Assembly (NCBI GenBank): GCA_030789695.1 | Contig: CM061138.1 | Span: 179,839,051 to 179,903,050, forward strand | DNA: 64,000 bases | Direction: 5' to 3' | Source of the DNA: Scilla litardierei | Lineage: Eukaryota > Streptophyta > Magnoliopsida > Asparagales > Asparagaceae | Shown: positions 1 to 64,000 of the stretch, one piece after another | How positions within the stretch are numbered: the first letter of the stretch is position 1 | Layout of the letters: every line of letters begins with the position of its first letter | The notes under the pieces: model-generated | Database searches by the model: none | What the model saw: only the letters and a program-made list of their open reading frames with translations | Told to the model about the DNA's origin: nothing | Program-made: the position numbers and the translations under genes

Positions 1-791
1 TGGCAATGCTCCTCTAGATGTCCATTCATCATCATGCTCCAAGCTTTGGCTTCATTAGATGATCTTCATGACTTCATCCAAGCTTGAGCACACCATCACT
101 CTTGGAGGTCTTTAAGATATCCCTTGTAATATCCTCCAAGCCTTATGCTTTGCCTCATCAACATATAATCATTAAGATAAACTGAGACTAAAACATAAGA
201 TTGATTAGCACACTAGCATAATGTATTGATCATCATCAAAATAACATTAGTCTTGAAACCAAGAACTACTCCTAAACATCCATTTAATTTCAAGTTTGCC
301 ATTACTCACAAGCACTCACAATCCTTTCATAATTTCCCTCTATCTTTATACCTTAATTACAAGAATGCCATCGCTTTATGCTTCTAAAGAAATGCCCTCA
401 ATCTTAGCGTTTTATTTACAAGTTTGCCATTGCACAAAACTTTTTAATAAAAGCCCTTATCTCAATGTTCTTTTTTTACTTACAAGTTTGCCATAGCACT
501 AAGCCTAGTCATTATTATTATTATTATTTATTTATTTTACCCTCAACTTTAGTCCATAGTTACAATGATGCCATTTGTGCAAAAATAGGAATAAAATTGC
601 CCATATACTTGTATGCTTATTTACATCTCATGCCATCCTAAATATAAATCACAAATGGCAATTCCCACACACCACTTGACATGAATTCCAAGTGTAGGGA
701 ATGATCCCAACATCTACGTACACTGTTCAATAGAGGTGTACCCAAAAGAGTGTACTATAGTCGTATTAAACTCTACGTACGAGGGGTTACA
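1..791 (-). mobile_element. Element T (Tekay-like gypsy): 3' LTR, truncated by the window edge
   Basis: Read on the minus strand this LTR begins TGTAACCCCTCG at 791, directly after a purine-rich tract and the end of the element's pol. Its other end lies before base 1, so its length is unknown. It is AT-rich and non-coding, with a short ATT/TTTA-rich tract near 510-540. The assignment rests on the adjoining chromodomain-type pol end at 900-951. The matching 5' LTR is not in the window, because the gag end of T is cut by another insertion at 60504. Confidence 0.75.
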
Positions 792-951
792 TCCTACCAT
801 CCTTAAAATAAATTCCGTCCTCGGAATTACAAAAATACCATAAAAGCGTAGCTGTACATAGAGTTGGGAGCTAAAAGAGTTACAAAGCCACGAGAGACAC
901 TATGTAAACAAGTAAGGATACTTCTCTCGCATCTCATCTTCACGTTCCCAT
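792..951 (-). pseudogene. Element T: last codons of pol (chromodomain end) and polypurine tract
   Basis: On the minus strand, 951-900 encodes the end of a CR-type chromodomain (WEREDEMREKYPYLFT, then TAG at 902-900). This is the expected last segment of Tekay/Del-type pol. About 110 bp follow, ending in a purine-rich tract (near 792-830) before the LTR. The piece continues across the Copia-A insertion into 10662-11607: the codons before the break (LGEST) and after it (WERED) join within the chromodomain motif. Confidence 0.8.
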
Positions 952-1293
952 TGTTGGGATTTCGTAATCACATGTTCACTTTCCTATTCTATTCAATGTG
1001 ATTTTGATGTGACAACTATTATTATTGCTACTCACTCTATCTATACAGATGTGCAGATTCCCAATTTATCCACGCTTGGACAATAATCACTTGATAAGGA
1101 ATCTCTGCACAAAGGCATCTCAAATACTCACATGAAGCTCAGCATACATATCTACGGAAATCTACAGACTGATGTATTTTATACTTTATAGATTTCAGAG
1201 CCTTGAATATGAAATCCATCTAAGTCCTAGGTTCCTAATAACATATCCTAAACAACCCTTTTTCAGATAAGTCAAAATTCCCTTTTTTTGTCC

Positions 1294-1456
1294 TGGTCGA
1301 CTAAGTCACACATTAGTCGACTAAAACTTTTATTCGAATTTTGACCTAAAAATTTCTGAGTAGTCCTCAATCTACTTCAGAAACCTACCGTTAAAATTTC
1401 AGTCAAAAATTCCAACCTTTGACTTTTAGTCGACTAACACTACTTTAGTCGACTAA
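1294..1456 (+). repeat. Two pairs of TTAGTCGACTAA palindromes in the Copia-A LTR
   Basis: GTCGAC cores lie at 1296 and 1316 (20 bp apart) and at 1429 and 1448 (19 bp apart). Most are flanked to make the 12-bp palindrome TTAGTCGACTAA. The 3' LTR repeats the arrangement around 9637-9800. Two further pairs lie inside the element after pol, also 20 bp apart. They sit upstream of the TATA box, so a role as a promoter or enhancer element is possible; that is inference. Confidence 0.8.
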
Positions 1457-1562
1457 TGCAGTTTTTATGACCGTTTGCTTTGAAATTTTCTAGACAGTTT
1501 ATGAACGTTGGAAAACTCCTTTTTTCCCCCATTTTCATCCGTTTGTAACTGTCCAAAAATCC

Positions 1563-1570
1563 TATAAATA
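1563..1570 (+). promoter_or_regulatory. Probable TATA box of the Copia-A LTR
   Basis: TATAAATA lies in the context CCTATAAATATGAGGG and is kept with one change in the 3' LTR (TATAAATAGGAGGG near 9904). Its position downstream of the paired palindromes and upstream of the long leader fits a U3/R boundary nearby. Confidence 0.6.
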
Positions 1571-2314
1571 TGAGGGCATACCCTTCATTCTTTCACACAA
1601 CTTACCTCTTTCATTCTTTTCTAGAATTGTTGATTCTAAGCAATCTTGCCTTAGTTGTTCTCATTCTCATTTACAAGAAGAAATCCATAGATTTCTCTCT
1701 TCTAATGAGAACAGAAGAACTTCAAGATTCTTATTCATAGATCTTTTGAGAATTAAGGTTTTCTACCTTAAAGCAATTTTACCTTTTTTCAACATCATTT
1801 TGAAAAGTTGTTTGTGTTCATAATTGCAAGAAGAAATCGATAGATCTCTCTCTTCTTTTATGAACCAGAGAACTTCAAGTTTGTTCTTCATTACATATCA
1901 TATACATCTTGAAGTCTCCTTTTAAAACACCATCCTTGAATTTCATTCTAAATTCATAACAAGGCTATATGTGTTTTTCTATTTCATTATTTAACAGGTT
2001 TGAATCTCTGTTTAGAGATTGTACAAAGTTTGGGACACGGGGAGTGTCGCCATTTTTGTAAGTTGGTGCTTGTGGGGCAAGTGATTATAGTGGATTGAAA
2101 ATCTCTACTGGGAGTAAAGGACTGAGTAGAATCAAGAGGATCCGAACCAGGATACATCTCTGTGTTTGCGTTTGATTTACATTTTCCACATACTTTACTT
2201 TCTGCACATCTTAAGCAATTAGAAGTAACTCTTTAATTACAACAGTTAATTTTTTTTAATATACACTATTCATCCCCCTCTAGTGTATTGATCTATACAT
2301 GCTAAAATTACATT

Positions 2315-2326
2315 TGGTATCATAGC
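2315..2326 (+). other. Copia-A primer-binding site (initiator Met tRNA)
   Basis: TGGTATCATAGC follows the 5' LTR after 2 nt. It matches the usual plant copia site TGGTATCAGAGC with one substitution (T for G at position 9). It would prime minus-strand DNA synthesis from tRNA-iMet. Confidence 0.85.
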
Positions 2327-2335
2327 AAGGCTAAG

Positions 2336-4105
2336 TTGGCAGAAAATTCCGCAGCATCAAACATGAACGTTGTTCCACACAACTACAACACAAATCAACA
2401 TCCTGAAGGGCACTCTCAAGTTCGTCCTCCTCTATTTGATGGTTCTAATTACTCATATTGGAAATTACGAATGGAGATTCATCTCCAAAGTATGCATTAT
2501 GAGATTTGGGACATCGTATAGACAGGATACACTAAGCTAACAACTCCTGATGCTGATTGGTCCGCCAATGACAAATCTGCAAAGACAAACAACTCAAAGG
2601 CCATGAATGCTTTATTCTGTGCCATGGATAAACATGAGTTTAATCGAGTATCTCAGGCCAAAAGTGCAAAGGAGATTTGGCACATACTCGAGGTAACTCA
2701 TGAAGGAACCAATAAAGTAAAGGACACTAAGATTGTCTCTTTGGTTCATAAGTATGAGTTGTTCAAGATGCAAGACAAAGAGACGATTGGAGAAATAAAC
2801 ACCAGGTTCACTAATATTATTAATTCTCTTAATGCTCTTGGAAAAGTTTATTCTTCTCTTGATCAGGTACGCAAGATTCTTAAGGTACTCTCTCCAGAAT
2901 GGCGTCCAAAGATCACTGCTATTGAGGAAGCCAATGATCTTTCCAAATTATCCATGGAAGATCTAATTGGTAACTTAATGGCACATGAAGTCACATTACA
3001 AGATGCGAAAGAGGAATCAGATCAAAAGAAGAAAGTACTCACCTTCAACACAACATCAGAAAATGAAGATTCAGATGATGACATGGCATTCTTTGCCAAG
3101 AACTTCAAAAAATTCTTTCAAAAAGGTAAGTATAATAATTTCAAATCTAAGAATACTGATTCTTCGCTTTGCTTCAATTGTAATAGGCCAGGACATATGA
3201 AGAAAGATTGTCCACTTCTCAAAGCAAAGTTCAAAACTTCCAACAACAATGATCAATCTAGAAGAGAAAGGAAGTTTGACAAAATGAAGAAAGCATTTGC
3301 AGCAACGTGGGATGAGTCTTCAGATGATGAAGATGACCATGTTGAAAGTGCTAACATGTGCTTTATGGCACAAGATGATGAAGATGATGTAAGTTCTTTT
3401 AATAATGAAGAATTACTAGATGCATTAAAAGATCTCTATTCTCGTTTCAAAAAATTAAATGGTCAACATAAATCTTTGAAACAGAATAATGATGATCTCC
3501 TTCTTAAATATCAAGAATTGACATCTTCTAAAAACACTACACCAAATTCTATAAATGTTGAGAATACATCTTCTCAAGTTTCGGATCTTAGTAAAGAGAA
3601 TGATCTTCTCAAAACTAAGAATCTAGAATTGCATACACAAATATCCGAAATGGATAAAAGTATCTCATCACTAAAGATGAAATACGACAAGATGTCATCC
3701 AATGTTAATAAATTTAACAAAGGAAAGACAAATCTCGATGATTTGCTAAAAATTCAATATCCAGCATCATAGACAAGGACTGGGATATTCTCATAAGGAT
3801 GCACCCAAGTCTTATAACACTTCTTCCTCTTGTGGAAAAACAACTTTTGTTAAACCACAAAAGAAGAATCATGCATTCATCTACACGAAGAAAGTAAACA
3901 TTCCTACTTCTTCTTCACAAAGAAATGTTACTAACATTTCAAAACCATCTCCTAAGAAACCTACTACAATTAGTATATGGGTTCCTAAGGATTCATGTTT
4001 AAAAGATAGAAATGATTATATCTCTCATTATATACATTCTATACTTCATTCTAGTGATTACATTAGAAAGCCAAATTCCACTTGGGTTTGGCTTCCAAAA
4101 ATCTA
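2336..4105 (+). pseudogene. Copia-A gag (broken)
   Basis: This encodes the capsid/nucleocapsid polyprotein of a Ty1/copia element. It has an N-terminal segment with SNYSYWKLRMEIHL, a UBN2-type gag domain, a CCHC zinc knuckle CFNCNRPGHMKKDC near 3172-3213, acidic serine stretches and a coiled-coil-rich C-terminal half. The expected ATG at 2336 reads TTG, in the context AAGTTGGCAGAAAAT. An in-frame TAG lies at 2519-2521, and the frame shifts near 3765 so that the last part (ending WVWLPKI, stop near 4105) is out of register. The same WLPK-type ending is seen in the gag of Copia-B, with WFPK in Copia-C. Confidence 0.85.
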
Positions 4106-4143
4106 ATCCCAAGGACCCTCAAACAAAGGGTACCAATGCTTAA

Positions 4144-7100
4144 TATTTTATCTTTCAGGTACCAAAGAAAGAAAAATGGATTTTGGATAGTGGATGTTCA
4201 AAACACATGACAGGAAATGTCAAACTTCTTTCAACCGTTATCTATAAAGATGGAGGCACAATTACATTTGGTGACAACAACAAAGGTAAAATCATAGGCA
4301 CTAGAACAGTTGGTAATACAAATCAGCCTATCATCGAGAATGTTCTCCTGGCTGACGGTTTGAAACACAATTTACTTTCCATTAGTCAATTATGTGATAA
4401 ATATTATAAAATAGTATTTGAACAAAATGATTGCATCATTTACAGTTCTGATATGTCATCTATTTTATTTCGTGGTAAGCGTAAGAATAACATTTATATC
4501 TTATGCATGTCTATTACCACTCACAATCATTGTTTAATGATTACATTAGATGAAACATTGTTATGGCATAAACATTTTGGACACACTAATTTCAAAAACC
4601 TTGCACATATTTCAAAACACAATTTAGTTAATGGAATGCCAAACATCTCTTTGAAACACAAACATTTTTTTGATTCTTGTCAACAAGGAAAAATGCACAA
4701 ATCATCTTTTAAATCAAAGGACATTATCTCAACAAAGAGACCATTAGAACTCCTACACTTAGATTTGTTTGGTCCTTCAAGAGTAGCCTCTTTGAATAGA
4801 AGTAGATATGCATTTATCATTGTTGATGATTATTCTAGATATACTTGGGTTATATTCTTACAAAATAAGAATGATGCCTTCGAAGAATTTTCAATATTCT
4901 GTAGAAAGATACAAAAGATCAAATCCTCTAACATTATCACTATTCGTAGTGATCATGGGGGAGAATTTGAAAATAAATCTTTTACCAAGTTTTGTAATAA
5001 AAATGGCATTACACACAATTTTTCTTTTCCTCGTGCTCCTCCTCAAAATGGAGTGGTAGAAAGGAAAAATAGAACTTTACAAGAATATGCTAGAACAATG
5101 CTTTGTGATAGTAATCTACCAAAATATTTTTGGGCAGAAGCTATCGCAACTGCTTGCTACATTATGAATAAAGTTCTCATAAGGCCATTACTTAATAAAA
5201 CTTGTTTTGAATTATTCTTTAATCGCATTCCTCATGTATCATACTTTAAAGTGTTTGGATGTAAATGTTTTATTCTTAATACTAAAGATGCACTAGACAA
5301 ATTTGATTCAAAATCTGATGAAGGTATTTTTTGTTGGATACTCAACACATAGCAAAGCCTACAGAGTATATAACAAAAGAACTTCAACAGTTGAAGAATC
5401 ACTACATGTCACGTTTTATGAGAACCCCTCATCTAATTCTCCCGTCATTGATGATGAAGAGAATATATTACCTTTATCTAATTCTTTAGATAATATTAAA
5501 CTTGATGAAATTGATGCTACTAAACCCTCTGTTGAGTCTGTTTCAGATAATGCAGATCTTCCTAAGGCATTTGCACAAGTTCCAAATCATCCATCAGAAT
5601 TAATCATTGGAGATATTACAGATGGAGTAAGAACTCGTCGTCAAATAGAAAAAATGGCGCATTGTGCTTTCCTTTCATCCATTGAACCAAAGAACATCAA
5701 TGAAGCATGCAAAGACAGTTCTTGGATCATTGCTATGCAGGAAGAACTCAATCAATTTCAGAGAAATGATGTTTGGGAATTAGTTCCCAGACCATCAGAT
5801 CATTCAATATTGGTACCAAGTGGGTATTCAAAAATAAATTGCATGAATCTGGTCAGGTAATTAGAAACAAGGAACGATTGGTTACACAAGGTTAGAATCA
5901 AGAAGAAGGAATTGATTATGAAGAAACCTATGCACCAGTTGCACGTCTTGAATCTATTAGAATGCTTTTATCATTTGCATGTTTTAAAGATTTTAAGTTA
6001 TTTCAAATGGATGTCAAAAGTGCTTTTCTAAATGGTTTTCTTAAAGAAGAGGTTTATGTTGAACAACCACCAGGTTTTTGTCATGAAACTCTTAATAATC
6101 ATGTTTTTAAACTAAAGAAAGCTTTATATGGTCTTAAACAAGCACCTCGTGCTTGGTATGAAAGATTGAAAAGTTATCTTTTAAATTCTGGTTATAAAAT
6201 TGGTAAAATTGATTCAACTTTGTTTATTAAAAATATAAAATCTGACATCATTATTATTCAAATATACGTTGACGATATTATATTTGGTTCTACTAATGGA
6301 ACTCTTTGTTTAGATTTTTCTAAGATTATGCAGAAGGAATTTGAAATGAGTCATATGGGTGAACTCAACTACTTCCTTGGGCTTCAACTCAAACAAATGA
6401 AGGAAGGTATCTTCATCCATCCATCAAAGTACGCCAAAGAACTCATCAAGCATTTTGGTTTAGAGACTTCTGCTGATAAACATACTCCAATGAGTACATC
6501 TACATCACTAGACAAAGATTTAAATGGTAAGAGTGTTGATCAACATCTTTATAGAGGTATGATTGGCTCTCTACTTTATCTTACTGCTAGTAGACCAGAT
6601 ATTATGTTTTCAGTTTGTTTATGCGCACGTTTTCAAGCAGATCCTAAGATGTCACATCTTACTGCTGTAAAAAGGATAATTAAATATGTTAAACATACTT
6701 TTGATTTTGAATTATTTTATCCTAAAACTAGCACATATGATTTATTATCATATAGTGACGCAGATTTTGTTGGTTGCAAATCAGACCGAAAAAGTACAAG
6801 TGGTACATATCATTTTCTTGGACATGCTTTGGTCTCATGGTTTAGCAAAAAACAAAATTCTGTTTCATTATCTACCACAGAGGCAGAATATATTGCCGCT
6901 GGGTTAGCATGTGTACAAATTTTATGGATGAAAGAAACTATCTCAGATTATGGCATTGAGTGTTCCACATGTCCTATAATGTGTGATAATACAAGTGCAA
7001 TTAATTTATCTAAAAATTCAGTTCATCATTCACGCACTAAAGATATTGATGTCCGTCATCACTTTTTAGATGATCATGTTCAAAAATGGGATATAGTTTT

Positions 7101-7221
7101 GAAGTTCATTTCCACTGAACATCAGATTGCCCACATCTTAACTAAGCCTTTGAAAGAGGAATCTTTCATCAAACTTAGAAGAGATCTGGGCATCATCAGT
7201 GAATCTGAATTTGTCATATAA
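4144..7221 (+). pseudogene. Copia-A pol: protease, integrase, reverse transcriptase, RNase H (broken)
   Basis: The frame opens after TAA at 4141. Domains in order: aspartic protease active site ILDSGCSKHM (about 4177-4209); integrase zinc region with HKHFGH and CQQGK (about 4566-4700), where one cysteine of the usual CxxC appears as F (FFDSCQQGK); integrase core about 4750-5075 with VDDYSRYTW and GVVERKNRTLQ; reverse transcriptase with [14 protein letters not shown] and YVDDIIF (YVDD at 6265-6276); RNase H with [11 protein letters not shown] and TKPLKEESF, ending at TAA 7219-7221. Frameshifts occur near 5330 and 5815 and an in-frame TAG at 5893-5895, so no complete polyprotein can be made. 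The domain order (integrase before reverse transcriptase) defines Ty1/copia. Confidence 0.93.
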
Positions 7222-8185
7222 TGTTTTCCAATTTTTGTGAATTTCTGGAATTTTCTTATGATTTTATGATAATTGTTTTATTTAGTCGACTAATGTCTTA
7301 TTTAATCGACTAATATATCCGGATTTATTTTACAAACTGTTTTGCTTTCCATATTTGGTTTATTTTAATATATTTTTTCCGTTTATATCTATTAGGAATG
7401 TTCAATAATTCGGTTTAAATCTCTACCAACCATCTGGCATTGTCTTTTCCTATGAGAATTTGGTTTGGTCAATCCTTTCATTTGGTTTGTCTTTTACTAT
7501 GAGCCTTTATTTAAAAATCTTAAATTTTTACCCACTTCCCTTGGTTCACGCGCCCTGACATGGGGCTTTTTGGCTTCTTGTGTCGGCCGCATCCTTTGCC
7601 TTGGAACCCACACTTAGACTTCATTATATCACCTTGGAAAAAGGCATTAACCTCCCCTTTCCCAAAGCACACCAGGCTACATGTCACTTTTCAATTCGGC
7701 CGTCACCAATTTGTTTTAATGTGTTGCAGGGATCCACATGTCTTCCCTCTTCAATACATTGATCTTTTTCTTAAGATATTTAATTAGCCTCACTAACTTC
7801 TGTCCTTTCTCACTTATTTCTTCATTTTTTATTATTTTTTATTATTTTACAATTCTGAACGGACGCACTATAGATATTTTTTTCTCGTTAACCACTTCAT
7901 ATCTTAGTCGACTAACCAACCTATTAGCCGACTAACTCGGTTTTTTAAACCTTTTCCGATTTAACTTACGTCTTTTCGCGTTTTCGTATCTTCTTCCTCC
8001 CGCCTCTTCACATATTTTTTGAACCCTTTTTCAACCCATTCAGTTTCTACAACTTCTCTCAAACTGATCATGGCACCCGTTCGCATGGATAACTGCCTCA
8101 ATTTTTGCCTATTTATTTTCGGCCTTTTCTCTCTTATTCTTTCATCTTCTCATTACGAACCCTTCTCTCATCTTCCTCCTCTCAA
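7222..8185 (+). other. Copia-A post-pol spacer with two more palindrome pairs
   Basis: This AT-rich stretch between pol and the third ORF has no convincing gene. It holds two pairs of TTAGTCGACTAA-like sites, with cores at 7285 and 7305 and at 7907 and 7927, each pair 20 bp apart. It is the probable leader of the third ORF. Short overlapping ORFs at 7560-7935 have no recognisable content. Confidence 0.6.
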
Positions 8186-8923
8186 ATGGCTCTCCCTCAA
8201 TTACGAGATCTCGCGGCCGAGAATCGTTTCAAGGCCTCGGCAAGTGCCAAATTTCATCCCGAACGTTTCATCGATTACTCTGCCCTTGTCTCTTTCAACA
8301 TCCTCACCATCCTGTCTGCCGCCGGGCTCGAGAAGATCTGGGCTCTTGGCAACAAGGAACCCTATTATCCGCTCCTTGTCCGAGAATTCTACGCCAACTT
8401 AGAACCATGCGTCGTCGGTCGTGACACTCATCTCCTCACCCGTGTCAAAGGTTCCCCTATCTACCTTACCCTTCGTGCCATTTGTGATCTCATTGGTCTT
8501 CCTTCTCATTTCACGGGTTCACTTAACTTCACCATGACCGATCCTCGCATACTCGCCAAAATTGCCACTCCTTGTGCTCACAAACTTTCAACCGTCCATT
8601 TCAATCCCCCCGCTCGGATCATTCTCAAAGTGATCGTTTCCAACCTCATGCCTAAAGGTGGTTCCTTCAATTATCTCTCCAATGAGTTGGAACACTGGTT
8701 GTATGCCGTCATGGGTGGGTTACCGATCAATTGGGGCTTTGTGATCTTGCAGTCACTTCTTCGTCCGGTCCAGACTCACATCTATCACCCATCCTTCATC
8801 ACTTTGGTTCTCAAAATGTTTAGCATCCCTCTTGATGGAAAACTTGCGATATCTAACCCCTACAATCTCAACATCATCACCCTTCATAACATGCATCTCG
8901 ATATTCCTGATCCTGAGGAATAA
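8186..8923 (+). CDS. Copia-A third ORF, in env-like position; plant retrotransposon ORF of unknown function
   Basis: The product is about 245 residues if started at the ATG at 8186 (MALPQLRDLAAENRF); an in-frame ATG at 8105 would add 27 residues rich in Phe, Leu and Ser. SIRE/Maximus elements often have an ORF here, sometimes called env-like. I see no convincing transmembrane segment or furin-type site. The middle (REFYANLEPCVVGRDTHLL, then LRAICDLIGLPS) resembles the globular domain of Athila-type extra ORFs and of proteins annotated as putative plant transposon protein. That resemblance is by eye. After TAA the same frame continues with an acidic stretch (about DDEDEEDPEEDPSE), so the stop may be a mutation. 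Confidence 0.6.
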   Translation: MALPQLRDLAAENRFKASASAKFHPERFIDYSALVSFNILTILSAAGLEKIWALGNKEPYYPLLVREFYANLEPCVVGRDTHLLTRVKGSPIYLTLRAICDLIGLPSHFTGSLNFTMTDPRILAKIATPCAHKLSTVHFNPPARIILKVIVSNLMPKGGSFNYLSNELEHWLYAVMGGLPINWGFVILQSLLRPVQTHIYHPSFITLVLKMFSIPLDGKLAISNPYNLNIITLHNMHLDIPDPEE

Positions 8924-8985
8924 GATGCTGCTAATAGTGATGATGAAGATGAAGAAGACCCTGAAGAAGATCCTTCCGAAAAGGG

Positions 8986-9162
8986 GAGAATATTTTAGGA
9001 TATTTTAGGATATTTTGGGTCATAATTATTTTTACCCCATCTTTTTGTCAATGACAAAGGGGGAGAATATTTTAGGATATTTTAGGATATTTTGGGTCAT
9101 AATTATTTTTACCCCATCTTTTTGTCAATGACAAAGGGGGAGAATATTTTAAGATATTTTAG
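8986..9162 (+). repeat. 77-bp tandem repeat, just over two copies, each with an AAAGGGGGAG tract
   Basis: The unit runs from GAGAATATTTTAGG through AATTATTTTTACCCC to CAATGACAAAGGG. Copies start at 8986, 9063 and 9140 (the last partial), with a period of exactly 77 bp. Each unit ends in a polypurine-like tract. Confidence 0.9.
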
Positions 9163-9180
9163 GCATAATCTCAGGGGGGA

Positions 9181-9240
9181 GTATAGCATATGATATCTGC
9201 ATATAACTGAGTATAGCATATGATATCTGCATATAACTGA
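9181..9240 (+). repeat. 30-bp perfect tandem duplication
   Basis: GTATAGCATATGATATCTGC plus 10 further bases is repeated twice without mismatch, just before the 3' LTR and its AAAAAGGGGGAGAA polypurine tract (9280-9291). Confidence 0.95.
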
Positions 9241-9291
9241 GTATGAACCTTCATTTGCATAAATATTTGTCATCATCAAAAAGGGGGAGAA

Positions 9292-10656
9292 TGTTGGGAT
9301 TTCGTAATCACATGTTCACTTTCCTATTCTATTCAATATGATTTTGATGTGACAACTATTATTATTGCTACTCACTCTATCTATGTAGATGTGCAGATTC
9401 CCAATTTATCCACGCTTGGACAATAATCACTTGATAAGGAATCCCTGCACAAAGGCATCTCAAATACTCACATGAAGCTCAGCATACATATCTACGGAAA
9501 TCTACGGACTGATGTATTTTATACTTTATAGATTTCAGAGCCTTGAGTATGAAATCCATCTAAGTCCTAGGTTCCTAATAACATATCCTAAACAACCCTT
9601 TTTCAGATAAGTCAAAATTCACATTTTTTCTGTCCTAGTCGACTAAGTCACACATTAGTCGACTAAAAACTTTTATTTGAATTTTGACCTAAAAATTTCT
9701 GAGCAGTCCTTAGTCTACTTCAGAAACCTACCGTTAAAATTTTAGTCAAAAATTCCAACCTTTGACTTTTAGTCGACTAACACTACTTTAGTCGACTAAT
9801 GCAGTTTTTATGACCGTTTGCTTTGAAATTTTCCAGACAGTTTCTGAACGTTGGAAAACTCATTTTCCCCCCATTTTCATCCGTTTGTAACTGTCCAAAA
9901 ATCCTATAAATAGGAGGGCATACCCTTCATTCTTTCACACAACTTACCTCTTTCATTCTTTTCTAGAATTGTTGATTCTAAGCAATCTTGCCTTAGTTGT
10001 TCTCATTCTCATTTGCAAGAAGAAATCCAAAGATTTCTCTCTTCTAATGAGAACGGAAGAACTTCAAGATTCTTATTCATAGATCTTTTGAGAATTGAGG
10101 TTTTCTACCTTAAAGCAATTTTGCCTTTTTTCAACATCATTTTGAAAAGTTGTTTGTGTTCATAATTGCAAGAAGAAATCGATAGATCTCTCTCTTCTTT
10201 TATGAACCAGAGAACTTCAAGTATTGTTCTTCATTACATATCATATACATCTTGAAGTCTCCTTTTAAAACACCATCCTTGAATTTCATTCTAAATTCAT
10301 AACAAGGCTATATGTGTTTTTCTATTTCATTATTTAACAGGTTTGAATCTCTGTTTAGAGATTGTACAAAGTTTGGGACACGGGGAGTGTCAGCCATTTT
10401 TGTAAGTTGGTGCTTGTGGGGCAAGTGATTATAGTGGATTGAAAATCTCTACTGGGAGTAGAGGACTGGAGTAGGTCAAGAGGATCCGAACCATGATACA
10501 TCTCTGTGTTTGCGTTTGATTTACATTTTCTACATACTTTACTTTATGCACATCTTAAGCAATTAGAAGTAACTCTTTACTTGCAACAGTTAATTTTTTT
10601 AATATACACTATTAACCCCCCCACTAGTGTATTGATCCATACAGGCTAAAATTACA
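9292..10656 (+). repeat. Copia-A 3' LTR (1,365 bp)
   Basis: It starts TGTTGGGATTTCG directly after AAAAAGGGGGAGAA and ends TAAAATTACA. It is close to the 5' LTR, with scattered differences, so insertion was not very recent. Both palindrome pairs and the TATA box are kept. Confidence 0.93.
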
Positions 10657-10661
10657 CCTAT

Positions 10662-11607
10662 GTGGACTCTCCCAGAGACTCCTGGTGCCACATGACCCTC
10701 AAAAGATTAATGAATTTCATCCTCAACATTTTTTGCCTCGATCCAAGATGGCCATCGGTTGCTGCTCGTAGGTCATGTCTGGATGCACCTCGACTTCTGA
10801 GAAATCCACAACGTGACTGGGATCTCCTACGTATCTTCTGAGCTGGGACACATGGAACACATCATGAATACATTCGAGTGACGGAGGTAACACCAGCCGA
10901 TAAGCCACTTCACCAACACATGCTGAGATCTCGAAGGGGCAATATATCTGGGGCACAATTTTCCCTATCGGCCAAAACGTATAGTACCCCGCGTATGTGA
11001 AACCTTCAAAAATACGAAATCACCTGGCTGGAACTCCAAAGGACGTCACTTAGTATCTGTCCAATGTTTGTAGCGGTCTTGAGTAACACGGAGATTTTCA
11101 CGAACCATTCGTACCACCTCGACCGCTTCTACCACCATGTCGGGTCTCAGAAGTTCACGATCCCCAATGTCATTCCAGCTTAGGGGTGATCGACAGTTTC
11201 TCATAAACAAAGTGCAAATGGTGCCATACCAATGCTTGCCTGATAGCTGTTGTTGTAAGCAAATTCTACCAAGTGCAAGTGATCTTCCCAAGATCCCTTA
11301 AACTCTGGCATGCAAGCCCTCAACATGTCTTCTAGAATTTGCATGGTGTGCTCAGATTACCCATCTGTCTGGGGATGATACGTAGTACTGAAGCTGAGAT
11401 GAGTTTCCAGACTGGCTTGTAAGCTCCGCCAAAAGTGAGACGTAAATCTGGTGTCCCTATCAGAAACTATACATACAGTGACACCATGAAGTCTCACGAT
11501 CTCCTCCATATACCTTCAGGCCAAAATTTCTGTAGACTGACCCACCTGAAAAGGGATGAAATGTGCTGATTTGGTTAATCGATCAACAATCACCCAAATC
11601 ACATCAT
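10662..11607 (-). pseudogene. Element T: integrase core, integrase C-terminus and most of the chromodomain
   Basis: Read from 11607 down, this continues the integrase interrupted at 57492 by Athila-B: DVIWVIVDRLTKSAHFIPF, then the region with [19 protein letters not shown] and HLVEFAYNNSYQ. It then runs through the GEVAYRLVLPPSL and HDVFHVSQLRRY motifs into a chromodomain (PMAILDRGKK, LLRVMWHQESLGEST), cut at 10657 by Copia-A. In-frame stops (for example after YHPQTDG and near 11046) and a frameshift at the A-run near 10727 show it is dead. The gypsy order and CR-type chromodomain point to Tekay/Del chromoviruses. Confidence 0.88.
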
Positions 11608-11968
11608 TGGTCGGCCCCGGATATACACCCGGAAAACAATTGTAGTTTTACCGCAAGCGCACGTTGTAATGGCGAGCGGGTATCGAACATAGGGAGGACA
11701 ATTGACAGTACTCTATCTTGATCACCTAGCTATGGATGGTAGAATAGAATGGTTTGGATAATAATGGTGTCACAGTCGTTCAAATAACAAATAGAATTCA
11801 ATATAATAAAAGCATCTAGGGATAGGGAATCCCCACTATGGATCGTCACTTATCCTTATGGATCATGAATCTTAATGTTGCAAGACTTGAATTTAGGTGA
11901 ACTAGTCGCAACTGAATGTAGAACCAAGCTCACGCTCTCTCGCTATTGTCGGTCTATAGCAACCTAAA

Positions 11969-12266
11969 TTAGGGCCCACTCTCGTGCAAACCCTAACCTA
12001 AGCCACTAGCATGAAGATCGACATCATCATCCGATCGCACCTCGAGCCCACTCTCGTGCAAACTCGAGCTATAATCTAGGTTATGATAGTTTGTATTCGT
12101 CCAATCTCTTGCAAACGAATATTAGTATAGATTTATAATAAAAATCCTAGTTTTGGTCCAATCTCTTGCAAACCAAATCTAGAGAATCTCGATTATAAAC
12201 CCAAATCGACTATCTAGGCCTTCCCATCAATTGGAATCCAATCTCTTGCAAATCCCAATCGATGGA
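11969..12266 (-). repeat. Five-hairpin array with a conserved loop, Athila-B 3' LTR
   Basis: Sense strand is minus. Five copies of the loop TTGCAAGAGATTGG or TTGCACGAGAGTGG are each flanked by a different inverted repeat, read on the minus strand from high to low coordinate: GATTGG-type, TTTGGT/ACCAAA, ATTCGT/ACGAAT, CTCGAGT/GCTCGAG and TTAGGGT/GCCCTAA. Some closing pairs are T-G, which pair only as RNA. See the Athila-A copy at 18906-19205. Confidence 0.85.
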
Positions 12267-12693
12267 AATTCCTAGCTATTCGTAATAAATCAAACACAAC
12301 CTAACCTTTTATCAATCATAGCAACAATTCAATTCATTCATCACAATTCAAAGATCGGATCCATAGGGTTCATCCCTATGCCCTAGAACGACGAAACTAC
12401 TCACAATTCATCATAGAAATCTCAGAACCAAAGAAATAGATCAAAGCACAATTCATAGCTAAGAGAGAACAATTCATAAAAATAAGAGTTTTAAAGAGAA
12501 AGATCAAACCAAATTGCGCGTTTATAATCTCCAGCTGAGAATTACAATAGGAATAGCCGTCAAAAATAACTTCAAGTCTCTCCTAACACTAGGAATAAAC
12601 TAGGTTTAAATACAAGCCAAAATCGTCTAGAAATTCCTGACAGAATTGCCCCTGGCGCAGCTAAAAACCCTAATTCGTGACCCAGTCAGAATG

Positions 12694-13025
12694 CGTCACT
12701 CGGCCGAGTGACAGACCCAATAAAAAACAGAGAATCTGGGAAAATTAGGGGTCTGTCGCTCTGTCGGACTCGGACGAGTGGTCTTCTTCACTCGACCGAG
12801 TGAGCTTTCTTGCTCGGCCGAGTGGGTCTTCTCAAATTTCCAGTAAGTCGGCTGTTTTTTGGGAGAAAATCCCTGTCAGACTCGGGCGAGTGGGCTTCTC
12901 CATTCGGCCGAGTGAACTTCCTTGCTCGGCCGAGTGAAGTTTGAAAATCGGTAGTCTGTATCCATTTCACTCGGTCGAACGCACTCCTTCACTCGGCCAA
13001 GTGAACACTCTGGTCGACCGAGTGA
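12694..13025 (-). repeat. ACTCGGCCGAGT palindrome array, Athila-B 3' LTR
   Basis: About ten copies, perfect or with one or two changes (CTCGGACGAGT, CTCGGGCGAGT), mostly 21-23 bp apart within groups. Compared with the 5' LTR (56858-57181), one unit near 12700 is missing. Confidence 0.85.
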
Positions 13026-13469
13026 GCTGTTTCTGGGCTCTTTTCTTCTCCTTCTAGCCGCCTCGTCGATTCCATCGAACTTCTTCTTCTTCCGTGTTGA
13101 GTATTGATTCCCCGGATTTGGTTTTGATGATGAGCAAACATAAATATCGTGAACTAACACTGTGTGAGCGCAGTTATGGAGATCGTCGCCAAAAGTCTAC
13201 GTATATCAAAAGCGACGTCTCAAGACTTCTCAAAGCACGTGATCGTGTGCCTGAAGCTTCGTTGAAGCTCTAGGAGCATTATTGAAGTCAAGAGATTCGG
13301 ATTGAAGCTTTGAAGACGGTTCGTCAAGTTTATTTTATTGTCTTCTAGTTTCTTTCCGTAGAATGTTAAGCCTTGAGTAGGTCTTACATTATTAGAGCTA
13401 GGATTATCATAGAAGCCCATAGAAACTTTTTCGAAGCCTTACGCTTCATTTTGCGGTTTCTAGAGCATC

Positions 13470-14001
13470 TTAGTTGGTTCAAGAAGGAGAACCAACCGAC
13501 TAGATGGTAATCTAGACGGTCGGCAATCCTTCGTGAACCGACTAGAATGCCTTGTTCAAATTCAGCTCTTTACTGTTTACAGTTAGTCGGTCCAAGAAGG
13601 TTCATCGACCGACTAGTTGTTAAACTAGTCGGTTTGGAATCCTTCTTAGACCGACTAGTTGTGTGTTCAGTTTTTCAGCCTGAGCTACTGTTTATCATTA
13701 GTCGGTCTAAGAACAATAGTCGACCGACTAGTTGAGAAACTAGTCGGTTGGAATTTGTTCTCAGACCGACTAGTGCTGCTTGATTTCAGCCTATCATGTT
13801 TCAACTCTTAGTCGGTAAAAGAACACTCACCGACCGACTAGTTGTGAAACTAGTCGGTTGGCAAGTCTTCTTAGACCGACTAGTTCTAGTTCTTCTGAAC
13901 TATCTTTATTGGCTGTCATCCTCTTAGTCGGTTCATGTTGAATCATCGACCGACTAGTTGATAAACTAGTCGGTCAGTGATCATTCTTTGACCGACTAGT
14001 C
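13470..14001 (+). repeat. Five 110-116-bp units of alternating TAGTCGGT and ACCGACTA half-sites (Copia-B 5' LTR)
   Basis: Units begin at about 13470, 13583, 13698, 13808 and 13924. Each has four half-sites in alternating orientation. In unit 2 the GTCGGT/ACCGAC cores start at 13586, 13608, 13628 and 13650, spacings of 22, 20 and 22 bp, then a gap of about 50 bp to the next unit. Neighbouring half-sites make nested inverted repeats such as ACCGACTAGTTG...AACTAGTCGGT. The 3' LTR (about 33402-33933) and both Copia-C LTRs have the same array. Confidence 0.88.
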
Positions 14002-14065
14002 TGCTTCAGAATAGAGCCGTTGGAGCATTAAATGCCACGATTTTTTCTCTCTCTTTCCTCTATCC

Positions 14066-14073
14066 TATATATA
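14066..14073 (+). promoter_or_regulatory. Probable TATA box, Copia-B 5' LTR
   Basis: TATATATA lies in the context CCTATATATACTTGGAGG, just after the half-site array, and is conserved in the 3' LTR at 33998-34005. The array lies directly upstream, so it could act as a promoter or enhancer element. Confidence 0.6.
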
Positions 14074-14446
14074 CTTGGAGGGGTTCTTTCCTAGTATTCA
14101 AGGCTGCATATTTTGGGTTTTAGAGAAATCAAAGAGAAGCAAATCAACTCCATTCTAAAGCTATCTCTTCTCACTAGAATCTCTCCCTCACTCTTATTCC
14201 TCAAGAGAGATTCATTGATTGTGAGCCATTCAAGCCAAGGGCTTTGAATCCAAGTCACCAACTCCTCCCTAGCCATCTATTACTGTCCATCTTGGTGGAG
14301 CTAGGGTTTGGTGCTTGCTTCTTCCTCAAAATCCATTCTTGCCCTAATTTGGTAAGTATACTCAAGGCATAGGATTTTGTGGTAAGTGTTTCAATATTTC
14401 ATTTACTTTGCTTTTGCAAGTTGTCACTCTCGGTTTGTGAGAGTTT

Positions 14447-16186
14447 TGGTGGGCTCCGAAAAGGTGCTCTCTCTCAAGCGCAAGAGTCCGTACAAGTAGT
14501 AAAATCTGGGAGTCCAGATGTCGAATCCACGGGAAGAAATCTGTTGCAACCACAATTCAAATCAAATAGAAAGCCTACGAAAAGAAACTAACCACTTCAA
14601 TGATGATGGCGATGACAGTGATGTGAATACGTGAACAATATAAACAAGGAAATTCGTGTCTGAAAATATCTATAAAAAGTATGCACATGGTATGGGTTCG
14701 TTAGGATCAATGATTCGTATTAACTTGGTTGACGGATATAACACAATGAATTCTCCTTTTGGGAGCAATTCACCGGAAAATACCCAATATAACTCAATGA
14801 ATTCTCCTTTTGGAGCAATTCATCGGAAGATGCCCTTTTGGGGGTTCAAACACTATATTCAATAAGATCGTCGCTAAAGTTATAATACGATATGAAACTC
14901 TCTTTTGGAGAGATCAAAACTACGATATGAAACTCCCTTTTGGGGAGATCAAAACTCACCCTTTTGGGGCGATCATCGACTCAATCACTTCTTTTGGAAG
15001 ATGAAAAAGACGATTTACGAACAAAGATTACAACTTTAACGACGTTTAACGATTTAGCACAAGGAATACAACCAAATAAACACAAATAATATCCCCTAAC
15101 TACTCCACACCATGCACAAATAAGTTTTAGCTACTCATAATATCAGAATAAACAAGTTTCATAGCCAAATACATCAACCTAATAGCAAAATACGATAAAA
15201 AAGCTTCAAATACGGGATAGAAGTTTAGAATTCATCACCAAATCTCCAAGATATACAGCAAAACTCTCTGGAAAAAATAAACATAGCCTCTGGAATTTTA
15301 CAGAATTTTGTGGTGGCGAAATACGGCTTCTAGAGCCTCCAATACGCTCAAAATACGCCAAAATCTGCTTGTATACGCCCAAAAAACCCTAGGAATACCT
15401 TATATAGAGGCATTGCGGGTTTGGGAAGCTTATTGGGTTCGAAAACCGCACCCGCTTCACGCTCAAACCCGCTCCGCAAAGCTCCGCGAATCCTCGCCGT
15501 CGGATGTTTGCGGGATTGAATCTCGGAACGACACGTGGGCTTTGAAATTCGCGCGCGCCCGCTCCGCTAACAACTCCGAGATCGCATCGGGGAAACGTCT
15601 CCGCCGTTGGATGACGATCGGACCGCTGATATTGAGCCACGTCGCCCAACATTTCCGCTGCTGCTTCGTTCAAGCGGGGTGAGCGAGCGCCGTTGGATTT
15701 CGATCGGGCGGCTGAGAGTGTCCCACGTCGCCCGCTAATTTCCCGCGCTCGTGGACCGTCGGATCACGATCCGACGAGCGATAGAAGGCCACGTCGCCCG
15801 CTATTCAGCTGTCGTCGGATGAGGCGGGAGACCCTGAGATGCGGCCACGTGTCCTTTAAGATTCGTGCGGCGACCGTATTTTCGTATTTTCGTGCGTATT
15901 TCTCCATTTAAATGGTATTCTGCATTCAAAAATTCATAGTAATTAGCACAGATCTCAGAAAAATACAAATAAATAGTCGTTGGAATCGTGAGATCGAGAC
16001 CAAGCTAGGAAAAATATAAAAAGTGCAGAAATGCGTCGTTAAATACTGTTTTATGCTCAAATAGTGTGTTTTCTCTAATAAATAAATGTGTAGAAAATAC
16101 GTATGAATTAGAGAACAATGTAGCATCACATGAGCACAAAATAGGGCTAAATGGGGGGTTAAATATGTAATATTGAACCCGAATCA
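14447..16186 (-). mobile_element. Solo LTR of a Tat-like gypsy element (1,740 bp)
   Basis: Ends on the plus strand are TGGTGGGCTC...CCCGAATCA, so the minus strand reads TGATTCGGG...GAGCCCACCA. A perfect 5-bp duplication AGTTT flanks it (14442-14446 and 16187-16191), and the Copia-B LTR continues across it. There is no internal region or second LTR, so the two LTRs of a former element recombined. Minus orientation is inferred from a CCGTGGATTCGAC-like motif near its inner end, typical of Athila/Tat LTRs near R/U5; the lineage is less certain than the structure. It contains the CTTTTGG hairpin series and a GC-rich stretch (about 15430-15870). Confidence 0.85.
14748..15003 (-). repeat. Seven short hairpins sharing a TTTT(G) loop, in the solo LTR
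   Basis: Plus-strand stems around TTTT or TTTTG are CTCC/GGAG at 14753 and 14804 (each extended by GAATT/AATTC), CCC/GGG at 14833, CTCTC/GAGAG at 14898, CTCCC/GGGAG at 14933, CCC/GGG at 14959 and CTTC/GAAG at 14988. The loop is constant and the stems differ while remaining complementary, as in the Athila hairpins. Confidence 0.75.
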
Positions 16187-16573
16187 AGTTTTCTTAGTCC
16201 CAGGTTGTGGGATTAAGGTTTTGCGTGTTCCCGGGCTGTGGGATACACGGACATCAATTGTAGGTCGATTGCAATTGTGGGGTTTCCGCAAGTGGGCTAA
16301 AGGAAATCTTGGGTTAGTGGTTTCTAACTCAAGTATCCGGAGGGGATCCGGGTGGTTGGGACGTAGGATCACCGGGAACAAGTCGGGGAGACTTGGGTGG
16401 ATCCGAACCCGTTATATCGTTTTGTTTGCATTGTTTAATTCTTGTTGTTTGTAGTTATTCCGCTTTGTTGTTTGTGTTTTGCACAATAATTAGGAATAAC
16501 ACTCTTGATTATTTTAAAGTACTATTCACACCATCTCTAGTACTTGTGCAGTAGCTACGCAGGGCATTACAAT

Positions 16574-16585
16574 TGGTATCAGAGC
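16574..16585 (+). other. Copia-B primer-binding site (initiator Met tRNA)
   Basis: TGGTATCAGAGC lies 2 nt after the 5' LTR and exactly matches the usual plant tRNA-iMet site. Confidence 0.93.
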
Positions 16586-16599
16586 CAAAGTTCATAGCT

Positions 16600-17744
16600 A
16601 TGACAAACAACGACTACAACGTCTTCAAGAATCGCGAAGGAGCTTCTTCGGTGATGGAAGGACACTCCTCAACTAGGCCTCCTTTCTTCAACGGTACCAA
16701 CTATGGGTACTAGAAATGCCGGATGGAAACGTTCCTCTGGAGCACTTCACTATGGAGAGCCACGATGACGGAGTATGTCGAGCCCATCGAACAAGATTTC
16801 GCGAAGTGGACTACCGCGGAGGTCGTCGCGGAGGTAAACAATGCCAAGGCCATGAATGCCTTGAAATGTGCGTTGGAGCCCGAAGACTTCAACAAGATAT
16901 GCACATGTAAGAGTACATATCAAATCTGGAACTCCCTCCTCATCTTGCATGAAGGAACGAGTACGGTAAAAGACTCTAAACTCGCTGTTGTTAATAAAGA
17001 TTTCAAATTATTTCATATGCAACAGGGTGAGAAGATGAAGGAGTACTATGCTCGCTTCGTCGACATCACCAACGAGTTGGAGGCTCTTGGAAAAAATTAC
17101 ACCCAAAAGGAGAAAGTCTCAAAGATCATTGACGGACTTCCTTCTTGTTGGGAAAAGCGTACCTTCGCCATCGAGGAAGGTAATAATATGAGTAAGTATA
17201 CCGTCATTCAACTAATAGGTACCTTGATGTCTTATGAGGTACGCAAGGATAGCAAGATAAAGATGCAGGAAAAGATGAAGTCATACTTGGAGTAAGACGT
17301 GCCCAAGAAAAAGGCGATTGCATACAAGGCCACTCCATCTTCATCTACATCTACCGATGATGAAGAATCAGAAGACGAGTTGGACATAGAAGCTTTGGCC
17401 GATTTGGCAAAGAAGTTCGACTAATTCTTCCGAAAAGGTAAGTTTAAGAATTTATCTAAATCTAGTTCGACTAATGCCTCCGCTCCTGTGTGTTATAAAT
17501 GCAACAAGCCAGGACACATCAAGCCGGATTGTCCTCTCAACAAACATAAGGAGAAGTGGAAGGCACCCAAATATGACAAGTCGAGAAAGTACAAGAAGGG
17601 GTACAAGAAAGGGCTTGTCGGCTCATTCACCGACTCCGAGGAGGACTCCTCAAGTGGAGAGTCGGATGATGGACAAGTGGAGAAAGCACACATGTGCTTC
17701 ATGGGAAGAGAAGAACATGATTAAGAGACTTCCTCCGATGAAAG
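16600..17744 (+). pseudogene. Copia-B gag, N-terminal part (stops; cut by Athila-A)
   Basis: It starts MTNNDYNVFKNREG, nearly the same as the Copia-C gag. It contains the UBN2-type gag region (ALEPEDFNKICTCKS, KMKEYYARFVDI), a basic linker and the zinc knuckle CYKCNKPGHIKPDC (about 17490-17531). There is no frameshift, but four in-frame stops: 16711-16713, 17293-17295, 17422-17424 and 17722-17724. Compared with Copia-C they fit transitions (TGG to TAG, CAA to TAA, CGA to TAA by two steps), as expected from decay of methylated DNA. The frame resumes after Athila-A at 30641. Confidence 0.9.
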
Positions 17745-18036
17745 TGATCACTCCATATTTTACACCTTTTTTCTACATGATTGCATGCCATTTAGATCGC
17801 TCAAATCACGCTTTTCGCGATTTATCGACAATATTGCGATACTTTTCACGATTTGTTGTTTTTGTCGTATTTCAGGAGATTTGGAGCGATTTGGAGTGAT
17901 CCCGAGATACACCTACTCTAGAGTGTCACCGATGACTTCCCCGAGGGGTATTTTGTTATTAGAGAGGAGCGGAAGAAGAAGGAACGTCGTAGGAGCGACG
18001 AGGAGGCAAAAACAAGCTGTTTGGGCATTTTTTATG

Positions 18037-18425
18037 TCTCACTCGGCCGAGTGAAGGAGTCACTCGGCCGACCAGCGAGACCCCGCTCGGTCGACCAGAT
18101 CGGGCATGCTTCATTTGTGCACTCGGCCGAGCATCAGAAGCCACATCGGCCGAGTGACGAAACCCCGTCCGCCCGAGTGGCACTCAGACGAAGCCCATCA
18201 AAAAGAGCCAACTTACTGTTTTTTGTCTGCCTGAGCATCAGAAGACCCACTCGGCTGAGTGGAAATTGCCGACCGCCCGAGTGAATAGAAGCCATCGACC
18301 GAGTGACGACAACTCACTCGGCCGAGCGACGCCCAAAGTGAAGACCCCCAAGACCCCAGACTTACTGGAAATTCTCAGGGTTTCTCACTCGGCCGAGCGA
18401 CTTTTGTCACTCGGCCGAGTGAGCC
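18037..18425 (+). repeat. ACTCGGCCGAGT palindrome array, Athila-A 5' LTR
   Basis: A dozen or so copies, perfect (TCACTCGGCCGAGTGA) or with one or two changes. CGGCCG-type cores start at 18044, 18065, 18088, 18124, 18147 and 18170: spacings of 21, 23, 36, 23 and 23 bp. The array lies upstream of the probable TATA box and recurs in the 3' LTR (about 29100-29490). Confidence 0.88.
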
Positions 18426-18505
18426 GCGCTGCCTGTAGCGTAAATTACGATTTTCAGGCTGCGCAGGGGCATTTTGGTCACGGATTTTTGGGCTGTTTTG
18501 GGGGG

Positions 18506-18512
18506 TATTTAA
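18506..18512 (+). promoter_or_regulatory. Probable TATA box, Athila-A 5' LTR
   Basis: TATTTAA in GGGGTATTTAACCCC lies about 80 bp after the last palindrome and is conserved in the 3' LTR and, as TATTTAAA, in Athila-B (56765-56772, minus). If it is the promoter, the hairpin array lies in the transcript leader. Confidence 0.55.
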
Positions 18513-18905
18513 CCCCAGTTTTTAACCTAGGTTAGAGGGCTTTTTTTCTTGGTTTTTTGCAGCTTTTTAGATTAAACTTTTTAGCTTTTGATTCTTGTGA
18601 TTGGAGAGGAGAGAAAAGTTTATTTTTGTTGGATTCTTGGAGAACTCTATTGGTTTATCTCCCTCTTCATTAAAAATCTCATTTTTATTGCTTATTTGAA
18701 TATTGCCATGAATTCTATTGTTATTTCAATTGATTATTTTTGCAATTGTGATATGAATTGTGAGTAGTCCTAACGTCTTGGGGCGTGGGGATGAACCCTA
18801 CGAGCCCAATTTCCGATTTGTGATGATTTGGTAGAAATATTGCTAGAATTGCTATTAGGGTTAGTTTGGGATCGATTTACTACGGATAGCTAGGTGTTCA
18901 TATCG

Positions 18906-19205
18906 ATTGGGATTTGCAAGAGATTGGATCCCAATTTGATAGGAAACCCTAGAAATCCAAATTGGGTTGAAATTGAGTTTCTGTTGTATCGGTTTGCAAG
19001 AGATTGGACCGATACTAGGGTTCTCGGTCGCAATTCCATACCGATACTCGTTTGCAAGAGATTGGACGGGTGGGAACTATCCCAACCTAGGTCGTGGCCC
19101 GAGTTTGCACGAGAGTGGGCTCGAGACGCGATTGAACGATGATGTTGATCCTAATGCTAGCTTGCTTAGGCTAGGGTTTGCAAGAGATTGGACACAAACC
19201 TAGGG
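18906..19205 (+). repeat. Five-hairpin array with an invariant 14-nt loop, Athila-A 5' LTR
   Basis: H1: ATTGGGAT (18906-18913), loop TTGCAAGAGATTGG, ATCCCAAT (18928-18935). H2: GTATCGGT (18986-18993), same loop, ACCGATAC (19008-19015). H3: TACTCGT (19045-19051), same loop, ACGGGTG (19066-19072), seven pairs with two T-G. H4: CGAGT (19100-19104), loop TTGCACGAGAGTGG, GCTCG (19119-19123). H5: GGGT (19174-19177), same loop as H1, ACAC here and ACCC in the 3' LTR. Five different stems enclose one loop. It recurs at about 29971-30275. Confidence 0.88.
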
Positions 19206-19576
19206 TAGCTATAGACCGGCAACAGCGCGAGAGTGTGAGCTAGGTTTTACATTCAGTTGCAACTAGTTCATCCGAAATTCTACCCTAGCAATTGTGATAC
19301 CAATGAATCACATTGACGAGATACGGTGAGTAGCGGGGATTCCCCATTCCCTAGGCGTCTTTATTTGATTTTATATCTCCATACTTTGTCTGACGATTGT
19401 GACAGGATCGCCAAAAGGCAAATTCCCTCTTTTCTGTTCATATAGCCAGGTTGTTCGGAGCAGGCACTGTCATACGTCCTCCCTGTGTTCGATAACCCGC
19501 TCGCCGCTACACCGTGCGCTTGCGGTAAAACTACACGGTCGCCCTTTTGGGTTACATTTTGGAGCGATCAAGTTTT

Positions 19577-19594
19577 TGGCGCCGTTGCCGGGGA
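19577..19594 (+). other. Athila-A primer-binding site (tRNA-Asp)
   Basis: TGGCGCCGTTGCCGGGGA lies 6 nt after the LTR and is complementary to the 3' end of plant tRNA-Asp as I know it. Confidence 0.85.
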
Positions 19595-19735
19595 GGCCAT
19601 TTTGACGGTGTTCGGCATCGACCACCCGGTTATTTTTCTTTCTTTCTTTACTTTCTTCTATATCTTGTTCTAACTCTGTTTGCAGCCCTATTTGCATACT
19701 CTCCCCGTATTTTGCATAAGATCTTAACAGGTAGG

Positions 19736-20757
19736 ATGGAGGATGCAATGTCGACAATGGAACTCAGTCAGGGAGATTATGACTCCTTCACAGACCTCCT
19801 TAAGGAGCTTGTCGATGAGGTCCACGCCACAGGAGCATTTGCTATCGATATCAAGGACCCCGACGAACAACTGTTTGCTAGTTTTGTGATGGATCAAGTC
19901 TCCCCGGATGGGACTATCGGGGGCAATGTCAGAGTTGATGTGATAGACGACAAGTTATATTTCTAAGACGGTAGAACAAGTGTCGAAGAGCACTATACTC
20001 CCGAAGAATCTTTCGAGCAAACCAATGTTCAGGGAGTTACACTCTATGACACTCACTCTTGCTTTTATGAATCGTCTGATGTGTTTCTTGATTCCAGGAA
20101 CGAACCGGAGCAGAGTGAAGGTTTTGATGATGCTAGCACAGAATCGGAGAGCGCCTATTTCGATGCATCGTCCTCACTAAGTAGTGAGTCTGAGTCTTTG
20201 CATGGGAGCACGCCACCTGAACATGAGCTAAACTCGGATGACAAGGAAGAAGCCAAACTCATGCGAGCTGATGAAGTAGAAGGAGCGGCACCTCTTGAGG
20301 TAGAACTTAAACAATTACCACCGAATCTAAGGTATGCCTTTTTGGGTAGTAAATTAACTTTTCCGGTGATAGTTAACTCCCACCTCACGCATGATCAACT
20401 TGAGAGACTCCTAGACGTTCTTAGGAGCCACAAAGATGTCCTTGGCTACACTATCTCCGATCTAAAAGGGATAAGCCCTAGGCTTTGCACACATAGGATC
20501 CATCTGGAGGATACCGACGCCACCTCCATAGAGCCTCAAAGGCGGTTAAACCCGAACATGAAAGAGTTGGTTAAAAAGGAAATCCTAAAATTGCTTGACG
20601 CCAGTATTATTTATCCTATCTCTGACAGTAGATGGGTTAGCCCCGTTCACGTCGTCCCCAAGAAAGGGGGGATGACAGTTATAAAAATGATAAAGGAGAG
20701 CCCATTTCTACACGCACCGTCACGGGATGGCGAATGTGCATTGATTATAGGAAACTA
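19736..20757 (+). pseudogene. Athila-A: N-terminal part of the pol reading frame (broken)
   Basis: From ATG 19736 (MEDAMSTMELSQGDYDSF) the frame runs to an in-frame TAA at 19964-19966 and then continues through an acidic, serine-rich linker into the start of reverse transcriptase (SDSRWVSPVHVVPKKGGM at about 20620-20680). A one-base loss in the A-run after GGMTVIK (near 20683-20690) shifts the frame, and a further stop (TAA near 20771) follows in the shifted frame before the long ORF. There is no gag capsid domain, zinc knuckle or protease motif in or before it. The 76 residues before the first stop are not recognised; they may be the start of a rearranged gag or a linker. Confidence 0.75.
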
Positions 20758-20787
20758 AATAAAGCTACCTAAAAGGACCATTACCCA

Positions 20788-23613
20788 TTGCCCTTCATTG
20801 ATCAAATGCTTGAACGCCTAGCTAAACATAAATACTTTTGTTATCTAGATGGGTATTCGGGATTCTTCCAAATACCTTTGCACGAAGATGACCAAGAAAA
20901 GACCACTTTTACTTGTCCCTATGGTACCTATGCCTACCGTAGGATGCCGTTTGGTCTTTGTAATGCTCTCGCCACCTTTCAGAGGTGTATGACATCCATA
21001 TTTTCCGATTACATTGAAAATATTATGGAAGTTTTTATGGATGATTTTTCGGTTTATGGAAGTGAGTTTGACTCTTGTTTGGCCAATCTTACTAAAGTCC
21101 TTAAAAGGTGCCAACAAAACAATCTCACTCTAAATTGGGAGAAGTGTCACTTCATGGTCACGGAAGGTATAGTTCTCGGGCACCTTGTCTCCTCGAGAGG
21201 AATTGAGGTAGATAAAGCAAAGATTGAGGTAATCGAGAAACTCCCTCCTCCTATTAATGTCAAGGGCATTAGAGGCTTTCTTGGTCATGCGGGGTTTTAC
21301 CGCCGCTTCATCAAGGATTTCGCCTCGATTGCCCGACCGCTTACTTCCTTGCTCGCTAAAAATACTCCTTTTATTTTTTCAGGGGAATGCTTGCAAGCCT
21401 TCAATACCTTGAAGGAAGCACTAGTTTCCGCGCCCATCATACAACCACCGGATTGGAGCCTTCCCTTTGAGCTAATGTGTGATGCTAGCGACCAAGCCAT
21501 TGGAGCGGTATTGGGACAAAGGAAAGATAGGAAGCTTCATGCGATATTCTATGCGAGCAAGACATTGGATGACACGCAGAAAAACTATACAACTACCGAA
21601 AAAGAGCTTCTAGCGGTCGTCTATTCCATCGAGAAGTTTCGCTCCTACCTCCTTGGTTCCAAGGTGATTGTCCACACCGACCATGCGGCGTTGAAGTATC
21701 TTTTAAACAAGAAGGAGACCAAACCTCGGTTAATTAGGTGGATACTCTTGTTGCAAGAATTCGATTTGGAGATCAGAGACAAGAAAGGTACGGACAATGT
21801 CGTGGCAGATCATTTGTCTAGGCTTATTCGTGACAAGGAGGATGAGAGTTTACCTATCGACGACACATTCGTGGATGAGAGGCTATACGCCATAAGGCCC
21901 GGAGAAGTACCTTGGTACGCGGACTTCGTCAACTACTTGGCTTGTGGAATTAAACCGCATGGGATGCCCACGCATCAAAAGAGGAGATTTTTGCATGAGG
22001 TCCGTAGCTATTTTTGGGAAGATCCATACCTCTTCAAGATATGCAAAGATAGTGTTATTCGGAGGTGTGTTTCTAAAGAGGAGGCAACGTCTATCATTTT
22101 GCATTGCCATGGTCTGCCATGCGGGGGACATCATGCCACCTCTAAGACAACCGCTAAGATTTTGCAGAGCGGATTCTTCTGGCCAACAATGTTTAGAGAC
22201 ACCCACGACTTTGTAAAGGGGTGTGATAAATGCCAACGGACCGGGAATATCTCCAAACGCAATGAGATGCCAATGAGGCCCATCCAAGAAATTGAGCTTT
22301 TTGATTGTTGGGGAGTAGACTTCATGGGACCATTTCCGTCGAGCAATGGTAACAAATACATCCTATTGGCTGTTGACTATGTCTCCAAATGGGTGGAAGC
22401 AATCGCTACCCCTACTAATGATGCAAGGGTTGTCTCTAAGTTCTTCAAGCAGAACATCTTCCCACGCTTCGGAGTGCCTCGTACCTTGATAAGCGACGGG
22501 GGGAGCCATTTCATAGAAAACAAGTTTGAAGCCATGCTGAAGAAGTACGGGGTAAACCATAGAGTTGGCATGGCGTATCACCCCCAGACAAGCGGCCAAG
22601 TGGAAGTCTCAAATAGAGAGATCAAGCAAATTCTTGAGAAGACCGTGGATCGATCTAGAAAGGATTGGTCAATGAAGTTAAACGATGATCTATGGGCATA
22701 TCGCACGGCCTTTCGCACTCCCATCGGCACCACACCGTTCCGACTTGTTTATGGGAAAGCTTGCCACTTGCCGGTAGAGTTGGAACACCGCGCGTATTGG
22801 GCCATCAAGACCCTTAATTATGATTACAAAAGTGCGACGGTGAGGCGACTCTTAGATATCAACGAGCTTGATGAGATAAGGAGAGACGCCTACGAGAGCT
22901 CAAGAATTTACAAAGAAAGGACCAAGATTCTCCACGATGCGTGCATAACCGTTACAGACTTCAAAGTAGGAGACAAGGTCTTGCTATATAATTCCCAGTT
23001 CCGACTATTTCCCGGTAAGTTGAGGTCACGTTGGTCCGGACCTTTCACCATCAAGCACATACAACCGGGAGGGGCTTTCGAGTTGGAAAGCAAGGACGGA
23101 GCCACATTCAAAGTAAATGGTCAGAGGCTCAAGCATTATTCCGAGGGAGTCCCGATGAGAGAAATCAATAGAATATATCTACTTAAGGGACGGCCGGATG
23201 ATCTTTCATACCTCCTTGACGAGGTTATTGAGGAGGCGATCCCCCATTCGATCGGCGCTCTATTCAAGGAAGATTTTGAGGAAGGGCCGGACTTGGGCCA
23301 AGAAGAAAAGATGGATCATTCCCCCGATCTCTCCACCGAAGTTGATGAAGGCGACGCTGATGTCGTGAGGATTCGAGAGCTCTGCAAGCTCTCAAAATTG
23401 AAGTCTCCGAAGAAAGCTCCGCCGATACGGAAATCGGTGTCACCGGTGAAGCCAAGGACCGGAGCAAGCACTAGATTGGGGGAGCCACCCCCCAACACTA
23501 CCCGAGACGAGAGATCCCCAAGGGAGAACACGCCGCCGCAACATCCGAATCCAAGCGTTCTCCCCGGAAAATTTGACGGGTGCATCTCATATGCACCCAA
23601 TATCCCGCATTGA
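20788..23613 (+). CDS. Athila-A pol: reverse transcriptase (most), RNase H, integrase; open for 941 codons
   Basis: Reverse transcriptase: [12 protein letters not shown] (about residues 20-31), [10 protein letters not shown] (51-60) and catalytic FMDDFSVYG (83-91). RNase [14 protein letters not shown] (about 229-241), [11 protein letters not shown] and [10 protein letters not shown]. Integrase: zinc region with [11 protein letters not shown] and CDKCQR, then the core with [16 protein letters not shown] and [17 protein letters not shown], and a C-terminal region with [12 protein letters not shown]. The last about 150 residues are a charged, proline-rich tail seen also in the Athila-B remnant. 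There is no internal stop. Alone it cannot be a working polyprotein, since the start of reverse transcriptase is in another frame upstream. The listed start is simply the first ATG in the frame. Confidence 0.9.
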
Positions 23614-24837
23614 ATTGAAAATCAAAGGGGGTCGAGCTCACGACCTTAAACGAGCGCTTGTCGGGAGGCAACCCGACGGTTATCGCTTTATTTTTACTTT
23701 TCCTTTATTTTTGTTTTAGAAATAATTAGTGTTTTGAGTCGTTTGCCCAAAAATTTCGTGATAACAGGTCCTATTTTTCTTTGACAGGAGAGGAGAAAGG
23801 GATATCTATCATTAGGAGGATGAACAAGGTGACGAGGAGCGCTCCAGGAATGCGCTCGATGCTTAGGAGGAAGATGAAATCGACTGGAGGAAGAAAAACA
23901 GAGTTTAGAGCCCAAACAAAGCCAAGCAGCAGAAAACAGGGTTCACTCGGCTGAGTATACTAGTCACTCGGCCGAGCACATAAGGTCATCCGCCCGAGCG
24001 GCTCACGAACGAGGGAAGTCTGCTGTACGCAACTCTCTGTTTCTTTTCTTGATTTCAGTATAATTGACACTCGACCGAGTATATAACTTCACTCGGCCGA
24101 GTGAAACTGATACGCTCCTAGGGCGAGTCTTGCCGAGTAGCTTGAGCCACTCGGCCGAATGGACTTATTCCACTCGGCCGAGGGTGGCAAGGTCACTCGG
24201 CCGAGTCATCAGCGGGAGGGAATTTTCCAAAATATTTCCGTTGCGTTCACTCGGCCGAGCGACTTAGTCACTCGGCCGAGTCGTAACTTTTTCTATAAAA
24301 GGGGGAGCGGGACGACGCGTTTTTCGAAACGAGTTAAAACCCAAAATCGCGTCCGATCGTATTCCCTCGCCCGCTGCCCCCCCCCCCACTCGCCCGACCA
24401 CTCGCCCCACCGCCGCGCTCGGCCGACCACCGCCGGCCGACACCACCTCCGCCTCGCCCGAGTCGCCGCCGGTGACCATCTCGCCGGCCGAGCTCCGGTA
24501 GCTTTATTTCGCCTATTTCCTCCTCTTTTGCGTATTTTTCGACGATCCGTGTATCTAACGAACCCCAAACCCAAATTAAATTCAATTTCTATCTATTATA
24601 CCCCTAACCCACCATATGTTTTGAATATTACACGCTAATCTCTTCGTTTGATGCGCAGGTTATATTGGGAAGCTTAGGGGAGCCCAGGGGAGCTTCCGGG
24701 GATCGTTTTGGGCTACGTGGAGGCGTCATCTTCGCACGCTTCCATTACTTTGCTCTCACGGCGTGTCGCGGTATACTTCTTCCTTTATTTTACGCACGCC
24801 GCATTTTTATTACTTTTGGTGAGCACCCGGGGCCCAC
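23614..24837 (+). other. Athila-A spacer between pol and the extra ORF, with palindromes and a GC-rich leader
   Basis: The spacer begins with a GGTCGAGCTCACGACC-like palindromic stretch and a region conserved in Athila-B (CGCTTGTCGGGAGGCAACCC). It then carries a second ACTCGGCCGAGT array (23944-24290; first cores at 23948, 23969 and 23991, spacing 21 and 22 bp), then a C-rich stretch (24370-24480). In Athila elements the downstream ORF is thought to be reached by splicing or a separate promoter; the array and a TATAAAAG at 24294 would suit a promoter, which is inference. Confidence 0.6.
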
Positions 24838-26832
24838 ATGCCGCCCCAGACACGGCCGCGGTCGAGGAGAGCTTCCGCCAAGCGGAAGCGATCGGATGAG
24901 GCCGGCCCCTCCCACGAGGTGGAGGACTCTCCTCCGCCTACACCACCACACCCCGTTCACCCCGCACAGCCACTCCCTGCCGTCCCACAGCCACCACCAC
25001 CGCCACCGGCTCCACTTATCGGGCCGCTGGGGATTACGTTCCGAGACGACGCACACCGCGTCGTCTTCGAGCGCATTTCCCAGCGCTCGATTGTACCCTC
25101 CAGGTTCGCACACCTTGCAGACCTAGGACGCCTGGGGGTACTTGAGGGGATGCTCACGTTGTATGACAACGTGGGTTGGCGAGATTTCTTCCAGGTGTCG
25201 ACGGACACGTTCGTCCGTCCGACACTTGAGGTGCTTAGTTCTATCGCCCGGACCGACGAGGGATGCTCGTTTAGGTTCATGGACCGAGAGTGCCAGGTCA
25301 CTCTCAGTATGATGAGAGCTTTCTTTTCGTGGCCCGATGTCCCCGGGGCCAACCGTGGTTACGCCCCCACTCACATTCCCCCACCTTCCTTCGATTCCGG
25401 CGCTTTCTGGGCCCGGATCACGGGTCTACCTGCTGCCTTTGACCCTAGTAGGACCAAGTCCTCGGCCATCGTCCACCCTTGCCTCCGCATAGCTCAGCGC
25501 CTTATGGCGACTACCTTTTTAGCGAGATATGAGCCTGGGACGATGTCCACGCCGGAGCTTTATATGCTCTACACGATGACGTGCCCCAGAGCTCTATCTA
25601 GGGAGGGCGACGAGTTGGTCCCCGCCGTCGTGATTGATATCGCGAGCTGGTTTTTGGATCGCATCATCGTATCGGTGGGCGCTCGCTCACCGATATGTTG
25701 CGGCGGTCTGATTACCCTGTTCGCCCTGATGACCGGCGAGGACCTTCCTGCTGACCTGCGACGAGCCCCGGGCCCAACTTCACTGTCCATAGACGTCATG
25801 GCCCGGATGAAGATGCTACGTCCGCACGGTCAGCGGCACTGGGTTTGGTTGCACGGCCCCTACGGTGCGGATTACATGATCCTTCCGAGCCCAGCTCGGA
25901 CACAGATAGCACCAGCACAGGCGGACTGGCTTCCGGCGATGGATCTCCTGATCCCCGCCGCCTACGTGCTTGAGGCCGAGGAGGCTGAGCAGGCTGAGCA
26001 GGCCCATGCTGCACACGCTGCACCCGCTGACCCCGCTGCTCCTGCCGACCCCGTGGCCCCTCAGCAGCCTGATATTTCTGCTGCTCCTGACACCTCTGTC
26101 CACACTTCTGCCGGTGTCGGGAGTACCCTCGCTGAGCCCACCTCCACTACCTCCACGCCCACCACCACTCCCACCACAGCTGGCCCTCTGTCCGTTGAGC
26201 CCGTTTCCTCCGCCCTACCCGAGCGCCCACCAACTATAGTTGAGAGCGGAGAGCCCTCTTTTGCTGCCGTCGTGGAGACCGTGGTTGTCACCTCTGTCTC
26301 CACCGCAGCCGTTTTATCCGAGAGTGTCGTGACGTCTGTTCCCACGTCTGTGTCACCGACCTCTCTGGACGCCTCGTCGCCACTTTTATACTCCACTTCC
26401 GTTGCTGCTGCTTCCACCTCATACCATCCTGTGCCACAGCCTCGCACTGGGGCTAGGCCCACATTTGTGAGCACAGCACCTTTCCTCCACGTGCCTGCTG
26501 AGCCCATCACCTACACCACCCGAGTCCACCAGCCCCGTCCTGCACAGCACAGACAGGTGCGTCCCTCTGCACCACCTCCCCCCGACACTGTACTTCAGAG
26601 CATTCGTGCTCTCGAGGGGGCGGTGAGTGGCCTCAAAGGTGACCTCAGGACCATGTCTGCCACCGTCACCGCTATGGCCAGCCGCTTCGACCTACTACCG
26701 GGCATTCACTATTGCCTCACTCAGATTCTCGACCGGCTTCCTCGCATACCCCCACCCACCCAGCAGGTACCCACACCCACATCTACACACACCCAGCCTG
26801 CTTCCACATCCACACCCACACCCACTCCGTAG
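24838..26832 (+). CDS. Athila-A extra ORF (664 residues), ATHILA ORF-1-like; function unknown
   Basis: The first 25 residues are strongly basic (MPPQTRPRSRRASAKRKRSD), which looks like a nuclear-localisation signal. A proline-rich linker follows. Residues about 62-370 form a globular region: GVLEGMLTLYDNVGWRDFF, CQVTLSMMRAFFSWPD and FLARYEPGTMSTPELYMLY. The rest is a low-complexity tail rich in Ala, Pro, Thr, Ser and Val, with a short predicted helix near 590-640. The position (after integrase, before the 3' LTR) is that of the env-like ORF of Athila, but I see no signal peptide or membrane anchor. The best family match by eye is the ATHILA ORF-1/plant-transposon-protein group. The frame is fully open. 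Athila-B carries a broken copy. Confidence 0.75.
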   Translation: MPPQTRPRSRRASAKRKRSDEAGPSHEVEDSPPPTPPHPVHPAQPLPAVPQPPPPPPAPLIGPLGITFRDDAHRVVFERISQRSIVPSRFAHLADLGRLGVLEGMLTLYDNVGWRDFFQVSTDTFVRPTLEVLSSIARTDEGCSFRFMDRECQVTLSMMRAFFSWPDVPGANRGYAPTHIPPPSFDSGAFWARITGLPAAFDPSRTKSSAIVHPCLRIAQRLMATTFLARYEPGTMSTPELYMLYTMTCPRALSREGDELVPAVVIDIASWFLDRIIVSVGARSPICCGGLITLFALMTGEDLPADLRRAPGPTSLSIDVMARMKMLRPHGQRHWVWLHGPYGADYMILPSPARTQIAPAQADWLPAMDLLIPAAYVLEAEEAEQAEQAHAAHAAPADPAAPADPVAPQQPDISAAPDTSVHTSAGVGSTLAEPTSTTSTPTTTPTTAGPLSVEPVSSALPERPPTIVESGEPSFAAVVETVVVTSVSTAAVLSESVVTSVPTSVSPTSLDASSPLLYSTSVAAASTSYHPVPQPRTGARPTFVSTAPFLHVPAEPITYTTRVHQPRPAQHRQVRPSAPPPPDTVLQSIRALEGAVSGLKGDLRTMSATVTAMASRFDLLPGIHYCLTQILDRLPRIPPPTQQVPTPTSTHTQPASTSTPTPTP

Positions 26833-28810
26833 ACTGTCCCCCAGCCACCACCTCCTCCTCCACCGCCTCAGGACGGAGACGGCGCAGCCCCACCCTCTTA
26901 GGCACCCTTGATGCCATTGATCTTTTTTGCCGCCATGCTACCCGTCTCTGTTGGGTCCTGATGATTTTTGCCCACCCCCCCTCCCCTCACTATTTTTGGG
27001 ACCACATTTTGTTCATATATTTCTATATCATTTTTGGGAGAGAGGGAGAGTTTTTGGTGTCACACTTTTATATCTGATTCACTCCTATATCTGCATGCAT
27101 CATGTCCGCATCATATTTTTCATTTCGTTATTTTTATTTTCTTTTTCCTCATGCATGCATACTCACCTACCCCTCACTTTACACGTCTCTCGGTGTGCCA
27201 CACTTCGCACATTGAGGACACTGTGCACTTTAGCTTGGGGGAGTGAGTTCTCACGTCCTTTTCGATTTTCCACCTTTATTTTTAGTTTTTTCACGCCATT
27301 TTCACTCACTTTTTCTTTTTTTTACCATGCATCACGTTTTTCTTACTTTCTTTGTGTGATGCATTGTATTTAGTTTTATTTTCCCTCTTTATTTCTTTCA
27401 TCTCATGCTAGAGATGACTTTTCTGTGATGATGATGACGTGGAGTTAGCTTTCTCTATATGCATGCTATACTTGTCATGTCTTAGATTTTATTTCTGATA
27501 TCATATGCTGTGATTTTCCTTGCATTTAGAGATAGTAACCCACACTTTTTCAGCATGAAAATGGATGAAATTTTATTATTAGCTGAGTCTGAATATTCAT
27601 ATGTATGCTATCGCAGAAAACACACCAAGATTCACGCATTGAATGCTTATATCTGGAGTACCGTTTTCTTTTCCTATATCACTTCTATTTGCATGATTTG
27701 TACATTTCACTTCAGGATGATTGAATGATGTTAGCTATGATAAATCTGGATTAGTTTTGCTTTTTTTTTGTGATCGAAACTGAGTAGATTAGATTACCCT
27801 GCTGAAGTTGTCGTGCACGTCCTATAGAGTGAACTGAGAGACATATTTATTTCTTTCTCCACATATCTTGAACATCAATTCTCTATTTTAAAATCATTGG
27901 TGAATCTCCCCTTAGCGATTCTAATATATGGCATTTCCCCCGCTATTAATTCCTAGCTCCAAATTTCCCAAAACCAAAAAGAAAAAAGAAAAATTCTTGT
28001 ATATCCTTATTTCTCTTTGATTTGGGATCATTGTGTATATATGCTATTAAAAAAAGGGAAAAAGAGAAAAAGAAAAAGAAAAGAAAAGAAAAGAGAAAAG
28101 AATCTCAATAAACGATCCCATCCCATGTTTCCTCTCTTTCTTCCCTCTTTTTGTTTTTATCTTGGTTACTTTTGGAGCTTCATAAAAATGGGGATGAAAA
28201 TATTGTTTTTTATGCCACCACGCTTATAGATAAGCTTGGGGGAGGAAATCCAATGATGTGTGAGAGAGTGACTACTTGACGGTGCACGACAACCTAGGCT
28301 AAGTAATATTCTATACTCAGTGAGATCGTTTTAGCTTCACGAAATCCAGAAATCTATGCCTAGCACTCATTTCATGAAATCCACACTTTTCTATTCTTTC
28401 TATTCTATTGCGTGATATTCTTATACTCCTCTTAGAAAGCGTTCAATTGAAAAGTGTGTGATCTGCGATATTGTATACCGCTTTAAAAGATTCAGACGAT
28501 GTTAATTCTAAAATTATTCCGTTTTTCATGCTATATCAATATTCGTGGGTTTTCTATTTCTATTTGCACCACTATACTATGATATCGAAATAAAAGTCTT
28601 TGACATGTGTTTTACGTTCGGTGCATGCTATATGATTAAGCAAAACCCACGTCCTGAGAAAAATGATCTAGCAGCTTCCCTCTTCGCTCTCTTCTTTCTT
28701 CTTCGTTTTTCGTTTTTCGTTTTTTTCGTCGTTTTCGTTTTCTGAATCCACCGGGTTCGCCTTTTACTTATCTTCCTCGAGGACGAGTAAGAGGTAAGCT
28801 TGGGGGATTT
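26833..28810 (+). other. Athila-A 3' noncoding region with three AGCTTGGGGG tracts
   Basis: No gene is seen. TAGCTTGGGGGAGTG at about 27231 follows a conserved CATTGAGGACACTGTG motif; AAGCTTGGGGGAGG near 28232 follows the inverted repeat GCTTATAGATAAGC; the third, AAGCTTGGGGGATTT (about 28796-28810), abuts the LTR and is the polypurine tract. A purine-rich AAAAGAAAAG stretch lies at about 28048-28100. Athila-B has the same three tracts. Confidence 0.75.
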
Positions 28811-30635
28811 TGATCACTCCATATTTTACACCTTTTTTCTGCATGATTGCATGCCATTTAGATCGCTCAAATCACGCTTTTCGCGATTTATCGACAATAT
28901 TGCGATACTTTTCACGATTTGTTGTTTTTGTCGTATTTCAGGAGATTTGGAGCGATTTGGAGTGATCCCGAGATACACCTACTCCAGAGTGTCACCGATG
29001 ACTTCCCCGAGGGGTATTTTGCTATTCGAGAGGAGCGGAAGAAGAAGGAACGTCGTAGGAGCGACGAGGAGGCAAAAACAAGCTGTTTGGGCATTTTTGT
29101 GTCTCACTCGACCGAGTGAAGGAGTCACTCGGCCGACCAGCGAGACCCCGCTCGGCCGACCAGATCGGGCACGCTTCATTTGTGCACTCGGCCGAGCATC
29201 AGAATCCACATCGGCCGAGTGACGAAACCCTATCCGCCCGAGTGGCACTCAGACGACGCCCATCAAAAAGAGCCAACTTACTGTTTTTCGTCTGCCTGAG
29301 CATCAGAAGACCCACTCGGCCGAGTGGAAATTGCCGACCGCCCGAGTGAATAGAAGCCATCGGCCGAGTGACGAAAACTCACTCGGCCGAGCGACGCCCG
29401 AAGTGAAGACCCCCAAGACCCCAGACTTACTGGAAATTCTCAGGGTTTCTCACTCGGCCGAGCGACCTTTGTCACTCGGCCGAGTGAGTCGCGCTGCCTA
29501 TAGCGTAAATTGTGATTTTCAGGCTACGCAGGGGCATTTTGGTCACGGATTTTTGGGCAGTTTTGGGGGGTATTTAACCCCAGTTTTTAACCTAGGTTAG
29601 AGGGCTTTTTTTCTTGGCTTTTTGCAGCTTTTTAGATTAAACTTTTTAGCTTTTGATTCTTGTGATTGGAGAGGAGAGAAAAGTTTATTTTTGTTGGATT
29701 CTTGGAGAACTCTATTGGTTTGTCTCCCTCTTCATTAAAAATCTCATTTTTATTGCTTATTTGAATATTGCCATGAATTCTATTGTTATTTCAATTGATT
29801 ATTTTTGCAATTGTGATATGAATTGTGAGTAGTCCTAACGTCTTGGGGCTTGGGGATGAACCCTACGAGCCCAATTTCTGATTTGTGATGATTTGGTAGA
29901 AATATTGCTAGAATTGCTATTAGGGTTAGTTTGGGATCGATTTACTACGGATAGCTAGGTGTTCATATCGATTGGGATTTGCAAGAGATTGGATCCCAAT
30001 TTGATAGGAAACCCTAGAAATCCGAATTGGGTTGAAATTGAGTTTCCGTAGTATCGGTTTACAAGAGATTGGACCGATACTAGGGTTCTCGGTCGCAATT
30101 CCATACCGATACTCGTTTGCAAGAGATTGGACGGGTAGGAACTATCCCAACCTAGGTCGTGGCCCGAGTTTGCACGAGAGTGGGCTCGAGACGCGATTGA
30201 ACGATGATGTTGATCCTAATGCTAGCTTGCCTAGGCTAGGGTTTGCAAGAGATTGGACCCAAACCTAGGGTAGCTATAGACCGGCAACAGCGCGAGAGCG
30301 TGAGCTAGGTTTTACATTCAGTTGCAACTAGTTCATCCGAAATTCTACCCTAGCAATTGTGATACCAATGAATCACATTGACGAGATACGGTGAGTAGCG
30401 GGGATTCCCCATTCCTTAGGCGTCTTTATTTGATTTTATATCTCCATACTTTGTCTGACGATTGTGACAGGATCGCCAAAAGGCAAATTCCCTCTTTTCT
30501 GTTCCTATAGCCAGGTTGTTCGGAGCAGGCACTGTCATACGTCCTCCCTGTGTTCGATAACCCGCTCGCCGCTACACCGTGCGCTTGCGGTAAAACTACA
30601 CGGTCGCCCTTTTGGGTTACATTTTGGAGCGATCA
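28811..30635 (+). repeat. Athila-A 3' LTR (1,825 bp)
   Basis: Starts TGATCACTCC and ends GGAGCGATCA; followed by GAAAG. It keeps the palindromes, TATTTAA and five hairpins. H5 pairs better here (GGGT/ACCC) than in the 5' copy, and H3 has an extra Watson-Crick pair (ACGGGTA). Confidence 0.95.
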
Positions 30636-30640
30636 GAAAG

Positions 30641-31718
30641 CGAGGAAAGCGATGATGAAGACAAAGAGGTAACAATGGACGAACTTAGATTAGCTAATGA
30701 ACAACTTTGGTGTAAGTTCTCTAAATTAGCTAATAGATTTATTAAGACTAAAAATGTGCTAACTAGTCTTCAAACCTCGCCTAAGTCTATCATCGTCAAC
30801 AACGACACCGTTGTTGAAGGTTTGAGAAATGAGATTGTAAATCTCAAATCTCAACTTGAGCATGTTCATGTTGAGGATTCGAATGAACATGTGATAGCGG
30901 ATTTGACGTCTCAAAACTCAACTTTGAGTATTGAGAATAAAAATCTCAAGTCACTTGTTTGTGCACTCACATCGCAAGTGTCCACCTTGGATGCTTCGAT
31001 GCATTCTCTCATCGAGAAGTATGAGTGCACATTAGGCCGAATTAATGAATTCAATAAGGGTAAGGGCCATTTGGATAATATCCTAAATGACCTACTTCCG
31101 GCCAATCATCACATTGGCTTGGGGTATAAGTTGGGAGATTCGTCTAAATCGTCCGCCACCTTTGTTAGGCCAACTTCCGATGGCTCAACTAGTGGGAGTA
31201 AACACCCCATGGGTAGTTCATCTATCAATGGTACTTCCGCTAGGTACACACCCCCATTTGGAAAGAAACCCACTTTGGGTGGACCTCCAAAGAAGGGTCA
31301 TGCTTTCATGTATACCATGCCACGTAGGAACACACATCATACTCCACATGTTCGCACGTATGATGATTTTTATGATCCACATCCACGAGCACGTGCACAC
31401 CATGTGAGACACACTCATGCACGTGTTCCTCCACATGCATATGTTCATCCTCATCACTATCATATGAACAATTTTCATCATGCACCATTTCATCATGTAC
31501 CATATGCCTATCCACGACATGCATCACGTAGAAATCAACAACATGTGCATGCTCCCAATAGGACTAGGGCTCCCAAGACATTCACTATTTGGGGCCCAAA
31601 GGACACAAGCATGCATGAAAAACAAGCTTATATTAATTCGTATTTCATGAATGTCGTGCATAATGATGATTTTGTTGGGAAGTCTAAGTCCAATTGGACT
31701 TGGCTTCCAAAGGTCTAA
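30641..31718 (+). pseudogene. Copia-B gag, C-terminal part (open, after Athila-A)
   Basis: The frame resumes exactly after the GAAAG duplication (SEESDDEDKEVTMDEL) and stays open to TAA at 31718. It contains a long coiled-coil-rich stretch (LKSQLEHVHVEDSNEHV), a Ser/Gly/Pro linker and a histidine-rich segment at about 31290-31560 (PHAYVHPHHYHMNNFHHAP), ending WTWLPKV. The histidine-rich segment is shared with Copia-C but absent from Copia-A. Confidence 0.88.
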
Positions 31719-33026
31719 TCTCTTAGGACCCAATGTCCTTGGGTACCAATGTCCTTGGGTACCATGGTAGGATATTTTTATCTTCAGGTACTCAAGAGTA
31801 AGAGAAGGAGCAACAAATCTATATTTAGCTCCAAGAATTGTGTTTTCTAGGTTCAATCCACTGTGGGATACCAACCCTACCAACTCGTTGACTTGCAAAG
31901 TATTTTCACTCAATTGGAGTTGATGGTGCTTTAGTGATGCACCAACGTAGGGGGAGCTTAATGTTGTAAGTATATTCTTACATTTGATATACATTTGGTA
32001 TCCATGTGTGTTGAATGCATGTAGATGTCTCTTTATGTTTTAGACTATCTCATGAATATCTTGATGCTAGTTTTGAGCTTATGATTATGTACTTATCTTT
32101 CTCATGCTCATGGCATTCCATGCTTATTATTGACTCATTTAGTGAGTATCTCTCTTGGAATGCATGCTAGTACTAGATTTGTGTATGCCGTAAATTTTAC
32201 GAAGTTTCTATCTCTATTTTTGGCATAACACTGTTGCATGTTATTGATTGCATATTGTTTTTAATCACCTTGTCACCTCACATCGCACACTTCACTTAGA
32301 ATTGAAATGCTTATTCTTTGTGATCTTCTTCGATCGATGTTGTGACCTTTGGTGTTATATAATGTGTGCATCTTTTTCTTGTGCACATTGGATTTATGTC
32401 TCTGATATTGATTTCGTCGCTCGATGATTATTTTTGGTTAAATGGATTTACTTTTATGAAAACATAGAATTGTTTTCCATGCACTTAATTAACCAAGAAT
32501 GTTGATATTGGAGAGTATGTTCCATAACTCAATTGCTTTGAGTTTTGATGATTTCATTTTTCGATTTTCGACTATGGTCTCGTTGGCACGCCTTGATTTT
32601 CTTCGGTATTCTATATTTGGTATTTTCCATTGGTGTCATTTGGACCATGGTCATATTCTTAGACTCTCGTGCTTTTATTTTTAGCCATTGTTGTTGTCTT
32701 TGATCTCCTCCCGCTCTTTTTGCTAATGCCAAAGGGGGAGAGAATTAATAATGACGATGTGCTTAATGATAATTCAAATCATTTTACCGTGAATCTAATT
32801 TAATATGTTAGATTCAGGGGGAGTCAAGATATAAAAATGGATTTAGATCCTAAATTTCGATATTTGAGTTCACATTTTATACTTTCCTCGTCTGCTTGAT
32901 GCGTATGATCATTATTGAATGCGGAACTAACGTGTCATCAATGCAGGGGGAGTAAGTAAAATTCATTTGAATTATTATTATTGATTATTATTTATGTTGG
33001 TTTGTCATCACCAAAAAGGGGGAGAA
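31719..33026 (+). other. Copia-B noncoding region with five GGGGGAG tracts
   Basis: No pol remnant is visible. GGGGGAG occurs near 31950, 32735, 32817, 32944 and 33018, the last (AAAAAGGGGGAGAA) being the polypurine tract next to the LTR. Copia-C has five matching tracts in the same order. Confidence 0.75.
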
Positions 33027-34758
33027 TGTTGAGTATTGATTCCCCGGATTTGGTTTTGATGATGAGCAAACATAAATATCGTGAACTAACACTGTGTGAG
33101 CGCAGTTATGGAGATCGTCGCCAAAAGTCTACGTATATCAAAAGCGACGTCTCAAGACTTCTCAAAGAGCGTGATCGTGTGCCTGAAGCTTCGTTGAAGC
33201 TCTAGGAGCATTATTGAAGTCAAGAGATTCGGATTGAAGCTTTGAAGACGGTTCGTCAAGTTTATTTTATTGTCTTCTAGTTTCTTTCCGTAGAATGTTA
33301 AGCCTTGAGTAGGTCTTACATTATTAGAGCTAGGATTATCATAGAAGCCCATAGAAACTTTCCCGAAGCCTTACGCTTCATTTCACTGCTTCTAGTGCAT
33401 CTTAGTTGGTTCAAGAAGGAGAACCAACCGACTAGATGGTAATCTAGTCGGTCGGCAATCCTTCGTGAACCGACTAGAATGCCTTGTTCAAATTCAGCTC
33501 TTTACTGTTTACAGTTAGTCGGTCCAAGAAGGTTCACCGACCGACTAGTTGTTAAACTAGTCGGTTTGGAATCCTTCTTAGACCGACTAGTTGTGTGTTC
33601 AGTTTTTCAGCCTGAGCTACTGTTTATCATTAGTCGGTCTAAGAACAATAGTCGACCGACTAGTTGAGAAACTAGTCGGTTGGAATTTGTTCTCAGACCG
33701 ACTAGTGCTGCTTGATTTCAGCCTATCATGTTTCAACTCTTAGTCGGTAAAAGAACACTCACCAACCGACTAGTTATGAAACTAGTCGGTTGGCAAGTCT
33801 TCTTAGACCGACTAGTTCTAGTTCTCCTGAACTATCTTTATTGGCTGTCATCCTCTTAGTCGGTTCATGTTGAATCATCGACCGACTAGTTGATAAACTA
33901 GTCGGTCAGTGATCATTCTTTGACCGACTAGTCTGCTTCAGAATAGAGCCGTTGGAGCATTAAATGCCACGATTTTTCCTCTCTCTTTCCTCTATCCTAT
34001 ATATACTTGGAGGGGTTCTTTCCTAGTATTCAAGGCTGCATATTTTGGATTTTAGAGAAATCAAAGAGAAGCAAATCAACTACATTCTAAAGCTATCTCT
34101 TCTCACTAGAATCTCTCCCTCACTCTTATTCCTCAAGAGAGATTCATTGATTGTGAGCCATTCAAGCCAAGGGCTTTGAATCCAAGTCACCAACTCCTCC
34201 CTAGCCATCTATTGCTATCCATCTTGGTGGAGCTAGGGTTTGGTGCTTGCTTCTTCCTCAAAATCCATTATTGCCCTAATTTGGTAAGTATACTCATGGC
34301 ATAGGATTTTGTGGTAAGTGTTTCAATATTTCATTTACTTTGCTTTTGCAAGTTGTCACTCTCGGTTTGTGAGAGTTTGCTTAGTCCCAGGTTGTGGGAT
34401 TAAGGTTTTGCGTGTTCCCGGGCTGTGGGATACACGGACATCGATTGTAGGTCGATTGCAATTGTGGGGTTTCCGCAAGTGGGCTAAAGGAAATCTTGGG
34501 TTAGTGGTTTCTAACTCAATTATCCGGAGGGGATCCGGGTGGTTGGGACGTAGGATCACCGGGAACAAGTCGGGGAGACTTGGGTGGATCCGAACCCGTT
34601 ATATCGTTTTGTTTGCGTTGTTTAATTCTTGTTGTTTGTATTTATTCCGCTTTGTTGTTTGTGTTTTGCACAATAATTAGGAATAACACTCTTGATTATT
34701 TTAAAGTACTATTCACCCCCCCTCTAGTACTTGTGCAGTAGCTACGCAGGGCATTACA
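33027..34758 (+). repeat. Copia-B 3' LTR (1,732 bp)
   Basis: TGTTGAGTATTG...GGGCATTACA, uninterrupted. It differs from the 5' LTR by scattered substitutions. The five-unit half-site array is at about 33402-33933 and the TATA box at 33998-34005. Confidence 0.95.
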
Positions 34759-34763
34759 TTCCG

Positions 34764-34998
34764 CTCATCCCCTAGCGCTGCTAACTCCTCAATAAGGCCG
34801 TGGGCAATGTTCCGGTGCGCCTGAAAGTTCCTTGATCTTATTTTCGCTCCCGATCGCTCCATATCTCCTAAAATACGACAAAAACAAGAAATAGTGAAAA
34901 GTAACACGATATCGTCGAATAATCGTGAAACACGCAATATGGGCGATCGAAATGACATGAAAACATGCAGAAAAAAGGTGTAAAATAAGGAGCGATCA
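34764..34998 (-). repeat. Athila-B 3' LTR, outer piece beyond Copia-B
   Basis: It continues the LTR from 13094 across the TTCCG duplication and matches 57253-57486. It ends GGAGCGATCA, which is the TGATCGCTCC start on the minus strand, next to the polypurine tract at about 34999-35020. Confidence 0.92.
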
Positions 34999-36934
34999 AA
35001 GTCCCCCCAAGCTTACCTCTTACTCAGTCTCGAGGAAGATGAGTAAAAGGTGAACCCGGCGGGTAAAAATAAGGAAAAAGGAAAAAGGAGATAGAAAAGA
35101 AAACGAAGAGGATGTACTAGATCATTTTCTCATGGCGTGGGGCTGCTTACTCAAATAGCATGTGGTAAATAGAAACATGTCAAAGATTTTTATCTCGATA
35201 TCATGATCATATATATGTATGCATTCGACATTGAAACCCAAGAATATCAAAACGATATGAAATATGAAATCATTCTAGAATTAGCGTCGTCTGAAGCATC
35301 TAAAGTAATATACATAATCATAGATCGCACACTTTTCAATTGATCGCTTTCTATTTGGAGTATAAGAAGTATCACACAATATGGAGCAATAAGAATAGAA
35401 ATGAGTGGTATTCATGAAATGCATGCCAAATCTCAATTCGTGGACTTTGTAGTACTTTTTAGAAATCTCCCCAAGTATAGAACATTACCGAGCTTAGGTT
35501 GTCATGCACAGACAAGTAGCCACTCTCTCACACATCATTGGATCCTCTCCCCCAAGCTTATCTATAAGCGTGGTGGCATCAAATAAAACAATAAGACTTT
35601 CCCCATTTTTGAAGCTCCAAGAAAAAATAAAAATAAAAGAGGGAAGAAAGAAAGAAAGAAATGAGATCACTTATGAACTTCTTTTTCGATTCTTCTCTTC
35701 CTTTTTTCTTTTTTTCTTTTTTTCTTGCTTTTTTTCAATCAATATATACAATAAGAATCCCAAATCAAAAGATAAAGAGATATGCAAGTAAATTTTTTCT
35801 TTTTGATTTTGGGGTGTTGGAGCATGGATTTTATAGCAAAGGGAAAGATGCCAATATAAGATTCGTTAAAGGGAAATTCACCAATGATTTTAAGTATAGA
35901 AATGATGCTCAAGATATATGGATAAATAAAAAATATGTAACTCTCAGTTCACTCTTTAGAATGTGCACGACAACTTTCAGCAGAGTAATGTAATCTACTC
36001 AGTTTGTTTTCAGAAAGCAAACTAATTCCGTCATATCAAATTGGCATGCATTCAATCACCTGAAAGTCAAGCGTACATTATTCATGCAAAAAGAAGTGAT
36101 ATCAGACAACAAAGCAGTACTCCAAATATAGGCAATCAATGCGTGAAGCTTGGTGTGTTTTCTATGAAAAGTATACAATATAAATCATCAGACTCAGCTA
36201 ATAGCAGAATTTCATTCACAATCATATAATGAAGGTGCATGTTACTATTTTGAATGCATAGCAAAGTATAGCATATGATATCTGAAATAAAAATGATGGC
36301 ATGGCAAGATAATATGCATATGGAGATAAGCAAATTCCACGTCATTATCATCATAGAAAATTCATCTCTAGCAAAAAGGATAAAAGAAATAAAGGTAAAG
36401 GAAAAATAAGAACTACTATACATATGCAGCACACACAAAAAGTAAGAAAACATGATGCATGAGAAAACAAAGTGGGTGAAAATAAGTGTAAAATAAAGGA
36501 AGGTGGAAAAATAAAAAATAAAAAATAAAGAAAATGAAAAGTGCGTGAGACACTCACTCCCCCAAGCTAAAGTGCATAGTGTCCTCAATGTGCTGAGTGT
36601 GGCACACTGAGAAATGTGATATAGGTGGGGTGGGTGAGGATGTATGCATGATAAATGATGAAAAATGAAAGAAAATGAGATGGAAATGTAAATGATGCAT
36701 GCAGAGATCAAGATCGTGCAATATAACGGTCCAAAAACACCTCCTCTCTCCCAAGATGATATAGACAGATACGAAAAAAAGTGACCAAAATATGTGTAGA
36801 GGAGATGTGCAAAATCAGCAGACAAAATGACATCCATCAGAACAGCGGCAAAAGTATGGTAGTCATCAAGTGTGTGTCTAGGCTGGTGGTGGAGCACCAG
36901 CACCGTGCTGTGGTGGAGGTGGTGGTGGTGGTGG
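34999..36934 (-). other. Athila-B 3' noncoding region
   Basis: Minus-strand counterpart of 26833-28810: TCCCCCCAAGCTTACC at about 35002, TCCCCCAAGCTTATC at about 35550 with the adjoining inverted repeat, and TCCCCCAAGCTA at about 36558 next to the CATTGAGGACACTATG motif. No gene. Confidence 0.75.
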
Positions 36935-37826
36935 CTACTGGGTAGTGGGACGCGAAGCGACAGGTGGCGGCTGTGACAGTCGCGCAAGAATCTGGTTCAG
37001 GTTAGCCTGAACACCAGGGAGTAAAGCGACGCGAGACTGTACATCACTAACGGTAGCGGATAGAGCCCAGAAATCTCCTCTGAGCCCACTTACGGCCCCC
37101 TCTAAAGCATGCAAGTGCTGAACTACGGTGTCGGGGGGCGGTGGAGCAGAGGGTTGAACAGGTGAGGAATGGGGCTGCCTAGCACGGCCACCGTAGACAA
37201 CTGGTGCAACTACCGGGTGTGGCTGTGGTGCTGTGCTCACTAAAACATGCTCAGCTTCAGTGGAAGGCTGAGATGCAGGAATGCTCACAGAAGTGTGAGC
37301 AGTGACAGAAGCAGCAGCGGTGACAGAGGGCGAGGAGGTCAGAGAGGTCAGTGACACAGAAATGGGGATAGACGTCACGACACTCTCGATGAAGACAGCT
37401 GCAGCGGAGACGGTAGGGTCAACGACTGGGGAGGACGTGAAGTGTGCAGAAAATGACTCTCCAGGGGTTGAGAAATATAGAGTGGACAGGGTCTCGGCTA
37501 CGGCAACGAAGGAAGGCTCACCTCTCTCAAGAATGGTGGTGGGGGCGCTCTCGAAACTCATAAAAGAAATAGGATCAATGGCTAGCGGCACAGTGGTGGT
37601 GGTAGTGGACTCAGCAAGTGTGCCCCCCGACACTGACAGAAGTGTGGACAGAAGTGTCGGGAGGAGCAGACAAATCAGGTGCAGGCTGAGAATCACCGGG
37701 TCCAGAGGTGGAAGGAGGGGCTCCTGCTGAGCGCCCTCAGGTTCTCGTACGTACGCAGCTGGGATGAGGACGTCCATCGCTGGAATCCAAACCCCTCCTG
37801 TGGGTTCAATATGTGTCCAAGCAGGG
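36935..37826 (-). pseudogene. Athila-B extra ORF, C-terminal part
   Basis: MDVLIPAAYVREPEG matches MDLLIPAAYVLEAEE in Athila-A and leads into the low-complexity Ala/Pro/Ser/Thr/Val tail and the helix EGAVSGLRGDFWALSATVS, ending at a stop at 36935. Gypsy-D interrupts it at 37826/43490. Confidence 0.82.
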
Positions 37827-38781
37827 TGTAACGGCCTGTTTTCATCAAGACAACTATTTACGCATTTAACCTATTTTAAACCATTTTATGATGGTTTGTC
37901 AGGAGTTTTACGATTTCAAAATTTTCTTATAAAAATATTTTGAAGTATCAAACTAGTTATGAAGTATTTTAGTAAGTTCGGGTTCCAATAAATACCTCTA
38001 AATAATCTGATTAAAAATTCATTTTCAGATAATACTGTTTTGACTGAATGAATTAATTTTCTATACAAACGACATCAAAACATTTTCAAACTTCTATGGT
38101 ATCATTCTATGATCATTTAGGGCTCCCCACATTTATTTCGTAACTTTCTGAAGCCAAATCAATAGAGAACCTGCAAACCCGTTTCCTAAACATTTTGGCC
38201 TAAAACACGTATCTCCGTAGCTCAAACCCTGAAGCAGACTTCGTATTCACGATCCTCGTGACGATACAAACCCGTGGCTATGTTTTCGTAATTTTTCGGA
38301 TACGTTTAGTCTCAGGGGCAAAATCGTAATTTCGCATAATTATTTTTACTACTTAAGCCTACTAATTACTTTTAATTTTTAACCTACGTTAATTAACCTT
38401 GACCCTAGACCTAAACGTGGCATCTCATATTAAACGTGTACACATGTTTTTCCTTTCCCTCATCAGATACATCCCCAAACCACCTTAGTCAAACTTCCCC
38501 CCTAATTAGTCTTTATCATCCAACCTAACTATTAATTACCCATAATTAATACCTATAATATTTTAATAAATATTAATCCTATTTAAACCCATACCGTAAG
38601 CAAACACGAGGTTCACACATTATACCCATTTCTACGTTTAGTCTCCTCCCCCAACAACCTCATTAATGAATTTGACTACAACTAATCATTATTAAATTTC
38701 ATAATAACCTATATAATCTACCCCTTCATTCTCAAATAACCCAGGCTCTCATTTCACGTTCGAATCAACCCAAACCCCATA

Positions 38782-38786
<5 letters not shown>

Positions 38787-38863
<77 letters not shown>
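38787..38863 (+). repeat. (CT)n microsatellite, about 77 bp
   Basis: Uninterrupted CT run. The equivalent place in the 3' LTR (about 43087-43107) has only a short interrupted run (CTCTCGCTCTCTCTCTC), so it expanded after insertion, unless the 3' copy shrank. Confidence 0.98.
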
Positions 38864-38865
<2 letters not shown>

Positions 38866-40442
38866 CCCCCCGACGGTAGCCGCCGACCGTCGACCGTCCC
38901 CGCCGCCAACCCGAAGCGATGCCTCGCCGTACAGCATCGACCCCGCTCTGAGAGCACCCCCTCCAGTCGCCTCCGCCCAGCTCCCGCCAACGCCGCCGCT
39001 AGCAGCAGCTCCCCCACGGTGACTCCGAGCAGCCCGTCCGCTCCCCCATCGAAACAACACCGCCCGTGCACCTCAGCTCCATGAAACGCCGCCTTGTTCA
39101 CCTTGCTCCGCCTTCGACCCAACACAGGCAAACCCCAGGAGCGCCACCGCCCTCATCCTCTCCGACGAGCACCGCCCCTGACCCCCGTCGCTCCCACCGT
39201 CGACGAGTCCTTCGCCACCGGGCTTCGTTGCAGCAGCAACGCCGAACTCCGCCGTGACGACGACGTCGCCGCCGTAAAGCCTGCTCCTCCGTGAACGCCC
39301 CAACCGCTGCCACATTCGCTGCCCAACTCCGTCGTCGTCTCCACTGCCCTCCAACGTCAAGAGCACAGGCCCCGCCTCTCATGCACAACGAAGGTGAGGT
39401 TTAAATTGAAAACGTATAATTTTTATATACGTATCCATATAAAATCCATATAAATACATGTATTTTTTTATTTTGATAATTAGGTAAATTGGGTTTAATG
39501 GTTTTTAATGCATAATAAATAATATACAGATCAGAAAAATGTGAGACCAGCTCCAGAAAATCAGAAATGAGATTCTAGATCCAATGGCGCTAGTTTCATC
39601 TCAATCAGACACCTAGTTTTTCCAGAATTAATTTTTAACTCTAAAAGTTAAATACGTGATTTTCGTTCAACACCGATACATGAGAAAAATATATGTTAAA
39701 GAACTCTCCGAGACAGTCATTTTGACAGCTCACTTGCAAATTCCGATGTAGATTGCATCCAGAATAAATTGTTGAATAAATACGTTACTAATTGAAAAAT
39801 AGTTTTAAAATTGATTTTTGAGCTTCTAAAAATTATAAAAATTAACAGAGACTTCTGAAAAAAATTTTCTCTTGCAGTAAAATTATTTTCATCATATCTA
39901 GCCTATAGAAAAATTTAGAACGTTTTTCGACACCGTTTCATCAGTTTTAAAAACCAAAACAATCAAATTATTTGAATAGAAATGTCGCGTTCTTTAACCA
40001 AGTGTTCTTGTGATTGTAGTTGCATCAACATCCATAGAAGCCCTAGATCCAGTTTCGGCTTGCTACATCGATCTCAAAATAAGTAAGTCGCGACTAATTC
40101 TAAAATTAGAAAATTGGATAAGTGTACCCGTATGAATTTAGGACATCACATATAGCCTTAGAACGGCTATTGACTTGAACCGAACTAGAAACCTAATTTA
40201 ATAGGAAAAGTAATCAACTACAGATTACTTTGCCAACTTTCAACTTTGGTGGTTGTAACACACAACCATCAACTTGGGTAAATTGTGTGCTAACGAAACT
40301 ACCGCCCTTAAACCAACAATCTTTGTATTCCATGTTTGTTGGACTTGTCTTTATCTTCAAATTTCTTAGCATCCACTTTGCTTTACTTTCTGGTTTTAAA
40401 ACCAGTGGTCCTGGTTAACTATCATCGAGAACAAGGAATTGA

Positions 40443-40530
40443 TAACATCTTGTGAAACATGGAATATCTTGTGGAATATCTGGTGGAATATCTGGTGGAA
40501 CATCTCCTGGAACATCTTGTGGAACATCCC
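40443..40530 (+). repeat. 15-bp periodic repeat (GGAATATCTTGT-like), about six copies
   Basis: The unit TGGAATATCTGGTGG and variants (TGGAACATCTTGTGG) recur with a 15-bp period. Read on the other strand it would encode a DVPxD/DIPxD pentapeptide repeat, but no gene is otherwise supported. Confidence 0.8.
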
Positions 40531-41413
40531 GTATAAAACATGTACATAGAACACTTGACACTTCACTGGGGTTCTTGGGATAACTCATAGTTGACAGAGT
40601 GCGGGAGTGACTGGAGTTCAATCTTCCCGTCCCGCTGCCTGTGTTTCGGCATCCCATCCCGATGCATGTGTTTCGGCAAAATACATATACCGTGCCTGTG
40701 TTTTCGGCATTCGTCTGGGTCGTGCCCAGGCAAGAGATGAACTCGATGGTCACATATTGTACTATTCGACTTGAGTCACGTAGTGTAGTTACTTTTGCAC
40801 GGTCACTTCTACTTTACGCACTACAGTCACCTTTATTTTACATGTTCCATGCACGTTACTTACTATACTTGTACAGTCACCAGTACTTTACTTGTCGTAC
40901 TTTTAGCTACAGCAGTAGTATGTTTCACTTGCCTAGCCTGCTTTACACTTGCACTGCCACAGTACAGTGGTTCTCTCCTTTAAGTTCAGTTTGCTTTTAC
41001 TACTCAGTTGTGTACAGTTGTTACTCAGTACTTTACTTTTCACTCTGATCTGCTTGTACGTAGTTACTTTTGTCATACTTGTGCACTGCTTCTTTTCTAT
41101 ATTTAGAATTGTTGTGACTTACCTTCGGTTCCATCTCTGTGGCACTACAGACGACGTACATATGGAGATAGATGCTCCTGAGCTAATAGCGCCAGAATTC
41201 GACCGCAGCTTCTAGAGTTATTTTCACTTATGTACTTTTCTTCTTCATGTATATTTGTTGGGACATCTTGTACAGTATGGATTTTAATAATTGGACACTA
41301 TTTGAGTATTTTTGTACATATCTGCATCGTGTCTATTTTGTTTTCACTGGTAACCTGCAGGACCTGCTCAAATAACAAATAAGTAACGGGCCCCCCGAGA
41401 GCGGGTCGTTACA

Positions 41414-42129
41414 GGTTTGGTGGCCCATGCAGGTCTGCGCTAACTACCTCGTGAACAATATAGCAAGATCAGGATGTACAATATAAAATACTCAAATTGA
41501 ACTCTCGAGTACAAGACGTCTCGAGTGTTCACCTGTATTGGATATACGGGTTATGCGTCCTTATTAACATCTTCATTAGGTCTTCATTGATCCTCATCTC
41601 TTCCTTTGAACTCTTAACCATTGCTTAGGAACTCGTGTTCCATTCTTGGTTATACCCTCCCTAGTAATCTCTTTTGCTAGCAGTTATAGTGACTTTTCAT
41701 ATGTTGAACTATCTACCCACTTCATCACCTTTCCTTCAGTTGATGATGGCACGCATATAAATGATAAGCTTCCTTCAATGGACCATGATCCGGTTCGAAC
41801 AGATGTTGTCATCATAATAGCCCTGATTTTCATGTGATGTTATTATCTCATGGTAATTTTGGGCTACTTGAGAAGTAAGAGTAACTATTGTGATGATACT
41901 ATTCTCAGGAATAGTTACGGAAGCTATGGTGATGTCAATAGTTTGTATTCATATATAACATCTCTTGTTTTCTTGATGCTATAATATCACATTATATTTC
42001 ATGCTATTAACAACTTATTTTTCTATATCATATTCGTTCATCAAGCCTTCCTTTCGATCGTTTAAAATTGCTTTGGCAATGATCGGTCTTCTTAATTCCG
42101 AGGACGGAATTATTTTAAGGAGTGTAGAA
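41414..42129 (+). other. Gypsy-D internal region, noncoding
   Basis: After the primer site it is AT-rich with no gag or pol motif. It ends with AATTCCGAGGACGGAATT (a partial palindrome) and a purine-rich TTTTAAGGAGTGTAGAA tract before the 3' LTR. The same ending occurs in element T (about 792-830, minus). Confidence 0.75.
41418..41435 (+). other. Gypsy-D primer-binding site, probably tRNA-Ile
   Basis: TGGTGGCCCATGCAGGTC, 4 nt after the LTR. It is the complement of GACCTGCATGGGCCACCA, which fits the 3' end of plant tRNA-Ile (GGCCCAT acceptor) as I remember it. The same 18 bases lie at 63437-63454 in Gypsy-E. Confidence 0.7.
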
Positions 42130-43489
42130 TATAACGGCATGTTTTCATCAAGACAACTATTTACGCATTTAACCTATTTTAAAACCATTTTATGATGGTT
42201 CGTCAGAAGTTTTACGATTTCAAAAATTTCTTATAAAAATATTGAAGTATCAGACTAGTTATGAAGTATTTTAGTAAGTTCGGGTTCCAACAAATACCTC
42301 TAAATAATCTGATTAAAAATACATTTTCAGATAATATTGTTTTGACTGAATGAATTAATTTTCTATACAAACGACATCAAAACATTTTCAAACTTCTATG
42401 GTATCATTCTATGATCATTTAGGGCTCTCCACATTAATTTCGTAATTTTCTGAAGCCAAATCAATAGAGAACCCGCAAACCCGCTTCCTAAACATTTTGG
42501 CCTAAAACACGTATCTCCGTAGCTCAAACCCTGAAGCAGACTTCGTATTCACGATCCTCGTGACGATACAAACCCGTGGCTATGTTTTCGTAATTTTCCG
42601 GATACGTTTAGTCTCAGGGGCAAAATCGTAATTTCGCATAATTATTTTTACTACTTAAGCCTACTGATTACTTTTAATTTTTAACCTACGTTAATTAACC
42701 TTAACCCTAGACCTAAACGTTGCATCTCATGTTAAACGTGTACACACGTTTTTCCTTTCCCTCGTCAGATACATCCCCAAACCACCTAAGTCAAACTTCC
42801 CCCCTAATTAGTCTTTATCATCCAACCTAACTATTAATTACCCATAATTAATACCTATAATATTTTAATAAATATTAACCCTATTTAAACCCATACCGTA
42901 AGCAAACACGAGGTTCACACATTATACCCATTTCTACGTTTAGTCTCCTCCCCCAACAACCTCATTAATGAATTTTACTACAACTAATCATTATTAAATT
43001 TCATAATAACCTATATAATCTACCCCTTCATTCTCAAATAACCCAGGCTCTCATTTCACGTTCGAATCAACCCAAACCCCATATCCATCTCTCGCTCTCT
43101 CTCTCTCGGCCCCCCGACGGTAGCCGCCGACCGCCGACCGTCCCCGCCGCCAACCCGAAGCGCCGCCTCGCCGTACGGCATCGACCCCGCTCCGCGAGCA
43201 CCCCCTCCAGTCGCCTCTGCCCAGCTCCCACCAACGCCACCGCTAGCAGCAGCTCCCCCACGGCGACTCCGAGCAGCCCGTCCGCTCCCCCATCGAAACA
43301 ACACCGCCCGTGCACCTCAGCTCCATGAAACGCCGCCTTGTTCACCTTACAGTATGGATTGTAATAATTAGACACTATTTGAGTATTTTTGTACATCTCT
43401 GCATCGTGGCTATTTTGTTTTCACTGGTAACCTGCAGGACCTGCGCAAATAACAAATAAGTGACTGGCCCCCGAGAGCGGGTCGTTACA
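42130..43489 (+). repeat. Gypsy-D 3' LTR (1,360 bp, internally deleted form)
   Basis: It starts TATAACGGC, with TA in place of the usual TG, and ends GGGTCGTTACA. It lacks the about 2.2-kb middle found in the 5' LTR. Confidence 0.85.
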
Positions 43490-43494
43490 CGGGG

Positions 43495-43927
43495 CTCGGG
43501 AGAACCATGTAATCTACGCTAAAAGGACCGTGCAGCCATACGAGTGGAGCTGACCATGAGGACGCAACATCCTCATGTGGGCCATAACATCAACGAAAAG
43601 GGAAGTGGGGCCCGGGGGTCGTAGCAAACCAGCTGGAAGGTCCACTCTGCACGTGGGAGCCAGAAGAGTAATCAGACCGCCGTAACAGATAGGCGTCCTA
43701 GCGCCGACAGAGATAATGATGCGGTCTAAGTACCAACTACCTATGTCAATCTGAACTACGGGGAGTAAGACGTCTCCACCTGCCTCGAAGGCCCTCGCTC
43801 GAGTCATCGCATAGAGCATGTAAAGCTTGGGCGTCGACATCGTCCCCGGCTCATACCTCGCTAAGAAAGTGGTCGTCATAAGGCGCTGTGCTATGCGAAG
43901 GCATGGGTGGAGGATAGCGGAAGCCTT
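43495..43927 (-). pseudogene. Athila-B extra ORF, middle part
   Basis: TTTFLARYEPGTMSTPKLYMLY and the region with DIGSWYLDRIIISVGARTPIC and HMRMLRPHGQ align with the middle of the 664-residue ORF of Athila-A. It lies between the Gypsy-D and Copia-C insertions. A frameshift near 43530 precedes the Gypsy-D junction. Confidence 0.85.
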
Positions 43928-45655
43928 TGTAGTGCCCTGGGAAGCTACTGCACATGTACTAGAGGGGGGGTGAATAGTACTTTTAAATAATAGGGAGAGT
44001 TATTCCTAATTATCGTGCAATTAACAAACAACGATGCGGAATAACTACAATCAAGAATTAATGCAAACGCAAACACAATGGTTTAATGGGTTCGGATCCA
44101 CCCAAGTCTCCCCGACTTGTTCCCGGTGATCCTACGTCCCAACCACCCGGATCCCTTCCGGATACTTGAGTTAGAAACCCTAACTCAAGATTTCCAATAT
44201 GAACACTTGCGAAAACCTCACAAGCGCAATCGACCTACAATCGATGACCGTGACTCCCACAACCCGGGATCACGCAAAACCTCTCACAACCGAGAGTATA
44301 CAATTCAAATATAACTGAAATGAAATGCTTACCAACAAAATACCTATGCCTTGAGATTTCTTACCAAATTAGGGCAAAGAGGATTTTGATGGAGGAAGAG
44401 TCACCAAACCCTAGCTTCAAGAAGATGACCAGCAATGGAAGCCTAGGGATGAGATGGATGACCTAGAATCAAGCCATTGGCTTGGAAGGCTCACAATCAA
44501 TGAATCTCTCTTGAGGAATAAGAGTGAGGGAGAGATTCTTTGAGAATGGGAGAGCTTGAAGATGAGAGTTGAAAGCTTCTCTTTGAATCAATAGAACTCT
44601 GAAATAGCAGCCTTGGATCCTATGAAATAACCCCTTCAGGTATTTAAAGGATCAAGAGAAAAGAGAGAGAGAAACGTCGCTTTCAAAACTCCAACGGATC
44701 TAAATCTGAAGCAGACTAGTCGGTCAAAGAACAACCACTGACCGACTAGTTCATCAACTAGTCGGTCGGTGAAACAACATGAACCGACTAAGAGGTGAAC
44801 AGTGAACAGATGAAGATTTCAGACCTAGATAACTAGTCGGTCCAAGAAGACATTCTGACCGACTAGTTTCACAATAGTCGGTCAGTCAGTGAACGTAGAC
44901 CGACTAAGAGGCAAAGTGAAATAGTCTGAATACACATTGACTTAGTCGGTCCAAGAACAAAAGTTGACCGACTAGATTGTCAACTAGTCGGTCACCAAAC
45001 GTTTTTAGACCGACTAACGATAAACAGTAGCTTAGGAGAAATTTAGTATGAACAGTAAGTCACAACTAGTCGGTCAAAGAAGCATCACTGACCGACTAGT
45101 TCACAAACTAGTCGGTCGGTGAGTCAACGTATACCGACTAACTGTAAACAGTACTGAACAGGAAATTAAGGAAGCAACCTAGTCGGTCCAAGAATAGTTG
45201 CTGACCGACTAGATCACCATCTAGTCGGTCAGTACTTCTTCTTGTACCAACTAACATGCACAAACAAGTCCGAATCGAAGCGCGACGCTTCGAGGAAGTT
45301 AGAATGAACTTGTACTAAGATCCTAGAGCTACGATATGAGCGTAATGAAGATAGAAATGTAAGAATTACTCAAGGCTTAACATTCTATAAATCGAAGCTA
45401 AAAGACTATAAAATAAACCTTAATAAACGGTCTTCGAGAGCTTCGATTGAATCTTCATAACTTCCAAAACGGCGCAAGAGCTTCAACGAAGCTTTAGGCA
45501 TGAATACGAGCTTTGGGAAGTCTTGAGACGTCGCTTTGGATGTTCTCGTGAATTTGGCGACGATCTCCATAACTGCGCACACAAATTGTTAGTTCATGAT
45601 ATATTTATGTTTGCTCATCATCCAAAACCAAATCCGGGGAGTCCAATACTTAACA
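43928..45655 (-). repeat. Copia-C 3' LTR (1,728 bp)
   Basis: TGTAGTGCCC...CAATACTTAACA on the plus strand. It carries the TAGTCGGT/ACCGACTA array at about 44715-45253, again in five units, and a TATTTAAA box. Confidence 0.95.
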
Positions 45656-46942
45656 TTCTCCCCCTTTTTGGTGATGACAAACCAACATAAATAATAATCA
45701 ATAAGAATGTACTAAATGAAATATACTTACTCCCCCTGCATTGATGACACATTAGTTCCATATGAAATAATAAGCACATTCATCAAGCAGACGAGGAAAG
45801 TAAAAATGCAAATCCAATATTTGAGATTTAGGATTTGTAATCCATTTTTATATCTTAACTCCCCCTGAATCTAACATATAAAATTAGATTCATGGTAAAT
45901 TATCATTTAGCACATGCCCTTACCATTATTATGCCATTATTATATCTCTCCCCCTTTGGCATAATCCAAAAAGAGCGGGAGGAAGCCAATGACAATAAAT
46001 CATGTCCAAATAATTCATTAAGCATGGGAGTCTAAGAATACGACCACGTTTCATATGACACCAAAATAAAATTCGAATAAAATCAAAGCGTGTCAATGAG
46101 ACCATAGTCGAAAATCGAAAACTAAAATCATCAAAATATCAAATGTAAATTCACTTATTGAAGAAATGAATTTACTCTCCAATATCAACATTTAAAGCTA
46201 TTTTAGTGCATGGAAAACAATTCTATGTTTTCATACAACTAAAGCTATTGAATCAAAATAAATCGTCGAGCGACGAAATCAATATCAGAGACATACATAA
46301 AATGTGCACAAAGGAATGAACCATCAGAAGAGTGGTGCACATCATAGAATATCAAATGATACAATCATCGATCGAAAATGAACATAAAGTAAAAGCACAT
46401 CAAAACTAAGTGAAGTGTGCGATGAGAAGCGACAAGGTGATAAAAGTAATACGAAAATCATCATAATAACCTTTTTAAAAACATATCATGCCAAAAATAG
46501 ATAAGAATTTCAAAGCATTTATGGCATTCACAATTCTATCATGCTAGGAGAAACAAAATGATACCAATGTAAAGAAATATATTCTAACCAAGCATGCATT
46601 CAACCCTTATGGATACCAAATGTAATATTATACTTACAACATTAAGCTCCCCCTACATTGGTGCATTACCTAAGCACCATCAACTCCGTTTGAATGAAAG
46701 TCTTCGTAAATCGAGGAGTTGGTAGGGTTGGTATCCCACGGTGGATTGAACCTAGAAAACTTCATTTTGGTATCCAAAACCCCTTTTGGATCCAATGGGT
46801 TAGACAACAAATTTGAAATACGAAATTAAAATAATTGTAACCCATGAGTTAATGTAATCAAAATCAATTTTATAATCAAATGCCTTGGTACCCATAACAT
46901 GATCAAAAGCTCATGGTACCAAGCATTGAAGAGTTAAAGAAA
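45656..46942 (-). other. Copia-C noncoding region with five CTCCCCC tracts
   Basis: Minus-strand GGGGGAG tracts lie near 45658, 45731, 45862, 45950 and 46652, matching those of Copia-B in order. The one next to the LTR is the polypurine tract. No gene. Confidence 0.75.
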
Positions 46943-49300
46943 CTAACCCTTCGGAAACCAAGTCCAAGAGGAACTTGACTTTCCAACATAATCATTATTC
47001 AAAATAACATCATTAATATATGATTTCACATAAACATTTATAGCATCATCGCTAGTGTTCTTGGGACCCCAAATAGTGTACATTTTGGGAATCCTCTTCC
47101 TAGTGGCTGCATGCACAAAAGGTTGATTTCTATGTGGTGCATGTGGCCTAGGAGCATGAGATCTAGCAATAGCATTATGATGAGCATGAGATCCATGATG
47201 TGGTGTAGCATACATACGTGGATAAGCATGAGGTGTGTGTGCATGAGGATGATTATGAGAGTAGGCATGCACATGTTGATGAGATGTTTGAACATAAGTA
47301 TTAGGATGTGCATGAGCATAATTATGTGCACGTGGGTGTCTCATATGAGTGTTTGCACGTGCTCGTGGGTGCGGAGTATAAAAATCATCATTAACATTTG
47401 CATGCACCGGTGGAGTAGGATGTGTGTTCCTACGTGGCATAGCATGTGAGTACAAAAATGCATGACCCCTCTTTGGAGGTCTACCCAAAGTGGGTTTCTT
47501 TCCAATCGGGGGTGTGTACGAAGTGGAAGCACTATTGGTAGGAAAACTACCAATGGGGTGTTTGCTCCCACTCGTCGAGGCATCGGATGTCGGCCTAACA
47601 AAGGTGGTAGGCGATTTGGATGAGTCTCCCATCTTATACCCCAAGCCAATGTGGTGTTTGGCCAGAAGTAAGTCATTTAGGATATTATACAAATGGCCCT
47701 TACCTTTATTGAAATCATTGATACGGCCTAACGTGCACTCATACTTCTCTTTGAGAGAATGCAAAGAAGCATCCAAAGTGGATACTTGCGATGTGAGTGC
47801 ATAAACACGTGATTTGAGATTCTTATTCTCAATACTCAAAGTTGAGTTTTGAGACGTCAAATCCGCTATCACATGTTCATCCGAATCCTCAACACGAACA
47901 TGCTCAAGTTGAGATTTGAGGGACTTCACCTCATTTCTCAACAAGCCATTATAAGTAAGCAAACTTGCTTTCTCATTGGCGAGTGTCTCAACAATGGTGT
48001 CATTGTTGGTGATGGTAGACTTAGGAGAGGTTTGGAGGCTAACAAGTTCATCTTTGGTCTTATTATATCTATCTACTAATTTAGTAAATTTAGACCAAAT
48101 TTCTTGGTTTGCTAACCTCATTTCATCAATAGTAGGTTCTCCGCTTTCATTCTCGCTACCATCCTCGCTTTCATCCTCGCTATCATCGAAGGAGGACTTT
48201 CGATCTTTTGCCTCATTCGCCATGAAACAAAGTTTTGCTTTCTCCACTCTTCCATCATCCGACTCTCCACTTGAGGACTCCTCTTCGGAGTCGGTGAATG
48301 TGCCAACAAGTCCTTTCTTGTACTTTCTCGACTTGTCGTACTTTGATGCTTTCCCCTTTTCCTTGTGTTTGTAGAGTGGACAATCCGGTTTGATGTGTCC
48401 TGGCTTGTTGCATTTATAACACACGGGAGTAGAAACATTAGTCGAACTAACTTTAGATTTATTCAAAGATATACCTTCTCGGAGGAATCGATCGAACTTC
48501 CTTGCCATACGGGCAATGGATTCCATGTCCAATTCGTCTTCCGATTCTTCATCATCGGTAGATGGAGCGGCCTTGAAGGCAATCCCCTTTTTCTTTGGCT
48601 CATCTTGCTTCAAGTACGCTTTCATCTTTTCCTTCATTCGGATCTTACTATCCTTGCGTACCTCGTAAGACAACAAGGTACCCATTAGTTGTACGACGGT
48701 ATATTTATTCATGTCATTACCTTCCTCGATGGCGAAGGTACGCTTTTCCCAACATGATGGAAGACCGTCGATAATCTTCGCGACTTTCTCCTTTTGGGTA
48801 TAGACCTTCCCAAGAGCTTCCAAGTCGTTTGATATATCCACAAAGCGAGCGTAATATTCCTTCATAGTTTCGCCCTGCTCCATATGAAACAACTCAAATT
48901 CTTTATTAGCAACGACGAGTTTAGAATCTTTTACCGTACTCGATCCTTCGTGCAATATGAGGAGTTGGTTCCATATTTGATATGCACTCTTACATGTGCA
49001 TATCTTGTTGAAGTCCTCGGGCTCCAACGCACAATTCAAGGCATTCATTGCCTTGGCATTGGCTACTTCCGCGGCGACCTCCGCGGGAGTCCACTTCGCG
49101 AAATCTTCTTCGGAAGGTTCGACATACTCCGTCATGGTGGCTCTCCATAGTGAAGCGCTCCGGAGGAAAATTTGCATCCGGCATTTCCAGTACCCATAGT
49201 TGGTACCGTTGAAGTGTGGAGGTCTGACTGAGGATAGTCCTTCCATAACTGAAGAAGCTCCATCGCGGTTCCTGAAGACGTTGTAGTCGTTGTTCGTCAT
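46943..49300 (-). CDS. Copia-C gag (785 residues, intact)
   Basis: This is the capsid/nucleocapsid protein of a gag-only copia element, which would assemble particles and bind RNA in the cytoplasm. Order: N-terminal MTNNDYNVFRNRDGAS and NGTNYGYWKCRMQ; UBN2-type gag region (about residues 60-230); acidic stretch; zinc knuckle CYKCNKPGHIKPDC (about 295-308); basic linker; coiled coil (about 400-540); Ser/Thr/Pro linker; a histidine-rich segment (about 640-735, with SHQHVHAYSHNHPHAHTPH); and the end WTWFPKG. The ATG at 49300 is 38 nt downstream of the primer-binding site. It is the only fully intact core retrotransposon protein in the window. It lacks protease, so any processing would need a helper. 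Confidence 0.93.
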   Translation of the reverse strand: MTNNDYNVFRNRDGASSVMEGLSSVRPPHFNGTNYGYWKCRMQIFLRSASLWRATMTEYVEPSEEDFAKWTPAEVAAEVANAKAMNALNCALEPEDFNKICTCKSAYQIWNQLLILHEGSSTVKDSKLVVANKEFELFHMEQGETMKEYYARFVDISNDLEALGKVYTQKEKVAKIIDGLPSCWEKRTFAIEEGNDMNKYTVVQLMGTLLSYEVRKDSKIRMKEKMKAYLKQDEPKKKGIAFKAAPSTDDEESEDELDMESIARMARKFDRFLREGISLNKSKVSSTNVSTPVCYKCNKPGHIKPDCPLYKHKEKGKASKYDKSRKYKKGLVGTFTDSEEESSSGESDDGRVEKAKLCFMANEAKDRKSSFDDSEDESEDGSENESGEPTIDEMRLANQEIWSKFTKLVDRYNKTKDELVSLQTSPKSTITNNDTIVETLANEKASLLTYNGLLRNEVKSLKSQLEHVRVEDSDEHVIADLTSQNSTLSIENKNLKSRVYALTSQVSTLDASLHSLKEKYECTLGRINDFNKGKGHLYNILNDLLLAKHHIGLGYKMGDSSKSPTTFVRPTSDASTSGSKHPIGSFPTNSASTSYTPPIGKKPTLGRPPKRGHAFLYSHAMPRRNTHPTPPVHANVNDDFYTPHPRARANTHMRHPRAHNYAHAHPNTYVQTSHQHVHAYSHNHPHAHTPHAYPRMYATPHHGSHAHHNAIARSHAPRPHAPHRNQPFVHAATRKRIPKMYTIWGPKNTSDDAINVYVKSYINDVILNNDYVGKSSSSWTWFPKG

Positions 49301-49337
49301 AGCTTTGAACTTAGGCTATGTGTAGCTTTGAACCTTG

Positions 49338-49349
49338 GCTCTGATACCA
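49338..49349 (-). other. Copia-C primer-binding site (initiator Met tRNA)
   Basis: TGGTATCAGAGC on the minus strand, 2 nt inside the 5' LTR. Confidence 0.93.
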
Positions 49350-49351
49350 AT

Positions 49352-51080
49352 TGTAGTGCCCTGGGAAGCTACTGCACATGTACTAGAGGGGGGGTGAATA
49401 GTACTTTTAAATAATAGGGAGAGTTATTCCTAATTATCGTGCAATTAACAAACAACGATGCGGAATAACTACAATCAAGAATTAATGCAAACGCAAACAC
49501 AATGGTTTAATGGGTTCGGATCCACCCAAGTCTCCCCGACTTGTTCCCGGTGATCCTACGTCCCAACCACCCGGATCCCTTCCGGATACTTGAGTTAGAA
49601 ACCCTAACTCAAGATTTCCAATATGAACACTTGCGAAAACCTCACAAGCGCAATCGACCTACAATCGATGACCGTGACTCCCACAACCCGGGATCACGCA
49701 AAACCTCTCACAACCGAGAGTATACAATTCAAATATAACTGAAATGAAATGCTTACCAACAAAATACCTATGCCTTGAGATTTCTTACCAAATTAGGGCA
49801 AAGAGGATTTTGATGGAGGAAGAGTCACCAAACCCTAGCTTCAAGAAGATGACCAGCAATGGAAGCCTAGGGATGAGATGGATGACCTAGAATCAAGCCC
49901 TTGGCTTGGAAGGCTCACAATCAATGAATCTCTCTTGAGGAATAAGAGTGAGGGAGAGATTCTTTGAGAATGGGAGAGCTTGAAGATGAGAGTTGAAAGC
50001 TTCTCTTTGAATCAATAGAACTCTGAAATAGCAGCCTTGGATCCTATGAAATAACCCCTTCAGGTATTTAAAGGATCAAGAGAAAAGAGAGAGAGAAACG
50101 TCGCTTTCAAAACTCCAACGGATCTAAATCTGAAGCAGACTAGTCGGTCAAAGAACAACCACTGACCGACTAGTTCATCAACTAGTCGGTCAGTGAAACA
50201 ACATGAACCGACTAAGAGGTGAACAGTGAACAGATGAAGATTTCAGACCTAGATAACTAGTCGGTCCAAGAAGACATTCTGACCGACTAGTTTCACAACT
50301 TGTCGGTCAGTCAGTGAACGTAGACCGACTAAGAGGCAAAGTGAAATAGTCTGAATACACATTGACTTAGTCGGTCCAAGAACAAAAGTTGACCGACTAG
50401 ATTGTCAACTAGTCGGTCACCAAACGTTCTTAGACCGACTAACGATAAACAGTAGCTTAGGAGAAATTTAGTATGAACAGTAAGTCACAACTAGTCGGTC
50501 AAAGAAGCATCACTGACCGACTAGTTCACAAACTAGTCGGTCGGTGAGTCAACGTAGACCGACTAACTGTAAACAGTACTGAACAGGAAATTAAGGAAGC
50601 AACCTAGTCGGTCCAAGAATAGTTGCTGACCGACTAGATCACCATCTAGTCGGTCAGTACTTCTTCTTGTACCAACTAACATGCACAAACAAGTCCGAAT
50701 CGAAGCGCGACGCTTCGAGGAAGTTAGAATGAACTTGTACTAAGATCCTAGAGCTACGATATGAGCGTAATGAAGATAGAAATGTAAGAATTACTCAAGG
50801 CTTAACATTCTATAAATCGAAGCTAAAAGACTATAAAATAAACCTTAATAAACGGTCTTCGAGAGCTTCGATTGAATCTTCATAACTTCCAAAACGGCGC
50901 AAGAGCTTCAACGAAGCTTTAGGCATGAATACGAGCTTTAGGAAGTCTTGAGACGTCGCTTTGGATGTTCTCGTGAATTTGGCGACGATCTCCATAACTG
51001 CGCACACAAATTGTTAGTTCATGATATATTTATGTTTGCTCATCATCCAAAACCAAATCCGGGGAGTCCAATACTCAACA
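49352..51080 (-). repeat. Copia-C 5' LTR (1,729 bp)
   Basis: Nearly identical to 43928-45655. Half-site array at about 50139-50680; TATTTAAA (50065-50072) is the probable TATA box on the minus strand. Confidence 0.95.
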
Positions 51081-51085
51081 GCCTT

Positions 51086-51696
51086 GGCCCGGCTAGGGTC
51101 AAAGGCAAGTGGTGAACCCGTGATAAGTGTCCAGAAGGCGTGGGTATCAAATGACGGCAATGGGATATGCATGGGACTATAGGCTCGGTCTGGGTCCGGG
51201 ACTAGGGGCCACTGAAAGTAGGCTCGGATCATGTCGAGGGTCATCTCGCACTCATGATCCATCAAGCAAAATGAGCAACCTCAGGAGTCCTACTGATAGA
51301 ACTAAGGACCTCTAGTGTCGGGCAGATGTAAGTGTCTGCCGACACACACAAAAAGTCACGCCACCCCATGTTTTCATACAACTAGAGTAGGCCCTCAAGT
51401 ACCCCTAGGTGCTCGAAATCTGCAAGGTGCGCGAACCTAGATGGTACGATCGAACGATGGGAGAGCCTCTCGAATCAGACACATTGTGCGTCGTCTCGAA
51501 AGGTGATCCCCATCGTGTCGAAAGCAGGGACGGGCTGTGCCGGTGGAGGTGGAATAGGTGTGGTAGGAGGCGAAAGTGTGGGTGGTGGTGGGCTAGGTGG
51601 CGGGGAGTCCGCTCTAGCAGAGGAGGAGCCAGGCTCTCTGGTCCTCTTTCGCTTCAAGGCGGGCGCCCGCGTACGCGACTTAGTGCGTGGTAGCAT
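51086..51696 (-). pseudogene. Athila-B extra ORF, N-terminal part (broken)
   Basis: Starts MLPRTKSRTRAPALKRKR, a basic start like that of Athila-A, then a proline-rich linker and GITFRDDAQ, where TGA interrupts. The following region (CEMTLDMIRAYFQWPLVP, AFDPSRAKA) aligns with Athila-A but has further stops and shifts. Copia-C cuts it at 51085. Confidence 0.85.
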
Positions 51697-52879
51697 GTGA
51701 TCCGTGAAACGTTCCTACCCAAATACGAAGTGCTATGTAAAAGGAGCGAGTGTACCCAAACACGACGCGAGTGCAAGCGATGGATGCGTGTGGAGAATCA
51801 CCTCCTCCAAGAAGCTCCAAATCTACCCCTGAATCTGCCCCAAGCTAGCCTGAAACACAAATTGACAAATTAGCGATGAATATCAATAAATATGGGGTAA
51901 GATCAAGAGTAATAGATATATAATGATTAATTTGGATTTGGGGTGAAATGGGCTTATGAAATAGAGAAATAGAGAAAAGGGGAAGAATTTGGGCGTAACG
52001 GAGGATGGACGGCGGAGGGGCGATCGGCGCCGGTGACGTGGGGTCGACGAGGTGGTCGGCGTGGGTCGCCGGCTCGGGCACGGGGCCCGTGCTGCTCGGG
52101 CGAAGGGGGAAATGCGGTTCGGGCGATTGGGAGAAAACTCGGGCGGCAGCGAGGTGAATTGGGAAATTTCTGGGAGTTTGGGGATTTGTGCCGCGCGATT
52201 TCGAATATATAGGGTTAGTCACTCGGCCAAGTGACGCGTACACTCAGCCGAGTGGCACAGTTTTAAAAAATTTTGACAATTTTTCGTAAACGGTACCGAC
52301 TCGGGCGAGCATATCTTCCCATTCGGGCGAGTAGACAAAGTCACTCGCCCGAGTGGTAAGGCTACTCAGAGCTTTTTAAGTGATGAAAGTGTCTGATTCA
52401 CTCGTGCGAGTGACAAAGTCACTCGGCCGAGTGGCATATAAACTACATAGAGGGGTTTTTAGAGTATTCCCTGATCAGTACCCTACTCGGCTGATTATGG
52501 TCTTCACTCGGCCGAATGACAATGTCACTCGGCCGAGTGGGCTGCTGTTTTCAGCTCTAACTCTCTATTTTTGATCCACTTTCGGTTTTTCTTCTCCCCG
52601 TCGATTTCTTCCTTCTTCTGAAGCCTAAGCATATTCTTGGAGTGCTCTCCTTTGCCATGGTCGTCCTCCATTCAAATGGTTCCTTGTTCTCTGTCTCCTG
52701 CAGTGAAAAATAGAGCCCGTTGTCAGGATTTTCATCGACCCCTTGACTCTAAACACTAATAAAGATCTAAAACAAAAAAATAAAAGGAAAAATTCAACTA
52801 AAAATAAAATAGAACCGTCGGGTTGCCTCCCGACAAGCGCTCCTTTAAGGTCTTGAGCTCGACCCCTTAAGATACGTGT
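51697..52879 (-). other. Athila-B spacer with palindromes between the pol tail and the extra ORF
   Basis: Counterpart of 23614-24837. It is GC-rich around 52000-52200, with ACTCGGCCGAGT-type sites at about 52218-52545 (cores at 52224 and 52245, 21 bp apart). The GGTTGCCTCCCGACAAGCGC block near 52814 is shared with Athila-A. The ORF covering 51845-52243 on the minus strand is not supported as a gene. Confidence 0.65.
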
Positions 52880-53195
52880 TTAAAGCTCGATGTTCGACGC
52901 ATGTGAGATGCGCGCGTCAAACTTGCCGGGAAGGCCACTAGGATTTAGTTGTTGATGTTCATTGGCGTTCCTCGGCTCCCCTTCATCATGGGTAGTAATG
53001 GGGGATGAGTCCCCCAAGCTTGAGCTTTTAACGTCCTTTCTCTTTGCCGGCGGCGATAATTTCTTGTCCGGTGGGGCTTTCTTCATATTCTTCGTCGTAG
53101 AGAGCTTGCATAGCTCTCTAATTTTGACAATATCAGCGTCATCTTTCTCCTCATCCGTAAAAGGATCCGACGGGTCTTCCATCATCTTGCCATCT
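52880..53195 (-). pseudogene. Athila-B: C-terminal tail of pol only
   Basis: [28 protein letters not shown] and the end LPGKFDARISHASNIEL match the last part of the Athila-A pol ([27 protein letters not shown]). It follows the protease region directly. Reverse transcriptase, RNase H and integrase are absent. Confidence 0.85.
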
Positions 53196-54311
53196 TTAGA
53201 AGATTGGCCCCCCTTCGAGGCCGTCATCGTGCTTGGCTTTGATGGAAAATGGCATGGCGTCATCAATCACCTCGTCGAGGAGGTCTACATTATCCACATC
53301 TTCTCGCCAAGGCATATGCTTCATCGCCTTTGGAATATGGAGCTCGACTTCAATATTGCCGACGTTTAAGGACAAGATCCCTTCCCTCACATCAACAATC
53401 ACGCCGGCGGTGGCCAAGAAGGGGCGTCCAAGAATCAACGACGTATCGCCCTCCTCCTTAATATCCATCACCACAAAGTTGCACGGTAAGCAAATTCCGC
53501 CCGGTACTTGAAGTGGTATGTCTTCTGCAATCCCTACCGGCCTAGTGATCCGACCGTCTGCGAGTTGTATCTTCATGTCTGTCGCCTTTAGGTCGGTCCC
53601 CGTATTCAATTTCTTACACATTGTGAGAGGCATGAGGCTCACACTTGCTCCCAAATCTACCAAAGCCTTTTGAAGTGGGACTCCTCCAAGCGTGCAAGGA
53701 ATTCGGAAACTACCGGGATCTTTGAACTTTGTCGGCGCTTTCTCCTTCTGAGTAAACCACGAACCTTGCTTGGCGAGCATGATCCTTTCCTTTCGCTTCT
53801 TTCCCGCAATCAAATCTTTTAGAAACTTAGCATATGACGGGATTTCGACAAGTGCATCCAAGAATGGAATATTCAAGCTCACACCTCGTAAATACTCCAG
53901 AAATTTGGCGAGCCGCTTCTCAATCTTTGCCTTTGCCAATCGTTGTGGGAAGGGTACCAGTGGCATATAAGTGCGCTCCTTTTGTGGCTTATCAATTTCC
54001 GATTTTTCACCATCATTTGACTCTTTTGGGCCCTCCTCTTCATTGACCGGCTCCTTATCATCCGAATTTTCTTCCCCCAGCTCCTTAGTTTGAATCATGG
54101 CGGGAGTTGTGTCCTTTTCGCCTCTTGTAGTTACCGCCACAACCGCATTGATGTAGCCGATATTGCTCCGTGGGTTTTGTTCCGGTTGAGCCGGTAATTG
54201 TTGAGTGTTCTTATTGAGCAATGCTTGTTGCTCCGATAATTGTACCACGACGGTGTTGAGGGAGTCTTGTTGGGATGTCAATCTAGCATTTATCTTCTTT
54301 TGTTCGGCCAT
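53196..54311 (-). pseudogene. Athila-B: gag C-terminal linker and aspartic protease
   Basis: A 371-codon open frame. It has a glutamine-rich linker, a gag-type RLAKAKIEKRLAKFLEYL segment, and a retroviral-type aspartic protease with ALVDLGASVSLMPL and TSLILGRPFLATAG. It ends LLDEVIDDAMPFSIKA, which resembles [16 protein letters not shown] late in the Athila-A pol, so the deletion that removed RT to integrase probably ended here. It would process gag; without RT and integrase it cannot support transposition. Confidence 0.88.
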
Positions 54312-55634
54312 GAATTCTTCAACCCTTGCTTCATGGTCTACCTCGGCGGTGCTTGCGGTGGGTTGGGTGCCCTCTATCCTTGGTTGTACCCCGGGGGTCT
54401 ATATGGCCCCGCTTGTCGCCTCGGTGGGAAGTTTTGTTGTTGGGGCCCTCTTGGTTGATATTGCAGTTGTTGTGGAGGCCAGGCTTGTGGTTGGTGCGGT
54501 GGTGGATTCAATGCTTCATCATTGTTAGCGTATGAAATCCCGGGTGATTCCTCGTAGCCGGGTTTGCCCAATAACCGGTGCTTCCTGCAACATATTGAAC
54601 TTGCTCCATGGCTCCCTCTCCTTGCTCTCCTCCAACAAACATAACGTGAGCTTGGTCTTGCCAATCGCTTATACTTCCTCCTGGTGTAGAAACGGTGGGG
54701 GCTCCATGCTGTTCACTAATCAACTTCTCTAATCTCTCCATGACCTTGTGAAGATAATCAAACTTTGTAGAGAGCTCCGCTACGGCCTTTGCCTCATAAA
54801 TGCTTGCCGGCTTCAAGGATGATGAGGAATGTCCCCTCTCGTGGCCCATTGTTGGTTATTCGAGGCCATCTCCTCAAGTAAGGCCGTGGCATCATCCAGT
54901 GTCTTTGACAAAATAGCTCCATTGGCGGTTGCATCAATTATTTGCTTCGTGCTTGGTTGCAATCCGTTATAAAAGCTATGCACAAGCTCCCACGCCTCAA
55001 TACTATGATGGGGACATTGGTGTTGGAGATCTTTAAAACACTCCCATGCCTCATATAGAGTTTCCTGAGGTCATTGCTTGAAGGACATGAGCGTGTTTCT
55101 TATCTTGATAGTCTTGGATGGCGGATAGAATTTGTTGACAAATGCGCTCGTCAGCTCATCCCAAGTAGTGAAGATCCCTTCGGCTTGCGTCCTCAACCAA
55201 TACAATGCCTTGTCTCGAAGAGTAAATGGGAAGAAGCACAGTCGAATAGCGTCAACCGGCACGTCGGGCATCTGGAAGGTGGCACATTTAGCCAAAAACG
55301 ATTGGAGATGGTAGTGAGGGTTTTCCTTTGAGTTCCCATGGAATGGGTCTTGTTGCATTAACACTACAAGTCCAGTCTTCAGCTCAAAATTCTTATCGGC
55401 CGCCAACTCCGGTGTAACTATAGAAGAGGTGGTAGAAATGGTCTTGGGCCGTAGCCTATCTCGGATGGAGACAAGCCTAGCCATACGCACCGCTAGCTCC
55501 TCTGGTGTTTCCGTTCAGGCCATATGATCTTCCTCTATAGCAAATCTCCTCTCAGCTCTAAGCCTCCTTGCTGTACGCTCGATCTCAGGATCAAATAATA
55601 TATCTTCGTGGTGTGCCTTCTCGTGTACATGCAT
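54312..55634 (-). pseudogene. Athila-B gag, N-terminal and middle parts (broken)
   Basis: Starts at ATG 55634 (MHVHEKAHHEDILF). The capsid region includes DPFHGNSKENPHYHLQSFLA and LRDKALYWLRTQAEGIFTTW, the standard gypsy retrotransposon gag signature. In-frame TGA codons lie near 55515 and 55070, and frameshifts at about 54870 and 54510 break the rest, which is Gln/Pro-rich. No zinc knuckle was seen, as is common in Athila gag. Confidence 0.85.
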
Positions 55635-55744
55635 AGAAAAAGAGAGTCTAGATAGAATTATTAGCATGATAGAGGAATGAAAGAGTGTATAAAAATAAAA
55701 ATAAAAAAGAAATAACTAAGTAAAGAAAATAAAATATCGTCGCC

Positions 55745-55762
55745 TCTCCGGTAACGGCGCCA
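55745..55762 (-). other. Athila-B primer-binding site (tRNA-Asp, two mismatches)
   Basis: On the minus strand TGGCGCCGTTACCGGAGA, against TGGCGCCGTTGCCGGGGA in Athila-A. The offset from the LTR is the same (6 nt). Confidence 0.8.
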
Positions 55763-56129
55763 AAAACTTGGTCGGTCCCGGATATACACCCGGAAAACGA
55801 TTGTAGTTTTACCGCAATCGCACGGTGTAGTGGCGAGCAGGTATCGAACACAGGGATGACAATTGACAGTACTCTATCTTGATCACCTAGCTATAGATGG
55901 TAGAATAGAATGGTTTGGATAATAATGGTGTCACAGTCGTTCAAATAACAAATAGAATTCAATATAATAAAAGCGTCTAGGGATATGGAATCCCCACTAC
56001 AGATCGTCACTTATCCTTGTGGATCATGAATCTTAACGTTGCAATGCTTGAATTTAGGTGAACTAGTCGCAACTGAATGTAGAACCAAGCTCACGCTCTC
56101 GCGCTATTGCCGGTCTATAACAACCTAGA

Positions 56130-56426
56130 TTAGGGCCCACTCTCGTGCAAACCCTAACCTAAGCCACTAGCATGAAGATCGACATCATCGTCCAATCGCA
56201 CCTCGAGCCCACTCTAGTACAAACTTGAGCTACGATCTAGGTTATGATAGTTCATATTTGTCCAATCTCTTGCAAACGAATATTAGTATAGATTTATAAT
56301 AAAAATCCTAGTTTTGGTCCAATCTCTTGCAAACCAAATCTAGAGAATCTCGATTATAAACTCAAATCAAATATCTAGGCCTTCCCATCAATTGGAATCC
56401 AATCTCTTGCAAATTCCAATCGATGG
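56130..56426 (-). repeat. Five-hairpin array, Athila-B 5' LTR
   Basis: The best hairpin is at 56385-56426: plus-strand arms CCATCAATTGGAAT and ATTCCAATCGATGG around CCAATCTCTTGCAA, 14 pairs on the sense strand with one G-T. Others are at about 56130-56157 (TTAGGG/CCCTAA), 56203-56232 (CTCGAG/CTTGAG, one mismatch), 56255-56285 (damaged here, intact in the 3' LTR) and 56313-56340 (TTTGGT/ACCAAA). Confidence 0.85.
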
Positions 56427-56857
56427 AAATTCCTAGCTATTCGTAATAAATCAATCACAACCTAACCTTTTATCAATCCTAGCAACAATTCAATTCATTC
56501 ATCACAATTCAAAGATCGGATCCATAGGATTCATCCCCATGCCTAGAACGACGAAACTACTCATAATTTATCATAGAAATCTCAGAAATAAAGAAATAGA
56601 TCAAAGCACAATTCATAGCTAAGAAGAACAATTCATAAAAACAAGAGTTTTAAAGAGAAAGATCAAACCAAATTGCGCGTCTATAATCTCCAGTTGAGAA
56701 TTACAATAGGAATAGCCGTAAAAAATAACTTCAAGTCTCTCCTAAAACTAGGAATAAAACTAGGTTTAAATACAAGCCAAAATCATCTGGAAATTCCTGA
56801 CAGAATTGCCCCTGGCGCAGCCAAAAACCCTAATTCGCGACCCGGTCAGAATGCGTC

Positions 56858-57181
56858 ACTCGGCCGAGTGACAATGTCACTCGGCCGAGTGACAGACCCA
56901 ATAAAAAACAGAGAATCTGGGAAAATTAGGGGTCTATCGCTTTGTCTGACTCGGGCAAGTGGTCTTCTTCACTCGGCCGAGTGAGCTTTCTTGCTCGGCC
57001 GAGTGGGTCTTCTCAAATTTCCAGTAAGTCGGCTGCTTTTTGGGAGAAAATCCCTGTCAGACTCGGGCGAGTGGGCTTCTCCATTCGGCCGAGTGAACTT
57101 CCTTGCTTGGCCGAGTGAACTTTGAAAATCGGCAGTCTGTATCCGTTTCACTCGGCCGAGTGAACACTCTGGTCGGCCGAG
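56858..57181 (-). repeat. ACTCGGCCGAGT palindrome array, Athila-B 5' LTR
   Basis: Core starts fall in groups: 56861 and 56882; 56952, 56974 and 56996; 57064, 57086 and 57108; 57153 and 57174. Every spacing within a group is 21 or 22 bp. Confidence 0.9.
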
Positions 57182-57491
57182 TGAGCTGTTTATGGGCTCT
57201 TTTCTTCTCCTTCTCGCCTCCTTGTCGATTCCATCGAACTTCTTCCTCTTCCGCTCATCCCCTAGCGCTGCTAACTCCTCAATAAGGCCATGGGCGACGC
57301 TCCGGTGCACGTGAAAGTCACTTGATCTCATTTTCGCTACCGATCGCTCCATATCTCCTGAAATACGATAAAACAAGAAATATTGAAAAGTAACGCGATA
57401 TCGTCGAATAATCGTGAAAAACACAATATGGACGATCGAAATGACATGAAAACATGCAGAAAAAGGTGTAAAATAAGGAGCGATCAATCAT

Positions 57492-59796
57492 GACCTCTGA
57501 GAGTTCGGGGTAGACCAGTCACAAAATCCATCGTCACATGTTTCCATTTCCACTTAGGAATGGGGAGAGGCTGTAACAGACCTGCAACTCTTTGGTGTTC
57601 AGCTTTCACTTGCTGGCAAACGATACATGAGGCAACACTCCTGGCCACACTACGTTTCATACCATGCCACCAGTAATGTTGTCTCAGGTCACGATACATT
57701 TTTGTCCCTCCTGGGTGGATAGAATATGGTGAGTTGTGGGCTTCCTTCAACAGTTCCTCCCGTACATTGTCAGACGGCACACAGATTCTGCTCCCAAACC
57801 TTAATGAGCCATCCTCATGGATGCGAAAATCCGCCCGAATCCCAGCTTCTACCTGTTCTCATATCCTTCTTAACTTCGCATCTCCCAGTTGTGCAGCTTT
57901 AAAACGGTCCACTAAGTCAGACCGAACTTGCAATCCATGCATAATGGTCTTCTCACCTGGAAGCACAGCCTTAATCTCCAGCTGCCGCAGCGCCCAACGG
58001 AGTTGTGGTTGAGAGGTTAATCGTAACATAGTGGGGAGTCGACTGAGAGCATCTGGAACTACATTCACCTTCCCAGGATGATACTAGAGATCAATATCAT
58101 ATTCCGCCATCAGCTCCAGCCACTTACGCTGTCTCAGGTTGAGTTCCTTCTGTGTGAAGACATACTTCAAGATCTTATGATCAGTATATTTCTTCACACA
58201 CTCTCCAAGGAGATAGTGCCTCCACAACTTCAAGGCAAAAATCATTGCCGCTACTCCAAATCGTGGGTAGGGTAATTCTGTTCATGCACTTTCAACAATC
58301 GAGAGGCATAAGCAACCACACGGCCATGCTGATGAAGAACACATCCGAGGCCTCTACCAGACGCATCACAGAAAACCTCAAAACCTCCTGACTGATCATG
58401 AATAGTCAGAACCGGAGCGGCCGTAAATCTCTGCTTCAACTCCTCAAATGCACGCTGACACGCATAAGACAATACATAAGCTACTTCCTTCTTGGTAAGG
58501 TGTGTCAGTGGAGCAGTAATCTTAGAGAAGTCTCGAATGAACTTTCCATAATAACCCACAAAGCCCAAGAAGCTCCTAATCTCAGTAACCGTCTTGGAAC
58601 ATGCCACTTCTCCACTACAGTAACCTTTTTTTGGATCAACCGATATTCCTTCTCCAGAGACTACATGCCCAAGAAAAGCAACATTATATAACCAAAATTG
58701 GCACTTGCTATAATTGGCATATAAGCGGTGATGTCTTAGGGTCTCCCAACACAATTCTCAAGTGTCCAGCATGCTCCTCTTCGTCTTTTGAATATACCAA
58801 AATGTCATCAATGAAGACCACTACAAACTTATCCAAGTAGTCAAAGAAGACTTGATTCATCAGTCTCATGAAGGTGGCTGGTACATTGATCACTCCAAAA
58901 GGCATCACCAAAAATTCATAATGACCATAACGGGTCCTGAAAGTAGTCTTCGAAACATCGGATATCTGAACCTTCACTTGGTGATATCCACTACGCAAAT
59001 CCAACTACTAATATACTCGAGATCCACCCAGCTGATCAAAGATATCATCGATACGAGGGAGAGGATACTTATCCTTCACTATTACCTTGTTCAACTCCTT
59101 ATATCAATGCATATTCTTCGAGACCCATCCTTCTTATTTACTAGAAGCACTGGTGCTCCCCACAAAGATACACTGGGGCGGATCAAGCCTCATTCAGATA
59201 GGTCCGTCAACTGATTGTAAAGCTCATCTAACTCAGGCGGGGCCATACGATATGGGGCTTTTGCAATCGGCTGTGTGCCTGGTACCAAGTCTATGTTGAA
59301 CTCTAAGGATCTATTTAGAGGCAATCCATAAATGTCATCAGGGAACACATCAGGAAAATCTTGGACGACCCTTGGTAAGACTAAGTCTGCCTCTATGGTC
59401 ATCATCTGAGCTTCTACTGGTGCTGCCCTAAACTTCACAGGTTCAAGGGTGCTACTTCCACTATGAAATTCAAACTCTGGATGACACGGAATCTGAAAGA
59501 CTTTCTCCTTAGTCTACAATCAATGGTTGCATAAAACATACCCAGTCAATCCATCCCAAATATGGCCTCGAAACTAGGCATCTTAATAATCAAAAAGTCT
59601 ACATATAACTCTCTCCCACCAATCTCAACAGGGCAGTTTCGATAACCCGAGGTGCTACATATCACACTGTTCCCTGTATGAACATTCCATCTAGCTGCAA
59701 AAGAATCTACTCTTATCGCATGCTTGGCCACAAACTCTTCAGACAGGAAACCGTGGGATGCCCCAGAATCAAAAAGCGACAAAGCGCTAACGGTGC
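57492..59796 (-). pseudogene. Element T pol: protease, reverse transcriptase, RNase H and start of integrase (broken)
   Basis: Order on the minus strand: aspartic protease LFDSGASHGFLSEEF (about 59775-59730); RT with [29 protein letters not shown] (from 59004), [13 protein letters not shown] and catalytic FIDDILVYS (about 58815-58789); RNase H with [15 protein letters not shown]; integrase zinc region with HNSPYSIHPGGTKMY, CIVCQQVK and VTMDFVTGLP, cut at 57492 by Athila-B. Stops and frameshifts occur near 59190, 59008, 58735, 58250 and 58080. The order RT, RNase H, integrase defines Ty3/gypsy. Confidence 0.9.
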
Positions 59797-59885
59797 CTAA
59801 AGTAATAATAAATAAGAGCAACTAAACATCCACACAAAGAATAAGAAGGAGCATGCATAACTGATATAAAAGAGTAGGGACTCAC
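59797..59885 (-). other. Candidate 89-bp GT-AG intron between gag and protease of element T
   Basis: On the minus strand gag reads ...GTGQVIT up to G at 59886, then GTGAGT (59885-59880), an AT-rich stretch and TTACTTTAG ending at 59797. Removing it joins the codons across the junction to give GQVITGTVSALSLFDSG with no frameshift. Left in, the gag frame continues for about 28 mainly hydrophobic residues to a TAG whose AG is the splice acceptor. Splicing is not proven. Confidence 0.6.
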
Positions 59886-60503
59886 CAGTAATAACCTGAC
59901 CGGTGCCCTCTGCCTCTACCGCAGTCATCATGAAGGTCTGGGGCCTCTGAGGAGTCTGAGTCGCCCTCTGGAAAGCCCTCTGCTGAGAAATGAGGGGAGG
60001 TCCTCTTGGCGCTACAAGGCCAGATCTGGGTGGTGCTGGAAGTAAGGGCCATTGGCGTGCCGATGGAAGAGCCCTCTGCTATGGTGCCAGTGGAAGGGCT
60101 TGCTGTTGAATCGGCCTAGCCGCTACAAGAACTCCCGATGCTGAAGGACGACCCTGGTGTGGGCAGAACCTACTGATGTGTCCACCGCCACCACATGTGA
60201 AGCACTGCCTTATGCCCGGAGCCGACAATCCTTCCCCTCATGTCTTGCCTTACAACAGTGATGGCAGGACACCTGCCTCCGGGTCGGTGGTGTGACTCCT
60301 GGCCTCTTGAAGTGAGCGGTCTGCACTAGTTGAGGAGGAGCTCTCTGCTGTCCAGATGGTCGTCGTCTCCCCCAGGTATCCTCCATATACTCTGCAAATG
60401 GACCTCATGTAACCTGGCCGCCTTCAATATGGCCTCATGTGTGGGCAGATCCATGGTAGACATCACACCTCTGTACTCTGAGTCAAGGCCCAAGCGGAAG
60501 CGC
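59886..60503 (-). pseudogene. Element T gag, C-terminal part
   Basis: From the Gypsy-E junction down: RFRLGLDSEYRGVMS, HEAILKAARLHEVHLQS, then a basic linker and two CCHC-like zinc knuckles, CHHCCKARHEGKDC (about 60262-60220) and CFTCGGGGHISRFC (about 60203-60162). A 2-base duplication (AGTATATGG near 60393) and a stop between the knuckles break the frame. The gag N-terminus lies beyond Gypsy-E, outside the window. Confidence 0.8.
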
Positions 60504-63434
60504 TGTAATACCCCGTTTCCATATGTACGCGTATTTATACGTATTTTGGCGTAAATGCGTATTGGGAGTATTCTCGTATTTTTTCTTTAAATATTTTGGT
60601 GTAGGAATTATTTTTAAAAGATTTTAAACTCATCTTTTGAATTTAGTAAATAGGAGTATTTGGATGAATACTTGTATTTATGGTGTATATGGTATTTCAA
60701 CATGTATTTTTATTTTTGCAAAATACAAATTCCAAAATTGTTTTACCATGACACCTTAGCTTATTAGGTGTCATCTTGCTAATTAAGAAGGAGACACATG
60801 GCTTAGACTTTGACTAAATGAAAGGATGAGAGGGTTTTAGGGAGACCTAAAATCTAGGCAAAGAAAAAACAAAAAAAACAAGAAAATCCCATATTCTCTC
60901 ACTCTCCCTCTCCTTCCCAATTCTGGCCAAAATTTTGTCTCCCCCTCTTTCACTCATTTGCTTCATTTTTCTCTCCACCAAGAACTCTTCCAAGCACCCC
61001 TCTCATTCCTCATCATTCCTCCATCAAAATTCATCTCAAAAATCATCCCAAATCCATCTTAAGAAGCCAATTTGGAGCTTGAAGATAGGAGATTGAAGAA
61101 GGAGGCCCAAGAATTCTTCAAGGACTAAGAAGGGCCAAAGAAATTTTGGAGGACTTTGGAGGTAGAAATTCCTTTCACTTAGGTAGAATTTAGTTTTAGG
61201 ACAAGGAGAATTGAGTTAACTTTTTCATGCTGAAATTTGATCCAGAAAAACTGAAACTTTGACTAAGTGCTGGGGTTAATTGGCTAATGGGAATGCTTTG
61301 GAAATTTTATATGTTGGGTATCTCATTGTTATGAACAACTTTCATTTTGATCATTTTTCCAAATTATAGCCGTATGATTTTATAAAAATTCGGATATGCA
61401 AACTGGTGTTTCAATCAAAACTGTTCTGAAATTCCAGTATTTTTATTCTCTGTTAAACTGAGAATATCTCCCAACGTAGATAAAAGAAAAATCTGAAAAA
61501 AATATATTCATGTAGATCTCGACGTCCTACCCCAACATCATATAACATATGATATATGTTCAATTCAAAATGTAGGAGAAATATGACTTCTTCTGCAACT
61601 TGTCCAATTTCTGGCAGTTTTGACACTTTGTATTAAAACCAAGATTTCGGTCACAATTCTTATTGAAATTAGATGTTCTAGGACATTTTGGACAACTACT
61701 CTTCAAGATGCACAATACCCAATTTTTTATTTCATCCATATCTGCTTGTAAATGGGAGAAAAGCACTGATGAAGTTGATGCAATGTTTCTGTTTTTTTTG
61801 TATTGTCATCTGTTACTAAACCGATCACAATAAATCATCCATATCATATTATTTTCTGAAATTTGGTATGGCAATGCAAAACACCCATATCTACAACTTT
61901 CGTGAAGGGACCAGAGACAAATTCTGACTGTAGATAGGCTAAAAGTGATATTCTTTCTGCTGTAACAGTTTTGACAGGTTCATATGCTAATTTTGCTTAG
62001 TACTTATCAAGGTGTAGTTTTGTTTGAAGTTAAGTTTGTTTGTGCTAATCATGTTCTCAATGACATGCTCTTGATACATGTAATTATGCAGATGGTTCAT
62101 GAAATATTCGTTATGTTAATAATGTTTAAGTTCAATTTGTTTATGCTTTTGTGCTCACATTAGTATGTTCATAACGATGAGTTTGTGATGATATTCCATG
62201 CAATTCTTTAATTGAGGAGATGATGATGATGATGATGATGATGATGATATTTGTTAAAAGTTGGTTAAAAGCGGTATTCAAGACCGCTAGATGATTCGTT
62301 GACAAACGAAGTAACATCTTAAAAACTGAGAGTGAGAATGAGGAATGTATCAGTCCTCCTAAAGGAGGGTGACACGGGTTTGGGGGCAAAACGGGTAAAC
62401 TTTAGGAGTTAAGGAGCGGACGTATGAATTATGATTTCTCGCCCGATGTGTTGCCCCCAGAAGGGGAGTTGGAGAGGGCTAGAGAGGCCGCTGGTGTACT
62501 CGTGATGCACCATGACGGTAACTGATGGTTTCCTCCGTTTGTCCGACAGAAAAACCGAGCTGGTCTCGCTCCAGTACCTTGCCCCGTTCGGGTACGGAGT
62601 TGCGAGAGGCCCCCTCCGGTGCTCGTGTTGCTGGTTGGGGTACCACTTTTTCACCCACCCTGGGTGAAGTCCGCCTCCTTAGCGTCCTACGGTTTACACG
62701 GGTTCCAAATATGTGAATCAACAACTTATAGTAATTGTCTTTAATTTATAAATGTTGTTATCTCATGTCTCCTTACTTTTGTTTACTTTAATGCTGCTAT
62801 CCCATGGTAATATGTTCTTATGCTTCCTTTCAATATCTGCATTTCATAATATGGTTTCTATGCATGTTTTGCACGTTCTCATAACTAGGTTCGCATGTTG
62901 GAATGTGATTACTTTTATGCACCATGAACCTTACTTGTTAGACCACCCTCCCTAGATAGAGAGACCAATTCTAAAACTGGGTCCTACTAGAGTGTTAGGA
63001 GTTTCTACTGGGTCACGCGTTGACGTGTCCCCGTTGACTTTCAGGTCATGTGAGTTGGAGGTTGGAGATAGCGGCCGGAGCTTTGGAGTTGGTGATCAGT
63101 TGTAGTATTGGGTGGTGAGGGGTATGATGAGAGACTTGTACTTTTGGTGTTTCTTTTTCGGGTGGACCTTTGTACTTAGAGTTGTGAATATGAAGATGTT
63201 GGTGTATGTATAAGATGTATCAATGTATCAATAAAATGGAATATTGTACTTTTGTTATTTTCTCAGTGTTTTTATCTGTGATGGAGTTTTACTTGTACTT
63301 CCCAGCACGTGCGTAGTACCTGCGGTGTTCTTCCTACTCTCTTCTTTTCTTTCTTTCTACGTAACACTCGCCTCTTCGGGAATACCTGATACGGATTCGT
63401 ACTTATCGGGTATCCCGGAGACCGGGTCGTTACA
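60504..63434 (+). repeat. Gypsy-E 5' LTR (2,931 bp)
   Basis: Contains poly-purine and AT-rich stretches and a GC-richer block (62400-62710) in which several short overlapping ORFs on both strands are fortuitous. The boundary is called from TG...CA, the primer site and similarity of the terminal GGGTCGTTACA to Gypsy-D; the 3' LTR is not available for comparison. Confidence 0.75.
62220..62249 (+). repeat. (ATG)n microsatellite, about 30 bp
   Basis: Uninterrupted TGATGATGATGATG run inside the Gypsy-E LTR. Confidence 0.95.
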
Positions 63435-63436
63435 GT

Positions 63437-63454
63437 TGGTGGCCCATGCAGGTC
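63437..63454 (+). other. Gypsy-E primer-binding site, probably tRNA-Ile
   Basis: TGGTGGCCCATGCAGGTC, 2 nt after the LTR and identical to the Gypsy-D site. Confidence 0.7.
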
Positions 63455-64000
63455 TTCGCACTGCGGCGTGCGTAAGGATAGTGCTGGTAATGCTCCATAA
63501 GGGTAGTTGTGTCCTAAGGTGGGTAGGTGATCGGGCTTAGGGTAAGTTCCTGGTATTAGGAGAACCGAGGCACAGAGCTTCTTGAGGGTAAACATGGGTA
63601 GTTGTTTGTATGTATACATATATGTATGGATGGGTACGTGTTTGCATGGATATATTAGTATTGTGTGCATATTGGCATGCATTCCTATAGGCATGTATCT
63701 ATAGGTATATCTGTAAGTAAGCAGCATTATAGATACTTGTATGTCTACTTGTGTGTATTCTTGTAACTCATAGTATAAGTGTTCGTATATGGACGAACTA
63801 TGAGGTGTATGTATAGAAATGTTATTTATATGAATTAAGGAATAGATAATATAGGATGTGTAAATCTAAGTGTGAGGCATACTATCTGTGTAATGAAGTA
63901 TTGTGTGTCGTATATAAATATGTGCTAATACATGTTTTATCTACATCTGAGTGTATGTGGATGACTATATGATTTTATGTATAGTTGTAGGTATAAATAC
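63455..64000 (+). other. Gypsy-E leader, noncoding
   Basis: Rich in GTATGTATACATATATGT-like alternating purine-pyrimidine sequence. No gag start is seen before the window ends. Confidence 0.6.

What the first reader, a model, noticed from the sequence alone, without database searches (positions are those of the whole stretch)
18906..19205. Five tandem hairpins with one invariant loop and five different stems in an Athila LTR
Each unit is a 14-nt loop (TTGCAAGAGATTGG, or TTGCACGAGAGTGG in H4) enclosed by perfect or near-perfect arms unrelated to the next unit: ATTGGGAT/ATCCCAAT, GTATCGGT/ACCGATAC, TACTCGT/ACGGGTG, CGAGT/GCTCG, GGGT/ACCC (3' LTR). A plain tandem repeat would keep stems and loop alike; here the loop is fixed and only pairing is kept in the stems. 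If TATTTAA at 18506 is the promoter, the array is in the 5' leader RNA. The loop starts with the self-complementary hexamer TTGCAA, so loop-loop kissing between two genomes is conceivable, as in retroviral dimer-initiation sites. Binding of gag or a host RNA-binding protein is the alternative. I know of no description of this in Athila, but could not search.
Basis: partly seen in the sequence, partly recalled or inferred. Interest (0 to 1): 0.88.

Follow-up and report, generated by a model that had tools for sequence, protein, structure and literature searches.

The report
Repeated RNA hairpins in Athila retrotransposons
A very abundant plant jumping gene carries, probably in the leader of its RNA, a row of five hairpins whose tips are kept almost letter for letter while their stems keep only the ability to pair; related families carry hairpins with other tips, which looks like a label for sorting their own RNA, though that use is untested.

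Summary
Five hairpin units lie at 18906-19205 in the 5' LTR (17745-19570) of an Athila-type element and recur in three more LTRs of the window. The 14-nt "loop" is itself structured: UG bulge, 3-bp stem (CAA/UUG) and GAGA (GNRA) tetraloop; the H4 variant is a compensatory A-U to C-G change. Genome-wide: 167,774 A-U and 32,129 C-G cores, but only 247 and 304 of the two mismatched intermediates. In 65 distinct arrays 97.8% of chosen stem cells pair although arms change about as fast as spacers; compensatory changes exceed a tree-aware re-pairing null. G-U changes outnumber A-C, pointing to sense RNA. Four other families with the same primer-binding site carry hairpins with their own tips (GGGA, GAGA, GCGA, or five to seven with CCAAAAG), one as a solo LTR in this window; the evidence is good for some, thin for others. 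Nine of 16 array copies checked, and the element reported, show no gag near the PBS. Best reading: a cis-acting leader element read by Gag for RNA packaging or dimerisation (inferred; no RNA or protein data). Kissing through TTGCAA is not supported. No published description was found in the searches listed.

The parts
17745..19570 (+). 5' LTR (1826 bp) of the Athila-type element without detectable gag (element A)
   Evidence: 97.9% identical to the 3' LTR; starts TG, ends CA; GAAAG on both outer sides (17740-17744 and 30636-30640), read from the flanks printed
18506..18512 (+). TATA-like box TATTTAA
   Evidence: TATWWAW at 360-411 nt upstream of unit 1 in 50 of 53 arrays. Promoter role inferred
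18906..18935 (+). hairpin H1: ATTGGGAT / core 18914-18927 / ATCCCAAT
   Evidence: z -3.2
18986..19015 (+). hairpin H2: GTATCGGT / core 18994-19007 / ACCGATAC
   Evidence: z -4.6
19045..19072 (+). hairpin H3: TACTCGT / core 19052-19065 / ACGGGTG
   Evidence: z -1.6
19100..19123 (+). hairpin H4: CGAGT / variant core 19105-19118 (CAC-GAGA-GTG) / GCTCG
   Evidence: z -0.6; the lone fold uses another register
19174..19195 (+). hairpin H5: GGGT / core 19178-19191 / ACAC (ACCC in the 3' LTR)
   Evidence: z -1.1
19577..19594 (+). primer-binding site TGGCGCCGTTGCCGGGGA
   Evidence: 28,303 exact copies in the genome. Its role as PBS is recalled, not tested
28811..30635 (+). 3' LTR of element A, same array (cores at 29979, 30059, 30117, 30170, 30243)
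11607..13094 (-). LTR of the related element B, five-unit array (cores 12251 down to 11976)
   Evidence: 73% identical to LTR A over about 890 nt
55768..57253 (-). other LTR of element B, five-unit array (cores 56412 down to 56137)
   Evidence: PBS-like site at 55762 on the minus strand
54285..55646 (-). gag region of element B, the gag-bearing relative in the window (found as several pieces)
   Evidence: tblastn with the L037 gag frame: 78% over 268 aa plus further pieces
14447..16186 (-). solo LTR of another family; seven CCAAAAG tips at 14997 down to 14756, stems of unequal strength
   Evidence: AGTTT on both sides, read from the junctions; same family as the CCAAAAG loci that bear the PBS

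Best explanation
The array is a cis-acting structured element in the 5' leader of the genomic RNA of Athila-type elements. Each unit presents one apical recognition element (5' bulge + CAN/NUG + GRGA tetraloop) on a stem that only has to pair. Repetition gives several binding sites for one ligand. Most likely the ligand is Gag, its own or that of a gag-bearing relative, so the array helps to select (and perhaps dimerise) the element's RNA for the particle. Shown by sequence: structure, covariation, sense-strand bias, position between a TATA-like box and the PBS, hairpins with other tips in sister families, persistence in copies without detectable gag. Inferred: that it is transcribed there, that Gag binds it, that the effect is packaging.
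For: Structure and covariation. Tree-aware pair-keeping double changes: 6 in outer stems (re-pairing null mean 1.16, maximum 4 of 200; slid registers 0-2) plus 5 at the third inner pair, whose two mis-partnered controls have 0. Inner pair genome-wide: A-U 167,774, C-G 32,129, C/U 247, A/G 304. 1,908 of 1,950 chosen stem cells pair; changes per site: core 0.99, arms 2.14, spacers 2.33. Sense RNA: inferred Watson-Crick to G-U changes 39, to A-C 17, p 0.002. A full five-unit chain in 43 of 44 loci of the family and 0 of 46 others, at a set distance from the PBS. Other families with the same PBS have hairpins with their own tip. Copies without gag keep the array: 9 of 16 array loci show no gag within 1.5 kb of the PBS, with arms as well paired (260 of 270) as in gag copies (198 of 210). 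Precedent: gag-less BARE2 is packaged and keeps dimerisation and packaging signals (PMC3735527, passages); MuLV SL-C and SL-D share one tetraloop in the dimerisation leader (PMC5874298, passages).
Against: No RNA, binding or packaging data; start not mapped. In the same tree count 46 single changes break an outer pair (pairs 1-8 of all units, some of them never paired) against 63 that keep one. Stem lengths for the 97.8% were chosen. The G-U excess rests much on unit 1 (57 to 1); beyond the first pair units 2, 3, 4 show 1:2, 10:9, 10:6. Families c3 and c4 share 59-66% identical gag frames yet have different tips. Six of 90 PBS loci show no such hairpins in the scans made. In the fold of the 326-nt array only H1 and H2 take the canonical form. 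The array lies in the LTR, so gag-less copies inherit it anyway. One genome only.
Confidence: 0.5

Rival explanations
1. The hairpins bind a host protein (RNA export, stability, stress-granule or translation factor); some retroviral transport elements present repeated sites to a host export factor (recalled).
For: Families c0, c1 and c2, with different LTRs, share CAN-GRGA-NUG. Structured RNA transport elements of mouse LTR elements are described (PMC12786077, passages).
Against: Families c3 and c4 in the same genome use other tips at a similar place, unexpected for one host factor.
Confidence: 0.25
2. The leader array controls translation (initiation block, shunting, or a switch between translated and packaged RNA).
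For: Long structured leader; plant pararetrovirus leaders are reviewed for shunting (PMC5902531, title and abstract start in a listing).
Against: Structure alone would not need five near-identical tips; copies without gag keep it.
Confidence: 0.1
3. Kissing-loop dimerisation through the palindrome TTGCAA.
For: TTGCAA is self-complementary and is in most units of types 1, 2, 3 and 5.
Against: CAA is base-paired inside the hairpin, with covariation at its third pair; unit 4 is TTGCAC in at least 41 of 55 arrays; sister tips are not palindromes. Tetraloop-tetraloop contacts as in MuLV remain possible.
Confidence: 0.05
4. A DNA element: inverted repeats around a fixed motif, read by a transcription factor or extruded as cruciform.
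For: U3 of these LTRs is rich in palindromes, so palindromic sites exist nearby.
Against: G-U changes exceed A-C changes; the site lies downstream of the TATA-like box; arms differ from unit to unit. The antisense scan is no strand evidence, since the complement of GAGA is not GNRA.
Confidence: 0.07
5. Neutral tandem repetition; pairing left over from origin.
For: Arrays are amplified with the LTR, so copies are not independent.
Against: Arms change about as fast as spacers while pairing stays high; the two mismatched intermediates are about 100 times rarer than the rarer paired state.
Confidence: 0.03

Closest known systems
Gammaretroviral dimerisation/packaging leader (MuLV SL-C and SL-D, each with a GACG tetraloop)
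   Same: Several hairpins in the 5' leader, one tetraloop on two hairpins (PMC5874298, passages)
   Different: Here five units, other tips in other families, and the array lies upstream of the PBS within the LTR; no binding or dimerisation shown
BARE1/BARE2 dimerisation and packaging signals of barley (copia)
   Same: Plant LTR element; the gag-less subfamily is packaged in trans and keeps the signals (PMC3735527, passages)
   Different: Copia, not Athila; no hairpin array is described in the passages I saw
RNA-virus packaging-signal hairpins (short motif in the unpaired part of stem-loops)
   Same: Recognised tip on stem-loops, bound by a coat protein (PMC9065705, abstract start in a listing; bulged phage hairpins recalled)
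   Different: Other proteins; here clustered in one leader
Athila families of Arabidopsis with many non-autonomous lineages and recombination between families
   Same: Mosaic, often non-autonomous elements (PMC2410132, abstract)
   Different: Its held main text has no occurrence of hairpin, secondary structure or cis-acting

Membership tests
Athila lineage of Ty3/gypsy | ATHILA ORF-1 domain (PF03078) downstream of pol | tested here: met
   window 24838-26829, 44.5 bits against cut-off 20.2; that this defines Athila is recalled
Athila lineage of Ty3/gypsy | RT, RNase H, integrase in that order between LTRs with target duplication | tested here: met
   RVT_1, RT_RNaseH, rve in 20788-23610; LTRs and GAAAG
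Athila lineage of Ty3/gypsy | placement of RT in the Athila clade by a tree | not tested
   no reference RT set was used; the PBS-sampled families c1-c4 were not classified either
Autonomous LTR retrotransposon | own gag | tested here: not met
   element A: no hit between 19570 and 30635 with four gag queries at E 1e-3
Retroelement packaging/dimerisation signal | located in the transcribed 5' leader | tested here: inconclusive
   TATA-like box upstream in 50 of 53 arrays; start not mapped
Retroelement packaging/dimerisation signal | conserved RNA structure with covariation | tested here: met
Retroelement packaging/dimerisation signal | kept by copies that use Gag in trans | tested here: inconclusive
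   9 of 16 array loci without detectable gag keep it, but use in trans is inferred and the LTR is inherited anyway
Retroelement packaging/dimerisation signal | bound by Gag and needed for packaging | not testable with these tools
   needs protein-RNA binding and particle RNA data
Kissing-loop dimer initiation site | unpaired self-complementary loop | tested here: not met
   CAA of TTGCAA is paired; unit 4 mostly TTGCAC
Known Rfam family | score at or above gathering threshold | tested here: not met
   no Rfam match at any array of the window

The most novel reading that the evidence does not exclude
Athila families carry an exchangeable address code: hairpins whose tip names the Gag that will package the RNA. 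Families whose Gag lacks a CCHC zinc knuckle (c0 and c1 in the frames read) use CAN-GRGA-NUG tips, those with a knuckle (c3, c4) use other tips, and gag-less parasites spread by keeping the address.
Probability: 0.2. Interest if true: 0.88.

Novelty: new variant of a known kind. Interest (0 to 1): 0.74.

Why it matters
How plant LTR elements choose their own RNA, and how gag-less copies are carried, is little known; [quoted passage not shown] Here is a compact candidate with a sharp sequence definition, 199,903 exact cores of the two main forms in one genome, natural variants of tip and stem, and related families with other tips as built-in controls. It can be tested with short RNAs and Gag fragments.

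Tried and rejected
Rejected: plain tandem repeat (arms differ, pairing kept); kissing via TTGCAA (see rivals); a known RNA family (no Rfam match at the arrays). The antisense column was first taken as strand evidence and dropped, because a GNRA scan cannot find the complement.

Led nowhere: a covariance model of the window units (R1) finds all 20 units in the window and 79 matches in 30 PBS loci, but nothing in 36 PBS loci without the array, so the families do not share a hairpin alignable as a whole. A shared-loop scan of 34 loci misses the bulged GAGA arrays; for CCAAAAG it gives 4 stems in L116 and 2 in four other loci against at most 1 in 10 shuffles each, but the antisense strand also gives 2 in three of them, and for c4 it gives 2 in L115 where a shuffle also reached 2. 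In the window solo LTR it gives 5 for CCAAAAG, 4 for its complement. Double-core pattern: 0 in viral contigs, 1 in genome contigs, judged a chance hit in a bacterial contig from its sequence. The 448-aa frame of L031 has no Pfam match and no real match to ATHILA ORF-1. Papers: no hit for the core as text; 39 papers for Athila+LTR+hairpin, 20 listed, none on point by title and abstract start, one opened in passages is about RNAi hairpins (PMC10418216); Athila+packaging signal 0; LTR retrotransposon+GNRA tetraloop+plant 0; nothing on point in the listings. The library holds only open-licence papers.

Not done: other species, RT tree, R-scape, genome-wide counts of the G-U forms and of A/C at the inner pair (not completed).

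Full report
What is there. Element A lies on the + strand: 5' LTR 17745-19570, 3' LTR 28811-30635, 97.9% identical, with GAAAG on both outer sides. It has RT, RNase H and integrase and an ATHILA ORF-1 domain, and a primer-binding site at 19577. No gag was found in it with four gag queries, whereas the related element B on the minus strand (LTRs 55768-57253 and 11607-13094) has gag pieces at 55646-54285. The five units of the finding are at 18906-19205. The same array is in the 3' LTR and in both LTRs of B, which are 73% identical to A over about 890 nt.

The unit. Folding single units gives, for H1-H3, an outer stem ending in a U-G pair, a 2-nt UG bulge on the 5' side, a 3-bp stem CAA/UUG and a GAGA loop. 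GAGA fits the GNRA pattern (recalled). H4 and H5 alone give other or weaker folds (z -0.6 and -1.1), and in the fold of the whole 326-nt array only H1 and H2 take the canonical form; the whole stretch is more stable than its shuffles (z -3.9, 0 of 100). H4 carries CAC-GAGA-GTG, a change on both sides of the third inner pair.

Covariation. On 20 units of the window (17 distinct rows) 90.3% of cells pair, 55 cells have changes on both sides, and slid registers reach at most 49.8%. The structure came from these sequences, which favours it. In that call two of five measures (pairs with a two-sided change, further pair types) are not exceptional against column shuffles (32 and 104 of 500). In 55 distinct five-unit arrays several pairs exist in two paired states with no or few mismatches: unit 2 pair 4 (T-A 29, C-G 26, none unpaired), unit 3 pairs 4 and 5, unit 4 pair 6. 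On a tree built from the spacers of 65 arrays, outer pairs 1-8 show 6 branches with a pair-keeping double change, against a mean of 1.16 and a maximum of 4 in 200 re-pairings and 0-2 in slid registers; there are also 5 other double changes, 63 single changes that keep a pair, 46 that break one and 25 that make one. The third inner pair shows 5 pair-keeping double changes, 5 single keeping and 1 breaking; its mis-partnered controls have no double change. Copying of a core between units could have made some of the inner doubles. In the same 65 arrays 1,908 of 1,950 stem cells pair, over stem lengths 7, 5, 7, 7 and 4 chosen; changes per site are 0.99 in the core, 2.14 in the arms and 2.33 in the spacers. 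The core value is flattered because arrays were collected with a core pattern (up to 4 mismatches). Rows with N, identical segments and incomplete chains were dropped before these counts.

Genome-wide counts of the inner pair, other core letters fixed: A-U 84,400 + 83,374, C-G 16,292 + 15,837, C/U 132 + 115, A/G 159 + 145. Reversed-pattern controls are 0 to 4 per strand. The G-U forms could not be counted.

Which strand. Inferred changes from a Watson-Crick pair to G-U against A-C are 12 to 2 on internal branches (p 0.006) and 27 to 15 on terminal ones (p 0.044); together 39 to 17, p 0.002. Among present-day cells the excess is large in unit 1 (57 to 1 over pairs 1-7) but, beyond the first pair, 1:2, 10:9 and 10:6 in units 2, 3 and 4. 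This favours sense RNA, moderately.

Place. A full five-unit chain is in 43 of the 44 PBS loci of this family and in 0 of the other 46. In the 23 loci with exactly five matches, L054 aside, unit 1 starts 635-751 nt and unit 5 373-488 nt before the PBS. TATWWAW stands 360-411 nt upstream of unit 1 in 50 of 53 arrays with enough sequence. So the array is probably in the 5' leader; no start is mapped.

Other families. Clustering 90 PBS loci by their last 900 nt gives c0 with 44 (this array), c1 27, c2 6, c3 5, c4 2, L111 with L113, and four singletons. c1 has a hairpin with CAC-GGGA-GTG or CAT-GGGA-ATG on a long covarying stem: 21 of 27 loci match the anchor, 16 distinct rows, 92.3% of cells paired against at most 37.5% slid; a second GGGA hairpin stands upstream in 22 of 27. 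The general GNRA scan misses these (0.07 per LTR) because their helices are interrupted. c2 has CCAC-GAGA-GTGG cores, two of them 33 nt apart in L108 and L110 (the second with weak arms), one in the other four. c4 has two CC-GCGA-GG cores, one on an 8-bp stem and one weaker; by the shared-loop scan this is not above its shuffles. c3 has five to seven CCAAAAG tips on different stems, some only 2-3 bp beyond the tip; L116 has 4 and the other four loci 2 that pass a strict rule, shuffles at most 1, and this tip does not tell the strand. One such solo LTR with seven tips lies in this window at 14447-16186, and three successive tips at set spacing occur 3,967 times in the genome, reversed control 0. 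For L105, L107, L111, L113, L137 and L138 I saw no array in the scans.

Gag. Of the 16 c0 loci with 1.5 kb downstream of the PBS, 7 show gag and 9 do not. In these, outer arms pair 198 of 210 and 260 of 270, and inner stems are intact in 33 of 35 and 41 of 45 units. Gag frames of c3 (2) and c4 (1) carry CX2CX4HX4C, while those of c0 (5) and c1 (4, one cut short) do not, and no such motif is in the gag region of element B. The frames end 1.5 kb after the PBS, so a motif further on could be missed. c3 and c4 gag frames are 59-66% identical yet have different tips, which speaks against one tip per gag type.

Reading. The best-supported function is a cis-acting leader element with several sites for one ligand, most likely Gag. 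Shown: structure, covariation, strand (moderately), place, hairpins with other tips in sister families, persistence without gag. Inferred: transcription, binding, packaging. Precedents seen in passages are BARE1/BARE2, the Ty1/Ty3 review on cis-acting leaders (PMC4974528) and MuLV tetraloop hairpins. I rate it a new variant of a known kind: leader hairpins for RNA selection are known, but an array of this size with family-specific tips was not found in print.

Noticed in passing
window 12768-12938 and 56855-57122; other PBS loci: The upstream parts of these LTRs hold tandem palindromes (ACTCGGCCGAGT in c0; other palindromes in the c1, c2 and c4 loci looked at): perhaps enhancer sites.
   Followed up: no
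window 17745-30635; L031, L035, L036, L058; L044, L051, L053: One LTR type is joined to at least three internal types: with gag; with RT about 1.1 kb after the PBS and no gag domain; and with an unknown open frame (448 aa in L031) after the PBS without Pfam match.
   Followed up: partly
genome places, e.g. G000:C1:5576388 and 5580785: CCAAAAG arrays often come in same-strand pairs about 4.1-4.4 kb apart, which suggests short elements of two 1.7-kb LTRs around little more than gag.
   Followed up: no
window 55000-55106 (+): Rfam snoR71 match (50.2 bits, gathering 40) lying antisense within the gag region of element B; chance or a real snoRNA was not decided.
   Followed up: no
window 13571-13885 and 33402-33815: Tandem repeats of about 110-115 nt rich in ACCGACTAGT-type palindromes in copies of another repeat.
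   Followed up: no
window 11607-57253: Deep nesting: element B appears split by several other elements, among them element A and a solo LTR inserted into a further element's LTR.
   Followed up: partly
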